Part shown: positions 1 to 64,000 of the stretch, one piece after another
How the letters are laid out: each line of letters opens with the position of its first letter
How positions within the stretch are numbered: position 1 is the first letter of the stretch
Origin: Quercus robur
Taxonomy: Eukaryota; Streptophyta; Magnoliopsida; Fagales; Fagaceae
NCBI RefSeq assembly: GCF_932294415.1
Contig: NC_065536.1
Span: 39,888,354-39,952,353 of the forward strand
Direction of reading: 5' to 3'
DNA length: 64,000 nucleotides
The notes under the pieces: model-generated
Told to the model about the DNA's origin: nothing
The model's database searches: none
The model's input: only the letters and a program-made list of their open reading frames with translations
Program-made: the position numbers and the translations under genes

Positions 1-485
1 AAAAGATTTGCTTAATTTTGTTATGTTTACACCACTACGTGTATGTGTGTAACTTACAAAATACTCTTACTATGCATGCTCTCTATTTGCCATCATATGG
101 TCAAGCTTGATTCTTTTATATTTGTGCTCCATTTGTTTTGACAAAAAAGTTATATATATATATATATATATATATGAATATTAGCAGTTATACATAGTTA
201 ATATTGCAAAACTCATTACATGAAATACACCCCATGCATAAAAATCTCATACGACCACATGCAAACACAATCTAAAAACTAAGCATTTAACTATTACCTC
301 TATGTACTGGTCACAGCAGGGTTGACCCAAAGGTTAAATGGACAGCACGTTAGTCTTGGATGGAGACACTGACACTAAGAGTCAAAGACTTGCAGATGGT
401 GACCCAACAGTAAAGCTTTTGCTTCCAGTAAGTGGTCCGACTCGTCACATGGACTCGGAAAGATAAACTACTGAAAATAGCTTAA
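1..485. other. AT-rich intergenic DNA with a TA microsatellite
   Basis: No coding region is supported. A pure TA dinucleotide run lies at about 150-175. The stretch from 300 to 470 is less AT-rich and holds short 'GACTCGG' and 'GACTCGT' motifs like those in the palindromic modules that follow, so it may belong to the same element end. Confidence 0.5.
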
Positions 486-880
486 AGCTAGCGAGGGGTT
501 ATTTTGTTAAGAGGTACCCAAGTTCATAGAACTCGAGTACCATTCATTATGCATTCATTGTAGTGGTTGGCGCCAGTAAGTAGGTGTGTAATAAGTATGC
601 CACTTGGTACTCGAGTTTCTAGGACTCGAGTACTGTGTTAGAAGTATCTGAGTCCACTAAACTCGAGTATGGCTCAAGTATAATAAGTAGAAAGCTGAAA
701 ATCATCCAGATTCATACTCGAGTTTCTAGAACTTGAGTACTGTAGAGGTACTCGAGTATGGCTTGGGTATAACGGAATATGGGTTGCATCATCCAGATTG
801 CTACTCGAGCTTAATGGACTCGAGTATTGTGTTAGTTGTACTCGAGTCCACTAAACTTAAGTATGGCTTGGCTATGATAG
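486..880. repeat. Cluster of ACTCGAG-type palindromic modules
   Basis: At least six short inverted modules built on GTACTCGAGT or ACTCGAG half-sites, for example TACTCGAGTTTCTAGGACTC at about 606, recur with spacers such as 'TATGGCT' and 'ATCATCCAGATT'. They resemble in layout, but not in exact sequence, the subterminal modules of MULE-1 at 6650-6945 and 27790-28095, and the modules at 37918-38062. They probably mark the end region of another Mutator-like element. No terminal repeat or target duplication could be fixed here. Confidence 0.6.
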
Positions 881-1226
881 AATTTTGAATATTATTTTAC
901 TATTCTCTTTGCTTCTCTTTATTGAAGAAATAATTCGAAAATAAAACAACAAGTACAAAAATGAGTAAGTAGAGACTAGTATGATTCAATTCAACACTTT
1001 GTTCTTTCGGGTTTGATAATAAAGATAGATCTATAATTTGAATTAGGTTTATCGTTGTATGAATTGCATTGCTGATATTGACCCCAATAAAGAAACGGTA
1101 GGTATAGCTAATTCATGAACAGCCAACCATCGTATAGTAAAAATGGGATAGATCTATTTATGGTTATTGGGGCCTCCTAAAAAGATCTACTAAATTCATC
1201 GAGTTGTTCTAAAGGATCAAAACGGC
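881..1226. other. Intergenic, nothing recognised
   Basis: No coding or repeat structure is seen between the palindromic modules and the solo LTR. Confidence 0.4.
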
Positions 1227-1231
1227 CAGTT

Positions 1232-2225
1232 TGTTAAGGACATATTTTGTATAATTGGCTAATCCTTTGACAAAACGTACTTTACTTGTATTTGGGTAGA
1301 TCTAGGATGTGTTTAATACTTCAAAAAACATGTTGTTCAAGTGTAGTATTAAAGCCATGAAGATTGGATCAAGAAACAAGTGAAGAAAAACTGTTCACTA
1401 AAACTGGACAGATAGCTTGACACCTACGGATAGATAGCTCGACAGCTGCTTGACAGATAGCTATCTATCAAGGTTTAATGAGGCTCGACAGATACTATTT
1501 ATTGAGGTATCTATCGAGGTTACGAGAATTCAGATTTTCAGATCTGATTTTCGGCCCATGTTGACATGTATGTGTAGGGTTTCTTTTCTCACAACCCTAG
1601 ACATATATAAGGCTTATTTTAGAGGCTGTCACATAATAGAATACAAGGAGAACACATGCAAAATGTGATTGATGCCTTATTCTTTTTGAAAGAAGTTACT
1701 GTGTCTTTTGCGCCTTAGAGTTTTGCAACCAAGTGCTTTTTGATCTTCATTGTTGATGAAGTGAAGAACTTTGCACCCAACATCTTCTTCAAGTTGGTGT
1801 GTTAGTCATTTACTAGGAGTCGTGCATAATTGGTTAGTCACGTACTGGGATCCGTGCAAAAAGGGTGGCGTTCATATATTGAAGAGTTTAGAGGTTCTGA
1901 AGCGGTAGAAGGTTTCTGCTGTAAGTTCATCTACGAGGATTGTAGAGTCTAGGGACAAAGGTTTTGTACTAGATCTGAAACTTTTCTTTACTATAGCGGA
2001 TTGCTTTTCGGGAAAATTTCCCTCCAGGTTTTTTATTGTGAAACTAGTTTGTTTCATTGGTTTTTCTAGGTTATCATATCTTGTCTTATCTACTTTTCCA
2101 CTGTATGATTTTGACATGATATTGATGTTTGCTTGTTTTAACAAGTTTTATTCATAATAAATCTAATTAATAACTTGGGTTTAAAATTTGTTAATTTTAT
2201 CAACCAAGGTCTTAATTTCCCAACA
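1232..2225. mobile_element. Copia-type solo LTR, 994 bp
   Basis: The segment starts TGTTAAGGACA and ends CCCAACA, so it has TG...CA ends with a short TGTT/AACA inverted terminus. It is flanked on both sides by CAGTT (1227-1231 and 2226-2230), a perfect 5-bp target duplication. A TATA-like 'ATATATAAGG' lies near 1604, and tandem 'GATAGCTCGACAG'-like motifs occupy 1410-1515. No internal retrotransposon domain is present, so it is a solo LTR left by recombination. The copia assignment is from the look of the LTR only. Confidence 0.85.
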
Positions 2226-2230
2226 CAGTT

Positions 2231-3079
2231 ATTAATGGAATTCCTTACCAGTACATTATTTAAAGAATCCAAAAATTTATATTTGGATGGTAGGAATTAA
2301 AGTACAAGCAGGTGATGGTGCATGTGCAAATCTAATTAGATAGTTTCTTATAGTTCCTCAAATATTTTTGTTTTCCTTTCTTTCTTTCTTGTAGGTGGAT
2401 TTGTAGTTCTAGATAAAAAAATTGTGTGATTTCTATCCTTCTTGGCAACATATTGACCACATATTAGGTGATTTTGACATTTATTTTCTCTCTTTTAAAA
2501 AAACAAACTATTTTGTCCCTCCTCTTTCTATTTCATGTCTACCTCATTAATTTTTAAGCCACCTCTTTAGATGACAAATACCTTCAACAAAACCCAAAGC
2601 TGACCTGTCCCATTGCCAACAGATTTCTTAGAGTTCGGTAATCAAGTTAATGTTTGGGTATAGCTAGGACCTTTGTAATTCAATGCCGCTTCCCACTTTT
2701 TATAACAATTGAATAAAAGAAGAAAGAAGATAAAATTGGGGTATTGAAAATTCTAGTTTAGTTATAATCACACTTTTAAGGATCAACTTTCTGTGTCATG
2801 AATAGATCAAATACGTATAACATGACTTCCGAAAGTTAACATTTGGCAACCGTTGTAGACCCAACCGTTGTATCTTAGTTGTATTGTGACAACAGGAACA
2901 ACTAGTTCATAAATATTGTTGAAAAAGTCCAATTCCCTCCACTGAGTTGGAAGTAATCTTTTGATTCCAGGGACATCACATGCTGCCCAAAGAACAGTCC
3001 TAGGCTTAGAGAATACACAAGAAATAAAACTTCATAATAAATTTCACAGCATTCTTACATACAATAAGAATACCTGCAG
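2231..3079. other. Intergenic, nothing recognised
   Basis: AT-rich DNA without a supported gene or clear repeat on either strand. Confidence 0.4.
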
Positions 3080-3138
3080 AACAAAAGTTGAAGACGGATA
3101 GAGTGCAGCACAATAAATTTCTTGCTTATCTTTATCAA
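3080..3138 (+). pseudogene. Orphan exon-like segment, possibly a captured nucleoporin fragment
   Basis: A 59-nt open segment lies between an acceptor-like TACCTGCAG and a donor-like CAA|GTAATG. It reads QKLKTDRVQHNKFLAYLYQ. This faintly recalls the 'H-x-KFL-x-FL' stretch of plant NUP133-type proteins, but the match is too short to be sure. No companion exons were found nearby. If the surrounding region is an old Mutator-like element, this may be a captured host exon. Chance remains possible. Confidence 0.25.
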
Positions 3139-5316
3139 GTAATGACAGTGGAAGTACAAGTGTCACTGAAAGGAAGGCTAACAAAAGATATTTCAATCAG
3201 CCCTTCTTACTTCTTAGTACGTCTAATTGCACTTTATAATGTTTTACTTACTAAAATAACAAAGAAGTAGAGTTCTTTTCTATGACTGCTATTTCATAAA
3301 TTATTTTTAACGTTACTCTATTGTTTCTTTTGTGGTTAGAGATAAAAACAGAAAAGAAAACCCTATCTTTCCTGTCAGTGGCGTTTAATTGTATTCCAGA
3401 GATGTGATTGGATGAGCTTAGGCCCAGTGAGCTAGAATATTGTAGATTTACTTCAAAAGAAGCTGGATAAGTGAAATTAAATTAGTGATTTAAATTAATC
3501 GACAGGTCCTAAGCTGCAATAACTTGAGCTTGTATGCATGCCAGCTTTATTAGCAAGGTACTTGCTGATTCATAAATAGATGTATTCTATAACATTCAAA
3601 ATATTTCATCTCATTTTATTTTATTTTATATAGTGGTGTCTCTGTTTTTTCTTAATGTTATAGTAATAAAATTACATCTTTAATAGGGGGCAAAATAAAT
3701 ATATAAATAGGAATTTTCTTATCATTATAGCTAAGTTGGGCTGATTTTCAGCCTAGCTAAGCACAGCCCTGCAATTCTTTCCTATGCTTTCTGTAAAAAG
3801 CAATGAGTATTAGTCTAATTTCTGAATGATCTTCAGTAGAGGTATCCAATTATTAGACTTAATGACAGGTACGCGTGTAACATTTGCATATCGAAAATCT
3901 TGTAGTCTCAGCACTTAAGTAGCACACTGGCTGTGATTATAAGACAATTTTTTGTTTTTATTTTTCAAAGCAAAGTGATAATGTTAAATTTAGATTACTA
4001 ATAAGGTCTCTCAAACAGGTTGCAAAAGATTGCAGATTCATTTAAGAATCAAGACTTAAGATGGTAGTACGCTGATGATTGATCTGGCAATAGTAAAATA
4101 TTCTATATGACAACTATTCACGTGTTGGAGGTTGCTGTATTGATAAAGAAATGAATATAAGGTAATGTGGCAGGATTTTAGGTGCTGGGAAGTGTGGAGA
4201 CTTTAGTTTGTCCACTGTGGAGGAAGGTTCCAGCTGAACATTGATGCAAAAAGTCTTTTGGTCCAGCTTAAACTGGAATCCAAGGACTTGAGAGATAAAC
4301 TGAAACTATAAAGGGTATCTAAATCACATCTGCAGACATCTGCAGCAGAACCTTCAATTGAAAACAAGTTTTGGAGCATATTCTGGATTTATAAAGTATG
4401 AACAGTGAATTGTAGAGCTTTTTCCTAAAAGCTCCAAATTTCTGCTTTAAGGATCCCCTTAAAGCTGTTTACAGAATTTCCAAATGTTTGGCAATTTCAT
4501 CTAAAAGAGTTTTAACCCCCCTTAAATCACTTTTCAACTCCTCCAAAAGCTAAACCAGACAGGATTTACACCTTAAATCATGAATATTTTCATTTCCTCA
4601 TGTTTTCCAGTAAAAAGCCCCATATGTATAATCCAAAGATGAACCATACAAGAAAGGAATCCACTCGAGCTTTTTTAAGGGCTTATATGCCTAGGAAGTG
4701 CCACTAGTACAGATTTTACCCAAAACCAAATTATAAATACTATGTATATAAGGTAGATTTCAGGCTTTTGTCCCAAAATTTTGGCCCCAAGCCTGATTGA
4801 CATCCCTAAAATTTAAAAGTTGCAATTTTGTCCTCAACATATTTAAAGGTATCAATTTTTTCTTCTATCAATTTGCTATAAAGCCCACATTGACTTTTAA
4901 TGTGCCACATCAACATTGTCACAAAATTGATACATTAAAATTTTCATGAACTAAAGTGCAACCTATTAAATTTGAGGGACAAAAATTGAACTTGGACCAA
5001 ATATTAGGTAATAAGGACAAAAAGTGCAGTTTAGCTTAGATTTAACTTTTATTAAGAAAATTTGAAATTTGTTTCCCATTATTCGGATTTCTGAGAGTAT
5101 TAATAGAAATTCTAAGCATTATTGTGTATTAATTTTATGTTTCCCCATGATAAGGATTGCAAGAGCTTCAATTGGGTTCTAAATTGTAGAAAATAAGGTA
5201 AATCACATGTATCAAATGCAGAAGATGCGTTTCCTCTTACAACATTATGATGGCTACACTAACATAAGCCCCTTGAGAACTTGACATTCCTACTAACAAT
5301 AAGAGAATCTGCATAC
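3139..5316. other. Intergenic DNA with a possible MITE near 4750-5040
   Basis: No gene is supported. Positions 4750-5040 carry 'CTTTTGTCCC...' and '...GGGACAAAAATTG' type ends in opposite orientation, a layout typical of small inverted-repeat elements in plants, but borders and a target duplication could not be set. Confidence 0.3.
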
Positions 5317-5425
5317 CTAACGTCTCCTCCCCATACAGTTTGCATTAGTTGCTGTGCCATCTTCCTCAAGTGAACTCCTCTAAGCTTCAAAATGGCATCT
5401 AAAACCATAATGGAGTTAGAAGATC
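5317..5425 (-). pseudogene. Orphan exon-like segment, family not recognised
   Basis: On the minus strand an acceptor-like CTACGCAG precedes about 109 nt of open frame ending at a donor-like GTTAG|GTATGC. The translation includes LKLRGVHLRKMAQQLMQTVW followed by GGDV. The amphipathic helix-like composition and the good splice borders suggest a true host exon. I could not place the family. It lies alone, so it is probably a fragment carried by a transposon or the relic of a gene. Confidence 0.35.
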
Positions 5426-5429
5426 CTGC

Positions 5430-6235
5430 GTAGTAAAGCAAATAAACAGGTAGTGAGGTTCTTTGTGATAGTATAGCAACAAAGGAGAAACAAAACAAGG
5501 CATCTAATTTAATTAGCCAACAACTAGAAATTGCAATATTTAAGAAATTTTCTTGATCAACTATGACTTCTATAGTAAACTCATTGCACTTAGTTCATTG
5601 GAAACTCTAAACACCACAACCTCGAGAGTTGATAGAAAGGATAGATACAAAAGAGATTTTACACAAGCAAGCAAAAGATACAATTATATGATGAGATTAT
5701 TTGTTTGATTTTAAAAATAGACTTAGTTGATAGAGAACATAAATAAAGTACATTTGAAGGATATCTCTAACAAGTACATAGTCATAGCCCAATTCGAAAA
5801 CTTAGGAGTGGAATGGAATGTTGATATGAGAGGAAAAACAAGCTTTAATCATCCATTTTCGAATAAACTGATGGTTTGATACTTACATAATAAAAGCAAG
5901 TAACTCATGATTCCACTAGATATTCTTCCAAAGGTAATGCAGTAGTTCCATGGCCAATGCTTGTGCCTTGAATTTTCAAAGTCACATTAACAGTTGAAAC
6001 AATGTCAAACTAGATAGCATAATGCGGAAACAAAGCAAAGATAATTTCTAAATATGAAGTAGTGCACAGTTAAGCCAGAAATAAAGAATGAGGAGAAATA
6101 AGTACAAAAATCTGAGAGAAACTAGCCCATTGCCAGGCATGATAATAAGTTGCATCTCATTTGGACCCACTTCAACTGCAGAGCCATATTAATTTTAGAC
6201 CCGAACAAATGCTAAACTACAAGTCGTTTTTTGAC
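5430..6235. other. Intergenic, nothing recognised
   Basis: AT-rich DNA with no supported gene or repeat. Confidence 0.4.
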
Positions 6236-6390
6236 AACAATTTGAGGTTGAGCCTTAGTGCGATAGCAAGTGCCCTTTATAGTTTATATTATGGGTTCAA
6301 ATCTGAGACACTAAGAGTCTAAGACTACCCTTGTACCACTTCTCTCAAATCCCATAAAATCAGGATCCTAGTTCACTGGGTATGACCTAT
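6236..6390 (+). mobile_element. SINE-like element
   Basis: An A-box-like stretch (GAGCCTTAGTGCGATAGCAA, 6251-6270) is followed about 40 bp later by a B-box-like GGGTTCAAATCTGAG (6294-6308). The 3' part ends GGATCCTAGTTCACTGGGTA, the sort of tail seen in plant tRNA-derived SINEs. A target duplication was not identified. Confidence 0.5.
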
Positions 6391-6563
6391 TGATAAAAAA
6401 TGAAACTATTAATCAAAGACTGCCTCACATATATACATATTATGTATATCAACGTAAAAAATCAGTTCTATCAACAAATAAGTGGCAAAGAAATTTACGA
6501 AAACAAGTATATGAAAAGAAGTAATGGTGTAACACCCCATAACTTTGATACCTATTTAATTAG

Positions 6564-6655
6564 GGATTTTTCAGAAAATAACTACAAAACCCAAACTATT
6601 TCATTAGTTAGGAAACGTTTGAAACAAATTTGGAATATAACAACTCGAGTTCAGA
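6564..6655 (+). repeat. MULE-1 left terminal inverted repeat
   Basis: Begins GGATTTTTCAGAAAATAAC and contains TTAGTTAGGAAACGTTTGAA. The same order of motifs appears in the complement of 28090-28178 and in both small hairpin elements at 26771 and 31286. Confidence 0.8.
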
Positions 6656-6945
6656 GGGGACGATTTCCTGGGTTTTTTATTTTACTATTGCGAGAAATCG
6701 AGTTGAAAGAACTCGACTTCTAAGCCTGGAAACCGAGTCCAAAGGACTCGGTTTCCATGCTTTAAAACCGAGTCCCTTGCACTCGGTTTTAAAGCATGGA
6801 AACCGAGTCCCTTGCACTCGGTTTCCAGGCTTAGAAGTCGAGTTCATTCAACTCGATTTCTACTCTTTGAAACCGAGTTTAACGAACTCGTTTTCCACGC
6901 TTAGGAACCGAGTCCTTTGGACTCGATTTCCTTTTATAAAACTGC
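6650..6945. repeat. Left subterminal array of palindromic modules
   Basis: Six or seven consecutive stem-loop modules of about 28-45 bp each pair an ACCGAGTCC or GTCGAGTTC arm with its complement around a 4-5 bp loop, for example GAGTCCAAAGGACTC near 6730 and GAGTCCCTTGCACTC near 6774. Larger symmetry also exists: the two GAGTCCCTTGCACTC modules lie on either side of a central TTTAAAGCATGGAAACC. Such arrays could fold into cruciforms or be transposase sites. A 156-codon open frame across this array is a by-product of the repeats. Confidence 0.8.
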
Positions 6946-6949
6946 ACCA

Positions 6950-7241
6950 TCAGTTCCATCAAACTAGCAGCACTCCCATCCAACAGCAGCACTCCCATCC
7001 CACAGCAGCTTTCACGTGGGCATCACAGTTCCCCCACAGCAGCTTCAGTCCCCAGCCCTCCACGTGTCTGTGGGTCCCAGCCCTCTTGCCGTGGGAATAA
7101 GTTCTCTCTGTATTGTGAATACATATTAGAAACTCAGTCTCTATATTCAGCTCTCTCTTGAACACTCTCTATATTCAGCTCTTTCAACTCAGTCTCTATA
7201 TTCAACTCACTCACAGAACACTCATCACACAACATTCTCAG
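6950..7241 (+). promoter_or_regulatory. Leader region of the MuDR transposase gene
   Basis: CT-rich sequence with repeated TCTATATTCAGCTC-like motifs (7139-7205) ends at a good donor, CTCAG|GTAATATTTT (7241/7242). An acceptor CTATAG|GTTGAC lies at 8824/8825, just before the ATG at 8832. I infer a 5' untranslated exon and a 1.6-kb leader intron driven from the left terminal region. No TATA box was fixed. Confidence 0.45.
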
Positions 7242-8430
7242 GTAATATTTTACAATATTGTGATTATTTTGCTAGATTTTTTTTAAAGAAAAATTTAGAA
7301 CATATTAGGAAAAGTTTTGTTTTTCTTATTTGTTAGTGTAAATATTGTGATCAATTTTTTTGTTAGTATATTGTGATTATTTGCTAGGTTTTTTTTAAAG
7401 AAAAATTTAGAACATATTAGGAAATGTTTTGTTTTTCTTATTTGTTAGTGTAAATAGTGTGATTAATTTATTTGTTAGTATATTGTGATTATTTGCTATT
7501 TTTTTTTTAAATTAATGTTATGAGACATTTATATAAGATCATAAATCTACTTAAGAAAAAATATCTATAATGAGTAGTAATTTAATGATTAATTGTTGGG
7601 AATATTTAGTAAATAATTGTGATTAAATTACAACATATTGGGGAATTTTTTTTTGTTAGTGTAAATATTTTGATTAAATTACAACATATTGGGGAATTTT
7701 TTTTTTTTTTTTTTTTTTGTTAGTGTGAATATTGTGATTAAATTATTTGCTAAGTTTTTTTTTAAGAAAGTTAATATTGTGATTATTGGGAATATTTAGT
7801 ACCAAATATTGTGATTATTATGTGAAAATTTGAGTACTCTAGATATGCAATTTTTTCCTTTTTATTTTTATTTTTTCATTTAAGAGAATATATAAAACTT
7901 TTTTGGCTAAAGGTTCGAAGCTCAAAATCTTATAAATCCAATTATTTTTTATTTTTTTTAAGGAAGTTGCAACAGTAAAATTGTAACATGAAATGGTCAT
8001 GACCATGACCTTGACCATGAATGAATGTGTAAGGATGGTGCAGCACGAGCACGTATAGTTTGTGAAAAATTTACAAATATTTGGTGTTGTTACAATTTGT
8101 AACATTCCAAGTTAGGAAAAAAGGAGCAGGCTTTAAAAATAGAAAGAGAGCAAACGCTGTCCATTTCCATAGCCCTTTAGGATTTTAGGGGATTAGATAT
8201 AGGTAAAAAGAATGGAGTCATTAGGGATTTTTTTAGAAAATAACTACAAATATTGTGATTATTGGGAATATTTAGTACCAAATATTGTGATTATTATGTT
8301 ATTACAACATATGGGAATATTTGTTTTGTTTGTTAGTGTAAATATTGTGATAATATGCTAAGTTAAAAAAAAAATAATATTGTGATTAATTATTGGGAAT
8401 ATTTAGTACTAAATATTGTGATCAATTGTT
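7242..8430. repeat. AT-rich degenerate tandem repeats in the transposase leader intron
   Basis: The motifs ATATTGTGATTATT and GGGAATATTTAGTACCAAA recur many times between 7250 and 8430. A direct repeat of about 130 bp (TTTTTTTAAAGAAAAATTTA..., near 7277 and 7391) is also seen. A further copy of the element's terminal motif (GGGATTTTTTTAGAAAATAA) occurs at about 8224. The rest up to 8830 is AT-rich with no other feature. Confidence 0.6.
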
Positions 8431-8831
8431 AGGAATATTTAGTACTTTTAGGTCTTTCTCATGGATATGAAATGGATTATGAGTTTGATACCTAAGATAG
8501 TAGTCTTTTTACCATAAATTATTTCAAGATATATTTGTTTAAGATTTGTAACAGAGATTTCAATGGATAACTGGTTGGTATATAATATTTTTGTTCATCA
8601 TAACTTATTTGAATGGGTTTTGAAAGTCATGCCCCTAGAATGATTTAGAATTTTTAAAGAATATGAAATTGGTAATGACTATTTTTGTAAGATTACTAAA
8701 GGTGAGTATATGCAAATTTGGTTGAGGTTAGTATTGTTGGCATTTCATACGCAAAGTTTTGTGATTGATGTTGATTGAGCGTTATAAATTTGTCACTAAC
8801 ATAATTGCACTTGATGATCTATAGGTTGACA

Positions 8832-11597
8832 ATGATCTATATAAATATATACTACGGTGGACCCCTTAACAATGCCAACCCTTATGATGGAGCCTCATTT
8901 CAAGGTCCGGGTATCCAGTGCTACTATATGATGATACGCCGTAAGCTAAAGACCCTGAATGAGCTGAAAGTAAAAATTATGGAAGAGTTGCAAGTGAACC
9001 TTGCTTTGCATGACATACATATTACTTCCCGTTCTCCATATGAAGTCCTCAATCAATGCATTAATTACAGATATATGGCGATAACAGAGGACAAACATGT
9101 GAAATTCATGTTTAGTAAGATGGACAAATGGAAACAAGCAGCAGATTTTGAGTTATACGTCACTTTGGAGCCTCGTGCAGAAGTCGGCGTAGAGGACGAA
9201 ATTGTACAAACAACTACATCTCTACAGTTTGCAGTCCTAGATGATCAATGCACCACATTGGGAGGCTATACACCCCCTTTTCAAGAGACACCAATAACAA
9301 TTGAGAGTGAACCTGGAAATAGATATGAAGATCAATTTTGTACACATCGAGGTGAATCCTCTACAGTTCCAGTAGTTGAAGATGAAGATGAAGACGAAAA
9401 CTGTTCTGGGGAAGATGGTGAGGATAGAGATGAGTATGAAGAGAGGATTGATGATGGTGACTTTGATAGGGGTCTTGATGACCATGAAATTACTCACATT
9501 CCTCATGTTGATGATATGGCTGAATGTGATGAAGATGATGAGGACGCTAATGCTAGAGTTCAGCATGTTACAAATACGACCCTCGTTTATGAACCTCCTG
9601 CCTCATCATTTTATGAAAATACTTGGGAAAATATGGTTGATCCTGAAGTTGTTCAGTAATCATTTGGTTCTTGGAATGCAGACATGAATTTTGCGAAAGG
9701 GTTGATTTTTGCTAATAAAGATGCGGTGAGACGTGCATTAACAATTTACGCCGCAAAGCATAACAGAAACTTTGTGACTAGTAGGTCGACCACAAGTAGA
9801 CTGTCTGTGAAATGCAGCGATGAATCATGCATGTGGTACGTTGGGGCAGTTGTGAAGCCTGAACTCGGACTATGGATGGTCACATCTTATAGGGGTCCTC
9901 ATAATTGTATGCCCCTTGCCACGGCCCTTGATGGTAGAATGATGGATTGTAATTTTCTAGCAGAAGAATTTGTTCCATTGTTGAAAGAGAAACACACGGC
10001 AACAATTTATCACCTTAGACATTTCATTAAAGGGAAGTATTATGGGCATATTCTTTCTTACTATAAGATATGGGATGCGAAACAACGAGGTATTGTAAAG
10101 ATATTTGGGGGTTGGGAAGAGTCTTACCAAAGGTTGAGAAAGTTATTGTTTGCATACTGGGATCAAGAACCTGGCACCCGTTTCTGGTTTCACACCATAC
10201 CCAGGGACGAGTTCGGTGATACAATATTGCGCTAAATATTTTGGGCTTTCGCTCCATGCATTGCAGGATTCAGACATTGTAAGCCAGTGATCAGTATTGA
10301 TGGGACCCATTTGTATGGTAAATATCGAGGGGTGTTGTTGATTGCAATGACCACCGATGCCAACAACAAGGTTTTGCCTCTTGCCTTTGCCGTTGTGGAC
10401 AAAGAGTCAGGGTCTAGTTGGGGGTGGTTTTTAGAACGCCTCAGGAATGCACTGGGGGATGTGATAGCAGATAAGGACATCTGTATAATTTCTGACCGAC
10501 ATAAGGGTATTCAAAGTGCAATTGCAAACTGGCCTAGACATGATGATGGACGACAACGAGTAGTTCACAGATATTGCCTTCGACATGTTGCTAGCAACTT
10601 CAACACGCATTTTCAGGACGCCACTTTAAAGTCATTAGCCTTGAAAGCGGGGTATGCTACTCAGGAATCTAAATTTGAGTTGTACATGCAACCTATCAAG
10701 GAAGCTGAGATCGAGGCCCTTAGGAAGAAACGGAGAACCGAGCGGCAGGAAAGTGAACCCGACTCATCCATCATGCCATACACATATCTAATGAACGAGG
10801 ATCTAGACAAGTGGACCCAACTACATGATGGTGGATACCGTTATGGGGCTATGACAACCAATGTCTCGGAGTGCTTCAATGGAGTACTCAAAGGTGCCCG
10901 TGGCCTACCCATTGCTGCAATGGTTGAATTCACTCATTGCAAACTTGTTGCGTATTTCCATGATCGACACAAAGAAATTACTCATGAGCTCTCAAAGGAC
11001 AAGGTATGGACTAAATATGCCTTAAAAATCTATGGACACAACCTACAAAAATCAATTTCACACCAAATAAATCCGTTTAATAATCTGAATGGTATATATC
11101 AAGTAATTACTTCATACAACATCTATAGCTCTGGAGGGGGACACCATAGTTATGAAGTAAATGTAAAGGCCAGAACATGTGGTTGTGGAAAGTGGCAAAT
11201 GAGAAAGATCCCTTGTTCACATGCAATTAAAGCTCTTCAGTACTTGGGGCAAGATGCGACTGCATATATTGACCCATGTTATAGTTTGGTGAACGCCATT
11301 CACACCTACTCACATGCATTTGTGGTGCCAAAGTCAGATTCATTGTGGAGGGATGTGGATGGTCCAAAGTGGGTGCCTGACCCAAAACTGTTGCGGGGCA
11401 AAGGTCGACCTGTGGCGTCTAGGATACGAAATGAGATGGATGGGGTCCGGCGAGAACCGGGAAGCCGGAGGCCAGATTCTGACTTGAGGGAGATTCAGCA
11501 AAAGCAGAGTTGTGGACTGTGTCATCAACATGGGCATAACCGTAGAAGATGTCCGCTTTCCCGTGGGGCTTCGACAAGCAGTAATAATCCAAACTAG
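8832..11597 (+). pseudogene. mudrA-like: MuDR-type (mudrA-like) transposase with two in-frame stops
   Basis: One continuous frame of about 921 codons, broken only by TAA at 9657-9659 (codon 276) and TAA at 10233-10235 (codon 468). Order of parts: an N-terminal region of about 100 residues, an acidic D/E-rich linker (about 185-250), the MuDR N-terminal DNA-binding domain (NFAKGLIFANKDAVRRAL, about 285 on), then the MULE DDE transposase domain. Catalytic residues are visible: Asp in SIDGTHLYGKY (about 490), Asp in IISDRHKG (about 555), the C-x-x-H of YCLRHV (about 582-585) and Glu in NVSECFNG (about 680). A SWIM zinc finger (TCGCGKWQMRKIPCSHAI) and a C-terminal CCHC-like knuckle (CGLCHQHGHNRRRCP) follow. 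The reading continues without a shift across both stops, so these are recent point nonsense changes. An intron at either stop is less likely, because homologous protein sequence runs straight through. The protein would cut and join element ends in the nucleus. Confidence 0.9.
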
Positions 11598-12628
11598 GTA
11601 AGTGATGCTTTTATATAAAATGCCATGATTGTATCAATTAGCCAAGTTGCATAGATTAGTACGTATGTTTTGGGTTTTGGTATCTAACAACAATATTTGA
11701 ATTTTTGCTAGGCATGCAAATACTCGAGTTTGGAATGGCATTGTAGATGTCAATTGGGGTTCTCTTTATTATGTATTTGAACTTACTACTGGGTTGTATC
11801 CACACAATTATTATTTTGTTCGTCACTGAATGAACTTGTAATCAAAGTATTTTATATCCAATGTACCTGTTTCTAGATTGTGATATCACTGAATGAACAT
11901 GTTATCTTATTGGCTTCAACCAATAACTCAATAATTTTTTACTAAAAAATAAGTCCAACAACTTGTTACACTTAAGTAAAGACCATATTTGAACAAAAAA
12001 TCCAATTTAAATGCACATATATCTATGTATTATCCGATACATGTGACTTATATTATTATTATTATTTTTTTTTTATGAATGATACATGTGATTTACAAAT
12101 CAAATACATATGATTTATATAATACACATGTATCATATGATTTATGAATATGGTTGATACGTTGACACTTTTTTCACTCAATCAATACATATTGTAGTTT
12201 TACCTAAAAAAATAACAAATAGGACAGTGAAGCTCAATTTCTATTTATTAGTTCAGTGTTTAATTAGGTCCTTATGGAATGAGTACATGCCTGCAACTCA
12301 TTGCTGTATACAAGAATAGAAAGTGGAAGGAAAGGGGCAAGAAGCCAAGAACTAAGAAGCAGCCAACACATTGATGCTTTACTTGAAGAAATATCAAAAT
12401 ACTACAATGTCCTTATTCCTCATGTTTCTCATTCTAAAACTTGATTAAAACTGTGTATGAAACTAAGAACAATACAGAGACCATTATAAATTCTACATGA
12501 TCTTTGATACAACAGAGGATTAGGCCTACACAAATCCTTGTAGTTGTATCTCTTGCATCAAAACATAACTAATATAACCAAAAAATCCATGCCAAAGACT
12601 CTCCAAGGAATCTTTTGTTATCATCCAA
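11598..12628. other. Spacer between transposase and captured gene fragments
   Basis: AT-rich DNA with no supported gene; presumably the transposase 3' untranslated region and a spacer. Short ATACATGTGATTTA-like motifs recur at 12040-12130. Confidence 0.4.
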
Positions 12629-15600
12629 CTAAGGTCGTCGAGGTCCTGGTCCAGATCTTTGGCGAAGGTTGTCGTAAGTCTTAGAAACCAGCAACAGTCG
12701 TGGATCATCTTCAGGTATTTCACGTTCCTGAACCCAGAACAAAAATGGACACAGTTACGAATATGCACATAATGGGAATCAGTTATGAATATGCACATAA
12801 TTCATATATGAAGAGATATCTAACTATATGAGGGCCAGCATGGCTAGACATAGTAGCAATTGCAGGCATTTGGATGCATCCAGAAGACCAAGGACTGGAA
12901 TTTGACAACTTAGGATATTGTTATTGACTGTAAAAATAGCTAGCTGCACTTTCTGCTATGAAGCATTACAACTTCTGGTTGTGTTGGGCTGGAAACAATC
13001 TAGGTCATTACTAACTTTTTGGATCTAAAAAAAAAATCCCTCATACATGACAATAAATGATTTCTATTCCCTCTTCTGGCTTAGTCTTCAATGCTCAAAC
13101 AATACTTTCAAGCCCAGCACTAGCAGTCTAGCACAATTAACTTAAATGTTGCTCCCCAAAAAAATACTCAAACAGTAGTTTTAGGCTCCTTTTGTTAAAG
13201 ATTTCAACTTGTTTTCAAAGTTTTCAAACAATATTTAACACCATAGATTTCTAAGTAACATCCAGAGTAATTTGCAGTCTAACAACTAAGTAACACCATT
13301 GTCGAAACAGATGTGCTAAGAAAATCACTCATGAGAATTTACTATTTCTTAAGCATTATCTGGGCAAGAAACTCACTTTTAAGCCCTTGTAATATGCTTC
13401 CACAGCAGGAGGTGAAGGAATAAAGTTTCCAGCTTGCATCAGATCCCATATATAGTTAGCAGTAGTATATCCACCAGTATGCAAGGATATATTATAATTT
13501 AGTTGGAAAATAGACAGTATAAACTAAAATATACAGGCTAGGAAGAATGATAAAGAATCATATAGAGCCAGGACAAATAACAAAATCTCTCCTTCTCCCT
13601 AGCAACCACAGGGATCTAATCAAGTAATTAAACAAGGTATTACGTACTTTTTCACCAGAAGCTAAAAGGAGGAGATCACTCCCCATTTTTGGGCTCAAGA
13701 AGAAGTCCCTGGAATTCATGTTTACCTGCATAAGAAAATGTAGAACCGCAGATAGGGTTAAAACAATCAAGACAATGAATCAGGAACTCAAGTAAGAAGC
13801 TACATAACAACCATACCAGCGTGTCTTGAGCAAGTTGCATTCCCTTGGGAGTATGCCCAACCATGGCTCCCTCTACAAGTGTCTACAACCACATAAATCA
13901 CAGTAATTTAATGTCTGTATAATACAATAATATCTTGATATGACTATACATTACATAAACATGAAATCCACTTTTAACCGGCACAAAGTAACCAAACGAT
14001 TGTCACTGACAAACATGAATAGAAACATCTTCGTTGTCCCCCCAAGGAGCTTTTTCCTTTTCAATAACAAACTGAATATCATTAAAATAGCACCCCCCAA
14101 AACAAAAGCACTATCCTAGTACACAGGGAAAATGAAAATCAGCAGGGCAGTTAGCTTACATGTAAGTTCACCTTCACATCGATAACCAAAAATTAATTTT
14201 CTTCCAGTTTGTTATAAGAGAAGCATACATAATGTTTTTACCAATTTAGCTTGACTCAAATGGACTGGCAATGCTCTAGCTTAACCAAATCAGACAAACA
14301 CATCTTCTATATGTATTGGCCACTTTAGGAGCATGACTTGTTGCAGTTTACAGATGCAGATACACACTCTTTTTTGATAATTATACCCAAAATTATTTTT
14401 CTTCTAGTTTTGTTATCAGTTTTGTTATCATAGAAGTGTAGCATATTAGATCCTCAATTTAAAAAAAACGAAGAAGAAGAAAGTGTAGCATATATGTTGG
14501 TCAATTAAAATAAACTCAAATGGATTAGAAACATCCTTACATAATCAAAACACACACACACACACACGCATCCCACTCCAGCTCAAATGGCACACAAACA
14601 AAAAATATGCATTTGCCAGTCAGGAGTATCAATTGTTGCATTTTACAAAATTTATCTAACGCACACAACAAGAGATTCGCAAATCATTAACATCAAAACG
14701 GATTGCAGATAAAAGTAGGCTTCTGCACCAAATGTTCCATGGCCAGGATGCCCATATTGAGTAGTGATCAGGAAGGTCATGTAGATACAGATTCTAAACC
14801 TTATATAAAATTAGTGAATCTGTGACAGCTGCATCTCTAAATGATTTATGTGCAAAGGCTTTTTCACGCCTTTTTTTTTTTTTTTTTGTTCCTTTTTAGG
14901 TCAGTGTTGCACAGAGAAGAACAGATCAACTAAACTAAGAGACAAAGCTATTCTCACTTAAAATGCAAGTATGAACCACAAGTGAAAAAGCACACATGCA
15001 CTAAGAATTGAACTTTTCAGTCATGATCTTAATATCAATGAATGCATCTGTACAAATAAACATATATCATGTATGTATACATGTATTTGCCACATCCATG
15101 GTAGTCCATAGCTCATTTAAGCAAGAAATAATTTGAAATTATTCATCAACAACTATTTACCTCATAACTTGCATCACAGTAAAGACATCAGGAGTGTTTC
15201 CATTATTCTTTAGCATCTCCAACAAAGTTTCCATCACCTACCATGGTCATAAAAAAAAAGCACCCATATAAAAGCAGAAAATTGCTTCATAGCATTCAAC
15301 AAAGCAGAAAATTGCTTCATAGCATTCAACAGAAAATTCTCTCAATTCTTAGATATTAAGCAACAGAAAAATAAATGAAAATTAAGCAATTAATGAGTTG
15401 AAGCTTCTCTTCTTTCAGACTTTTTTTGGATGCGTAAATGCTTCAGTTGTTTTTACTTTCAACTCTCTGCCTGATCTGCTTGATTTTTATACTTTCTTTG
15501 TTATTTAATTTTTTTTCAGTTTGCCTCTTAGCACGCTGCCTGTGTGCTTTGCATTCTTTGTAATTTCTTTTAGCTTTTTTCAATGAAATTTATTGCTTAT

Positions 15601-16796
15601 TAAAAAAAAAATCACTAAACCGAGCAACAATAGAGGAAAATTTATGTTATAAATAAGGACTTCTACATTAGGGCTTCAAAAAAACAATTTTTTCCTAGTC
15701 TTCTGTGTCTGTATATAATTATAGATACAAACTAACAAATGAAATAGGTGACAGAAGGTCATGAGAGCATATTGTTCAGACAAAAGTTAGGCTTGAGCTT
15801 GCTTATCCCAAAAAAGAGAGAGTAAGGCTTGAACTATTCATTTGCAGCCATGATGACAAAACCTTTCAAAATGAAGAGCTTTACAAGCGGCATTGCCCTT
15901 CTTCACTCACATGATATTGCAGGATCGGGCTAAGACATCATACTGATGGGGATCTACTAATCAAATGCAGCTTCTCTTGGGAAACATAGCCCAATGTTTA
16001 TTCTTTCTTATTAATTTCGGATTTCTTGGACCCAGAATATGAACTATTTTAAACAGAACTTGCCTTAATAAGTTCCTTTTGTTTTTACAGATGAGAGAAT
16101 AATTGTGAAAAGGGGAAAAAAAGCTCAAATATACTAGAGTATCAAGAATGTCAAAATTGCAACACATTTTCAAAGCGCACATAAACAGATATGAACCATC
16201 ATTTTTGATAGTTATTTATGTACTTGCACATATACACATACATACATGTGTATCCAGTGGGGATTTACTATCATTCCCACTTTCATGTTAAGGATAGCAG
16301 CCTTCCCGTTTTTGTTTAGCCAAATATTCCCCACTTCCTCCATATAAGGTGTGGGCATTTTTTTCCACAACTATCAAAACCACCCTCACAACTCACACTA
16401 CCCCACCCAAGTCACACCATGTCTAATCAGGTCATACCATGTCACAAGTGTTAACTAGTTAAATATCAGACAATTAATGATGATAGACAGGAGCATTTCA
16501 CACTGAACACAGATGGAGTGCATACACGAGGAGTTTATGATTGACATAAAAACTGTACCAATCACCATTGGCAAAAGGCCAACAAGAATGCAAAGATACA
16601 GTAAGAGCAGAAGGTTCACTTACAGTCAACTCAACCTCCAGCACAGCTAGGTCTTGGAGATTTGAAGAGTCCTCAACTCGTGATGGATCAATATACTTTG
16701 TAGATGTTAAATTCTCTGAAGTCTCATCATGTTCACTCCTCTCTATGACAGGCTCTTGATCTTTCTCAAAATGTTCATGTACAGCATGATAACACT
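12629..16796 (-). pseudogene. Captured fragment of a PPR-like gene (3' exons)
   Basis: Minus-strand exons joined by eye: 16624-16796 (CYHAVHEHFEKDQEPV..., ending EVELT), 15161-15237 (VMETLLEMLKNNGNTPDVFT), 13817-13883 (EGAMVGHTPKGMQLAQDTL), 13648-13725 (MNSRDFFLSPKMGSDLLL), about 13377-13478 (GGYTTANYIWDLMQAG), and 12629-12727 (EREIPEDDPRLLLVSKTYDN... to a TAG at 12629-12631). Several junctions are in phase (EVELT|VMETLL, GLK|EREIPE). The text resembles the C-terminal half of a plant mitochondrial PPR-type protein; the family name is a moderate guess. Damage: the acceptor of the fifth exon reads CTTGCAT instead of CTTGCAG; the junction 15161/13883 is out of phase, so an exon may be missing; no 5' part is present. 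A perfect 30-bp tandem duplication lies in an intron at 15271-15330. It sits inside MULE-1 downstream of the kinesin fragment on the same strand. Confidence 0.65.
15271..15330. repeat. Perfect 30-bp tandem duplication
   Basis: Two identical 30-bp units (15271-15300 and 15301-15330), each starting AAAGCAGAAAATTGCTTCAT, lie in an intron of the PPR-like fragment. No decay between them suggests a young duplication. Confidence 0.9.
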
Positions 16797-17416
16797 CTAA
16801 AACATGAAAAATGTTTAATGAGATGCAAAATAATGAATAGAGACCAATGTTCTCCACACACCTTGTACCTCAACAACATAAAATCATAAGAAAGCAATAA
16901 AGTGCTTGACATTGGTACAAATTTTCTGCTTCAGCATTGAGGTTTCTAAAATCTAAAGTCTGAAGATTTAGAAATATTAGCTTTTTAGAAGTACGTTTAA
17001 ATGAGGAGACAGAATTATTGGTACGTTTCTGATTCCCTGTGTAGCTTATAAAATAAACATTTAGGTTTCTTTTAATATATCGAAACTTAATTGGATTCTG
17101 TTTCAGTTCCCTTGAACTTAAAACCCCAGTCATTTCAAAAGGAATATAAGCATAACAACTCTGAACACGGTAACTCCATACATGCACTGAAAGCACATTC
17201 TAAAACTCCACACCATTTGCAACAAAAATATTAATAAAGATGGGCTTCAACTGCAAGTCAAGCATTGGGCATAAACTGAATGCGTATCCAGTGGCTTGTG
17301 GCAAACTACAATGCAATCAATGAAACACAATATTTCCAAGGTACCGGTACTTGTAGATTTGATGGTAAGAATGTAACTCAATAAATTTTCTCAGTAAAAA
17401 TAGAAAATGAAGAACC

Positions 17417-20400
17417 TGAAGCAATTCCTTCTCACGAGAAGCCTTCCATTGTCGAAATTGTTCTGACTCTTGTTTTATCTTATGCTGCAACTGAACCTAG
17501 AATATGAATGTGGAACAAGAAGGATGGATCCAAAAATGTGAGACACCGTAATGTTGGATTTGTGAATATAAACTAGAATAAGCACTAAAATGAGAACCAA
17601 CTTTCTGAGCCTTTATATACTGTATTTCAGCTTGCAGGCGCTTTGCTGCTTCATCACTTTTTTGTTTTTTCTTCAAGAGTTGGACCTGGCTTTCTTGTTT
17701 CTTCTTAAGATCTAAAATCTGAAATTCATTACAGAAAGTTAAGACATTAATCAAGAATCCTAGTTTACGGAAACAGAACAATATTAACTTATGAAAGTCT
17801 TGAAAAATAATCAAGAATTTACTAAAAAGAATGACATTTATATTTGTCATTTTGTAACCTGTGCTTCAAGCCCTTTTAGTTTTTGAGCGTGATTATCTTG
17901 CATTTTGTGTGTGTGCCCATCAGAATTGGCAGCAAGATTCTCAACTTCTGCCAACAAACGATCCCTTTCTTGCTGTATTTATGCAATTGAACATCAGCCA
18001 TCAAAGTAAAAGCATATTGATTCTCAAAAAAAAAAAAAAAGTAAAAGCATATTAGGCAGTGATAATTTTAGAATTATCTTTTCAACCTGCACAATTCTTT
18101 TTTCTTCCTCAAGTTCTGTGATTTTCTTCCCAAAGTGCTGCTTGAGTGCTTCAGTATCAATGCCACCAAAAAGTTTCATCTCACACTGCACAAAAGTAAG
18201 CATAAATTAAAGATTAATAAAGGTGTTTGAAAATACTAACAAGCCACCAATTTGATGCCGTGCTTATATCCTAGAATATAGTGCAGTCAATACATATGGA
18301 ATCTACATATATGCCCATGGCTGCCAAATTAAACTGCTATGTGATGAAATCATTAGACCAACTAACTCCTGCCAAAAAAAAGGGGTTAAAGTGGCTTCTT
18401 CAAATAAGGTAAAAAAAAAAAAATGAAACCTTAACTAAAATTGCATTCCCAAGCCCATTTTTCTTTTTCCTTTTTGGATATCTCAATAAAAAGGGGAACA
18501 TTTGTGCCCCAAATAAACAACTGAGAATTATTTGAGTGGCGAAGAAGTAATCATTAAATTGGTTACAATTACAATCTTAAATCTTTTTTTCTGGAAGGAG
18601 CAAGACAGCCAGAGAGATGCAATGCAGAATGCATCTAATACCACAAGATGCTGCCTCCATATGACATTAGTTTAGTATTTCCTCTTTGTCACCACTTACA
18701 CTTCATTTAAGAGTTTATAACGGAATGGAATGTATTTAAGTAATGGAAAGAAAAGTAAAAGAAATGAATGAAATGGAATTAAGTAATCGTGGTTGGATGT
18801 TTTAAATAAAGGAACAGAAAGGAATTGATGAAATGTATATATACTCAAACTTCATTAGGTCCAACAACAGATATATTATTTAAATTGTTAAGAATTCCCT
18901 TTCAAACCTCTAATTTATATACGTATATTAATATGCATGAAACAAGGCAAATAATGAAACCTCTTTCTGCTCCAAACGTTTGTTCAATTCATTTAACTCT
19001 TTGTCCATTGTATCTTGCAGAAGTGCATGCTCCCACTCTTTAGTTACTTCATCAAATTCCCTGGGACTTTCACCTGTATAAATGAGAGTAAAGTGCCAAA
19101 CTTTGAAGAATTGGACTAGCCAACCAAAACATGATTTATGTAACAGAAGAAATCTCAGATAGATTGGCCCCACCAACAGATGGTGCCATTCCACAACCTC
19201 ACCCACTCAAAGACTCTATGTATTATTGTATTAAACTGTGTAGAATAAAGTGCAAGGGTTTTCCTTTCATATAGGCAGACAATGTGTGCTTTACAAGTAA
19301 TATAAGTGCAGTAAAAGAAACCTAGAACAGTCGGCTCTTATATTCTAACATATATAATAGGCATAGTTTAAAATAAAATGACCACAATTCACTGTAATCC
19401 ATCTTATATCTGCAGGTGCAGTGCATTGAAGAAAATTCAAGCTCATCAACGTCATTTTTCTAAAATGTCCCAAACTATGCAGCAAAATGAGTGAAAGACC
19501 TTTTCTAGTTTTACAATTTCATAAGAGGGAAGCTAGTTACTAATAAATTAAATGGTCATCCATTGTATATCTAAGTATGCAGTGCATTGAAGACTATTTA
19601 AGCCTGTAACCAAACATTCTTCTAAATGGTTCAAACTATACAACAACATGAGTGGATCACCTGATATGGTTTCAACAATCTGATAATCAGATGAGTCTAT
19701 GCTCTGAAAGCCCCTCTTAAGTCCATCACTTTTTGTAAAACCGAAGTGGCCTTCCTGATAAATAAACACCCCAAGTGATATAAGTATTAATGCAACAATT
19801 TTACTCAACTACGTAACTGAAGGAATAGAATAAATATAAATACACCCATATTGTATTGACACTAAGAAAAACCACAGACATTCCACTCCATATAAGTATG
19901 GAAAGGAAAACTAACCTTGGATAAAATAAGAAAAAGCAAAGAAGAGGATAACGAATTAGAGTTTCTAATAACATACTTGATCATCTATTACATCATGCTG
20001 TATGACACCACATCTACTGCGGTATTCATGAAGTTCTCGACAAAGATCCACATTGGTAGCCTCAAGCCAAGCAATCCGGTCCTTGAGAACCTATATAACC
20101 ACACAAAAAAAGAAGACATTTTGCCACCAAGACTATTCAATATATCTTCGTGAATATATAGTGCACTAACTGCTAAAATCAAACAACATTTGTATTCTTT
20201 ATAAAACAAGTACCTGCACTTCATCTGATGGTGCTCCTCCCCCACGAGCACCAAGCTCTGCCTGTAAGTTCATTAGCTACTGCCGCATCTTTTGCATCTC
20301 ATTGGATATTAAATCTCTATTAACCTGCAGGGGAAAAAGAGGATTTAATTAATACAACAAACTTACAACAGGCCCTAATACACCAAAAAGGCGGAATGCA

Positions 20401-22204
20401 TGGAACTTGAAACCAGAAAAAGCTTCGTTATCTGCATCTAGCAGGAAGTGAGGGTATCAAGTACAAAATGAGTCATAACAAAATAATGCAACAAACTTAC
20501 AACAGGCTTATTTTGAATATTGCGGGCACGATTCGCATATTTGAGTGTGTTAAGACTTTCCTCAGCATTGATGTCAGCAGGACTGACGCAAGCTGGAAGA
20601 AGAATCACAATTAAAACAAATTAGAGAAGAATGAAAATATTTCCAATTTCAATAAAAGGAGCAATTCAGTTCAAAAGATCTAAAGTCCAACACCTCCCCA
20701 CTTCCACACACATGATACAACTTCCAAAAAGACTCAAAAACATTAAGTGAAGAACACCTAAAAAGAAAGAAGGAAAAGACAAATGGGGGAGGGGAGCTCC
20801 ACCCTGTTTCTGTGTCTTCTAGAGAGAATGAGAACATATCACATTTGAGAAAGGATGTTCTTAACAAGCAAGATTGAGCTACCAAAACAAAAGGTTGAAA
20901 ATGAATAACACCTTGTTCAAAAGGAATTAACCAAAGAAAGTAAATACTTTTTCTGTCAGAATATTGCTTCCATTGATTAAAATGAAAACTAGGAGTAAGC
21001 AAAAAATCCAAAGTAAGGAGAAGAAAACTCAGTTCTATTTAATTGTTTTGCAAGGCAAATCTTGAATATATCTTATCTCTTTGTGTGTGTGTGTGTGTAA
21101 CTATTTCTAGTATAATTGTAATCCCTGGACCAAAGTTCTTGAACAATTAAGCAATCACTTGGAGGTTACCTATCATGACAGTCTTGCTGTTTCCACCAAG
21201 TGAATCCTGCCAACATGCATAAAAGAACCTCAATCAGAAAACTATCATAGAAGAAGAAAAAAAGTAAAAACCAAGCAAAAACTGAAACATTGTTCTTAAT
21301 ACTATATAAATCCCAATAGAATAAAATAGTCATAATGCTATTTATTTGTAAGAACAACAAATACACTTATTTGTGAATCCTAGATATTAGGGTTAAAAGC
21401 AATATCTTTAAAATCACTATCTACTGATGTCCTTAACAAGCTATCTCAAAACTCAGCAAATCCCAGCCTTGATAAGGTGATAAGTATTAAAACCTAACTT
21501 AACTATATCAGGAAAGTATTGGTGAATCACTACTAAAAACAGATTAAGAATTTATCAAGCCTAGTGGTCAACAGAAACCAGGAATCTGTCTCTACCTAAT
21601 TCTAACTTAAGTTTTACAGTGTTGCATTTAACATATGCAGAAAATTGTTATATTTTCCTTGGTTGAAAAAACATTTCAATGAGAAAGATAGAGGTTGATA
21701 TAGACCACCAGAAATTCAGATCATTTTTCCATCTCAACACCATCATTTGGAACTTATGAGTTAACTGATAGTTCTATACAAATTTATATACCAGACATAA
21801 CATTAATCCAACCTGCAACAGTCGAGTTAGTTTGCTGTCTCGGTAAGGGACATGCACACCCTCTTTCCGCTTTTTCTCATCCCCTAATGCACTAATGACA
21901 TTACCAAGTGCAAGAAGTCCCTTATTTATGTGTATACCTGTTCACAGAAATAAAACAGAGAAATTTTATTTCATTATGATTATAAATAAAAGACAATAGG
22001 AATATATCAATAAGCAGTTTTACTAACCTTCTTTCAAACGAAGACCATCAGAACCTGTTCTTTTAGCGTGTTCAGATCCAGCAAGATCTACCAGATGGAG
22101 CTTTGCACAAAAATATTCTTCACCCATATCTTCCTCCGGGGAGTCACAGCCAGGAACATCTGAATGGATTTTGCGCATCTGCTCCAATGTGATTGTGTGG
22201 TGCA
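17417..22204 (-). pseudogene. Captured KIN-4 (FRA1-type) kinesin fragment
   Basis: Twelve minus-strand exons with GT-AG borders match the middle of plant KIN-4 kinesins. First exon 22027 to about 22204 has switch II (LHLVDLAGSEHAKRTGSDG); 21813-21937 reads [20 protein letters not shown] and [13 protein letters not shown]; about 21170-21208 DSLGGNSKTVMI; about 20489-20592 [20 protein letters not shown]; about 20217-20328 neck region; then coiled-coil exons near 19979-20091, 19662-19755, 18960-19073, 18087-18186, 17860-17969, 17606-17719 and 17417-17497 (EQFRQWKASREKELLQ). Phases agree throughout. The front half of the motor, with the P-loop, and the C-terminal tail after KELLQ are absent. A TAG stop interrupts the neck exon (20277-20279; CAG to TAG after KMRQ). 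It therefore cannot make a motor protein. The fragment is fused upstream to a PMT methyltransferase exon and lies inside MULE-1, so it is a transduplicated fragment rather than the host locus. Confidence 0.85.
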
Positions 22205-22221
22205 ACGGCGCTACTGGACAT

Positions 22222-22292
22222 TTTCAAGGGATAGCAGTCCGGCTGCATGCACCAAGTCATAAGTTCTAGGATACGTTGGAAAGGCTTCACAC
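22222..22292 (-). pseudogene. Captured PMT-type methyltransferase exon fragment
   Basis: After an acceptor TTTTCCTTTCAG the minus strand reads CEAFPTYPRTYDLVHAAGLL then SLE. This is the well-known stretch of plant PMT (QUASIMODO/DUF248-type) putative S-adenosylmethionine-dependent methyltransferases of the Golgi. It runs straight into kinesin sequence at about 22200, through roughly 25 bases that belong clearly to neither. A possible upstream exon at 22386-22437 (GLGLVLHHKALG) was not identified. The junction shows that two unrelated host genes were joined inside the element. Confidence 0.7.
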
Positions 22293-22874
22293 CTGAAAGG
22301 AAAATGGAATTATTATATATACAAGATCAAAGCATAAATTATTTAATACAACATCAAGCTATAACATGTAATATGACTTACTTCCCAAGAGCTTTATGGT
22401 GCAGAACAAGTCCCAAACCAGTACCATCCATCCCTACATACATTCATACCAACAAAGTTTCAACATCCAACAATTTTAAATATAAAAAATAAAAAAAACT
22501 GACAACAATTTGCCTAATGTTTTAACCCACCAAAAAACACATTAAACATCAAAGAACAAAATCACTTAAAGAAAACCAAGAAACTTATCCACTGAAATCT
22601 AGCATCAACACGTATCTCGTAAACACAAAGCACAAAGCAAATTCAAAAGTAGAGAGTTGGATAAACTTTCCAACCAGGCATTAGTATTTCAATGTAAAAT
22701 TTACAAAAATCAAAGACTTTGAAATATAATTAAAAAGAAAAGGATTTTTAAGATAAACTCACATCAAATAATCAGGAATGTTTTGAAAGCATTAAAAGAA
22801 TTAAATAAATAAAAAAAAAGTGATTTCAGAGAGCGAGAGAGAGAGAGAGAGAGAACCTCTATGGGATGCTAATC
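22293..22874. other. Spacer between captured fragments and the PMD gene
   Basis: AT-rich DNA with no certain gene. A pure GA microsatellite lies at about 22832-22856, directly beyond the 3' end of the PMD gene. Confidence 0.4.
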
Positions 22875-25800
22875 CTAATGCATTTTACGCTTATGCTGTC
22901 TCGTATAGTGTCTGGTATGTGGGGGAGGGGGTACTGCATCTCCTTCGTGAGGCTCCTCACGTTGCTGCAAAAATGGAGTTACAACCAAACAATGAATTAC
23001 ATGAATTCCAAAACCAACCATAACAGTAGTTACTCAATATTCATTACATTAAATGACTTGTCATACCGTGGGGCCAGTGTTGTGTCCTGCTTTGTGACCA
23101 CCTGTCCCACAAGGAGGTGCTTTTATTGTACGTTTAGGTCGACCTGGTAGGGGTGACTGTAACCCAACAACCTGCTCATTCTCAACATGCACAGCTGGCT
23201 GTTTTGCTTGACTCCCAACAACTGAAGATCCTACAACTGCGGGGGAGGAGGGTGTAGCAAATGAAATGTGAGTGCCCCTACTCATGGGATCTATATGCAA
23301 TCTAGGAGTGGGAATGAATGACATGGAGTGACTATGGGGCGGTACATGGTCTATATGACCAATGCTGTACGATGGGGATTGCGTGTGCATGACAGGAGGG
23401 GTTTGACTGAAATCAGGGCCGAGATCAAAGGATGGTGGAGTAAATGAAAGATGAGCAGGATCAAAAAATGTATGTGAGGTGTGTGAAGGGATCTCGGGGT
23501 GAAAAGATGCATGAGCAGTGGGTAGAGAGATCTCTAGGTCAGAAACTGCATGAGCAGTATGTGGAGGGATCTCTGGGGAAGGAGATGCATGTGGAGGTGG
23601 AGGGAACTCTAGGGGAGGAGATGCACGTGGGGGTGGAGGGAGATCTGCCCTACTGACAACCTGATGGGATGCAGCACGCTGACCATGGCTATGGCTGGCA
23701 CGAGTTGAGCTCGTGCTTGGTCGTCCAGTATCTTCTGGCGCTTCTGGATTTGCCCCATCGATATCTTCCAACGGAAGTTGAGCAGTTATACGGTGAAGGC
23801 GTTCCACTGTCTTAAGTATAGTTGAAATATGCTTGTACTCAAGACTGCCTACTGTATAAAGTTTCAACAACTTCTTGTGACTGGCAACCTGAAAGTAAAT
23901 AAATACAATTAGTACATCATACTGAAGTTCTTGATACGCAACAAAAATTGAAAAGAAAGGTCGAAGCAATTACCATAATAATAAGTGAAGCTGAAGTGTG
24001 GTCGACGAACCTCCATGTCACCCTATCGTACCAATCGAAGTATGGATGAGCAGGCGACATATCACCCTCTAGTCGTGCTCCAGGACATAGAGATTGTGCT
24101 CGAGTATTCCATACTCGGATATGGCCATAATGTCTGTCCCTCCAATTCACCTCCATCTTCCCCCTCAGGTCTATGGCATGAAGGGCTTCGTCAGTATCAA
24201 CATATGGGGGGGGGGGGGGGCGGGGTTCTTGTACCATCCCGAACTGACGAACAACACGGTCCGGTGTATGTTTCTCTACTAGCCAGAAACATACAAGCGG
24301 TACCCTCGCCGTCCATACATCCCTTCCGGCGACACAAAACGTAGGCAGGTGGGCTAATTCAGCTTCATATGGTTGCCACACCACCTGAAATAGTCAAATC
24401 AAAGGACAACACATTATGCAATGTTCCATATCTATGAGCTCTTTTACATTTATAAATACAATAGTCATAAACAATAGAATAAACACAATTTTGGTACCTG
24501 CTTTGGATGCATACAATCTAAAAGCTGACGGTACCGGACCAGACAGATTTCAGCGGGGCTATTCAAGGTGCTCACAACCCACACAGTCCTACAATTGCGA
24601 AAGAGGGAGTCAATACTTGGAATTGAGAATATGAAGTAATCAACAACAATAAATGATGGGCAATCGTAAATTTAACAGTATATACCACTAAGATTATACT
24701 AATAAATGATTATCTAAACATATGATTAGTGGTGGAGTTAGAAATTAATAAGACTTATATTATACATCAATCATAACATATGACCTCCGTGGTTGTCAAA
24801 CGATATATAAAAAACATAAATAAAAATCCTATTAATGAGTCAAAATTTGAAGAATATCAAGGTTAAAATTTTATTTTCTATGTCTAACAATGTGTTTAAA
24901 ATTATGGATCTATTTCCAATAGAGAGAATCGGTCAAGGAAGAGACTTACTTAATAGACAATGGAGAAGGTGCAAATGGTGGGCCATATGCACCATCTGGT
25001 GGGAGGTCCATCCTTGGGCACAAAAAAGGGAATCTGACCCATGCCCAATACTGAACTAGCAACAAGGCCCCACCAATCTGACTAGCACCTCTGTCGGTTG
25101 CCCTGCATAACTCTCTGTACAGCCATGCAAGGCAAGCACTCCCCCAACTGTACTGAGGTGGATTCCGAAGGTCCCTCAGCATCTGCAACCACATCGTATG
25201 CACCCTATCACCAGACTTGTCGGCGAAAATTGTGTCTGCCAGGAGTGCTAGGATATAGCACCGTGCATATTGATGCACAACCACCTCTGTTGCATCATCG
25301 GGCAACCCTTCGTCAATTTTTTCTAGTAGCTTCTTTATTTGGATCCTTTGTCCTTTAAGCGTGGTGTCATTAGTAGCAATTCCAAGCAGACTCTGACATT
25401 CATCTTTTCATGTCAAGTCAGTTGTTCCAACAATTGCCTCACCATCGATTGGAATTCCGAAAAGAACCTCCACATCTTGTAATGTGATCGTTGTCTCACC
25501 ATGTGGCAGGTGGAAGGTGTGGGTTTCAGGCCGCCATCGCTCAACGAAGGCCGTGATCAGGTTATGATCAATCTCTCTACCTGGGGTCCTATACAGCCCC
25601 TCTAATCCAACTCTCTTCACAATGTCGACGATACGATCATCCACCACTATCCGGCGTCGTTTTCGGAACTCGTCATTACGAACGCGGCATTTCAGTGGCC
25701 CTGGATCTGCACATGATAGAACTATGGTGATGAGATGCAATATGCCATAACCTTTGTATATATGATTGTAGTTATTGATCCCAAAAAACAAAAATAAAGC

Positions 25801-25980
25801 AGTTATGAAGGGACCTTAAAATATCAACCCCAAAAAGAAAAAAAAAAAAAAACCAAATCGAATCGTTACCTTGCCTTCCCAAACAGCGCACGCTCGATGT
25901 GTTTTTATAAACCTCAACACCGAATCGTCCATGGGCCCAGGACCAAACTCATCAGGGATCTGAGCAGGAACAGCAGCCAT
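22875..25980 (-). pseudogene. Plant mobile domain (PMD) protein gene of MULE-1, one nonsense codon
   Basis: Six exons on the minus strand. Exon 1 starts at ATG 25978-25980 (MAAVPAQIPDEFGPGPMDD) and ends near 25870. Exon 2, about 25709 to 24950, carries the PMD core: [38 protein letters not shown], and further on YSWGSACLAWLYRELCRA. Exon 3 is about 24497-24590, exon 4 about 23972-24387 (RVVRQFGMVQEP...), exon 5 about 23063-23890 with a long Pro/Ser/His-rich tail ending GRPKRTIKAPPCGTGGHKAG, and a last short exon ends at TAG 22875-22877. A TGA at 25408-25410 follows GTTDLT, where relatives have Trp, so it is a TGG to TGA change. A C12 run in the coding strand (24208-24219) encodes consecutive prolines and could slip. 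PMD ('aminotransferase-like, mobile domain') proteins include Arabidopsis MAIN/MAIL1 and many transposon-borne copies; their biochemical role is unclear. It reads inward from the right end, opposite to the transposase. Confidence 0.85.
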
Positions 25981-26761
25981 ACTGCACGAAGTTTAGGGAG
26001 TCAAGAGTAATATAAGCACATGTTAAATTGGTAAGGATCCCAATTTCTTGCACAAACGATAAGTATTCAAGAGCTTCAAAAACGATAATATACTGCAGCT
26101 AAAGTATATAAGTTTTACCCATTATACACACACACACACATATACACTCTTCTAACCATGCATTTTATCATGAAATATGTTATATTCATATAAACACTCA
26201 AAATCCATGAGCATTGACTTTAAAGCATCATAATTTTATGTAACCTCATCATTCCGTGAAAACTGTGTGTCCAATACCTATTAACAAAAATTGATATATC
26301 AATCAACCCCAAAAAGGGACCAGTTACTATTCCAAAATACCCAAAAGTTACACTTCAGTAGTTTCAATCCAAACTAAGCAACTTGCATGCAAATAAGCGC
26401 TAACCCTCACAATTTGATTACATTTGGTCGTCAGAAACTTTATTTTGCTCTACATTTAAAGAGTAAACTCAGCACTACAAGGAATATTCATTTTGCACAT
26501 ATATCCTAAGGAAAAAAGTTTCTTCTCAAATGGTTAAACACTTAAAATGTTAGTGAAAAGACACATCTAATTATCTATAATTACAAATTTGGAAGGAACT
26601 GTATCCTTTTCGGGACAAATTCCCTGTTCCAACACCAACACAATGTGTTACATGGGGGAACTTTTATAGTATCAGAATGCAGGGACGCATCTAAATGGAA
26701 TTTCAGACATATTCCATTTAGTAAGCATTTCAGACGTGTTCAACTCAGAATGTGTTGTGTT
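25981..26761. other. PMD leader or intron region, no gene seen
   Basis: AT-rich sequence upstream of the PMD start codon. It is probably 5' untranslated or leader-intron sequence leading back to the right end of MULE-1. A CA/TA microsatellite lies near 26127-26145. Confidence 0.4.
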
Positions 26762-26770
26762 GACAAGTTC

Positions 26771-27076
26771 GGATTTTTAAAAAAAATAACTATAAATCCG
26801 AAACAATTTTATTAGTTGAGCAACTTTTCAAACTATTTGCATTTCTAACAAATCGAGTCTAATAGACTCGATTTTGCCCTTTGAAAAATACACTTAGAAA
26901 TCGAGTGTGAGACACTCGATTTTCAAACTCGAGTGTCTCACACTCGATTTCCAAGCGTATTTTCAAAGGGCAAAATTGAGTCTATTAGACTCGATTTGTT
27001 AGAAATGCAAATAGTTTGGAAAGTTGCCCAACTAATAAAATAGTTTGAAAGATTTAGTTATTTTTTAAAAAAATCC
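26771..27076. mobile_element. 306-bp hairpin element of the MULE-1 family, nested inside MULE-1
   Basis: The element is almost entirely one long inverted repeat with arms of about 150 bp: left GGATTTTTAAAAAAAATAAC..., right the complement ending TTAAAAAAATCC. GACAAGTTC flanks it on both sides (26762-26770 and 27077-27085), a perfect 9-bp target duplication as expected for Mutator transposition. Inside are palindromes GAGTCTAATAGACTC and GAGTGTGAGACACTC. The outer 60 bp share motif order with the MULE-1 termini (ATAACTATAAATCCGAAAC, TTAGTTGAGCAACTTTTCAA). Confidence 0.95.
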
Positions 27077-27299
27077 GACAAGTTCCCTACACTACATATC
27101 ATGAAATGTACCCAAACATAGATGCATGTACCCACAGCAAACATAACAACAAAAGAAAAAAGAAATATTATACAAAGGATTACCAAAGACAATATTATAC
27201 AAAGGATTACTAAGCCAAAATGGATTTAATCACAAAATCAACAAACGATGATCGTTGTCAAAATACAACAATATTTAAAGAAAAAAGAAAGAGTTTACT

Positions 27300-27470
27300 T
27301 GTGACGGCGAGAGGCAGCGACAGCGACGGTGACGGGAGCGAGAAGCAGCGACGGCGACGGGAGGGAGAAGCAGCGACGGTGACGGTGACGGGAGGGAGAA
27401 GCAGCGACGGCGATGGGAGGGAGAAGCAGCGACGGCGACGGGAGCAGTGGACGGCGCCGGCGACGGAATG
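27300..27470. repeat. GC-rich GACGGCGACGGGAG minisatellite
   Basis: Units built on AGCAGCGACGGCGACGGGAG and variants repeat five or six times. The block is the most GC-rich stretch in an AT-rich region and lies upstream of the PMD gene, near its probable transcription start. An open frame across it (27220-27471) is low-complexity Arg/Asp/Gly and not a supported protein. Confidence 0.75.
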
Positions 27471-27719
27471 AGAGTGTCAGAGCTCGACTGAGATTTGAAG
27501 TTTTTGGATTTTTTTAGAAAATAAGTTTGAAAGTTTTTTGTGTTTGGTTTTTTTGTGAGAGGGACTGAGAGTGGCGACGGGAGCAGTGCACGGCGCCGGC
27601 GACGGAATGAGAGTGTCAGAGAGAGAGCTCGACTGAGATTTGAAGTTTTTGGATTTTTTTAGAAAATAAGTTTGAAAGTTTTTTGTGTTTGGTTTTTTTG
27701 TGAGAGGGACTGAGAGTCA
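27442..27719. repeat. 139-bp tandem duplication with internal copies of the terminal motif
   Basis: GAGCAGTG(G/C)ACGGCGCCGG starts two near-identical units at 27442 and 27581. Each unit contains GGATTTTTTTAGAAAATAAG (near 27506 and 27651), which matches the outer 19-20 bases of the MULE-1 terminal repeat. It lies at the PMD promoter side. Confidence 0.8.
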
Positions 27720-27789
27720 GAGAGGGAATGAGAGAGTGCTGTGTAAGTTTGAACTTTGTGTGTTTTGTGTGCTGATGATGACTTACACG

Positions 27790-28095
27790 TGTTACGCATA
27801 AATCGAGTTTAGTGAACTCGTTTTGTAAGAGTAAAAAACCAGTTTAATGAACTCGTTTTCCAGTGTTGCAAAACGAGTTCATTAAACTCGATTTATGCGT
27901 GGAAAAACTAAGTTCAATGAACTCGTTTTGCAAGAATAGAAACCGAGTCCATTGAACTCGTTTTTTACTCTTACAAAACGACTTCATTGAACTCAATTTC
28001 TGGCATATTGGGCCCACCTCAAGTACTGGCAAAAAAGCAAAATCGAGTAAAAATTACTCGATTTCATAACACAAAAATCGTCCACTTTAGACTCG
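27790..28095. repeat. Right subterminal array of palindromic modules
   Basis: Repeated stem-loop modules such as ATCGAGTTTAGTGAACTCG, AACGAGTTCATTAAACTCG and ATCGAGTAAAAATTACTCG lie within a larger near-palindrome that starts and ends with ACGCATAAAT-type sequence (27796-27900). This mirrors the left array at 6650-6945 in design. Confidence 0.8.
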
Positions 28096-28178
28096 AATTG
28101 CTAGAATCCAAAATAGTTTAAAACGTTTCCTAACTAATGATATTGTTTGGGTTTTGTTGTTATTTTCTAAAAAAATCC
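28090..28178 (-). repeat. MULE-1 right terminal inverted repeat
   Basis: Read on the minus strand from 28178 it begins GGATTTTTTTAGAAAATAAC and includes TCATTAGTTAGGAAACGTTT, matching the left terminal repeat with scattered differences. Confidence 0.8.
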
Positions 28179-30267
28179 TATTTAATTATAATATGTAAAT
28201 TATAAAGAAGGCCTACAATTAAATGGATTAAATTGATTTGGGCCTAAGATATTAAAAATAAGATAAATACTATGAGATATGAAGCCTAGGTGAGATGACA
28301 TAAGTAAATATATGGGCCTTAAAAACCCTAGCTTTCTTCCTCTTTAGTCACACGTGTATTTTACTGATGGGAGCTTCCTTTTACTTTAGCCGCATCACAC
28401 TACTGAACCTTGCTTTGCTTCACTGTGGCTGTGAGTGGAGACTACAGGTACGGCTCTCTTCTGCTCTAAACTTAGGAAAATTGTAATACTCAATGGCTAG
28501 CTTTTGTTCCCACTCTTATAGGAAGAATCTGTTAGTGGCATACCTAATAGAAAATAATAATAATAATAATAAAATAGGGGCTGCTGTTATGGATCTAAGG
28601 CTATGATTATGTTGATAGAAAAAAAGGTGTTTTGTGGACATTATATGACCGTATATGGCCTCACTAAATATCACCACCCATCTGCCATGTATTTTCACCT
28701 TATCCTTGTCCAATACGTGTTCAGCAATTCCTTTGTGTTTTGGCGGCATCACGTGTCCACCTTCCTGCCATATTAAAGTTTCATGCATAGCTAGGATTAT
28801 ATTAATGGAAAAAGGCTGCATTATGTTATTAGATACCTACCGTTGCATTATTCTAGTGATACTAATTATCATCTCTAAGCCACTGAGTATGCAGCAACTT
28901 TTTAAGCCCAAAAATCTGATTATGCAGCAATGATTTTAAGTCAAAATCTGATTAGGTAGAGCCAAAAGATATGATTATGCAGCGGTAACTGTAAGTCCAA
29001 AAATCTGATCAAAGCTGAAAGTGAATTGGATAGTTAATTGAATAAATGGAGGATTTTGGATATATTAATATTGTCTAGGATAAAACCATTTAAGTGTGAA
29101 AATAAATTTTTAAGTGGGAAATTATGTATTGATGAACCTATTTTTGGTGTGCTAGGTTCTAATTCTATTGAATTGTTGTGATTCAAGGGAGGTAGATTCC
29201 CTTTATTTTTGCAACTAAGAGGTAAGTAGAGTTTACTAATTTTGGGGGTTTTTCCAAAACAATGTTGATTATTAAACTATTCTATATCAAAGAAATATGT
29301 TGATACTCTATATATAAATTGATATTTTATAAATATTTGATGTGCACATTTAACTATTCGTTTTATGAAAAACTTGTGGGACAACCTAAATTTTTTTAAA
29401 CCTGTATGTGTGAATATGTCCTTATATTTTTTGAGAATTATGAATGGATTATTTTGTGAGCATATTGAATATGTTTTGAAAACTTATGGCAAGTTGTGAT
29501 TAGAAGCTTAGTATGGTATTTAGTCCTTAGCAAGGGATAATCATACTGCAGCTAGTCCTTAGCAAGGGACGATTCCAAAAAAGGGGACAATGCATCTTTA
29601 ATAGCTCCTTAGCAAGGGAGTATACTATTGAGGATTCAAAAAGGAAGTTCCTTAGCAAGGGAGTGCACCTTTAGGTTCCAAAGGAGCCTTCCTTAAGAAA
29701 AAGAGATGGAAAGGAGGTTCTAGTGCTAAAAGAGGACAGCACAACTCTGTCAACGGGGCGTAAACGTTGACCAAGAGAAAAGTCTAGGAAATTGTTTATA
29801 TGATGGTATATATATTATGATGGCTCACAATATAAAGATATTATTTTCTTTTACATGAAATATTTGATGACAAAATATTGATGAGTTACAAGTTGTGAAT
29901 TTGTTGAAAGAATTATTTATTTGAAAGGTTTGTTCACACATCCCGAATGTTAGTGAATTTCACTTATTGAGTTATCTCACCCCCCTTTATTTTCCCTTAC
30001 AGATACATTAGAGGAATTATTGGAGTAAAGACTCATGGAGGACAACAGTTATGAATTATTTTGTGGAACTGAGGAGTTTATTATGATTTTTATGGCATTA
30101 AACTTTGTATTGGAGAATTATTTAGAGGATGTTTTATCTTTGGTGGATTAGAGCTCTGACATTTGTGATGAGATTTTAGATTACTGATTTCTTTTATTTA
30201 ATATATTTTTTTTATGGATTATTTAGATTAAATAGACTTTTATTACTTATGATTTTGGGGCGTTACA
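28179..30267. repeat. Right part of the split solo LTR, with a short-unit repeat block
   Basis: The LTR remnant continues from the MULE-1 target site to GGGGCGTTACA. Positions 29510-29670 hold four or more copies of CCTTAGCAAGGGA, each a near-palindrome. Open frames near 28516-28933 are not supported as proteins. Confidence 0.7.
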
Positions 30268-31276
30268 AATGGGTTGCTACGTTCATGTATGGGACCAATG
30301 CTTACTTGCATCTCCTCCCCTATCAACACCCCTCCCCAATGGTGAACTTTCTCAAACTGATGAACTCAAGATCTTGACCATGTGCACTTTCTCAAACTGA
30401 TGAACTTTGAATATTCCCAAAGTATCTCGACCATGTGCACCAGCCTCTTTACGGAAGCAAGAGGAATATCCAGCGTATCTGGAAAAATTGAGTATTTATG
30501 AGCAAAAGGCCACCTTTCTAGCCGTAGGAACAAGCTTCAAGAAGATATTACAACTTTATTGGTAGCTCAGAAGGGTGGATCCAATCTTGCAGATGATACG
30601 CACAAAGTGGCTGTTCAGCTGTAGCAATGAGACATTTTTCATCTCCATCACCTGTGACCTATTAAATGACAACTACTCCAGTTAGCTCACATACCTGTAC
30701 ATATGATGTAGGAAAATAAAGTGAATGAAGCATTCATTTTCTATGATGTCAGACCCTCCCGGGCTCCCACACTTTCTCCCCCATTTTCTTTTGTTTTGTT
30801 TTTCTGATAATTACGAGTATAAAGAATGAGTGCATAAAAAGTACATGACAGGTAACTCAAAAAAGTTAAAACAAAGAACAGAGGAAGAAGAGAAGCAAAA
30901 ATGCAAGAAATCAAAAGGTCAAATAAAGAAAGAAGGGGATATTTTCAGAAATTTACAATTGTTACCTTGTAAAGCTCCACTTGAACTGGAGACCTCATGG
31001 GGGGCTTATTTATCACCTGAGTACTAAGATTTGAAATGACATGACACCATATACAGCTCGACCTCGCATAAGCATTCTCTTCATTTGTTTATGTCACAGG
31101 GAGGAAACAAATTATTTCACAATGAAATTTAGTATTTTTAATAAGGAATCAATAAGACATACATGGTGCCAAGTCATTTGAATTTGAAATCAGTAATCAT
31201 TAGTATACTAAGATTTGAAAACTGATCACATTTGTTTACACAATCTGTAAGATTTGTTTTTTTTAGATTTAGAGAC
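30268..31276. other. No certain gene; possible captured exon scraps
   Basis: A plus-strand frame at about 30425-30560 reads [20 protein letters not shown], and a minus-strand stretch at about 30970-31020 reads KPPMRSPVQVELYK before a donor-like GTAAC. Both look exon-like in composition but I cannot name a family. A local duplication of CTTTCTCAAACTGATGAACT occurs at 30349 and 30387. Confidence 0.3.
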
Positions 31277-31285
31277 TCCACCAAA

Positions 31286-31470
31286 GGATTTTCTTAAAAA
31301 ATAACTATAAATCCGAAATTATATTATTAGTTAGACAACGTTTCAAACTATTTTCGTTTCTAACAATTCAAGTCCTCTCTGGACTCGAATTGTTAGAAAT
31401 GAAAATAGTTTGAAATGTTGCCTTACTAATAAAATAGTTTGAGGGATTTGGTTATTTTTTAAAAAAATCC
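31286..31470. mobile_element. 185-bp hairpin element of the MULE-1 family
   Basis: Inverted arms begin GGATTTTCTTAAAAAATAAC and end TTTAAAAAAATCC, with a short central AAGTCCTCTCTGGACTC palindrome. The flanks TCCACCAAA (31277-31285 and 31471-31479) form a perfect 9-bp target duplication. Its arms share the MULE-1 terminal motifs (ATTAGTTAGACAACGTTTCA). With no coding capacity it would need a transposase from elsewhere. Confidence 0.95.
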
Positions 31471-31479
31471 TCCACCAAA

Positions 31480-32005
31480 TGCAAAACATTAATGCTGTTT
31501 ATATATACCTCACCAGAAAAAATTCAGTATATTTTACAAATCCACAGTTGCAACATTTGAAGACCATGCATTTTTAAAAGTTATAGGAACATAATGGTGC
31601 AAGAATAAGACCTTTCCAAGCAGTGCATTTTCTATAAATTCTAGAAATTTCTCCCATATGATAGCTGGAGGGCAGATCCATTCACTGAATTGCAAAAGTA
31701 TTCCCGTAACCAATGTGTTCAAGATAAAATACCTATCATCATCCTACCAAGCAGAAATAAAGAAAACCACAACAATTCAAATTTAGACAACAGCACCTTA
31801 GGCATGCACACAAAAGTTTATAAAACATGGGTCAAAGGAGATAGGCAATTATTATCACAGAGACACATAAAAGAAAGGAAATCCAATCAAAACTGATAAA
31901 TAGAAGGGGAAAAAAGAATATAACACTATCATTGGGAGCGAAGAAAATAATCTGAAAACTTAATATTGAGGTCAGTCATATAGAAATTGAGTTGTTTCCA
32001 TTTAC
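31480..32005. other. No gene identified
   Basis: A minus-strand open stretch at about 31534-31720 (WICPPAIIWEKFLEFIENAL) is exon-like but was not recognised; it may be another captured scrap. Nothing else is seen. Confidence 0.3.
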
Positions 32006-32061
32006 CTATACAAAGCAATTGGTTGGCCTAGAAGTGGAAGATACTGCTTTGGCATGCTCGC
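32006..32061 (-). pseudogene. ispD: Captured IspD (MCT) exon fragment
   Basis: A 56-nt minus-strand exon between acceptor GCAAATAG and donor TATAG|GTAAAT reads ASMPKQYLPLLGQPIALY. This is the N-terminal substrate-binding stretch (MPKQY-x-PL-x-GQP) of 2-C-methyl-D-erythritol 4-phosphate cytidylyltransferase, which in plants acts in plastid isoprenoid synthesis. The glycine-rich nucleotide loop that should precede it was not found within the next 500 bases, nor were following exons, so it is an isolated fragment. It lies just downstream of the second PMD unit, as the captured fragments of MULE-1 lie downstream of the first. Confidence 0.7.
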
Positions 32062-32519
32062 CTATTTGCAAAAACATAATAGATTCATCATGTGGCAGAT
32101 GAGGAATAGAAAAACTATTGATAATAAAGAAAATGGAAGTACATATGTGAGATGTGTAGTGTGCTACATATAAACACCATACACACACATGCATGTATGT
32201 ATATGCAAAAAGATACAAAACCATACATCATCTCAAAGATAACAATGGCACAATTAATAGTATGAATAATATAAAGTGTGAGAGCTAATAATGACGGTAC
32301 AGTTTCACTAAGTTGAATTCTAAAAGCTTGACTAGTCTCACCTTTTTGGTTCCACCCATGCCAATTGACCATCGAAAATCATCCCCGTTTTCGTCTCCTC
32401 ATTGGTTCCTTGACTGGTCTCACCTTGTCTATAAAGAACACAAGCAAATACTATTATGCAAATCATTTAACTATAAAGAGATGTATATGTAATCGGTATT
32501 AAATCGAAGTATAGTACCA

Positions 32520-35345
32520 TGTCCAGTTCCACAGTCAGGATGATGTGTCTGGGTCTGTGTCTGTTGCGGCCTTTGTGGCCGATCCTTAATGTGTGAAGCC
32601 TCTGGTTGGGGGGGGGGGGGGTGGGTATCTCTGTCTAGATGAACTCGATATGCACAAACTCAGGGGGGACAACACCAGGGGTGAGCATGAATCTCATCTC
32701 ATCTCTACCACGTACATCTGCGGGGGTAGTGTGGGTAGTCGGTGGGGGAGACGTATGGGTGGTGGGCAATGGAGATGTAGTAAAGGATGTGGATGGGAAC
32801 CGAGATGTGTCCCCATGGGCAAACGTATGGGATGGACCCGCATCATCGTGTGCCATGGAGCTCATGTCATAACTAGTGTCCAAACACATCTCATTTGCTG
32901 TCTGACTTACCTCCTCCATGGTGTGGTCATGCACGGGTGTGTGACGCTGACCAGATGTGGGACGTTGACTAGATTGATGGCCTCCATGCCCTTGACGTCC
33001 ACCTGCTTGCCGACCACGCTCTACAGCCGGTTCACTTGTGTTGCCCACAGCACGTGCATCGTCCAAGGTTAACCGACTGAGCTCTTCAACAGATTGCAAG
33101 GCATTAATATAGTCAGTGTAGATCCTCAAACCCTGGTTCGCACTTCACCATAATCCTCAACTGTGATTCAACCTGTCACAAGTATACAAGAGTATTGTTA
33201 GTAGGTTGAGCTAAACTATGCGAAGTGAGGTACATTTATAATAGAACAGTCTTTGTAAACTTACCAAAGTGTCCCAGTATGAGGTCTCTTTTGTAATATG
33301 GCAAAGAGTGCAGGGACGAAACCACACCATATACTCGTCATTGTAGCTCATCTCCCCATGAAAGGGCGGTGCATCGACAATTGTGGCGTGCGTAGTCCAT
33401 TTAGCAATATGTGTGGCATGTTCTTGAGCCCAGTTTTTATCCTGCTTGCCCTGGAGTGTTATCTTGTGAAGTTCAGTTGAAGTATCGACATCGACTGGTG
33501 TGCCTTGTTTCATCCCAAACTGTCGGAGAACACGTTCGGGGTGTTGGTCTTCAACCACCCAAAAATGTATGAACGACACGATAGACCTCCATATGTGTTG
33601 GCCTGCCATACAATATGCAGGCAGGGAGTGCGGGGATGAAACCACACCATATACTCGTCATTGTAGCTCATCTCCCCATGAAAGGGCGGTGCATGGACAA
33701 TTGTGGCGTGCGTAGCCCATTTAGCAATATGTGTGGCATGTTCTTGAGCCCAGTTTTTATCTTGCTTGCCTTGGAGTGTTATCTTGTGAAGTTCAGTTGA
33801 AGTATCGACATCGACTGGTGTGCCTTGTTTCATCCCAAACTGTCGGAGAACACGTTCGGGGTGATGGTCTTCAATCACCCAAAAATGTATGAACGACACG
33901 ATAGACCTCCATATGTGTTGGCCTGCCGTACAATATGCAGGCAGGGAACCCAAATAATTTATGTATGGCTCCTAGATAATTTGCAATGATCCAACATATG
34001 CAAACAACCATATTAACAATACAATTAGAAAAAATGTGTAACGATTGTGAACAATACATGGCAACAATGTTTAACTCTAAAATAAAAAAATGTTTATTCA
34101 TTTCAAAGTGAATTGTAAGTACAACAACTACATGCCAAAGTGGTTCCCACTTGTAAGGCACGATACCTGATTTGGCCGTAGCGAAGTAAGCGACACAAGA
34201 TAGGCGCGTAGAACGTGCATTGGATGTTCAGTTGTTATCTTAGCCCCTTTCCATCTAGCAAACAACACAGACATAATCTTCATATTAGTTACTTACATAA
34301 TTCCCATACGAAAAAGTTAATGCGAAAATGTAAAACGGTAACTATCTAAGATCCTACATACCTGATAGCAAGTGGACCTGGGGGCAGTGCCTAGTGTGGA
34401 TGCCTCATCATAGGACATATGTGTGGAAACCTCGCCTATGCCCACAATTGCACCAATAGCATGGCACTGCTAGTTTGCTTGGCTCTGATGCCTTACAGAG
34501 GTGTTTATATAGCCAACTTAGTGCTACACTACCCCAACTATAATTCTTTCCGTTGCTGATTGGATTGAAAAATTGTAGATACATAATTGAGTGTCGTTCG
34601 CTAGACTTGTCCATAAACAACATACCACCCAACATCTCTAGTATGTAAAACTGAGCATACTACTATACAAGCACCTCAGTGGCGTCAGCCGGGAAAGGGT
34701 TGCTAGATTGCTCCTCGAGCCATTTGGCTTTTACCCTCGGCCTTTCCATCACTGTAGTGTTCTTACTAGCACCGACTTGTCTGTTCAGCAGCTTACGCCC
34801 TAACACTTCGGCGCAAAGGTCGCCCCAATCATCCATACTGGTAAATCCCACCACTGGCAAGCCATCTACAGGTACTCCCATTATAACCTCTATGTCTTGT
34901 AGCGTGATGGTCATCTCACTGTGGGGCAAGTGGAATGAGTGCGTCTCCGGCCGCCATCTCTCCACCAACATTGTGATCAATGCATGGTCAAGGTCTATAT
35001 TTGGGACCCGAAGTAGCCCATCTAATCCCGCATCTGTGATATAAGCGGCAATCCGTGGATCTAACCCACCTTCAAGCAGACCTTTCTCTCGATGACGACA
35101 AGTCAGTACATTTGGCACTTCTTGCAAACAGAGTAACTTAGTATTAATAATAGCGTTCACTAAGCACGTAAAAATTACGCTTCAAACTTAAATGCCAAAA
35201 ATCATTCTACTACATATATTGACTACAATTTTGGACAAGTGCATACCTTGCCCACCAAAGGAGCATCCCAAAGCGAACTTGAACGATGCACAGCCTGCCT
35301 CGTCAAGACATCCCCTATAGAGGGTCCCGCTCGATATGGGTCCAT
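32520..35345 (-). pseudogene. Second PMD gene copy, heavily decayed
   Basis: Minus-strand exons parallel to the first PMD gene. Exon 1 starts at ATG 35343-35345 (MDPYRAGPSIGDVLTRQAVH). Exon 2 (about 35125 to 34380) has [20 protein letters not shown] and MTITLQDIEVIMGVPVDG. Exon 3, about 34165-34255, reads TEHPMHVLRAYLVSLTSLRP. Exon 4, about 33300-33985, has HPERVLRQFGMKQGTPVDVD. A low-complexity tail exon ends near 32520 with QTHHPDCGTGHG, like the CGTGG tail of copy 1. Lesions: two adjacent TAG codons at 34660-34665, a 1-base loss near 34480 followed by a Trp-to-TAG change, another TAG near 34394, a Trp-to-TAG at the start of exon 4, a 320-bp tandem duplication in exon 4, a frameshift in the tail exon, and a G12 run at about 32607-32618. 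It is clearly older than copy 1 and only moderately similar to it. Confidence 0.85.
33307..33946. repeat. 320-bp tandem duplication inside a PMD exon
   Basis: Units 33307-33626 and 33627-33946 are about 97% identical (ACCACACCATATACTCGTCA at 33321 and 33641). Each encodes the same PMD block, so the exon contains the RVLRQFGM region twice. Since 320 is not a multiple of three, the duplication also shifts frame. Confidence 0.92.
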
Positions 35346-37640
35346 ATCTGGCATAAATTAAAGGTGATTAATGGCCCATTAAGTGACTATTGGCCCATTA
35401 GGTCAAATGCAAAGCATAAACATTCTAATTCTCTTTTTAAGGAGCATGACACATGAGGAAAACTCACATAATTGAGTTCCTACTTTTTCTTTAATAAATT
35501 TCTTTTATAAGCTTGAATTTCATTCAAGAGAGAGTGGCTATGTACCTTACAAGCAGATTCAATGAACTACTAGACAAAGAAAAAAGTGTTATTTGTGTTA
35601 TAATTTATTGGCAAATTTAAAAGAAAGAGAATTGCATTAGGGTAAAGTGAAGGCATTTGTTTTGGATGTGTTTATGCCTGGTAGTAAACAGAGTCATGGC
35701 ATGACCAACATATACCCACAAATAAAACAACAACAACAAACAAAAAGGAAAGAAAAGAAGTCAATTCATGAACCTAAAAGAATATATATCTATGGTGATT
35801 GGAGCATATACACTTGAATCGAAATTAACATAATGAGTATTAAATTGTCAGAAAAGCTAACAAATAAAACATTGCATGGAGTAAAAGGACTCATTTCAAG
35901 AAAAGCATTAAACTCTCACATGACAAAGAGCTTCAAGCTAAGTTCTAGATTCTGAAATATAACACAAAAAACATTTTAAAATACTATATAAAATTTTGGT
36001 AAGTAAAATACCAAATTAATATTCACCAATCACATTCGTTATATAATTATCTATTATGCTATAACTGCTGCCTCAAATAGATAAGTTTCAAGCTTAATCA
36101 AGAATAAATCATCAAAAGATGCATTGGTGCACAAAAATCTAAAAATGAATAAAAAATTATTGGATTGGAAGCATGAAACTCCAAATGAAGTGCAAGAAGA
36201 CAAAAAGATCCTGCTATATTTTCTTCTAGTGTTTGCAAGCTAGATAATGAAGCACTTGGTAGGAAAAGCAAATAAGGTATCCAAACAAGCACATTAAAAG
36301 CAACAAGAACCACATGATATTGGAAAAAAGCTATAACATGAGAAAAAAAAAAAAGGAAAGATGTAACCAAAGGTAACCCAAATAAACCAAGAAGATTATG
36401 AGATAAAGAGTTAATCAACCAACAGTAAAAGGACTAATTACTACAAAACTGATGTAGGGGAAACGTAAGCCTAAAAGATTTTTTTTTTTTTTTTAAAAGA
36501 AACCATTAGTCCCTTATCTTTTATTTCTCTATGTTATATTTTATTTATTATTATGTATTTAGTATTACAAAATGTCATGTCACTAGCAAGTGACTCTTAA
36601 TGAAGTTGGATGGTTAGAATCTAATTGTTATATGTAAGATAAAGGATTAGGATTCTATGGTTACTAAAGTTTATTATAAAAAAGCCTATGTTATCTTTAA
36701 TTCTGTTATCTTTTTCTTTTGATTTAATCTTGATTGTTACTAAAATTTCTTCTTAAACCCTTCTTCTACATTAGACCTAAGTTCTCCTCACCAAATAAAC
36801 AATCATGAGACTTAACAGTCCACGCTGGTAGTGCCACTAATTTGGAATCCAATTCACTAGTTATAGGTTCGTTAAAAGAACTTATATAAGAAAACTAATC
36901 TTTATAAATATATATATAATGAAATTTATTGAACCAAAAAAATGATCACCCAAGTCTCTAGGGTGTATACAACTTGGCACCGAAAACAATCAAACACTCA
37001 AATAACAAACATCTATCCAATCACAAACCAAAAATTAAGAGTGAATTCTTATAGCTAACATCCAATCCAATAAAGTTCTAAAGAAAAACAATTTCAGTTC
37101 CGCTAAAGTCCTTTCTAAATCCTTAAAGCTTTGGTAAAGTCATTCCATAGATACCTTTAAACCCATTACATAGCTACAACCCTTATTAGATGGTAAAAAT
37201 ACACCCCCTCCTTCCTATCATCTTAAATGTAAATATCCTAAGATTAAAAAAAAAAAAAAAAAATTTAAAGATAGTTTCCATAGAAAGCTATAACCCCATT
37301 ACATAGATATAACCATTATCTAGTTCATTCCCTATAAAGAAGAAATTTAACACACTAAGATAGAAGAAATTTGACACACAAATACATGTTCGCAAACACA
37401 CACAATGCAAGCATGGCAGACAGTTTAGCGCTTAATCATTTTTACAAATAAACTGAAACCAAACTACATATCATCCAAAATGGCAGACAGTTTAGCGCTT
37501 AATCATTTCTTTCCTTTTTGTTTGTTGTTGTTTTTTTACCCCACCTAAACCCACAAATACCGACATGTACCCCAAAATAACCCTAACCCCCAAATGCTCA
37601 AGCAAATATTTAGGTAAGGTGACATACCTTGTGATTCCAA
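35346..37640. other. AT-rich leader or intergenic DNA, no gene
   Basis: Upstream of the second PMD copy. Nothing coding is supported. A direct repeat GGCAGACAGTTTAGCGCTTA occurs at about 37415 and 37483. Poly-T and poly-A runs lie near 36480 and 37245. Confidence 0.4.
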
Positions 37641-37654
37641 ACTGAAGATGTTGA

Positions 37655-37905
37655 CCAAGAGTGAGAGTACAGAGCATGAGCAAGAGGGAGAGTACAGAGC
37701 GAGAGCGAGACTGAGAGGGAGAGTGAGAGTAAGAGCGAGAGGGAGAGTGAGAGTGAGATTGAGAGCGTGTGGGAGAGTGAGAGTGAGATGATAGCGAGAT
37801 TGAGAGAGTGAGAGGGAGAATCAGAAAGTGAGAGTGAAAATCTGTGATGAGAGAGTAAGACTAAGTGGGAGAGACGGAGATTCAGAGAGTTAAGTGTGTG
37901 GGTGT
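37655..37905. repeat. GAGAGTGAGAG purine-rich block
   Basis: Low-complexity GA-rich repeats (GAGAGGGAGAGTGAGAGT and similar). The position relative to the second PMD copy matches the GA- and GC-rich block at 27300-27780 relative to the first copy, so it may be its promoter region. An open frame of Ser/Leu repeats here is an artefact. Confidence 0.7.
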
Positions 37906-37917
37906 AAAAAACAGGGG

Positions 37918-38062
37918 CCATACCCGAGTTCACTGAACTCAAGTATGAGTCTAGATCACTGACCTAGCTGGCATGTTTTAATCCTAAATGCCATGTCAAA
38001 TGGTGCCACGGTGCAGGACTTCTAGGAACTTGAGTTTGTAGAGCTCGAGTACCAAAAAGTGG
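37918..38062. repeat. Palindromic modules, probable end region of the second PMD element
   Basis: CCGAGTTCACTGAACTCAAG and AACTTGAGTTTGTAGAGCTC are stem-loops like those at the right end of MULE-1, placed just beyond the GA-rich block. A terminal repeat and target duplication for this element were not found. Confidence 0.6.
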
Positions 38063-38429
38063 TAGATCACTAATAAGTTCTGAAACAGTGTTTTTTTGCT
38101 ACAAATTTTGCAAAATGGTGGTATTAAGCCATTTTCACCCCAATAATGTAGTTTCACCTTAAGAAAGATAGCAAGTTTCATAGTTAAATGAGCTTCTAAG
38201 TTTACAAATCTTCTAACCCAACAAAACTCCAAACAAAGACATTTTTTTCCCTTTGAAAACTCTTTCTTTTAAAATTCAATATGATGATTGTTATACAGAT
38301 TTCAAAAACAAATAAGAGTTTTCCATGCAAAAAGAAAGTTAAATAAAAGAAATTGTGACAACTATATCATAGATGTCAAATTATGATAGTTGTACTACAA
38401 ATATCAGATGATGATAGTGTTGTATATAT
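38063..38429. other. Intergenic, nothing recognised
   Basis: No supported gene. It may include the outer terminal repeat of the second PMD element. Confidence 0.3.
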
Positions 38430-39115
38430 AGGTATATACATGGGATAGGTTGTAATAATGATGTTTGAGTTTGGAGAGTATTGCTTCATAAAGTGAAAAT
38501 TCAAGTTCTGGAATTTTCCAAGTGAAATTCGAATTAAAGGATTTTTGATTGGTCAAAACTTTTGATCAATCGATTAAAATGATGAAGAAAACAATCCTGG
38601 AGTCACCAGATGATTCAATTGCTATTCGATTGATCGAAAAGAACATTCAATTGATTGAAAGGAACTCTCGACCGATCGAAACTCATAAAACTGAGTTTTC
38701 TACAGGATCTTCTGGTAACTGTTCTCAATACTTGAAGAGGTTTCAAACCTTGTGAACAGTTTTATGAAACATTTTAACTCTCCATAACCCCTTATTGGTA
38801 TAAATAGAGGCTTATGTTCATAATTGCTATCTGTAGAACCCAACAAAAAAGTAAGTTAGAGAGAAACACAAGAAATCCTATGGTTATTCTCCATAATTGC
38901 TATCTGTAAAACCCAACAACTTGGTTGTATCCTAGAGACAAGTTTGCGATAACCCTTTAGTAACAAAAGTGTGGGGGCAAATATTATCTAAGGATAACAG
39001 TTTTGTACTTCCAAGTTATCTATTTCTATTTCTCTTTTGTGTTATCCTTGTTTTTCCTTTATTACTTTGTGTATTATCCACAATAGATAGTTGTGAAACC
39101 ATGCTTAGGCCTCAC
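38430..39115 (+). mobile_element. LTR-like segment
   Basis: A TATA-like TATAAATAGAGGC at about 38800 is preceded by repeated TCGATTGATCGAAA-like motifs (38560-38690) and followed by a T-rich downstream part, as in copia LTRs. A duplicated CATAATTGCTATCTGTA(G/A)AA occurs at 38819 and 38892. TG/CA borders and a target duplication were not found, and no internal domains are next to it. Confidence 0.35.
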
Positions 39116-39860
39116 ATTTGATTGTAGTAGGTAAATTTTAAGAACCGTTCTATGTTTGCAAGACTCCCCACCCCCAAGGAAAAAATTTCCCCTGCATGTC
39201 CATTTGAAGTTTGCTATCGCATTTTACATTTTTTTTTTCTTGGGTCAAATTTCGTAATTAATTTCATAAGAAAAGCACAGTAAAAACATCGAGGCCGTGC
39301 TTGGAATGTTGGACATATAAATTCTGTACCACTTTCTATACTTGCTTTTATTATTTTGGCTTTTACTATTGAAATGAAACTCCACTACACATTGGGCATT
39401 AATTTTTTGGTAAAATTTACCTATATTATTTTAGGTGTATAGTAGATTATGTTCCTACAAAATATTAAATTTAAGCTCATAGTTGCATTGCATTTAATTA
39501 TTTTTGAAAATAATCACTATTTGAGTTACATTAGGCCTCATGACGAGGGTAGAGCCATTGCAGATACACATGCTTGGAGTAGGTCAAATTCATTTGAAAT
39601 TTGAATGGAGAAAAATTGGAACTTTTGAATATGGAGGGTCCCAGTGCTGATCGGCCCCCATCGTTTGCCGATCAATAGATGGGGAGGTGATCCTAGTTTA
39701 ATTGCACAAAACATAACTACGTATATGATGTTCTTATGAAAACAAGTTAATGAAATATAAGCTATTTAAATTGTGTAATGACCTTCTAGTTTAAAAACAT
39801 AATTTGTCTTGCGTCATAGTTGATGAGAGTCTACACTTGAAGGACCTAAAACCTGGGGAA
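39116..39860. other. Intergenic, nothing recognised
   Basis: AT-rich DNA without a supported gene or repeat. Confidence 0.4.
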
Positions 39861-40037
39861 AAATTCTTGTGCCACACCAAAAAGCACAACATTGGCCACA
39901 ACTCGCCCATGTGGCGAGTTGTGGTTGGTGGAGGAGTGATAGTAGGTCCATGTGGGGACACCCCTCCACCAACCACAACTCACCACATGAGCGAGTTGTG
40001 GCCAATGTTGTGCCTTTTGGTGTGACACAAGAATTAC
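39861..40037. mobile_element. About 177-bp hairpin (MITE-like) element
   Basis: Left arm ATTCTTGTGCCACACCAAAA... and right arm ...TTTTGGTGTGACACAAGAAT are near-perfect complements over about 75 bp. Inside each arm sits a smaller palindrome (ACAACTCGCCCATGTGGCGA on the left). The centre is about 30 bp. The termini differ from the MULE-1 family. No clear target duplication was identified. Confidence 0.75.
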
Positions 40038-40249
40038 TCAAACCTGGGTACTTGTAACACTTAAACCAAATATTTAAGCTTATTACAATTGATGAATGAT
40101 GTCTACTCAAAGAAAAAAGAAAAAAAAGAAGATATTTTGTCTTTATTCTTCTCATTATTAAGTCTTGATTGACTTCTTTCTCAAAAAAAGAAAAGTCTTG
40201 ACTTAATATTTTTGGAAATATTTTATCTTATTAAAGACTTTCCATGTTA

Positions 40250-40620
40250 AACAAGTAGGTTCCAGTTATCTTAACTGGTAAAGTCTCTGATAGTACCACT
40301 GTACACTCTTGGTTTGATGGTCACTCTACAAGTATAAGTGCTTGTGGGGTGTGGGGGGTAAGGACTGGGGTTCAAGTCTCCAAGAGAGAGTTTCACACAC
40401 ATATACACTTAGATTAGGCTAAAGTAGAATTCTATCTTGTATAAAAAAAAATAAAAAATAAAAAAAAGAAGTCTCTGATAGTTGAATTAAAGATTTAGGG
40501 TTCAATCCTCGTCTACACTAAAAATCGATTGGTGTCTTGGTTTGATGATAAAGAACTATCAACAGAAATGGATGTCATAGGTTGAAACTCTAAAAAAAAA
40601 ATATGTTAAACAAATTAATT
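40250..40620 (+). mobile_element. Older SINE-like element interrupted by a younger SINE
   Basis: With the inner SINE and one duplication copy removed, an A-box-like GTTATCTTAACTGGTAAAGT joins directly to a B-box GGGTTCAATCCTCG (40499-40512), the normal spacing in tRNA-derived SINEs. The 3' end is uncertain. Confidence 0.55.
40294..40468 (+). mobile_element. SINE with a perfect 13-bp target duplication
   Basis: A 175-bp insertion with A-box-like TTGGTTTGATGGTCACTC, B-box GGTTCAAGTCT (40371-40381) and an A-rich tail. It is flanked by AAGTCTCTGATAG at 40281-40293 and 40469-40481. These are the marks of a tRNA-derived SINE inserted by LINE machinery. It lies inside another SINE-like element. Confidence 0.9.
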
Positions 40621-41207
40621 TGAATTTCAAATTCAAATCTTTGTGACTTTTCATTTTTTAGGAAATTTCTTGTCATTTAATGCCTTGTTTTCTTCCTTAA
40701 CTAGCCCTAGAATTAATGAAGAAACCTAATCTTAATTGAAAGAAAATTAATGCTTATTAAATAAGAATCTTAAATTTTTTTGGTGTTTTGCATTTGATTA
40801 ATTTAAATAAAATAAAGCAAACAAAGGTAGATTATAACATGACTAACTTATAATATCGTGATTGCTGATGGTTATTTTGGCTGATTGATTTTTCAATAGG
40901 CTAGTTTCAACAATTCTTAATTAAAGTAGAGAAATTGTACAATATTTATTAAAAAATCAAGATGGAAATAATCAACATATAGGGTTCTACCCAAGGTGGC
41001 ATATGCCATTAGGCTCGAACATATTTCCAGGAACTACAAGAATATATGAACATGTGAGAGGAAATGTGGGAATCTTGGCGCACTAGACTAGCGTATGGCT
41101 CCACATTATGGCATATGTTGGATTCAAAGTGGCATGCATTAGTAGCGTACATCACTTTAGGAAGAATCCTAAATTCATCAAAAAGTTCAAGAAATTACTA
41201 ATGAAAT
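40621..41207. other. Intergenic, nothing recognised
   Basis: AT-rich DNA without a supported gene. Confidence 0.4.
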
Positions 41208-41732
41208 TGATGAGGCCGAAAATTGACCTCGTTAGTATGCTCCTCGTCAATGTTGATGGATGAGCTCTGGTACCTGTTGCCAAGGAAAGAAAGGTAAAGG
41301 AAGTTTCACCGGCATGGCACCAATACTAAAGGCAGCTAAATAGCTCTCAAAGAATTCTCTTGCAAGTATATATTTTGTTTTTCATATCTCTTTTACCTGA
41401 GTTCTATTTCCTTTTTATAGTTTGCCTCGGGTTGGTGTAGTTATGTTTGTTAATGCTCCTCTAAGCGTTTTTCTCTTGAAAGAAACGCAGCATTAATTGA
41501 CAATGAAGATTCTATTTAGAGTGAAACGAATGACCGTCGGGCCATCATTACCTTTGTAACTGATCCGGCGCACTTATTCCTTGTCAGCTATCCTGATGGC
41601 CTTTATTTATGCCTTCAATGAATGCGGTCCTATCTCGTCAATACGAATGGGGTCTTGCCCCTACACTCGTTCCTGATTTAGATGCAGTTTTGGTCGTCAT
41701 TAAGCTAGACGACCTCCACTTGATACTCGTCA
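41208..41732 (-). repeat. Probable 3' LTR of the gypsy element
   Basis: Plus-strand borders TGATGAGG and CTCGTCA give a TG...CA unit of 525 bp with imperfect TGAYGAG inverted ends. Right next to it, a run of seven C's (41736-41744 region) forms a minus-strand polypurine tract, as expected before a 3' LTR. The partner LTR is absent, so the borders are not confirmed. Confidence 0.55.
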
Positions 41733-42254
41733 ATTGCCCCCCCATTCCTTGGTTGTCAGGAACTTGGATGATCTTAGGAATGTGATCAGACGTGACGATT
41801 CGTATCTTCTCAGTTCTTGAAATTTGGCTCTTCGTCTTAAATGCAAAACGACTACTCTTCAGGAAAATAACACATGTTGGTCTTTTATTCATGGCGTGTG
41901 TGAAACTTCCTTGATTTTGGCGCACCTTAATTCCAATTTTTCCTTTTAGAGAAAACCATTCCTCTTCCTCCACCCTATTTGGTCTAAACTTTAGAGTGCT
42001 AAGAAATCCTCATACTTCGAAATTTCCTGGTAAGGCCTCTTTTCCCTATGCTTTGATGGTTGGTTTTGAATTCCTCAATTAAGAGTGCCCTTTGGTTTCA
42101 TTTTTCTTTGCTAGGTTGGAGTTTTTCTTAGAATATTCTTTTGGTCGGCGTCCCCAAGTGGGTTTATTTGTGTCTCGTTTTTTCTGTACTTAGGCCTGTT
42201 TTGCTTTCTCTCTACCCTCTAATCCGTCAATCTCTGATAAAGCACCATTCAGAG

Positions 42255-44449
42255 ATGGCCAGCATTGAGTATAGGGTAAATGATGTTAGGTCTAGTAAGT
42301 TGGAGACTGGATTGTCTTCCAACGCGGAGTCTTTGAGTAAGGTAGTTGATACTGCTGCTTCAAAGTTGCCTTCGTCTTCAAATTCTCCCTCCTTGCATGC
42401 TTTCTCTAAGTCTTGTTCCTTGAAAGAGAAACATTTAAACAAATTTAGGAAAATTTTTCAATTTCCTAGGGGTACCTCTGCAACTTTTCCCACGGAGAGG
42501 TGTGCTTTTACGAGGCTGACTTTTTGTGTGGCCTTTGTTTCCCCATCCATCCGTTTATCATGCAACTTCTGAACAAATTTCAAATCACCCCAGGTCAACT
42601 CGTCCCTAATGTTTGGAGGACAATCATAAGTTGTATGTCCATCTAGATGTCTGCTTGTGATGGGGAAATGATAACTTTGAATGAATTCCTATTTTTGTAC
42701 CGTTTGTAAGCCTCTACCCACTATGGGTATTTTGAACTTTTACCTTGGGATAGGAAATCTAGGATTGTTAGAGGTTTTCCTTCATCCTTTTGTGATTGGA
42801 AATCAAGATACTTTTTTATCTCTAGAATGGGTTGGGAAACCCTGTCTGACGATTTATGGGGGGGAGTCCCAAGATTACTATGAAAACAAGAAGTCCCAAC
42901 ACTTGGTGCATATTTTCATTGTCTTTTCTCGCTTTTCTTTCAAATCGTAATTGCCCATCTAATGATGTTTTCCTTTTGATTCTTAGCAGCTCTTGATCGT
43001 CCTGACTTAAAAGATAAACATTGCCATTGGGTTCATGTTGCTTTTGCCTACACCTGTGAAATTAAGGATTTTAACGACCTTGTCGATCCTCGTCATCTAT
43101 TTGACTGTTGTTAAGGTCCCGAAAGTATGTATTAGAAAAGATTTGCCAAGAGGAAAAGAGTAAGATCGTCTGTCCATAAGTTTCTAAAACTCCTTCATCT
43201 TTGTTAGCTTTGTTTGTACTCTGCCTAACTGCTTTTTTTTTTTTTTTCTTTTTTTTTTTACCTAGCAAAAATAGCCACTAGATATAGTAAAGAGAAGTAT
43301 GCCTGCATCAAGAATTTGAAGAATGTACCCTTATCCAATCTGACTGCTGATTCCAAGAAGAGGAAGTTGGGCGACGAGAAAAGTGAGGCTGCTGCTCTTC
43401 CTCCCGTTCATATTGCCTTTTCTTCTCCTAATCCATCCTTAGAAGTGACTAGCTTTTCCCCTCCAACTACCTGTGCTAAAGGATATAGTAAAGAGAAGTA
43501 TGCCTGCATCAAGAATTTAAAGAATGAACCCTTATCCAATCTGACTGCTGATTCCAAGAAGAGGAAGTTGGGTGACGAGAAAAGTGAGGCTGCTGCTCTT
43601 CCTCCCGTTCATATTGCCTCTTCTTCTCCTACTCCATCCTTAGAAGTGACTAGCTTTTCCCCTCCAACAACCTGTGCTAAAGGGAAAGGCAAGGTTGGGA
43701 GGAGCATTTGGAACGATCTTGCTACTGTTATGGGCCATGCTCATAACATAATTACTGACGATGAACTCAAGGGTTTGTCCTTTCCCATGAGCTGGTCAGC
43801 CATCATATCCATAAATTAGTACAGGTATGTGGTTTTTCTCTTTCAACATCCCTTTGGTATTTTTCTGTGTGCATAGTCTCTCCTCTCATGTGCTTGTTTC
43901 TATTAGGTCCTTGGGGAGTCATTGCACATCATGACTAACTATTTGAACATGGAAGAGAAGGTTGTGGTGGCCAACTCAAAGGTGGAGTCCGTCGAGGTAG
44001 AATGCTCCAAGTTGAGGAAAGATCTAATTGTTGCTATGAATGAGAGGAACGACGCGAATGAGAAAATAAAGGAGCTTACTGAGGCCTTACATGTAGAGAA
44101 AGTGCTTGTCATCCAGAAGGATGAAGAGATTCAAGCTGCCTTTCTAAAGACTGATGCAGAGAGAGAGAAAATCATCCAAAAATTCAAGCAGTCAGATGAG
44201 TTCTCAGATCTTCAATTTATCCAGTACTTCAAAGGGTTCGAGCTTCTATGTCGGTGGACAATGAAGCATCACAGCTTGGCCTTGGACTTCTCCAATTTAG
44301 GCTTTGAGAAGATTGACACCGAGGTGCTTGTAGATGAAGCCAAGGAGCAAGAAGAAACAGAAACTGGTGCAGCGATGGAGAAAGATTTGATTGGGAAGGA
44401 TCTTGCTGAAGGAAAGGATACCAAAGAGCCTGATGTTCCTCTTCCGTAG
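42255..44449 (+). pseudogene. Antisense extra ORF of the gypsy element ('putative gypsy type transposon' family)
   Basis: On the plus strand, opposite to pol, a decayed gene starts near ATG 42255 (MASIEYRVNDVRSS). Pieces read KFRKIFQFPRG, NKFQITPGQLVPNVWRTIIS, GEMITLNEFLFLYRL, and THYGYFELLPWDRKSRIVRG across at least one frame change and internal stops. This is the pattern of the plant domain once named 'putative gypsy type transposon' (Transposase_28). The C-terminal part has Ser/Pro/Lys-rich repeats and then a coiled coil with Glu/Lys-rich heptads at 43931-44449 (CSKLRKDLIVAMNERNDANE). Antisense ORFs between integrase and the 3' LTR are known from Tat-lineage elements. Function is unknown. 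Confidence 0.7.
43281..43682. repeat. 201-bp in-frame tandem duplication in the antisense ORF
   Basis: Units 43281-43481 and 43482-43682 differ at only a few bases. 201 bp equals 67 codons, so the protein repeats the block NLTADSKKRKLGDEKSEAAA without loss of frame. Confidence 0.92.
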
Positions 44450-45300
44450 TATATTCATTCTCCCTTTTTTTTTTTTTTTCTTTTTTTCTTTTTTTGGAGG
44501 GGAAAACAATGGTTGCCCCTTTGTTTTGGGGTTTCATCTTTGACGAACAATGGTTGCCTCCATGTTTTGGGGCCTTATTTTATTTATTTTATTTGCCTTA
44601 TTGCCTCTTGAGGCTTTGGTTTTGGACAAACGTTTTGCTACTAACCTGTTGTTTTGCTCATGCTATAACATAAGCTTGACTATTTACAACATTCTTGGCT
44701 CTGCGAATTAAACTAGTAGTTTTTTATCGCTTAGATTGTGCTTTTTATCACTTAATTCATAAGTTGAACTCATCATATATATATTGGCTGAGTCTGTTAT
44801 CTTCGTGATTTGAACTTAAAGTTTTTATCACTTAATTTGGATTTTTAACTTCGTCATTCATATTGACGAAGCTTTTATTCTCGTGATTTAAAACTTAAAG
44901 TTTTTATCACTTGATTTGGATTTTTAACTTCGTCATTCATATTGACGAAGCTTTTATTCTCATGATTTAAACTTAAAGTTTTTATCACTTAGTTATGATT
45001 TAAACTCATGTTTGATGTGGACGGAGTTTTTATCATAGTTGTCGTGCTTTGAACTTGTCTTTTCGATAAAAGCGATTTTCACCATGGAGTGTTTGACATC
45101 TAATCATTTGAAAAGAAATAGCTCTACAGACGTTTTGTCTATTTTATTCATCCTTGTTTATAAAAAGGGGATTACAAGGATAATACTTCACGAAAAAAAA
45201 AAAAGTACTAAAAATAAAACAAATGCATGAAAACAATGAAATCCTACTTATCTATTGATGAATAAATGAGGTGTTCCAAATTCTGGATTAATGTTGAAGG
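44450..45300. repeat. Spacer with about 79-bp tandem repeats
   Basis: AAAGTTTTTATCACTT recurs at 44818, 44897 and 44975, and the unit includes ACTTCGTCATTCATATTGAC, itself followed by GAAGCTTTTATTCTC. The block lies between the integrase end and the antisense ORF of the gypsy element. The remainder is T-rich. Confidence 0.75.
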
Positions 45301-45309
45301 TTCGTTCCC

Positions 45310-47941
45310 TCACTGATAGTACTTTTTAAGATGCTCTGTATTCCAAGGACGAGGTAAAGGTTTCCCATCTGCATCCTCCAGGTGGTAGCTCCCTCTTCTT
45401 GAATAATGGACGACCTTGTATGGACCTTCCCAGTTGGGGCCTAGCTTCCCTTCGTTTGGATATTTGGTGGCTTGTGAAACCTTCTGCAGAACCATATCTC
45501 TAGTATTGAAACATTTCAGCTTTACCATCTGATTATAGTACCTCGTCATCCTCTCTTAATATAAAGCCATTCTCTGAGCTGCGTCATCTCTGACCTCGGG
45601 TAAGCAATCTAGAGCTAACTTGAGGTCCTCGTCATTGCTGCATTCGTCATAACATGTTCTTTTGAGACTTGACACTTTAACTTCCACAGGAATTACTGCT
45701 TTAGTTCCAAACGCCAACTTGAAGAGTGTCTTGCCTGTTGGTGTCCTCACCATCGTTCTGTAGGCCAATAACACTCCTGGAAGCTCTTTAGGCCATGCTC
45801 CTTTTGCCCCCTCAAGTTGGGTATTGATTAGCTTAAGGAAAGTCCGATTTGTAACTTTAGTCTGGTCGTTTGCTTGTGGGTGTCTAGGGGAGGAATAGTG
45901 ATTCCTTATCCTCAGCTCCTTGCAAAAATCCTTGAACTTGTGGCTGTCAAACTGTCGTCCATTGTCAAAGATGATAACCTGTGGAATCCTGAACCAACAG
46001 ACGAGTTTTTCCATAGAAAGTGTTGTATTTTGGCCTCTGTTATAACTGCTAAAGGCTTTGCTTCCACCCACTTCGTGAAATAGTCAATAGAGATGACTAG
46101 AAATTTTACCTGCTTCTTACTAGGAGGTAGGGGGCCTAGTATATCAATTCCCCATGTGGAGAATGGTCATGGTGATGTGATGTTGGTCAAGTGCTCTGCT
46201 GGGACATGCTGCACATTTTTAAACCGTTGGCACTTGTTGCATCTCTGAACGATTTGAGCTGCATCTTTTTGCATGGTTGGCCAGAAATATCCTGCACGGA
46301 CAACTTGCCCAATGAGTGACCATGGTCCAGAATGATTTCCGTAGACTCCTTCGTGGATCTCTTTTAGTACATACGCAACATCATTTGGGTCGAGGCACTT
46401 TAAGTAGAGCTATGAAAATCCCCTCTTGTAGAACTCGTCGTTCAGGATTGTGAACCTGGATGACCTTACTTTGACTTTTTTGGCTTCTGAGGGATCTACA
46501 AGGAGGTTGTCATCCTTGATGTACGTGATTATTGGGTCCATCCAGCTCCCTCTGAATTGGACGTAGCTCACGTCAAACCCTTCAATGCTTGGTAGGTGTT
46601 GCACTTCCATGTACAATCCAGGTCGTCCTTCATTGGTAGTTGACAATGCTAGCCTATCAACTTCATCGACTTCCAAGTTTTCCTCCCTTGGTACCTGAGT
46701 GATCTTGACATCATCAAAGTTAGAAATTAACTGATTAGTCAGCGTTAAGTACCTTTTCATTCTATCCTCTTTGGCCTTGTACTTGTTGGTTATCTGCCTT
46801 ACCACAAGTTTTGAATCAGAATTCAGCTTCAAGTTTCTTACACTCAAGGCTTTTGCAATTCTCAAGCTCGTCAAGACAGCTTCATACTCCGCTTCATTAT
46901 TCGTTGCTGGGAACTGAAGTTGGACTCTGTATCTGAGGATATCTTTCTTAGGGGATAAGAGGATCACTCCTACTCCGCTGATGCTTGCTGCTAATAGCCT
47001 ATTTGTATAAACCATCCAATAATTTGACTTTGGATCTTGATCAGCAATAGTGAACTCAATGACGAAGTTAGCCAATGCTTTGGCCTTGATTGCCATCCTA
47101 GGCCTATAATCGACGTCAAATTGACTCAATTCTACAGCCCATTGGACCATTCTTCTTGCCGCATCCGGCCTACCCATGGCCTTTTGTAGAGATTGGTTTG
47201 TCATGACTAGTATCGTGTGCGCCTGGAAATAGGGACGAAGTTTCCTTGATGCGACAATCAGTGCAAAGGCTAGCTTTTCTATCTTTGGTATTTTGCTTCT
47301 GCGCCCTGGAAAGCCTGACTTGTGTAATAGACTGGCTTCTGGATCCTCAGCTCTTCATGAATCAATGTCAAACTCATGGCCATTTGGGAGATAGCCAAAT
47401 ACAGGAATAGATCTTCTCCTTCAACAGACGGACTCAAAAGCGATGGCTTGGATAAGTAATTCTTGAGGGCTTGGAAAGCTTCTTCACACTCCTCCATCCA
47501 CTGGAAGGCCTGTTTCAACTTTTTAATAAACGGGAGGCATTTATTCGTGACTCTAAAGACGAATCTGTTCAAAGCTGTTACTCGTCCCGTCAGCATTTGT
47601 ACTTCCTTCACTTCTTGGGGAGGTCATGTCTAATATGGCTTTGACTTTCTTTGGGTTGGCCTTTATACCTTGTTGCGAAACCATGAACCCCAGGAACTTG
47701 CCTGACGAGATTCCAAGCACGCACTTTGTGGGTTCAATCTCATTTGATACTTCCTTAACATGTCAAAAGTTCCTCTGAGGTCGTCCAGATGTAATTCTGC
47801 TTTTCTGCTTTTCATGAGCATGTTGTCCACATGCACTTCCATATTCCGTCTAATATAGTGGGACCCATGAATAGTATCAAAAAGTGCAGTAGGACCCATG
47901 AATAGTAGCAAAAATAACTGAATAGTAATATAAGTTGGCAA
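45310..47941 (-). pseudogene. pol: Gypsy pol remnant (reverse transcriptase, RNase H, integrase)
   Basis: Segments in order: reverse transcriptase active-site region near 47850-47800, where relatives have a YVDDM box but this copy reads HVDNMLMKS; thumb and RNase H start (47279-47611, GRVTALNRFVFRVTNKCLPF); RNase H and a second RNase H-like domain (46410-47204, NNEAEYEAVLTSLRIAKAL); integrase HHCC region (about 46130-46390, CNKCQRFKNVQHVPAEHL); integrase core with Asp in FDNGRQFDSHKF (45556-46071) and the C-terminal region ending TEHLKKYYQ (45310-45549). The third integrase catalytic position reads Lys instead of Glu (DQTKVTNRTFLK). Frameshifts and stops separate the segments. The element cannot move itself. 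Confidence 0.85.
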
Positions 47942-50900
47942 AAAATAAGCTATGCAAACGCAACCTTCCTAGGCTTTTTTCTATTTACTTAGCTTCCTTT
48001 GTACAAATTGGATTGGGCCCCTTTTTTGGACCTACTCAATACTCTTTCACTCATGCAATGGTCTTGGGCCATCCATGGCCCCGCCTATTACCCCATCCAC
48101 ACGTATTCTATGGAAGGTCATTCTTAGCCTTTTTCATTACTTCTTTATCTTCTTTATTCGAATGGGCTGGGAAAACTTCCTACAGAGAAATCACATATTC
48201 AAAAAAATAGTAGCTAAACCCTTACTTAGCTTAGGTTTTAGATGTAATTGAGATAAAAAGACCTAAGAGGGAGCCAATGCTTTCCTAGCATGTCTTAGTG
48301 AGGTTGAAAGAAAAATGAGAATTGCATCCCCTTTGCAAGGCTGGTTGGCCTAGTGGAATTTGGTAGGTGGAACCCTTGGTCCTTATGTGTCCATGCGCCC
48401 CAATTGAATTGGTCATTTGGGAGATGTATGTGCTATGCCCTTCCCTTAATGTAAATTTACTACACTTACATGCTTCTATGTACATTAGGCTACGCTTGTG
48501 CCCAGGTACAATTTTGCATTCTCTACTCTCAAGGTCCACATTCCCCTTGGGCTTGGGCTTTGTTCATGGTGTTAGAAAAACGTGCCCTCAAAAACAATAT
48601 TATGCATTTTTTATTTGATAAAAAAATTTTACTTTCACATACATAATTTTTATGGGTATATTTCACTGTTTAAATGTGGCATGTTATGTCGCCTCTGTAG
48701 AAAAATCATGTTAATAGTTAAAAAACCAAAGATAGGGAGTAATAATTTTTCATAGATTATTAAATTGTTCTAGACCGTGGATATTAATTGAATATCAACA
48801 TTGAAGCCTGCACTTGTTGTGCTGCTATATGATAAAGATGATTTACTCCATCATTGAGGTAGTGACTTTAAGTAGACAAGTGGGTGTAATGTAACAAGTA
48901 CATACATTGAATCAGATGCAATTAAGAACACTTATGGAGTGATCACTGTTAACTAAAAGGTTGTTCTATCACAATTTTTCTATTGTCCTCAAACATGAGA
49001 GGTTTGTGTATATTTATTTATTATGCACATAACTTTGACAATATCAATTGGTGATGCTAATTTTAAAGGCTATATACAGATACATTGGGTTATGTGTGCA
49101 ATGAATAAAATATGTAAATGCTCAACAATGAATCTACTAGTCTCTAAAGAAGATAGTATATTCAGTTGATTTTCATATTGAAGTTGGACTCAAAACAAAA
49201 CCGGTCGGTGACATTTTTCAAAAATGTTTTTCATATATATAATATTGTACATATATATATTTAAAGAGTTTTTTTCAAAGATATTTTGGAGTCCAATAGA
49301 AATTATGAAATCAAGAAATTAAGGGTTACATAAGCGAGGGACATGACAGTGATATTAATCCAATCTTAGTGGCTTGTGGGAATATAGTGTGGTGGAAGGA
49401 CATAGATATAAAATTGTAAGTAATGAGACCTCATTTGTAATTCTCTAATCTTCAGGGGTCAATTGCAATGTGTTGATGGACATTATTGCAATATGTAGAA
49501 GTTCAAATATTTTCTTGATATGGTTGAGAAAATTAAGGAAATTTTTTTGAAAGAGTTTCAAGATAAGTCAATAACATTCAAAAAGTTATTGATTAATCCT
49601 ATAGCTGAAGATTAGGATCCCTAAGGATCCCACGTCCAATCTCTCTCTCTTGGGTTTTAGAAGTCTTAAATAAAAATAAGATTTTAAAAAAAATCATATT
49701 AATCGTTGGTTATTAGAACTACTGAGTGATACTGCAGTCTTCTAAAAACCCAAAAGAAACAGAGAGAGAGAGAGAGAGACATGAATACCTTGGGAGGCAA
49801 CACACTAGGATTGCTAAGAGAGAAATGTAATTTTGTTCTATTTAAAATCCATGGTTGTGTTGTACAATGATCTTTAAGTGAAAATATAAATTTTGTTTTA
49901 TACTGCAAAAACTATCACATAGGTGGCAACATATAGCAATATGCTATCTTTTATCATTTTGTATACAAATTCAAGAGACTTGTAACGTGTTGTGAGAGAA
50001 TTAGTTCATGTTTCATGTTAATTTAACTTTTGTAATCAATCTATTGATGTGTAGTATTATTTATTTTTTTTTTTTGAGAAGAGACGTGTAGTCTTCAACT
50101 CAAATAGACTTAAAAATTCAACAAATTAGATTTTGAGGTTTCAAACTCTCAGAAAGAGACTTACAATGAATTGAGAGTGTTGCTGATTTAGTTTTAAAGC
50201 AAGAAAAAATAGTTTGTTTCTAAAAAAGAAAAAAGAAAAAAAAGAAGAAAAACACAATTTTCTTTAGAAATTTGCTAGAGGCGCTTGCTAATGTGTTCTA
50301 AAATAAAAGTATTGAGATAAGATAAAGAAATTTAGAAAGAAGATAATAATATCTGTAAGGGGTCATCCACACAATAGTTTTGATTCATGAATAAATGTGT
50401 ATTTGCATTTGTAGTTAGATCACATTTATTGGAGTTAAAGCTCGTATGGAGGGAATTCTTAATAATGCAACGCCATACATTTCGGGATGTAACTTCATTA
50501 ATTTATAAATTTACCACAATCTATTTGTAACTTTATGCATTTACAGCACAAATTGTGCATTTTGACTACTTTAGTTTTCATTAAATATTTAAAAAAAAAA
50601 AATTAACATGTGACAGTCCATGTGAAGGCCAAGGTGGCAAAAAAGAAAAGTACATTTTATAGTTTCACTATTAGCCACATAAATTTTTTCCATTCACCAC
50701 TTAATGAAAAAGATAGGCAAAAGGAACGAGGAATGCCAAAGCGGAAATATTTTGACATAGTATCAAAAGTTTAGGGTCTAAACAATACGGTTGCAACATT
50801 ATGGACTATTTTGACAAAATGGTAATTATCCTTTTTATTATTATTAAAGTAATGTTAAACTTAAGATATTGGCCTTTTAATGGGTTGGCATATTTTAGAC

Positions 50901-51200
50901 CCTAGATTTATTTAAATTAAATTCTGACCTTTAGATGGACACTTAATTTCAAAATGAAAATAGAGGACCCGAATCCTCAATCAAATGGCTCAAAGCTGAT
51001 TGCTATTTTTGTGATTGAGTGACACTATGGATGCTTTAAATTTTACTCAATTGGAGCCTACAAACTCATTTGTCACTAAAATAAAAAATAAATCAAACAT
51101 TTATATATTCAGTAGTTGAAATTCACCAATCACATTCATTGTCACCCAATTTTTCTTGTGAAGACGCTTAAAAAAGAGTACAATATTTTATGGTATAAAA
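47942..51200. other. Intergenic, no gene seen
   Basis: AT-rich DNA between the gypsy element and PHYLLO. Positions 47942-48600 are less AT-rich and look like unassigned retroelement sequence (GGACCCATGAATAGTA occurs twice, near 47869 and 47891). A GA microsatellite lies at about 49757-49780. No open frame is convincing. Confidence 0.4.
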
Positions 51201-51552
51201 CATGTTACTGAACTACCATGCGGATACGGTGTTGAACATTATTCTGCAACTGCATTTGGGCTTTCTGACCTCATCTAGAAATGGTTTTCCTTCTATCATT
51301 TCCAGTATAAGAAAAAGGGTCTGCCAAAAATAGACACGGAGGACACAGAATTGGTGTTTATCTTCACAATAGTTTATGAGAAGTACCAAATGTAAAAATT
51401 AGAAGCACATTCCTAAGAATCCATGAGACTGGCATGAGAACCTACAAGCTTGGTAAAGTCTATGCCATGAATTAAACGTGAGTTCCATCAGATGATTTGT
51501 ACGCAGTATCATCAGCCGTCATATTGCATCTGACTATAACAAGGTTACGGAC
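51201..51552 (-). other. PHYLLO 3' untranslated region and flank
   Basis: The sequence directly after the PHYLLO stop on the minus strand is presumed to hold the 3' untranslated region. No polyadenylation signal was singled out among the AT-rich candidates. Confidence 0.4.
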
Positions 51553-54500
51553 TTACAGCTCTCTAATCTCTATACCACTCTTGATTGGAAATGAACTCTT
51601 GCCCAACCTGGTTAGAAATTGTCTCAATGCACTGATTACAGGAAGTGGGTTTTCCAGATGGACAGCATGGCCACAGTTGGGAATCTCAACTATCTCATGG
51701 ATCTCATTCCATAGATTATCTCCGCTCTTCAAACCATGGCAAACTTCACAAAACATTTCCTGAGCAATTGTCTTGTACTTCGTATCATTCTCCCCAACAA
51801 TGAGCAAAAGGGGCGTTTTGCAATGCTTCAAGTCTTCCCACAATGGCCTACAATGCAAACAAAAGCACAAAGACACTGCTTAATGAAATTGACTTTCAAA
51901 AATAGGATATCAAACTCCTAAAACATTGGGAAACTACTTTACAGAAGAGATCAAATTTAAAGCTAGTATTACAGAACATACTGACAAATATTAAGGCAGC
52001 AGAAATTATGTGGTTTTGTTATTGTGGATAAGATAAGACTTTGTGAATTGAATTAGTTAGAATTTATAACCCAAAATTAGGATTTAGAAGTTGTAAGGCA
52101 TGTGGAGCAAGGAGGGAATATGTCGGCAGTGGAAGCCTAGAATGAAATGTCGTTGTAGCATGCAAATATGGTAAAGGTGGTCCAAATGAAGGAGCACATG
52201 GGAAACTTCAGCTTTGCCACGTTCATCCATTTGAGAATTTTAGCTCTATATGATTCTCACTATCTTCAGACGGGCTAAATGTATCCCAACTTGAAAATGG
52301 CAAGGTGCCTAGAGAAAAGGAGAAAGCACAAGTCTACTAAAATGTAGCACACAGATAATTTAATGATGTTGCATTCTTTTAGAAAAAGCCATTTACCAAC
52401 ATCCTCCCAACGACTCCATAAGAACTTATTATATGTTAAGTAATCACTGTAAAGTTTTCTAGCCGAAAACTCTACTTATGGAACCAACTAAAGCACAAAG
52501 TTTAACATTACATAACTTTGCATAATGTTAACAGTTGAAGAAAATTGTCATTACTTTAGGCAAAAACATACAAGTACACATCACATTTCTTCTTATAATT
52601 CCAGTTATTTAGCTAAACTGGATGCTGTTTTTTTATTTATTATTTATTTTTTTTAAACAAGTACAAATTTTATTAAAAAAGGAAAGGAGTTGACACAAAG
52701 GACGTGAACAGCCCCAGATCAAAAAGTAAAAATCACAAAGAGAGGGAAATTGAAAAATCAACAAATTACGTCGAAGCAATGCCACCTTGAGCATGAATCT
52801 AATTGTACAAGGATCGCAAACAGCACTCTTTAATACCAAAGGTAGGATGCTCCACCCCCATTAAAGACCCCCTATTTCTTTCATACCAGAAATTCCACAT
52901 GACACAGAGGCATGGCTTTCCACACCATAGCTCTTCTTTGTCACTGAAATCGTCCTTGCCAACACTCCAAAAGGTGAAGCACTGATTTGGGCATCAACGT
53001 TACTAGTTCAAACAAAGCAAAAGACAAATGACCATATCACTGTTTTTTTTTTTTTTTTGATAGGTAAATGACCATATCAATGTTGCCAACAAATGGTGAA
53101 GTAGCAGGTGATAAATAGATTCCCTGCTTCTCTTATACATAAAACTCCTATCAACTACCAACAGATACCATTTTCCAAGGTTGCCAATTGTCAAGATTTT
53201 TCTTAAAGCTGCAGTCCACATGAAGTATGAAACATTTCATGGGACCCTGGTCATCCAAATGCACTTCCAAGGAAGGGAACACCTGCAGAAGCCCTAAGGT
53301 CATTATTGATTGAACCTCAAACATGACTTTTGTACGGTTAGACACGGGCAAATTATCATAGAGAAACTCAAAAAAAGAATCTACCAATTCAAGTCCCAAT
53401 CATGAACGAACTTGCGAAAAGAGGTTTCCAATGCTGGAACTCACCCTTATGGGTGCCAGCTAAATACAATGCAACTACAGCCTCCTTGTCTACTGCTAAG
53501 GCGAATAGGTCTGGGAACATATTGTGAAGAGGACGGTCACCACAGTCCACACCAAATGTGTATCTAAAATCTTACTCAATCATCTCATACCTCAAACCAT
53601 AAGAATTTGGGAAAAGGCTCCTATCCCCCGCTGATGCTTTTTCAAAAGCTAACCCCCTAGGGGCCTCGATTCGTTATCCATCCTCCCCAACCTTCACCAT
53701 ATTTAGCATAGACTACACTCCTTCAGAGATGGTCCCTTTTCACTCCAAACCTCCAATGCCACTATCGTAAGAGTGCCTGGTTAAGCTAGCTCCCTAATCC
53801 CCAATCCTTCCCTATTTTAAGGGTGAGCACACCACTCACCAATCCACCAAGTGGAAGTTCTTGGTATCACTAGTGCTTCCCCATAGCAAATCCCTTTAGA
53901 GTTTTTTCAATTTGTTCGCCACATGATTAGGCATCATGAACAAAGACAAAAAGGTAGGAATAGAAGATAGCGTACTCTTATTCAAATTCACCCTTCCACC
54001 TTTTGACAAGTACAACTTCCACCCTGTCAACAATCTTTCCACCTTTTCCAAAATGGGATTCAAAATACCTCCAACTCTGAAAGAAGACCCCAAGTGTAAT
54101 CCTAGATGGGTCATAGGTATGGGACCAACCTTGCACCCTAGGATATCAGCAAGGTCCATAATATTGGGAACATCACCCATTGGAGTCCAATTCATTTTTG
54201 CTTTACTTCACTTTGAGACCAGACACTATAGCGAAGTAGTTGGAAAATTGTTCAGGAGAGGCCTCATAGAACATGATAGTATCATCTGCAAATAGGCCAG
54301 AGATATTAAGAACCTCTCTACTGGCCAACCCAACTTTAAAGCCCTTAAGTAAACCACCATCCACAATTCTTTGGATCATCCTGCTAAAAATCACAATGAT
54401 TAAGAGAAATAACAATGGGGACCTTAGACCCCATGAACTGTTCAAAAAAACCCTTTTGGAGCTCCATTAATCATGATGGAGAAACAAACAGTTGACATAC

Positions 54501-57500
54501 ATAACAGAGTCCACTGACACCATTCTGCACCAAAACCATGCTTACCAAGTAAGAACAGCAAGCAGTCCCAATTGACATAGCCATAAGCCCTCTCAATATC
54601 AAGCTTACATATGATCCCCAAAGTACTCTCTCAATCTACTGTCAATGCTTTCATCTGTTATGAGCACCAAGTCTAGAATCTGACGCCTCCCAATAAAAAC
54701 ATTATGTGTATCTAAAAATATATCTACACTAACTGTATTCAAATGATTAGCTAAAAACTTAGCTGTGCTTACCGGGCGAAAATCCCTAATGTATGTAGAT
54801 CCTGGCTTCTTTGGGATCAAAGTAACAAATGTGGCATTTAGGGATTTTTCAAACTTACAATGAGTAAAGAACTCTTGGAATACTTGCAACACACTCCCCT
54901 CCATCGTGTTCCAGCTATGTTTGAAGAAAGCTATAGTGAATCCATCCAGACTAGGTGCTTTTACTGCATCCACATCATGAAGGGCCACCAATATCTCCTC
55001 TTAGGTAAATTGTTTTTCTAGCCATCTTCTACTTGTCATACTGACAAAAGAGAACGAAAAAGGTTCTCCGTTCATGGTCTCCAACCTTCATATTCAGGGT
55101 ATAGATTTTTATAAAAGCTAATGATCAATTCATGAACTTCTTGCTCTTTCAAGATTCATATGCTATCCAATTCAAAATTTTGATGCAGGGCAACCAAAAC
55201 TGATGCCACACCAAAATTGAAGAGCAAAAGAGTAAAATAACCTAGGAATCAACACCAAGCAAGAAAAACAAAACCTAGGAATCAACACCTAGGGTTGGCT
55301 GGAATGACTAATGAGCACCGTGTTGGAAAACATGGTTTTGCATCTCATACAAAACAAGCAGCGGAAGCAACATAACGATCTACTTCATTTATGAGAGATA
55401 ACATACAACCTTGAATTTTAGAACAAAGAATAAAAAGCGTACCTTGATGTAGTGAAATTCAAAAACAAGAATTGAGAAGACCTTCAATCTTTATCCCAAT
55501 TCCACATGGTACCCAAGAGGTGTGGTTTCTCAATCAGTTCTTACGTATATACTTTTTCTTTTGTTAAAAACTGTGTTCAAGAGAGATCAAAGAGAAAACT
55601 ATTTTCTCTTCTTTTTATCGAACTTACCCAAAGACAGTATTTTATTTAATAACTCTTACTAAATAAACAATTGATTATCTAATTGAGTTAACCTTTTGGC
55701 CAACCCAAATGGGCTTTAGTGTGTGGCTTGGGATGAGACCAAAGAGAAATAAAGCTCTAGCATTAATGGGCTTTGGGCTTCCATCAACTCTTGACAAGCT
55801 CAAAGTTACCATTAATTATATAATAAGTACCACAATGGAAATATAATTGCACTCTAGGCCTTATTAATAAACTATATCTCAAGACTCTAATATAATATCA
55901 TTTGACCCCTCTATGAAACATCTATACTGAAGAAAGTCATAATAAACTGTCACTTTGTAAATCACTACTTTATTCCTTGAGTCCCCGATTTAATCTTTTA
56001 GTTATTTATATATTTTATGAAATCTAAAAAAGGCTAGGCCCAGCACCTTGAATAACAAGTTCCTATTAAACTTGAGATAAATTTATCTTAAGGGGATATT
56101 TCATGTCTCTAAAGAAAGATATTATAAATTTCATCTTGAGAATATTTATTCCCTCAACACTACATGTGATTACCCAACATAATGGGGTTTTGACTGTTAA
56201 ATTAGATCTCACTCTTGATATATCAAAGCAACTTACATTTTATGATCAGATTCATAATCCTATAAGAATTGAGAGTTTATGAAAATAGAAGTTGTGAGAT
56301 TTAGGGGCTATTTGGTTGGTGATTTTAAACAAACAATGCATTCCAATGGCAAGTTCGTAAATAATTGCAAATCACTGGGGCCCATGAGGATTAGACAACA
56401 CACTCTCTCTCCCTCATGCTGACCAACACCTCACCTTTCCTTTTCTTATCTTTTTTTTTTTTCTTTTTTCTTTTTCTCCCTTTATTCTTCACTTTCAGAT
56501 TTCTTCTCATCTCTCTTCACCACATCTCATCTTTCTCTCTCAAAGAAAATCACAAACCCAAACAACAAACCCAGTTTTCTTCATCAAAGAAAATCCAACA
56601 TCACCGATTAGAAAACAAAAATCCAGATTTCTTAATCTCTCTCTTCCTTTTGTGCACAGGATTCATTATTTTTTTAGAAGTGTAATGAGAATGGGTTCCT
56701 GGTTTTTTTTTTTTAACAAACGATTGTGGTTTTTTTTTCCTGGGTTTGGATGACAGCCTCACTAGCAATTTTTCTGAATTTGGGTTTGCACACAACGGCC
56801 AAAGGCCAGTTTATTTTATTTTATTTTTTGGATTTGGATGACAGCTTCAATATCAATTTTTCTGGGTTTTTTCTTTTGCTTCTTTCTTTTCTCGACAACT
56901 AGCTTGCCAACCCCAATTGTATAGCAATTAGATTTAATTTCTTGCGTTGATTTAAATTCTTTATTTATTTTCCAATACGCAAGAGAGGGTGGATTTGATT
57001 TTGTGGATGATTGGTTTGGGTATTTGCAGTCCTATTGCTGGGATTTCTTTGTGGAAGAGAGAAGGAGAGGCTCTATCACAATAAAATGAGGGAGTTTCTC
57101 ACTCTTCAAATAAAAAAAGATAAATTGTATTGTGCTAACAACTTTTCTTAAAAAAAAAACCTACACATACCAAACACACAACTATATTTTTTCACATTTA
57201 AATATGTTATATGAAACATGGTACCAAATACATTTTTTGCATTATGATTACTGTAAACACGTGGTTTCACAACACTTTTTAAACCATAGTTTTCACATTA
57301 TTTTATTCAACAATACTAGAAATCTCCAACCAAACATGCCGTTATTATTCAGGTGATAGTTGTTAATTGACTAATTAATCTCACAGAGATCCAGTTTAAT
57401 GTGTCTTACACACTTAAGACACATCAACACATCAACTAGAAGTCTTCACTTCCATGATCAAGACAAATCATTGTAGTTGATATGTTATAGTCTTCGCAGA

Positions 57501-60500
57501 TGAAATGCCCAATTCCATTACCAACTACGAACTACATTTTTGAATTTACAAAGAACTTGTGATTTATATCTTCTATAACTAAATCACATACAATGCATCT
57601 CAAGGACTATATGATAATATCTAATTAGTTCATATACAAATAGTCTCATATAATTAAACAATTTAATTATTTATAATATGCCAATAAATTGGATTTTAGG
57701 ACAAAAACCCTAACACATTGGGCTGTTGGGAAAATTTCAAAGCAAATTTTATTAATCAAGAAAATTGTAAATTGTCTCCACTATAGCACATTAGTGTGCT
57801 TATATAGACTTTTATGACTTAGCACTAATTCTAATTGATTTAGCAAATCCCATTTATTGAATTACAAAAAGATATCTAAAGATCCTTTGTGCTTCCCTAA
57901 TCATATATAGTGGGAAAAAACGAAACCTAAGACACCAATATTTTAAACAAGGGAAATTTAAAATGCCAAAAAAAGCTTACTGCTGCCTCCCAACACTCAA
58001 GTCAGACAGAGATTTTGCAAGGCTCTGCACATCATCATGCTGTAAGCGGCTGGCGAATATTTGATTGAAATGGGGATGGCTTCTTAAGCTGTTCATAAGC
58101 AGAAATTTAATAGATGATCAATAACCAGGGAGTTGAGTATAGTAAAGGCAATCACAGAAGTCAGACCCTCTGAAAGAAAAGAACCCAGAAATTACCTTTT
58201 CCACAGATCTCCAGCATACCAGTTCTCCATAAAGAGTTGTAAGCCATGAGCAACAAGTGAGCATGCTTTGGAATCATCTTTGGCCCTACGAACCTCTCTT
58301 GCTACTTTATCTTTTAAACCAGGGCTTCCAGCTATTACAACAGCTCCTTTGATCTTCATGATCAATATTTATTTCTATTAACCATATAAAATAAATAAGA
58401 TGCTCAAAACAATGGTCAAAACCGCAAACATTAACAATTTACCTTATTACTAAATCTCAGGGCCATGTGCAATGCGATCCTTGCTCCCATTGAGTATCCA
58501 ACACAAATAACTTTTACAGGAGTAATTTGATCAATCATTTTATATATTATGTCTGCAACCACCTCAATTGAAAAAGTTGGGTCTTGTGCAGAATCATTGG
58601 CACCATGGTATTGTATCTTCGATCCCCCATGAGAAGGAAGATCAATAGAAATGCATCTTGCTGAACCTGATATGGCCTTCATGGCAGTAATCCAGTCTTC
58701 ACCAGTCCCAAGAAATCCATGAAGAAATAAAACTACATTATCCTGCATCAGCTTAATCATGGTGGAGTGAGGATGCAATATAGGAACATTACTCTGGAAA
58801 GAATATTTAACAAGTAAAATTATTGTCATGGAAATTGTCCAGCTACCATGCAAAATTATAACAGACAGACAAACAGTGAAGCAGTAATTTGACGTCAATG
58901 TCACAAGACTGAAGATAACCATGCAAACTTGTGATCAAGAGATCATCCCTTCATAGTCATGACGAGCATTTCACTTGAGCTTTTGAAATATAACTACAAG
59001 AGGCCAAATATCAACAACATATACCATTTACAATTTAAGGTATACCTATTCCTATTGTTGATACAATATTGCTAACAAACCACTATCATTCTTGGGAAGC
59101 ACAGGTGCGGCTCCAGGGGTGCCGCACCCGCGTCCGACATGCACGGATGTGCCGTGCGGCCGTTGACGTGGCTGCACGCGCGTCCGAGGCGAATCTGTTT
59201 TTTTTTTTTTTTTTTTTTTTCCCAATTTCCGATTAGGGCCGATACAGTCTGAAATGGGCCAAAACAGCCCCAAATCAGTCCGATTCAGGAAAAATAATAA
59301 TAATAAATAAAAGTAAAAAAAAAAAGGCAAAATGCACCGTTTGACTCTAGTGTTTTCTTTCCCTTTTTGTTCCCTTTCCACGTCTTATTTGTTTATTTTT
59401 TAAAAAAGGTTCCCAAATAATTTGGTAATTGTATCAATATAAATAATTACTTATCATTAGAAAATAATATTATTTTGCAAAATTTACCCCCCTAAATATC
59501 GGCTATAAATATTAAATTGACCCCAAAGGTTCCTTATCTACTATTGCTCTTAAATTGGCATATGTTTACCATTATATAAAAAAATATGCTTAGCAAAATA
59601 TAAAAAATATAAATAAAAATATATTTAATAATTTTTTAATAAACGTATCTCGCCGCACCCGCACCTTACTTTCTCAAAAATTGCCGACTCACTACACCGC
59701 ACCCTCACCTGCACCTGCACCTGCACCCAAACCCGAATCCTCACCCGTGCTTCCTAGAGCAAGAATTAATAAACCAACCACTTTTCTTGACAGAGAAACT
59801 GATAGCCAAAACTACATTTCCATGGTACCATGAATAATGTGTCGAGTAATTACAGGGATTATGAGCCCCTAGAAAGTGAGAGTATCAGGGTAAGTTAAAT
59901 GGGTGGTAAACCAACCACTTTTCACGGCAGAGAAATTGATAGCCAAAACTACATTTCCCTAGTACCATGAATAATGTGTCGAGTAATTACAGGGATTATG
60001 AGCCCCTAGAAAGTGAGAGTCTGGGTAAGTTAAATGGTGGGAAAGATGATTACATGAATCTTGTGAAAAATTCTACTTACATTGGTTCTTTCTCCAACCT
60101 CATAAACTTTGAGGAAACAAGAGAAACCCCTTGTATCTACAATCAACTGGTATCCATTAACTTGCTTCCCAGTAAGCTTGCTACAAATGGTATTGTGGTT
60201 AATTTGAAATTTCTGCAGAAACCGGTTAGCTTCAGAAACAGAAGCTTCTATGAAACCACTATACGGATCACGATCAATCCTGAGAGGATCAGTAGTAACA
60301 TCTTCTTCAAGCCAACGGTATGTTCCTAGACCATGGGCTATAGATGGGACACGTTCACTTTTTATCACCTTGCATATGTCTGCATTCTGCAGCTCAAGAT
60401 AACAAGAAAACTGAATATATGCTGACAAACCTAGGCCACTTTCATATGCAGCACTGACAACAGCCATCTTTCCCTGGTTTTGTGCCCAGCGTGCAACCAA

Positions 60501-62786
60501 TGAAGCATTTTCAAATCCACCAATGACACTTGGTTTGATAACCTGAAACAATCAAAATAACAAACCTAAATCAGTATTTAAACACCCATTAAATAACAAC
60601 AATGATGTTTATGGTGAATGGGAGATTTTTCAGCATTTCCTCTATTTTGTACATTTCTTCCTCCTGTTATGGTTTTTATTTCACACAACAATTTTCTTCC
60701 AAAAGATAAAAAAAAAAAAAAAAAAAAAAAAAATGATGAGAATTAGCAAACAATGATGCTTGTATACACCACCAGTGCCATTTCCGGCAACAAGACCTTG
60801 GCCAATCTTAAACAGACTTCACTAATTTTTGGCCTACTAGGTGCAATTGTAACTTACCTATAAAATAAATAAATAAACTCCCTCTATCTCTCAATGTCTG
60901 CACTTCCAAAATGACATGATATTTTATGAAAAGGTAAAAATATGGTGATCTTTTTAAATTTTCCTTTACGTCATATCAAAAGTTACACGACTTCTTACAT
61001 GAATCTTATTTTCTTTTAAAAAGCACACGAGATATTGGAAATTGAACTTCCACTTTTACAAAATTTAATATATAAAAAGGCGACTCAAAAAAAGGAAGGG
61101 TCATCAATTACTGAGAGACAACGGGAGTAAAAAAATAAATAATTGACCACATTGTTGGGATAAGACCAAGTTGAGTTGTGTTACTATTAATCCTTATAGA
61201 GTGGTAAGTATGTTGATGCTGATATTCATGAAGTAAATACAATGTATTTACAGCCTGAACAGCACCACCGGTGAAAAGTATAACACCACCAGCCAAAACA
61301 AGCTTATAAAAATGAAAATTCAGTGTCACTTACAACAGCAACGATCCCTGGGTGAGAATACTTCGCAAGCTTTTCAAGAGTATTTTCCTGAATGCTGCCA
61401 ATAGTTTCATCCAGTGCAACGGGCAGGCCACTGTATTCACAGAACTTAATAATATCATTTTCATCCTGAACAGGTTCCTGAAATAAAGGATAGTTAACAA
61501 TTACTTGAGAACAAATACCAAAAAGATCATATCCGCATCATCATATAAGACAACCATGAAGTTTCTTGACAATCATAGGAGATCTGAATACAATTAAATA
61601 TAGCAAAGAACACCATGTGTGATCCATTTAGAACCAGCAAGAGGTAGAACAGTCATATTCACTGATTATCCAGATTATACCTCAATGTACTGCAGGTTAC
61701 AATCCTTTACGAAAGAACCAAATTCTATAGCTTCTTCAAAAGTCCAGTTACGATTTGCATCTACACGGAGTTCTATCTGACATCCAACCATCTTCCTTAC
61801 TTCTTGTATTACAGCAGCATCATGAATAGGACCTCCCCTACGTGCTACCTGCGTTAGGAGAATAATTGTGAAGCTAACAAACATCTCCAATAAATGCAAG
61901 TCTTTAGAAACGTCATCTGAGGCAAGAGTAGCAGCACGTGAAACAAATGTTAAGCAGTGTAATTTTAGCAGAATATAATTGCAGTCAGATCAACTTACTT
62001 TAAGCTTTATTGCAGTAAATCCTTCTTCAACAAGACCTGTAGCAGCATAAGCCACTTCCAAAGGAGTTCCATTGGAGTCAAGAAGGGCACAAATCTTAAC
62101 TTTTGATGACCTTCCAGATTTATCTCCCTCATCAATTTGGGGCTGTAGTGTGTTTAATAAACTGGAACCTTGTCTGGCTGCTATGGCATTAAGGATACCC
62201 ATTTCTAAGCCACATCTGACACTTGGAAGGATTGAACATGGCTGTATAACCATGAAATCACTTTATCATTCAAATTATTACTCCATTAACTAAATTTTTT
62301 TTAAAGAATTTTATTCACGGACTCCAACAATCCATCAAGTGATGATTCATAAAAAAATCCAAGTGCATTATTTAAACAAGTCACATCACTCATTAAATAG
62401 GTCATAGGTCATGTGACTAAAAGTACACATGTTTATTTTATTTTTTTTATGAATCACCACATAGTGGGTGGAAAGAATTTCCTCCAAACTGGTTTGGAGG
62501 TAAATTCTCTCCTTTATTCACTGGCCGTATCGATATTGTATTTGCAGAATAAAGATACAAAGGACCTACTGGGACTCCCAAGTTGTTCCATATCCAAGAA
62601 GAAAATGAACCCTTTAGCAGAGGAAGGAAGCAACTAATTTTAGCTCCTTTTAAAACATGAAGAAGAAATATGAGTTGCTGTTCAATTTCAAGCAGGCTTT
62701 CTCTGTGGATTTCAAAAGGTGCAACCTGTTCAAGAAAAAAATGGCAAGATCAAATAACCATTAAGATCTTGAGGTTTTTTTTTTTT

Positions 62787-62818
<32 letters not shown>

Positions 62819-64000
62819 GAGGGGTGCAACAAGGTTATCAAAAAGACATTCAAGAATTAGAGAGAAAGATGATGAGAATGATGAACAGGTAAACCGCAGC
62901 CAATGCCATTATGTGTGCTTGTTACATAAAAGGTTCACACTAAATATAAGTGGATGAAGAGGGAAAAAAAAAACCTTCCAGAGCTTTACCTCACCAAGCC
63001 CGACACTCCCATCTTCAAGATATAAAGACAAAATATAACCTTCTCTATAAAACTTGGTACATTCATGGTCAACCAGATTCAAAGTGGGTGGAGTGCATAG
63101 TGGAATTCTGCTACGAACAAAAATTTGAAGAATTATGCCAAACTTCCTCAAAATTGCAAATCACTGATTCATATTTTATTACATAAATGATATACTCAAA
63201 CCCACCTAAACCGTGAGCACTCCATTCTAGAAATCTTGCAAATAAAGCCTTCATGTGAAATGGAATCTTGAACTGAAAGTCTCGAGAGGATGCTAAAAGC
63301 ATGATTTGATGCCTGGCTTGCAAATTTTCTTATATTACTGAGATGAGAAGCACAATATATCAGCAGACAGGTGACAAAAAAATGCAAGTAGGAAGACATA
63401 ATAATTGAAGTAGCATTGGCGCCTAATAACCTGTGGAAGGTGGCATTGGCATCAATGGAGCTCTTTACTTCAATTACACAATCTATCTCATCGTATTGGG
63501 ATGCCAATAATGCTTCTTGAAGCTCCCTCTTTGTCTGCACTAGTGAATGCTTCACACTGCACATTCAATGAATTCCAAAGAATTTAAAGCAAGAATTTAT
63601 TCACCAATATAGCTTCGACTGAGATAGGAGGGAAAGTTACATATCGTGACTATATATCTAGCATTTTACCCATGTGCCTTACACAGCCCGCAGATTGAAA
63701 CATTGTGAGAGGTGTAAAAGTATTCGTTCAGAATACTTGGGTCAGTTCTCTCTGCAATTGGAAGAAGACTGAAGATTGCACCACCTTGATTATTTATCAC
63801 AACTATCGTCATTGGTTTCCGTGATTTCCTTCAGAACATTCAATTTTTTTAAACATTAGAGCAACAAGTGTTAAACAGACAGATTAATGTACATCAACAT
63901 GGGAAAGTTTAGAGCACAAAAATCATGTGGATGATTCCCTAAGGGTGTGTAATTACCAATACCATGTAACTGATATGAAACAGGATAATAGGAAATTAAA
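51553..64000 (-). CDS. PHYLLO: PHYLLO, 3' part: MenD end, MenC and MenH modules of phylloquinone synthesis
   Basis: A multi-exon minus-strand gene that continues past the window edge. Exons: 63670-63828 (MenD thiamine-diphosphate domain, [20 protein letters not shown]), about 63434-63556 ([20 protein letters not shown]), about 63206-63330, about 62990-63112 ([19 protein letters not shown], start of MenC), 62570-62725 ([17 protein letters not shown]), 61999-62241 ([20 protein letters not shown]), about 61680-61850 ([16 protein letters not shown], MenC metal site), about 61335-61475, 60079-60543 ([20 protein letters not shown]), 58441-58795 (Men[14 protein letters not shown] and nucleophile GYSMGAR), about 58196-58351, about 57980-58086, and about 51553-51850 (catalytic His in [13 protein letters not shown]) to the stop. 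MenD makes SEPHCHC, MenH removes pyruvate, MenC makes o-succinylbenzoate, in the plastid. No stop or frameshift was seen. The last intron is about 6.1 kb and filled with transposon sequence. Confidence 0.92.
52640..55010 (-). mobile_element. LINE (L1-type) reverse transcriptase remnant in the last PHYLLO intron
   Basis: Minus-strand pieces in the right order: [20 protein letters not shown] and [18 protein letters not shown] (54605-54991), [18 protein letters not shown] with the active-site box [16 protein letters not shown] (54203-54445), then [20 protein letters not shown] and [20 protein letters not shown] (53896-54195). Weaker 3' remnants reach to about 52640, with T-runs at 53042-53059 that could be minus-strand A tails. 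Stops, gaps and frameshifts throughout, and no endonuclease domain. It is an old dead copy. Confidence 0.8.
55321..57716. mobile_element. Copia LTR-like segment interrupted by a hAT-like element
   Basis: TGTTGGAAAACATGGTTTTG at 55321 is a typical copia LTR start, and GGACAAAAACCCTAACA ending near 57716 a typical end. The 5-bp flanks CACCG and CATTG agree at three of five places, the rest being C/T differences. Without the insert at 56303-57341 the unit would be about 1.36 kb. It lies in the last PHYLLO intron. Borders are uncertain; two separate LTR pieces are also possible. Confidence 0.45.
56303..57341. mobile_element. hAT-like non-autonomous element, about 1.04 kb
   Basis: Left end AGGGGCTATTTGGTTGG and right end CCAACCAAACATGCCG are inverted with about 12 of 16 positions equal; ends of this kind (GGGC-x-x-TTTGGTTGG) are frequent in plant hAT elements. 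No transposase is present, and no 8-bp target duplication could be confirmed. Confidence 0.5.
59093..59757. mobile_element. GC-ended inverted-repeat element, about 665 bp
   Basis: GGAAGCACAGGTGCGGC at the left and GCACCC...CACCCGTGCTTCC at the right form imperfect inverted ends. Subterminal CGCACCC and CACCTGCAC repeats are dense at both ends, while the centre is AT-rich with a T21 run. It lies in a PHYLLO intron. The superfamily and target duplication were not determined. Confidence 0.5.
59771..60043. repeat. About 137-bp tandem duplication in a PHYLLO intron
   Basis: Two near-identical units (GATAGCCAAAACTACATTTC at 59801 and 59938; ATGAATAATGTGTCGAGTAA in both). The second ends next to the donor site of the MenC exon at 60079, without touching it. 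Confidence 0.88.
62775..62817. repeat. T22-G21 homopolymer junction
   Basis: Twenty-two T's (62775-62796) followed directly by twenty-one G's (62797-62817) in a PHYLLO intron. Runs of this length are prone to slippage and sequencing error. On the minus strand this is C21-A22, just upstream of the acceptor for the 62570-62725 exon. Confidence 0.85.

Follow-up and report, generated by a model that had tools for sequence, protein, structure and literature searches.

The window, a stretch of 64,000 nucleotides of Quercus robur, contains a damaged copy of a giant Mutator-like element that was active recently in oaks and has two genes, one for a MuDR-type transposase and one for a plant mobile domain (PMD) protein, which face each other. 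Under purifying selection, the PMD gene is not cargo but is maintained as part of the element. Judging from predicted models of the protein, the reading that we favour, with a probability of around 0.6, is that the element PMD acts as an anti-silencing protein.

Structure of the element in the window

The element extends from 6563 to 28178 (21,616 bp), as delimited by its ends and its target-site duplication (TSD). Its features are the following:

6553..6562: TSD, left copy, TATTTAATTA, perfect 10-bp repeat
6563..6666, + strand: left terminal inverted repeat (TIR), from the end alignment, about 104 bp
6694..6931: left subterminal array, seven CGAGT(n7)ACTCG palindromes at an exact spacing of 35 bp, 6699 to 6909
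8814..11597, + strand: MuDR-type transposase gene, broken, from Pfam domains and alignment to an intact copy
16282..16785, - strand: open frame in a segment common to other copies (99%)
16783..22197, - strand: captured piece of a kinesin gene, introns included, 5.4 kb, 99% to C6:12682580-12687998
22878..22964, - strand: PMD last exon
23067..23888, - strand: PMD exon 5, proline-rich, low end approximate
23974..24384, - strand: PMD exon 4
24498..24588, - strand: PMD exon 3 (small)
24950..25707, - strand: PMD exon 2, with a premature TGA at 25410-25408 in the window copy
25870..25980, - strand: PMD first exon, with ATG
26769..27078: inner inverted repeat with three further CGAGT palindromes
27797..28061: right subterminal array, four CGAGT(n7)ACTCG palindromes, before the PMD gene
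28075..28178, - strand: right TIR, from the end alignment, about 104 bp
28179..28188: TSD, right copy, the same TATTTAATTA, perfect 10-bp repeat

Regarding the ends, 6553-6666 pairs with 28075-28188 as inverted repeats of 114 nt including the TSD, 83% complementary, and the end-to-end alignment score was 133; 1000 places drawn at random from the window reached 76 at most. The window copy has both the TIRs and the TSD of 8-11 bp by which Mutator-like elements are recognized.

The transposase carries the DBD_Tnp_Mut, MULE and SWIM domains (PF03108, PF10551, PF04434), all over the cut-off. Its frame is interrupted by a TAA at 9657 and another at 10233, and 910 of 931 frame positions are identical to those of an intact copy. 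The PMD gene runs on the - strand from 25980 to 22878, with six exons, 760 codons and one premature stop, and its exons gave PMD (PF10536) matches over the Pfam cut-off, with E values from 2e-24 to 2e-15. The tail encoded by exon 5 is disordered in the predicted model of a sister PMD protein (P0034). Transposase and PMD are separate, facing genes, and the element contains no fusion of the two.

An earlier note on this DNA had proposed one element of about 21.6 kb, with matching ends and a repeated target site, holding a MuDR-type transposase that reads in from the left end and a PMD gene that reads in from the right end. The TIRs, the perfect 10-bp TSD, the total length and the Pfam domains on the + and - strands confirm this description. 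The convergent layout of mudrA and mudrB, which the note also invoked, is present in the form of the two facing genes, and it holds as an arrangement only.

Other copies in the oak genome

We retrieved seven further complete copies from the genome, so that eight copies including that of the window were read, spanning 16.5-26.4 kb. Their TSDs are 9 or 10 bp long and perfect in 7 of the 8 copies, and the eighth agrees at 8 of 9 positions. The stretches common to the copies are mostly 94-100% identical, and internal deletions are the main differences between them. All seven other full copies have an uninterrupted transposase frame of 940-942 codons. Furthermore, five of the seven have a PMD frame open over 686-691 codons (exon 2 to the end of exon 5); one of the remaining two has a stop and the other is without the 3' part. 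These eight copies are separate, recent transpositions of the two-gene element.

The counts from genome searches refer to the best 40 candidates for DNA queries and to the best 78-150 for proteins and families, and the element ends were paired by eye among the matches listed. In this way we found 15 end pairs more than 10 kb apart: 12 elements have both genes, one (C2:74248242) has a transposase match only, and two (C2:82670558 and C35:10038290) have a PMD match only. Another 12 end pairs among the matches listed enclose about 0.8-1.7 kb, which leaves no room for either gene. The earlier note had suggested a search for other copies with the same ends, and would have taken the PMD for a mere passenger if such copies consistently lacked it. 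Actually, 12 of the 15 long listed pairs carry transposase and PMD together, and the conditions named in the note for its refutation were checked and did not hold.

Captured host DNA between the genes

The kinesin segment (16783-22197) has sharp ends and, over its full length, no other listed place besides C6:12682580-12687998. It holds a KIF21A-like piece, and beyond the matched segment the C6 locus has a kinesin motor exon (PF00225 in L043:1480-1752). The match is long and uninterrupted and includes the introns; therefore, capture from DNA is indicated. A sister copy of 26 kb has a piece of glutamate synthase (PF04898) beside PMD, and three more of its stretches match places outside the listed copies at 94-99%; these places are possible donors. 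A protein record of Quercus lobata (P0033) also joins PMD and the glutamate synthase piece. The matches show that this MULE family, besides encoding its own transposase, transduplicates host DNA.

Linkage, co-phylogeny and selection

Among the matches listed there were 140 distinct transposase places and 175 distinct PMD places. We distinguished subfamily 1, which is that of the window, subfamily 2 at 67-71%, and subfamily 3, with a protein 63-65% identical to that of subfamily 1. The nearest listed PMD within 30 kb was downstream of the transposase and facing it in 100 of the 140 places, otherwise placed in 3 and absent in 37. By subfamily, with labels set by identity to the query alone, the facing PMD was found in 25 of 36, 47 of 56 and 28 of 48 transposase places respectively, and a random point falls within 30 kb of a listed PMD place with a frequency of 0.013. 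Against the interpretation given in the note stand the 37 transposase places without a listed PMD at that distance, and also 62 of the 175 PMD places, for which no listed transposase lies within 60 kb.

As a control we took 150 listed places that match the Pfam MULE domain, together with 217 PMD places; in 2 of the 150 a PMD place lay no more than 30 kb away. One of these two (C40:14402471) encodes, by eye, a FAR1/FHY3-like protein, and for this reason we took the PMD beside it as chance. This control rules out that PMD is a chance neighbour of the transposase.

For the co-phylogeny, 24 transposase-PMD pairs were hand-picked to span the identity range. The earlier note had asked whether the phylogenies are linked, and they are: over these chosen pairs the protein distances correlate with r = 0.974 (permutation p 0.0001), and within subfamilies 1, 2 and 3 (10, 9 and 5 pairs) r was 0.736, 0.846 and 0.947, with p of 0.0009, 0.0015 and 0.033 respectively. 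The transposase and PMD trees agree on the three subfamilies, not on their order or on every inner branch.

The exons used in the selection analysis were exon 2 (the main exon) and exon 4 of the six-exon PMD model. Between subfamilies, pN/pS was 0.32-0.35 for the main PMD exon versus 0.47-0.53 for the transposase, and the intervals of the two genes were separate in 4 of 5 pairs, with a slight overlap in the other one. The Jukes-Cantor dN/dS of subfamily 1 against the others was 0.13-0.21 for the main PMD exon, where PMD synonymous changes are near saturation, and 0.34-0.40 for the transposase. PMD exon 4 gave a weaker result than exon 2, with dN/dS of 0.17-0.35 in three pairs. The small exon 3 lies, by eye, at the same place in subfamily 1, in one example of subfamily 2 and in subfamily 3, and was not seen in a second example of subfamily 2 within the 700 bases shown. 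The linkage, the co-phylogeny and the selection together show that PMD is the maintained second gene of the element.

Relatives of both proteins occur in other Quercus and in Castanea as well. In Lithocarpus litseifolius, a transposase (SO802_015460, 75% identical) and a PMD (SO802_015458, 78%) lie on contigs of equal length and two locus tags apart, and so do the members of a second such pair (SO802_017659 and SO802_017657); we infer from the tags that the genes are adjacent. In a tree of 39 PMD sequences, the multi-copy PMDs of oak and their Fagaceae relatives form one clade with support 100. This clade is apart from two intronless PMD genes and from three oak genes which, by eye, we take to be of the MAIN/MAIL type. 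A recent capture of PMD is ruled out by this clade together with the co-phylogeny.

Subterminal arrays

The left array is followed at 6932 by TTTTATAAA, which is TATA-like by eye and precedes the transposase gene. In the window, the density of CGAGT half-sites is 22.5 per kb in the terminal 600 bp of each end, compared to 0.93 inside the element and 0.92 in the flanks. Two copies have 11-16 half-sites per end, versus at most 5 in 500 dinucleotide shuffles. Related repeats occur at the ends of one example of subfamily 2 and one of subfamily 3; TSDs were looked for in the example elements of these subfamilies and not found.

Two short non-autonomous copies were read, and both keep arrays at both ends. 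One of them (L007, from the 12 short pairs) has 1032 bp, a perfect 10-bp TSD and 22 CGAGT half-sites, and the other (L003) has 941 bp and 20 half-sites; in the latter a TSD was looked for and not found. On the sequence, the arrays could be bound by the transposase, by PMD or by both, and since they are retained in these short copies, a transposase binding site fits equally well.

Fold of the PMD core

VANC21, an anti-silencing protein of the Arabidopsis MULE VANDAL21, is described as binding DNA in a sequence-specific manner (PMC5735166). Predicted models of the PMD core match the solved VANC21 structure in Foldseek and can be assigned to the VANC fold, with modest TM-scores (0.44 and 0.49 by target length, 0.24 and 0.41 by query length) and an identity of 8-11% in the structural alignment. 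The two models do not count as independent evidence, because their alignments are largely common to both.

At the sequence level, PF10536 matches all 58 PMD proteins at E up to 1, with P0034 and P0033 over the cut-off. DUF1985 (PF09331) stays below its cut-off of 35.1, with 18 bits for the window exon and 13.3 bits for P0034; it matches 17 of the 58 proteins at E up to 1, and DUF7745 matches 13 of the 58 as weakly. VANC was not found by sequence with a PMD profile against the PDB, which gave 12 weak matches, the aligned ones being in low-complexity tails. One PMD protein searched by sequence against the PDB gave no match, a viral fold library gave no significant match, and the Rfam search gave no match.

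Possible role of the PMD protein

The earlier note had suggested a transposition or anti-silencing helper, an interpretation that the analysis supports, and the anti-silencing reading gains indirect support from the VANC21 fold match of the PMD models. Proteins with one fold may still differ in function: MAIN and MAIL1, also PMD proteins, are described as acting in silencing (PMC5418596). In the anti-silencing reading, the transposase moves the element, and the PMD protein would bind the palindrome arrays that lie immediately inward of each end and next to the two genes' promoters. Bound there, PMD would strip or block silent chromatin, and the chromatin thus opened would allow both transposase and PMD to be expressed. 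Pieces of host genes are captured between the two genes. We give even odds to a wider proposal, namely that PMD and VANC together form an ancient superfamily of chromatin regulators which are carried by transposons and bind DNA sequence-specifically. In that proposal, PMD and the CGAGT arrays would serve the oak PMD-MULEs as a second anti-silencing system, elaborated independently, and the host MAIN/MAIL1 would be domesticated members reading DNA motifs with the same fold.

It is also conceivable, although we consider it unlikely, that PMD is a transposition or integration helper which acts with the transposase at the ends, the arrays being part of the transposition complex. The facing layout reported for maize mudrA/mudrB (PMC3440606), the linked phylogenies and the arrays retained in the two short copies would agree with a helper. 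However, VANC21, the structural relative of PMD, is reported to be an anti-silencing protein (PMC5735166), and the copy C2:74248242 has both ends, a transposase match and no PMD match, and therefore moved without PMD in cis. We think it less probable still that PMD acts as a decoy towards the MAIN/MAIL1/PP7L silencing complex of the host, interfering by mimicry rather than by binding element DNA. MAIN and MAIL1 do have the PMD domain in common, and it has been proposed that PMDs encoded by TEs counteract silencing (PMC8616336; PMC5418596), but the element PMDs are in their own clade, away from the five sampled host-like PMD genes, and the predicted fold matches that of a DNA-bound protein.

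Finally, PMD could be a captured passenger like the kinesin piece, given that the element does capture host DNA and that no listed transposase was found within 60 kb of 62 of the 175 PMD places. This is very improbable and largely refuted by the linked phylogenies, the purifying selection, the common exon structure and the orientation of PMD, which faces the transposase in 100 of the 103 places where it lies within 30 kb; furthermore, the listed matches of the kinesin piece comprise a single other place.

The anti-silencing reading is worth taking into account because the PMD domain is common to TE proteins and to the silencing factors MAIN and MAIL1, and the fold that PMD appears to share with a DNA-bound anti-silencing protein suggests that PMD reads DNA, which would be a direct and testable role. 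If this is true, a single protein family would connect TE-encoded counter-silencing with host silencing. Near-identical copies, intact genes and a well-delimited candidate target array are all available in the oak family, which is also an example of a MULE that encodes its transposase and captures host genes as well.

Comparison with known systems

PMD proteins have been called enigmatic in a review (PMC8616336), and PMD in MULEs is already known, first with a rice MULE (PMC5418596). In open-licence PMC we found no publication linking PMD with VANC or describing facing transposase-PMD pairs in oaks; the publication behind the structure 9lnj, which might itself make the PMD-VANC link, was not found there either. 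Unpublished VANC structures are mentioned in meeting reports (PMC8756742; PMC12859917).

In grass and Amborella MULEs, PMD-C is described as fused to the transposase, with a speculation about anti-silencing (Ikeda et al. 2017, PMC5418596). The oak element also has PMD inside a MULE, but as a separate, facing six-exon gene and in a eudicot, and eudicots are said to hold mainly genic PMD-C (PMC7156037). Like Pack-MULEs, the oak elements carry host gene fragments with introns (kinesin, and glutamate synthase in a sister copy); however, the sister copies have their own open transposase frame and are not non-autonomous in that sense.

Maize MuDR has about 5 kb, whereas the eight two-gene oak copies read have 16.5-26.4 kb. 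Both have TIRs, with TSDs of 9-10 bp in the oak copies. In both the second gene is transcribed towards the transposase gene, but in maize this is mudrB, whose function is described as unknown (PMC3440606), and in oak it is PMD. The KIU/ULP1 MULEs of Arabidopsis, grapevine, melon and rice likewise keep a recurrent extra gene (PMC13317346; PMC2528002), which is a ULP1 protease there and PMD in oak. Furthermore, the KIU-carrying VANDALs are described as non-TIR (PMC13317346), whereas the oak element has long TIRs. Regarding VANDAL21 itself, VANC21 is reported to bind short motifs arrayed in the non-coding parts of VANDAL21 (PMC5735166), and the oak element has non-coding arrays as a candidate target and a PMD core with the predicted fold of VANC21, albeit with only 8-11% identity to it.

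Window copy and related copies in oak

In the window copy of the element, a MuDR-type transposase gene faces a plant mobile domain (PMD) gene, and the leader region of each gene contains a repeat:

7268-7491, leader-region repeat, 112 bp present twice at 96%
27452-27717, leader-region repeat, 121 bp present twice at 90%

Among the matches listed, C2:69388428-69392841, on another oak contig, aligns in two pieces with window positions 13000-16155 at 95-99%, and this place may be either a donor or else a remnant of the element.

Two transposase-PMD pairs of the related subfamily 2, at C3:39712922-39733726 and C3:39823782-39842909, lie on the same chromosome as the window copy and at most about 180 kb from it. 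In the former the right terminal inverted repeat adjoins PMD exon 2, and therefore the first PMD exon of this pair may be lost.

Subfamily 3 includes an element of about 12 kb (loci L033, L083 and L084, C4 about 69104884-69117069), where only about 0.5 kb separates the end of the transposase from PMD exon 4. The transposase frame of this copy carries one stop; no tail exons of its PMD gene were found, and they may be missing from the element.

PMD proteins and their annotation

Oak also holds further multi-copy PMD groups, whose open frames measure about 538 and 622, the places listed including C4:76248090, C40:14415465, C3:19386370 and the loci L037 and L038. In the PMD tree these groups fall in a sister clade to the element PMDs.

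By eye, a short motif, made up of CGTG and, after it, residues that include H and K, recurs near the tail end of oak PMD proteins; we saw it in P0034 (the sister protein of the window PMD), P0046, P0048, P0054, P0097 and P0104.

Outside oak, the Euphorbia peplus PMD protein P0128 is, judging from its sequence, a possible transposase-PMD fusion in a eudicot, and PMD is the only domain that Pfam reports in it. Its N-terminus resembles by eye that of MULE transposases.

Regarding the naming, the oak records label the element PMD genes (P0034, P0042 and others) as "serine/threonine-protein phosphatase 7 long form homolog". The sole Pfam domain in P0034 is PMD, and this name on transposon PMD genes is likely a misleading annotation.
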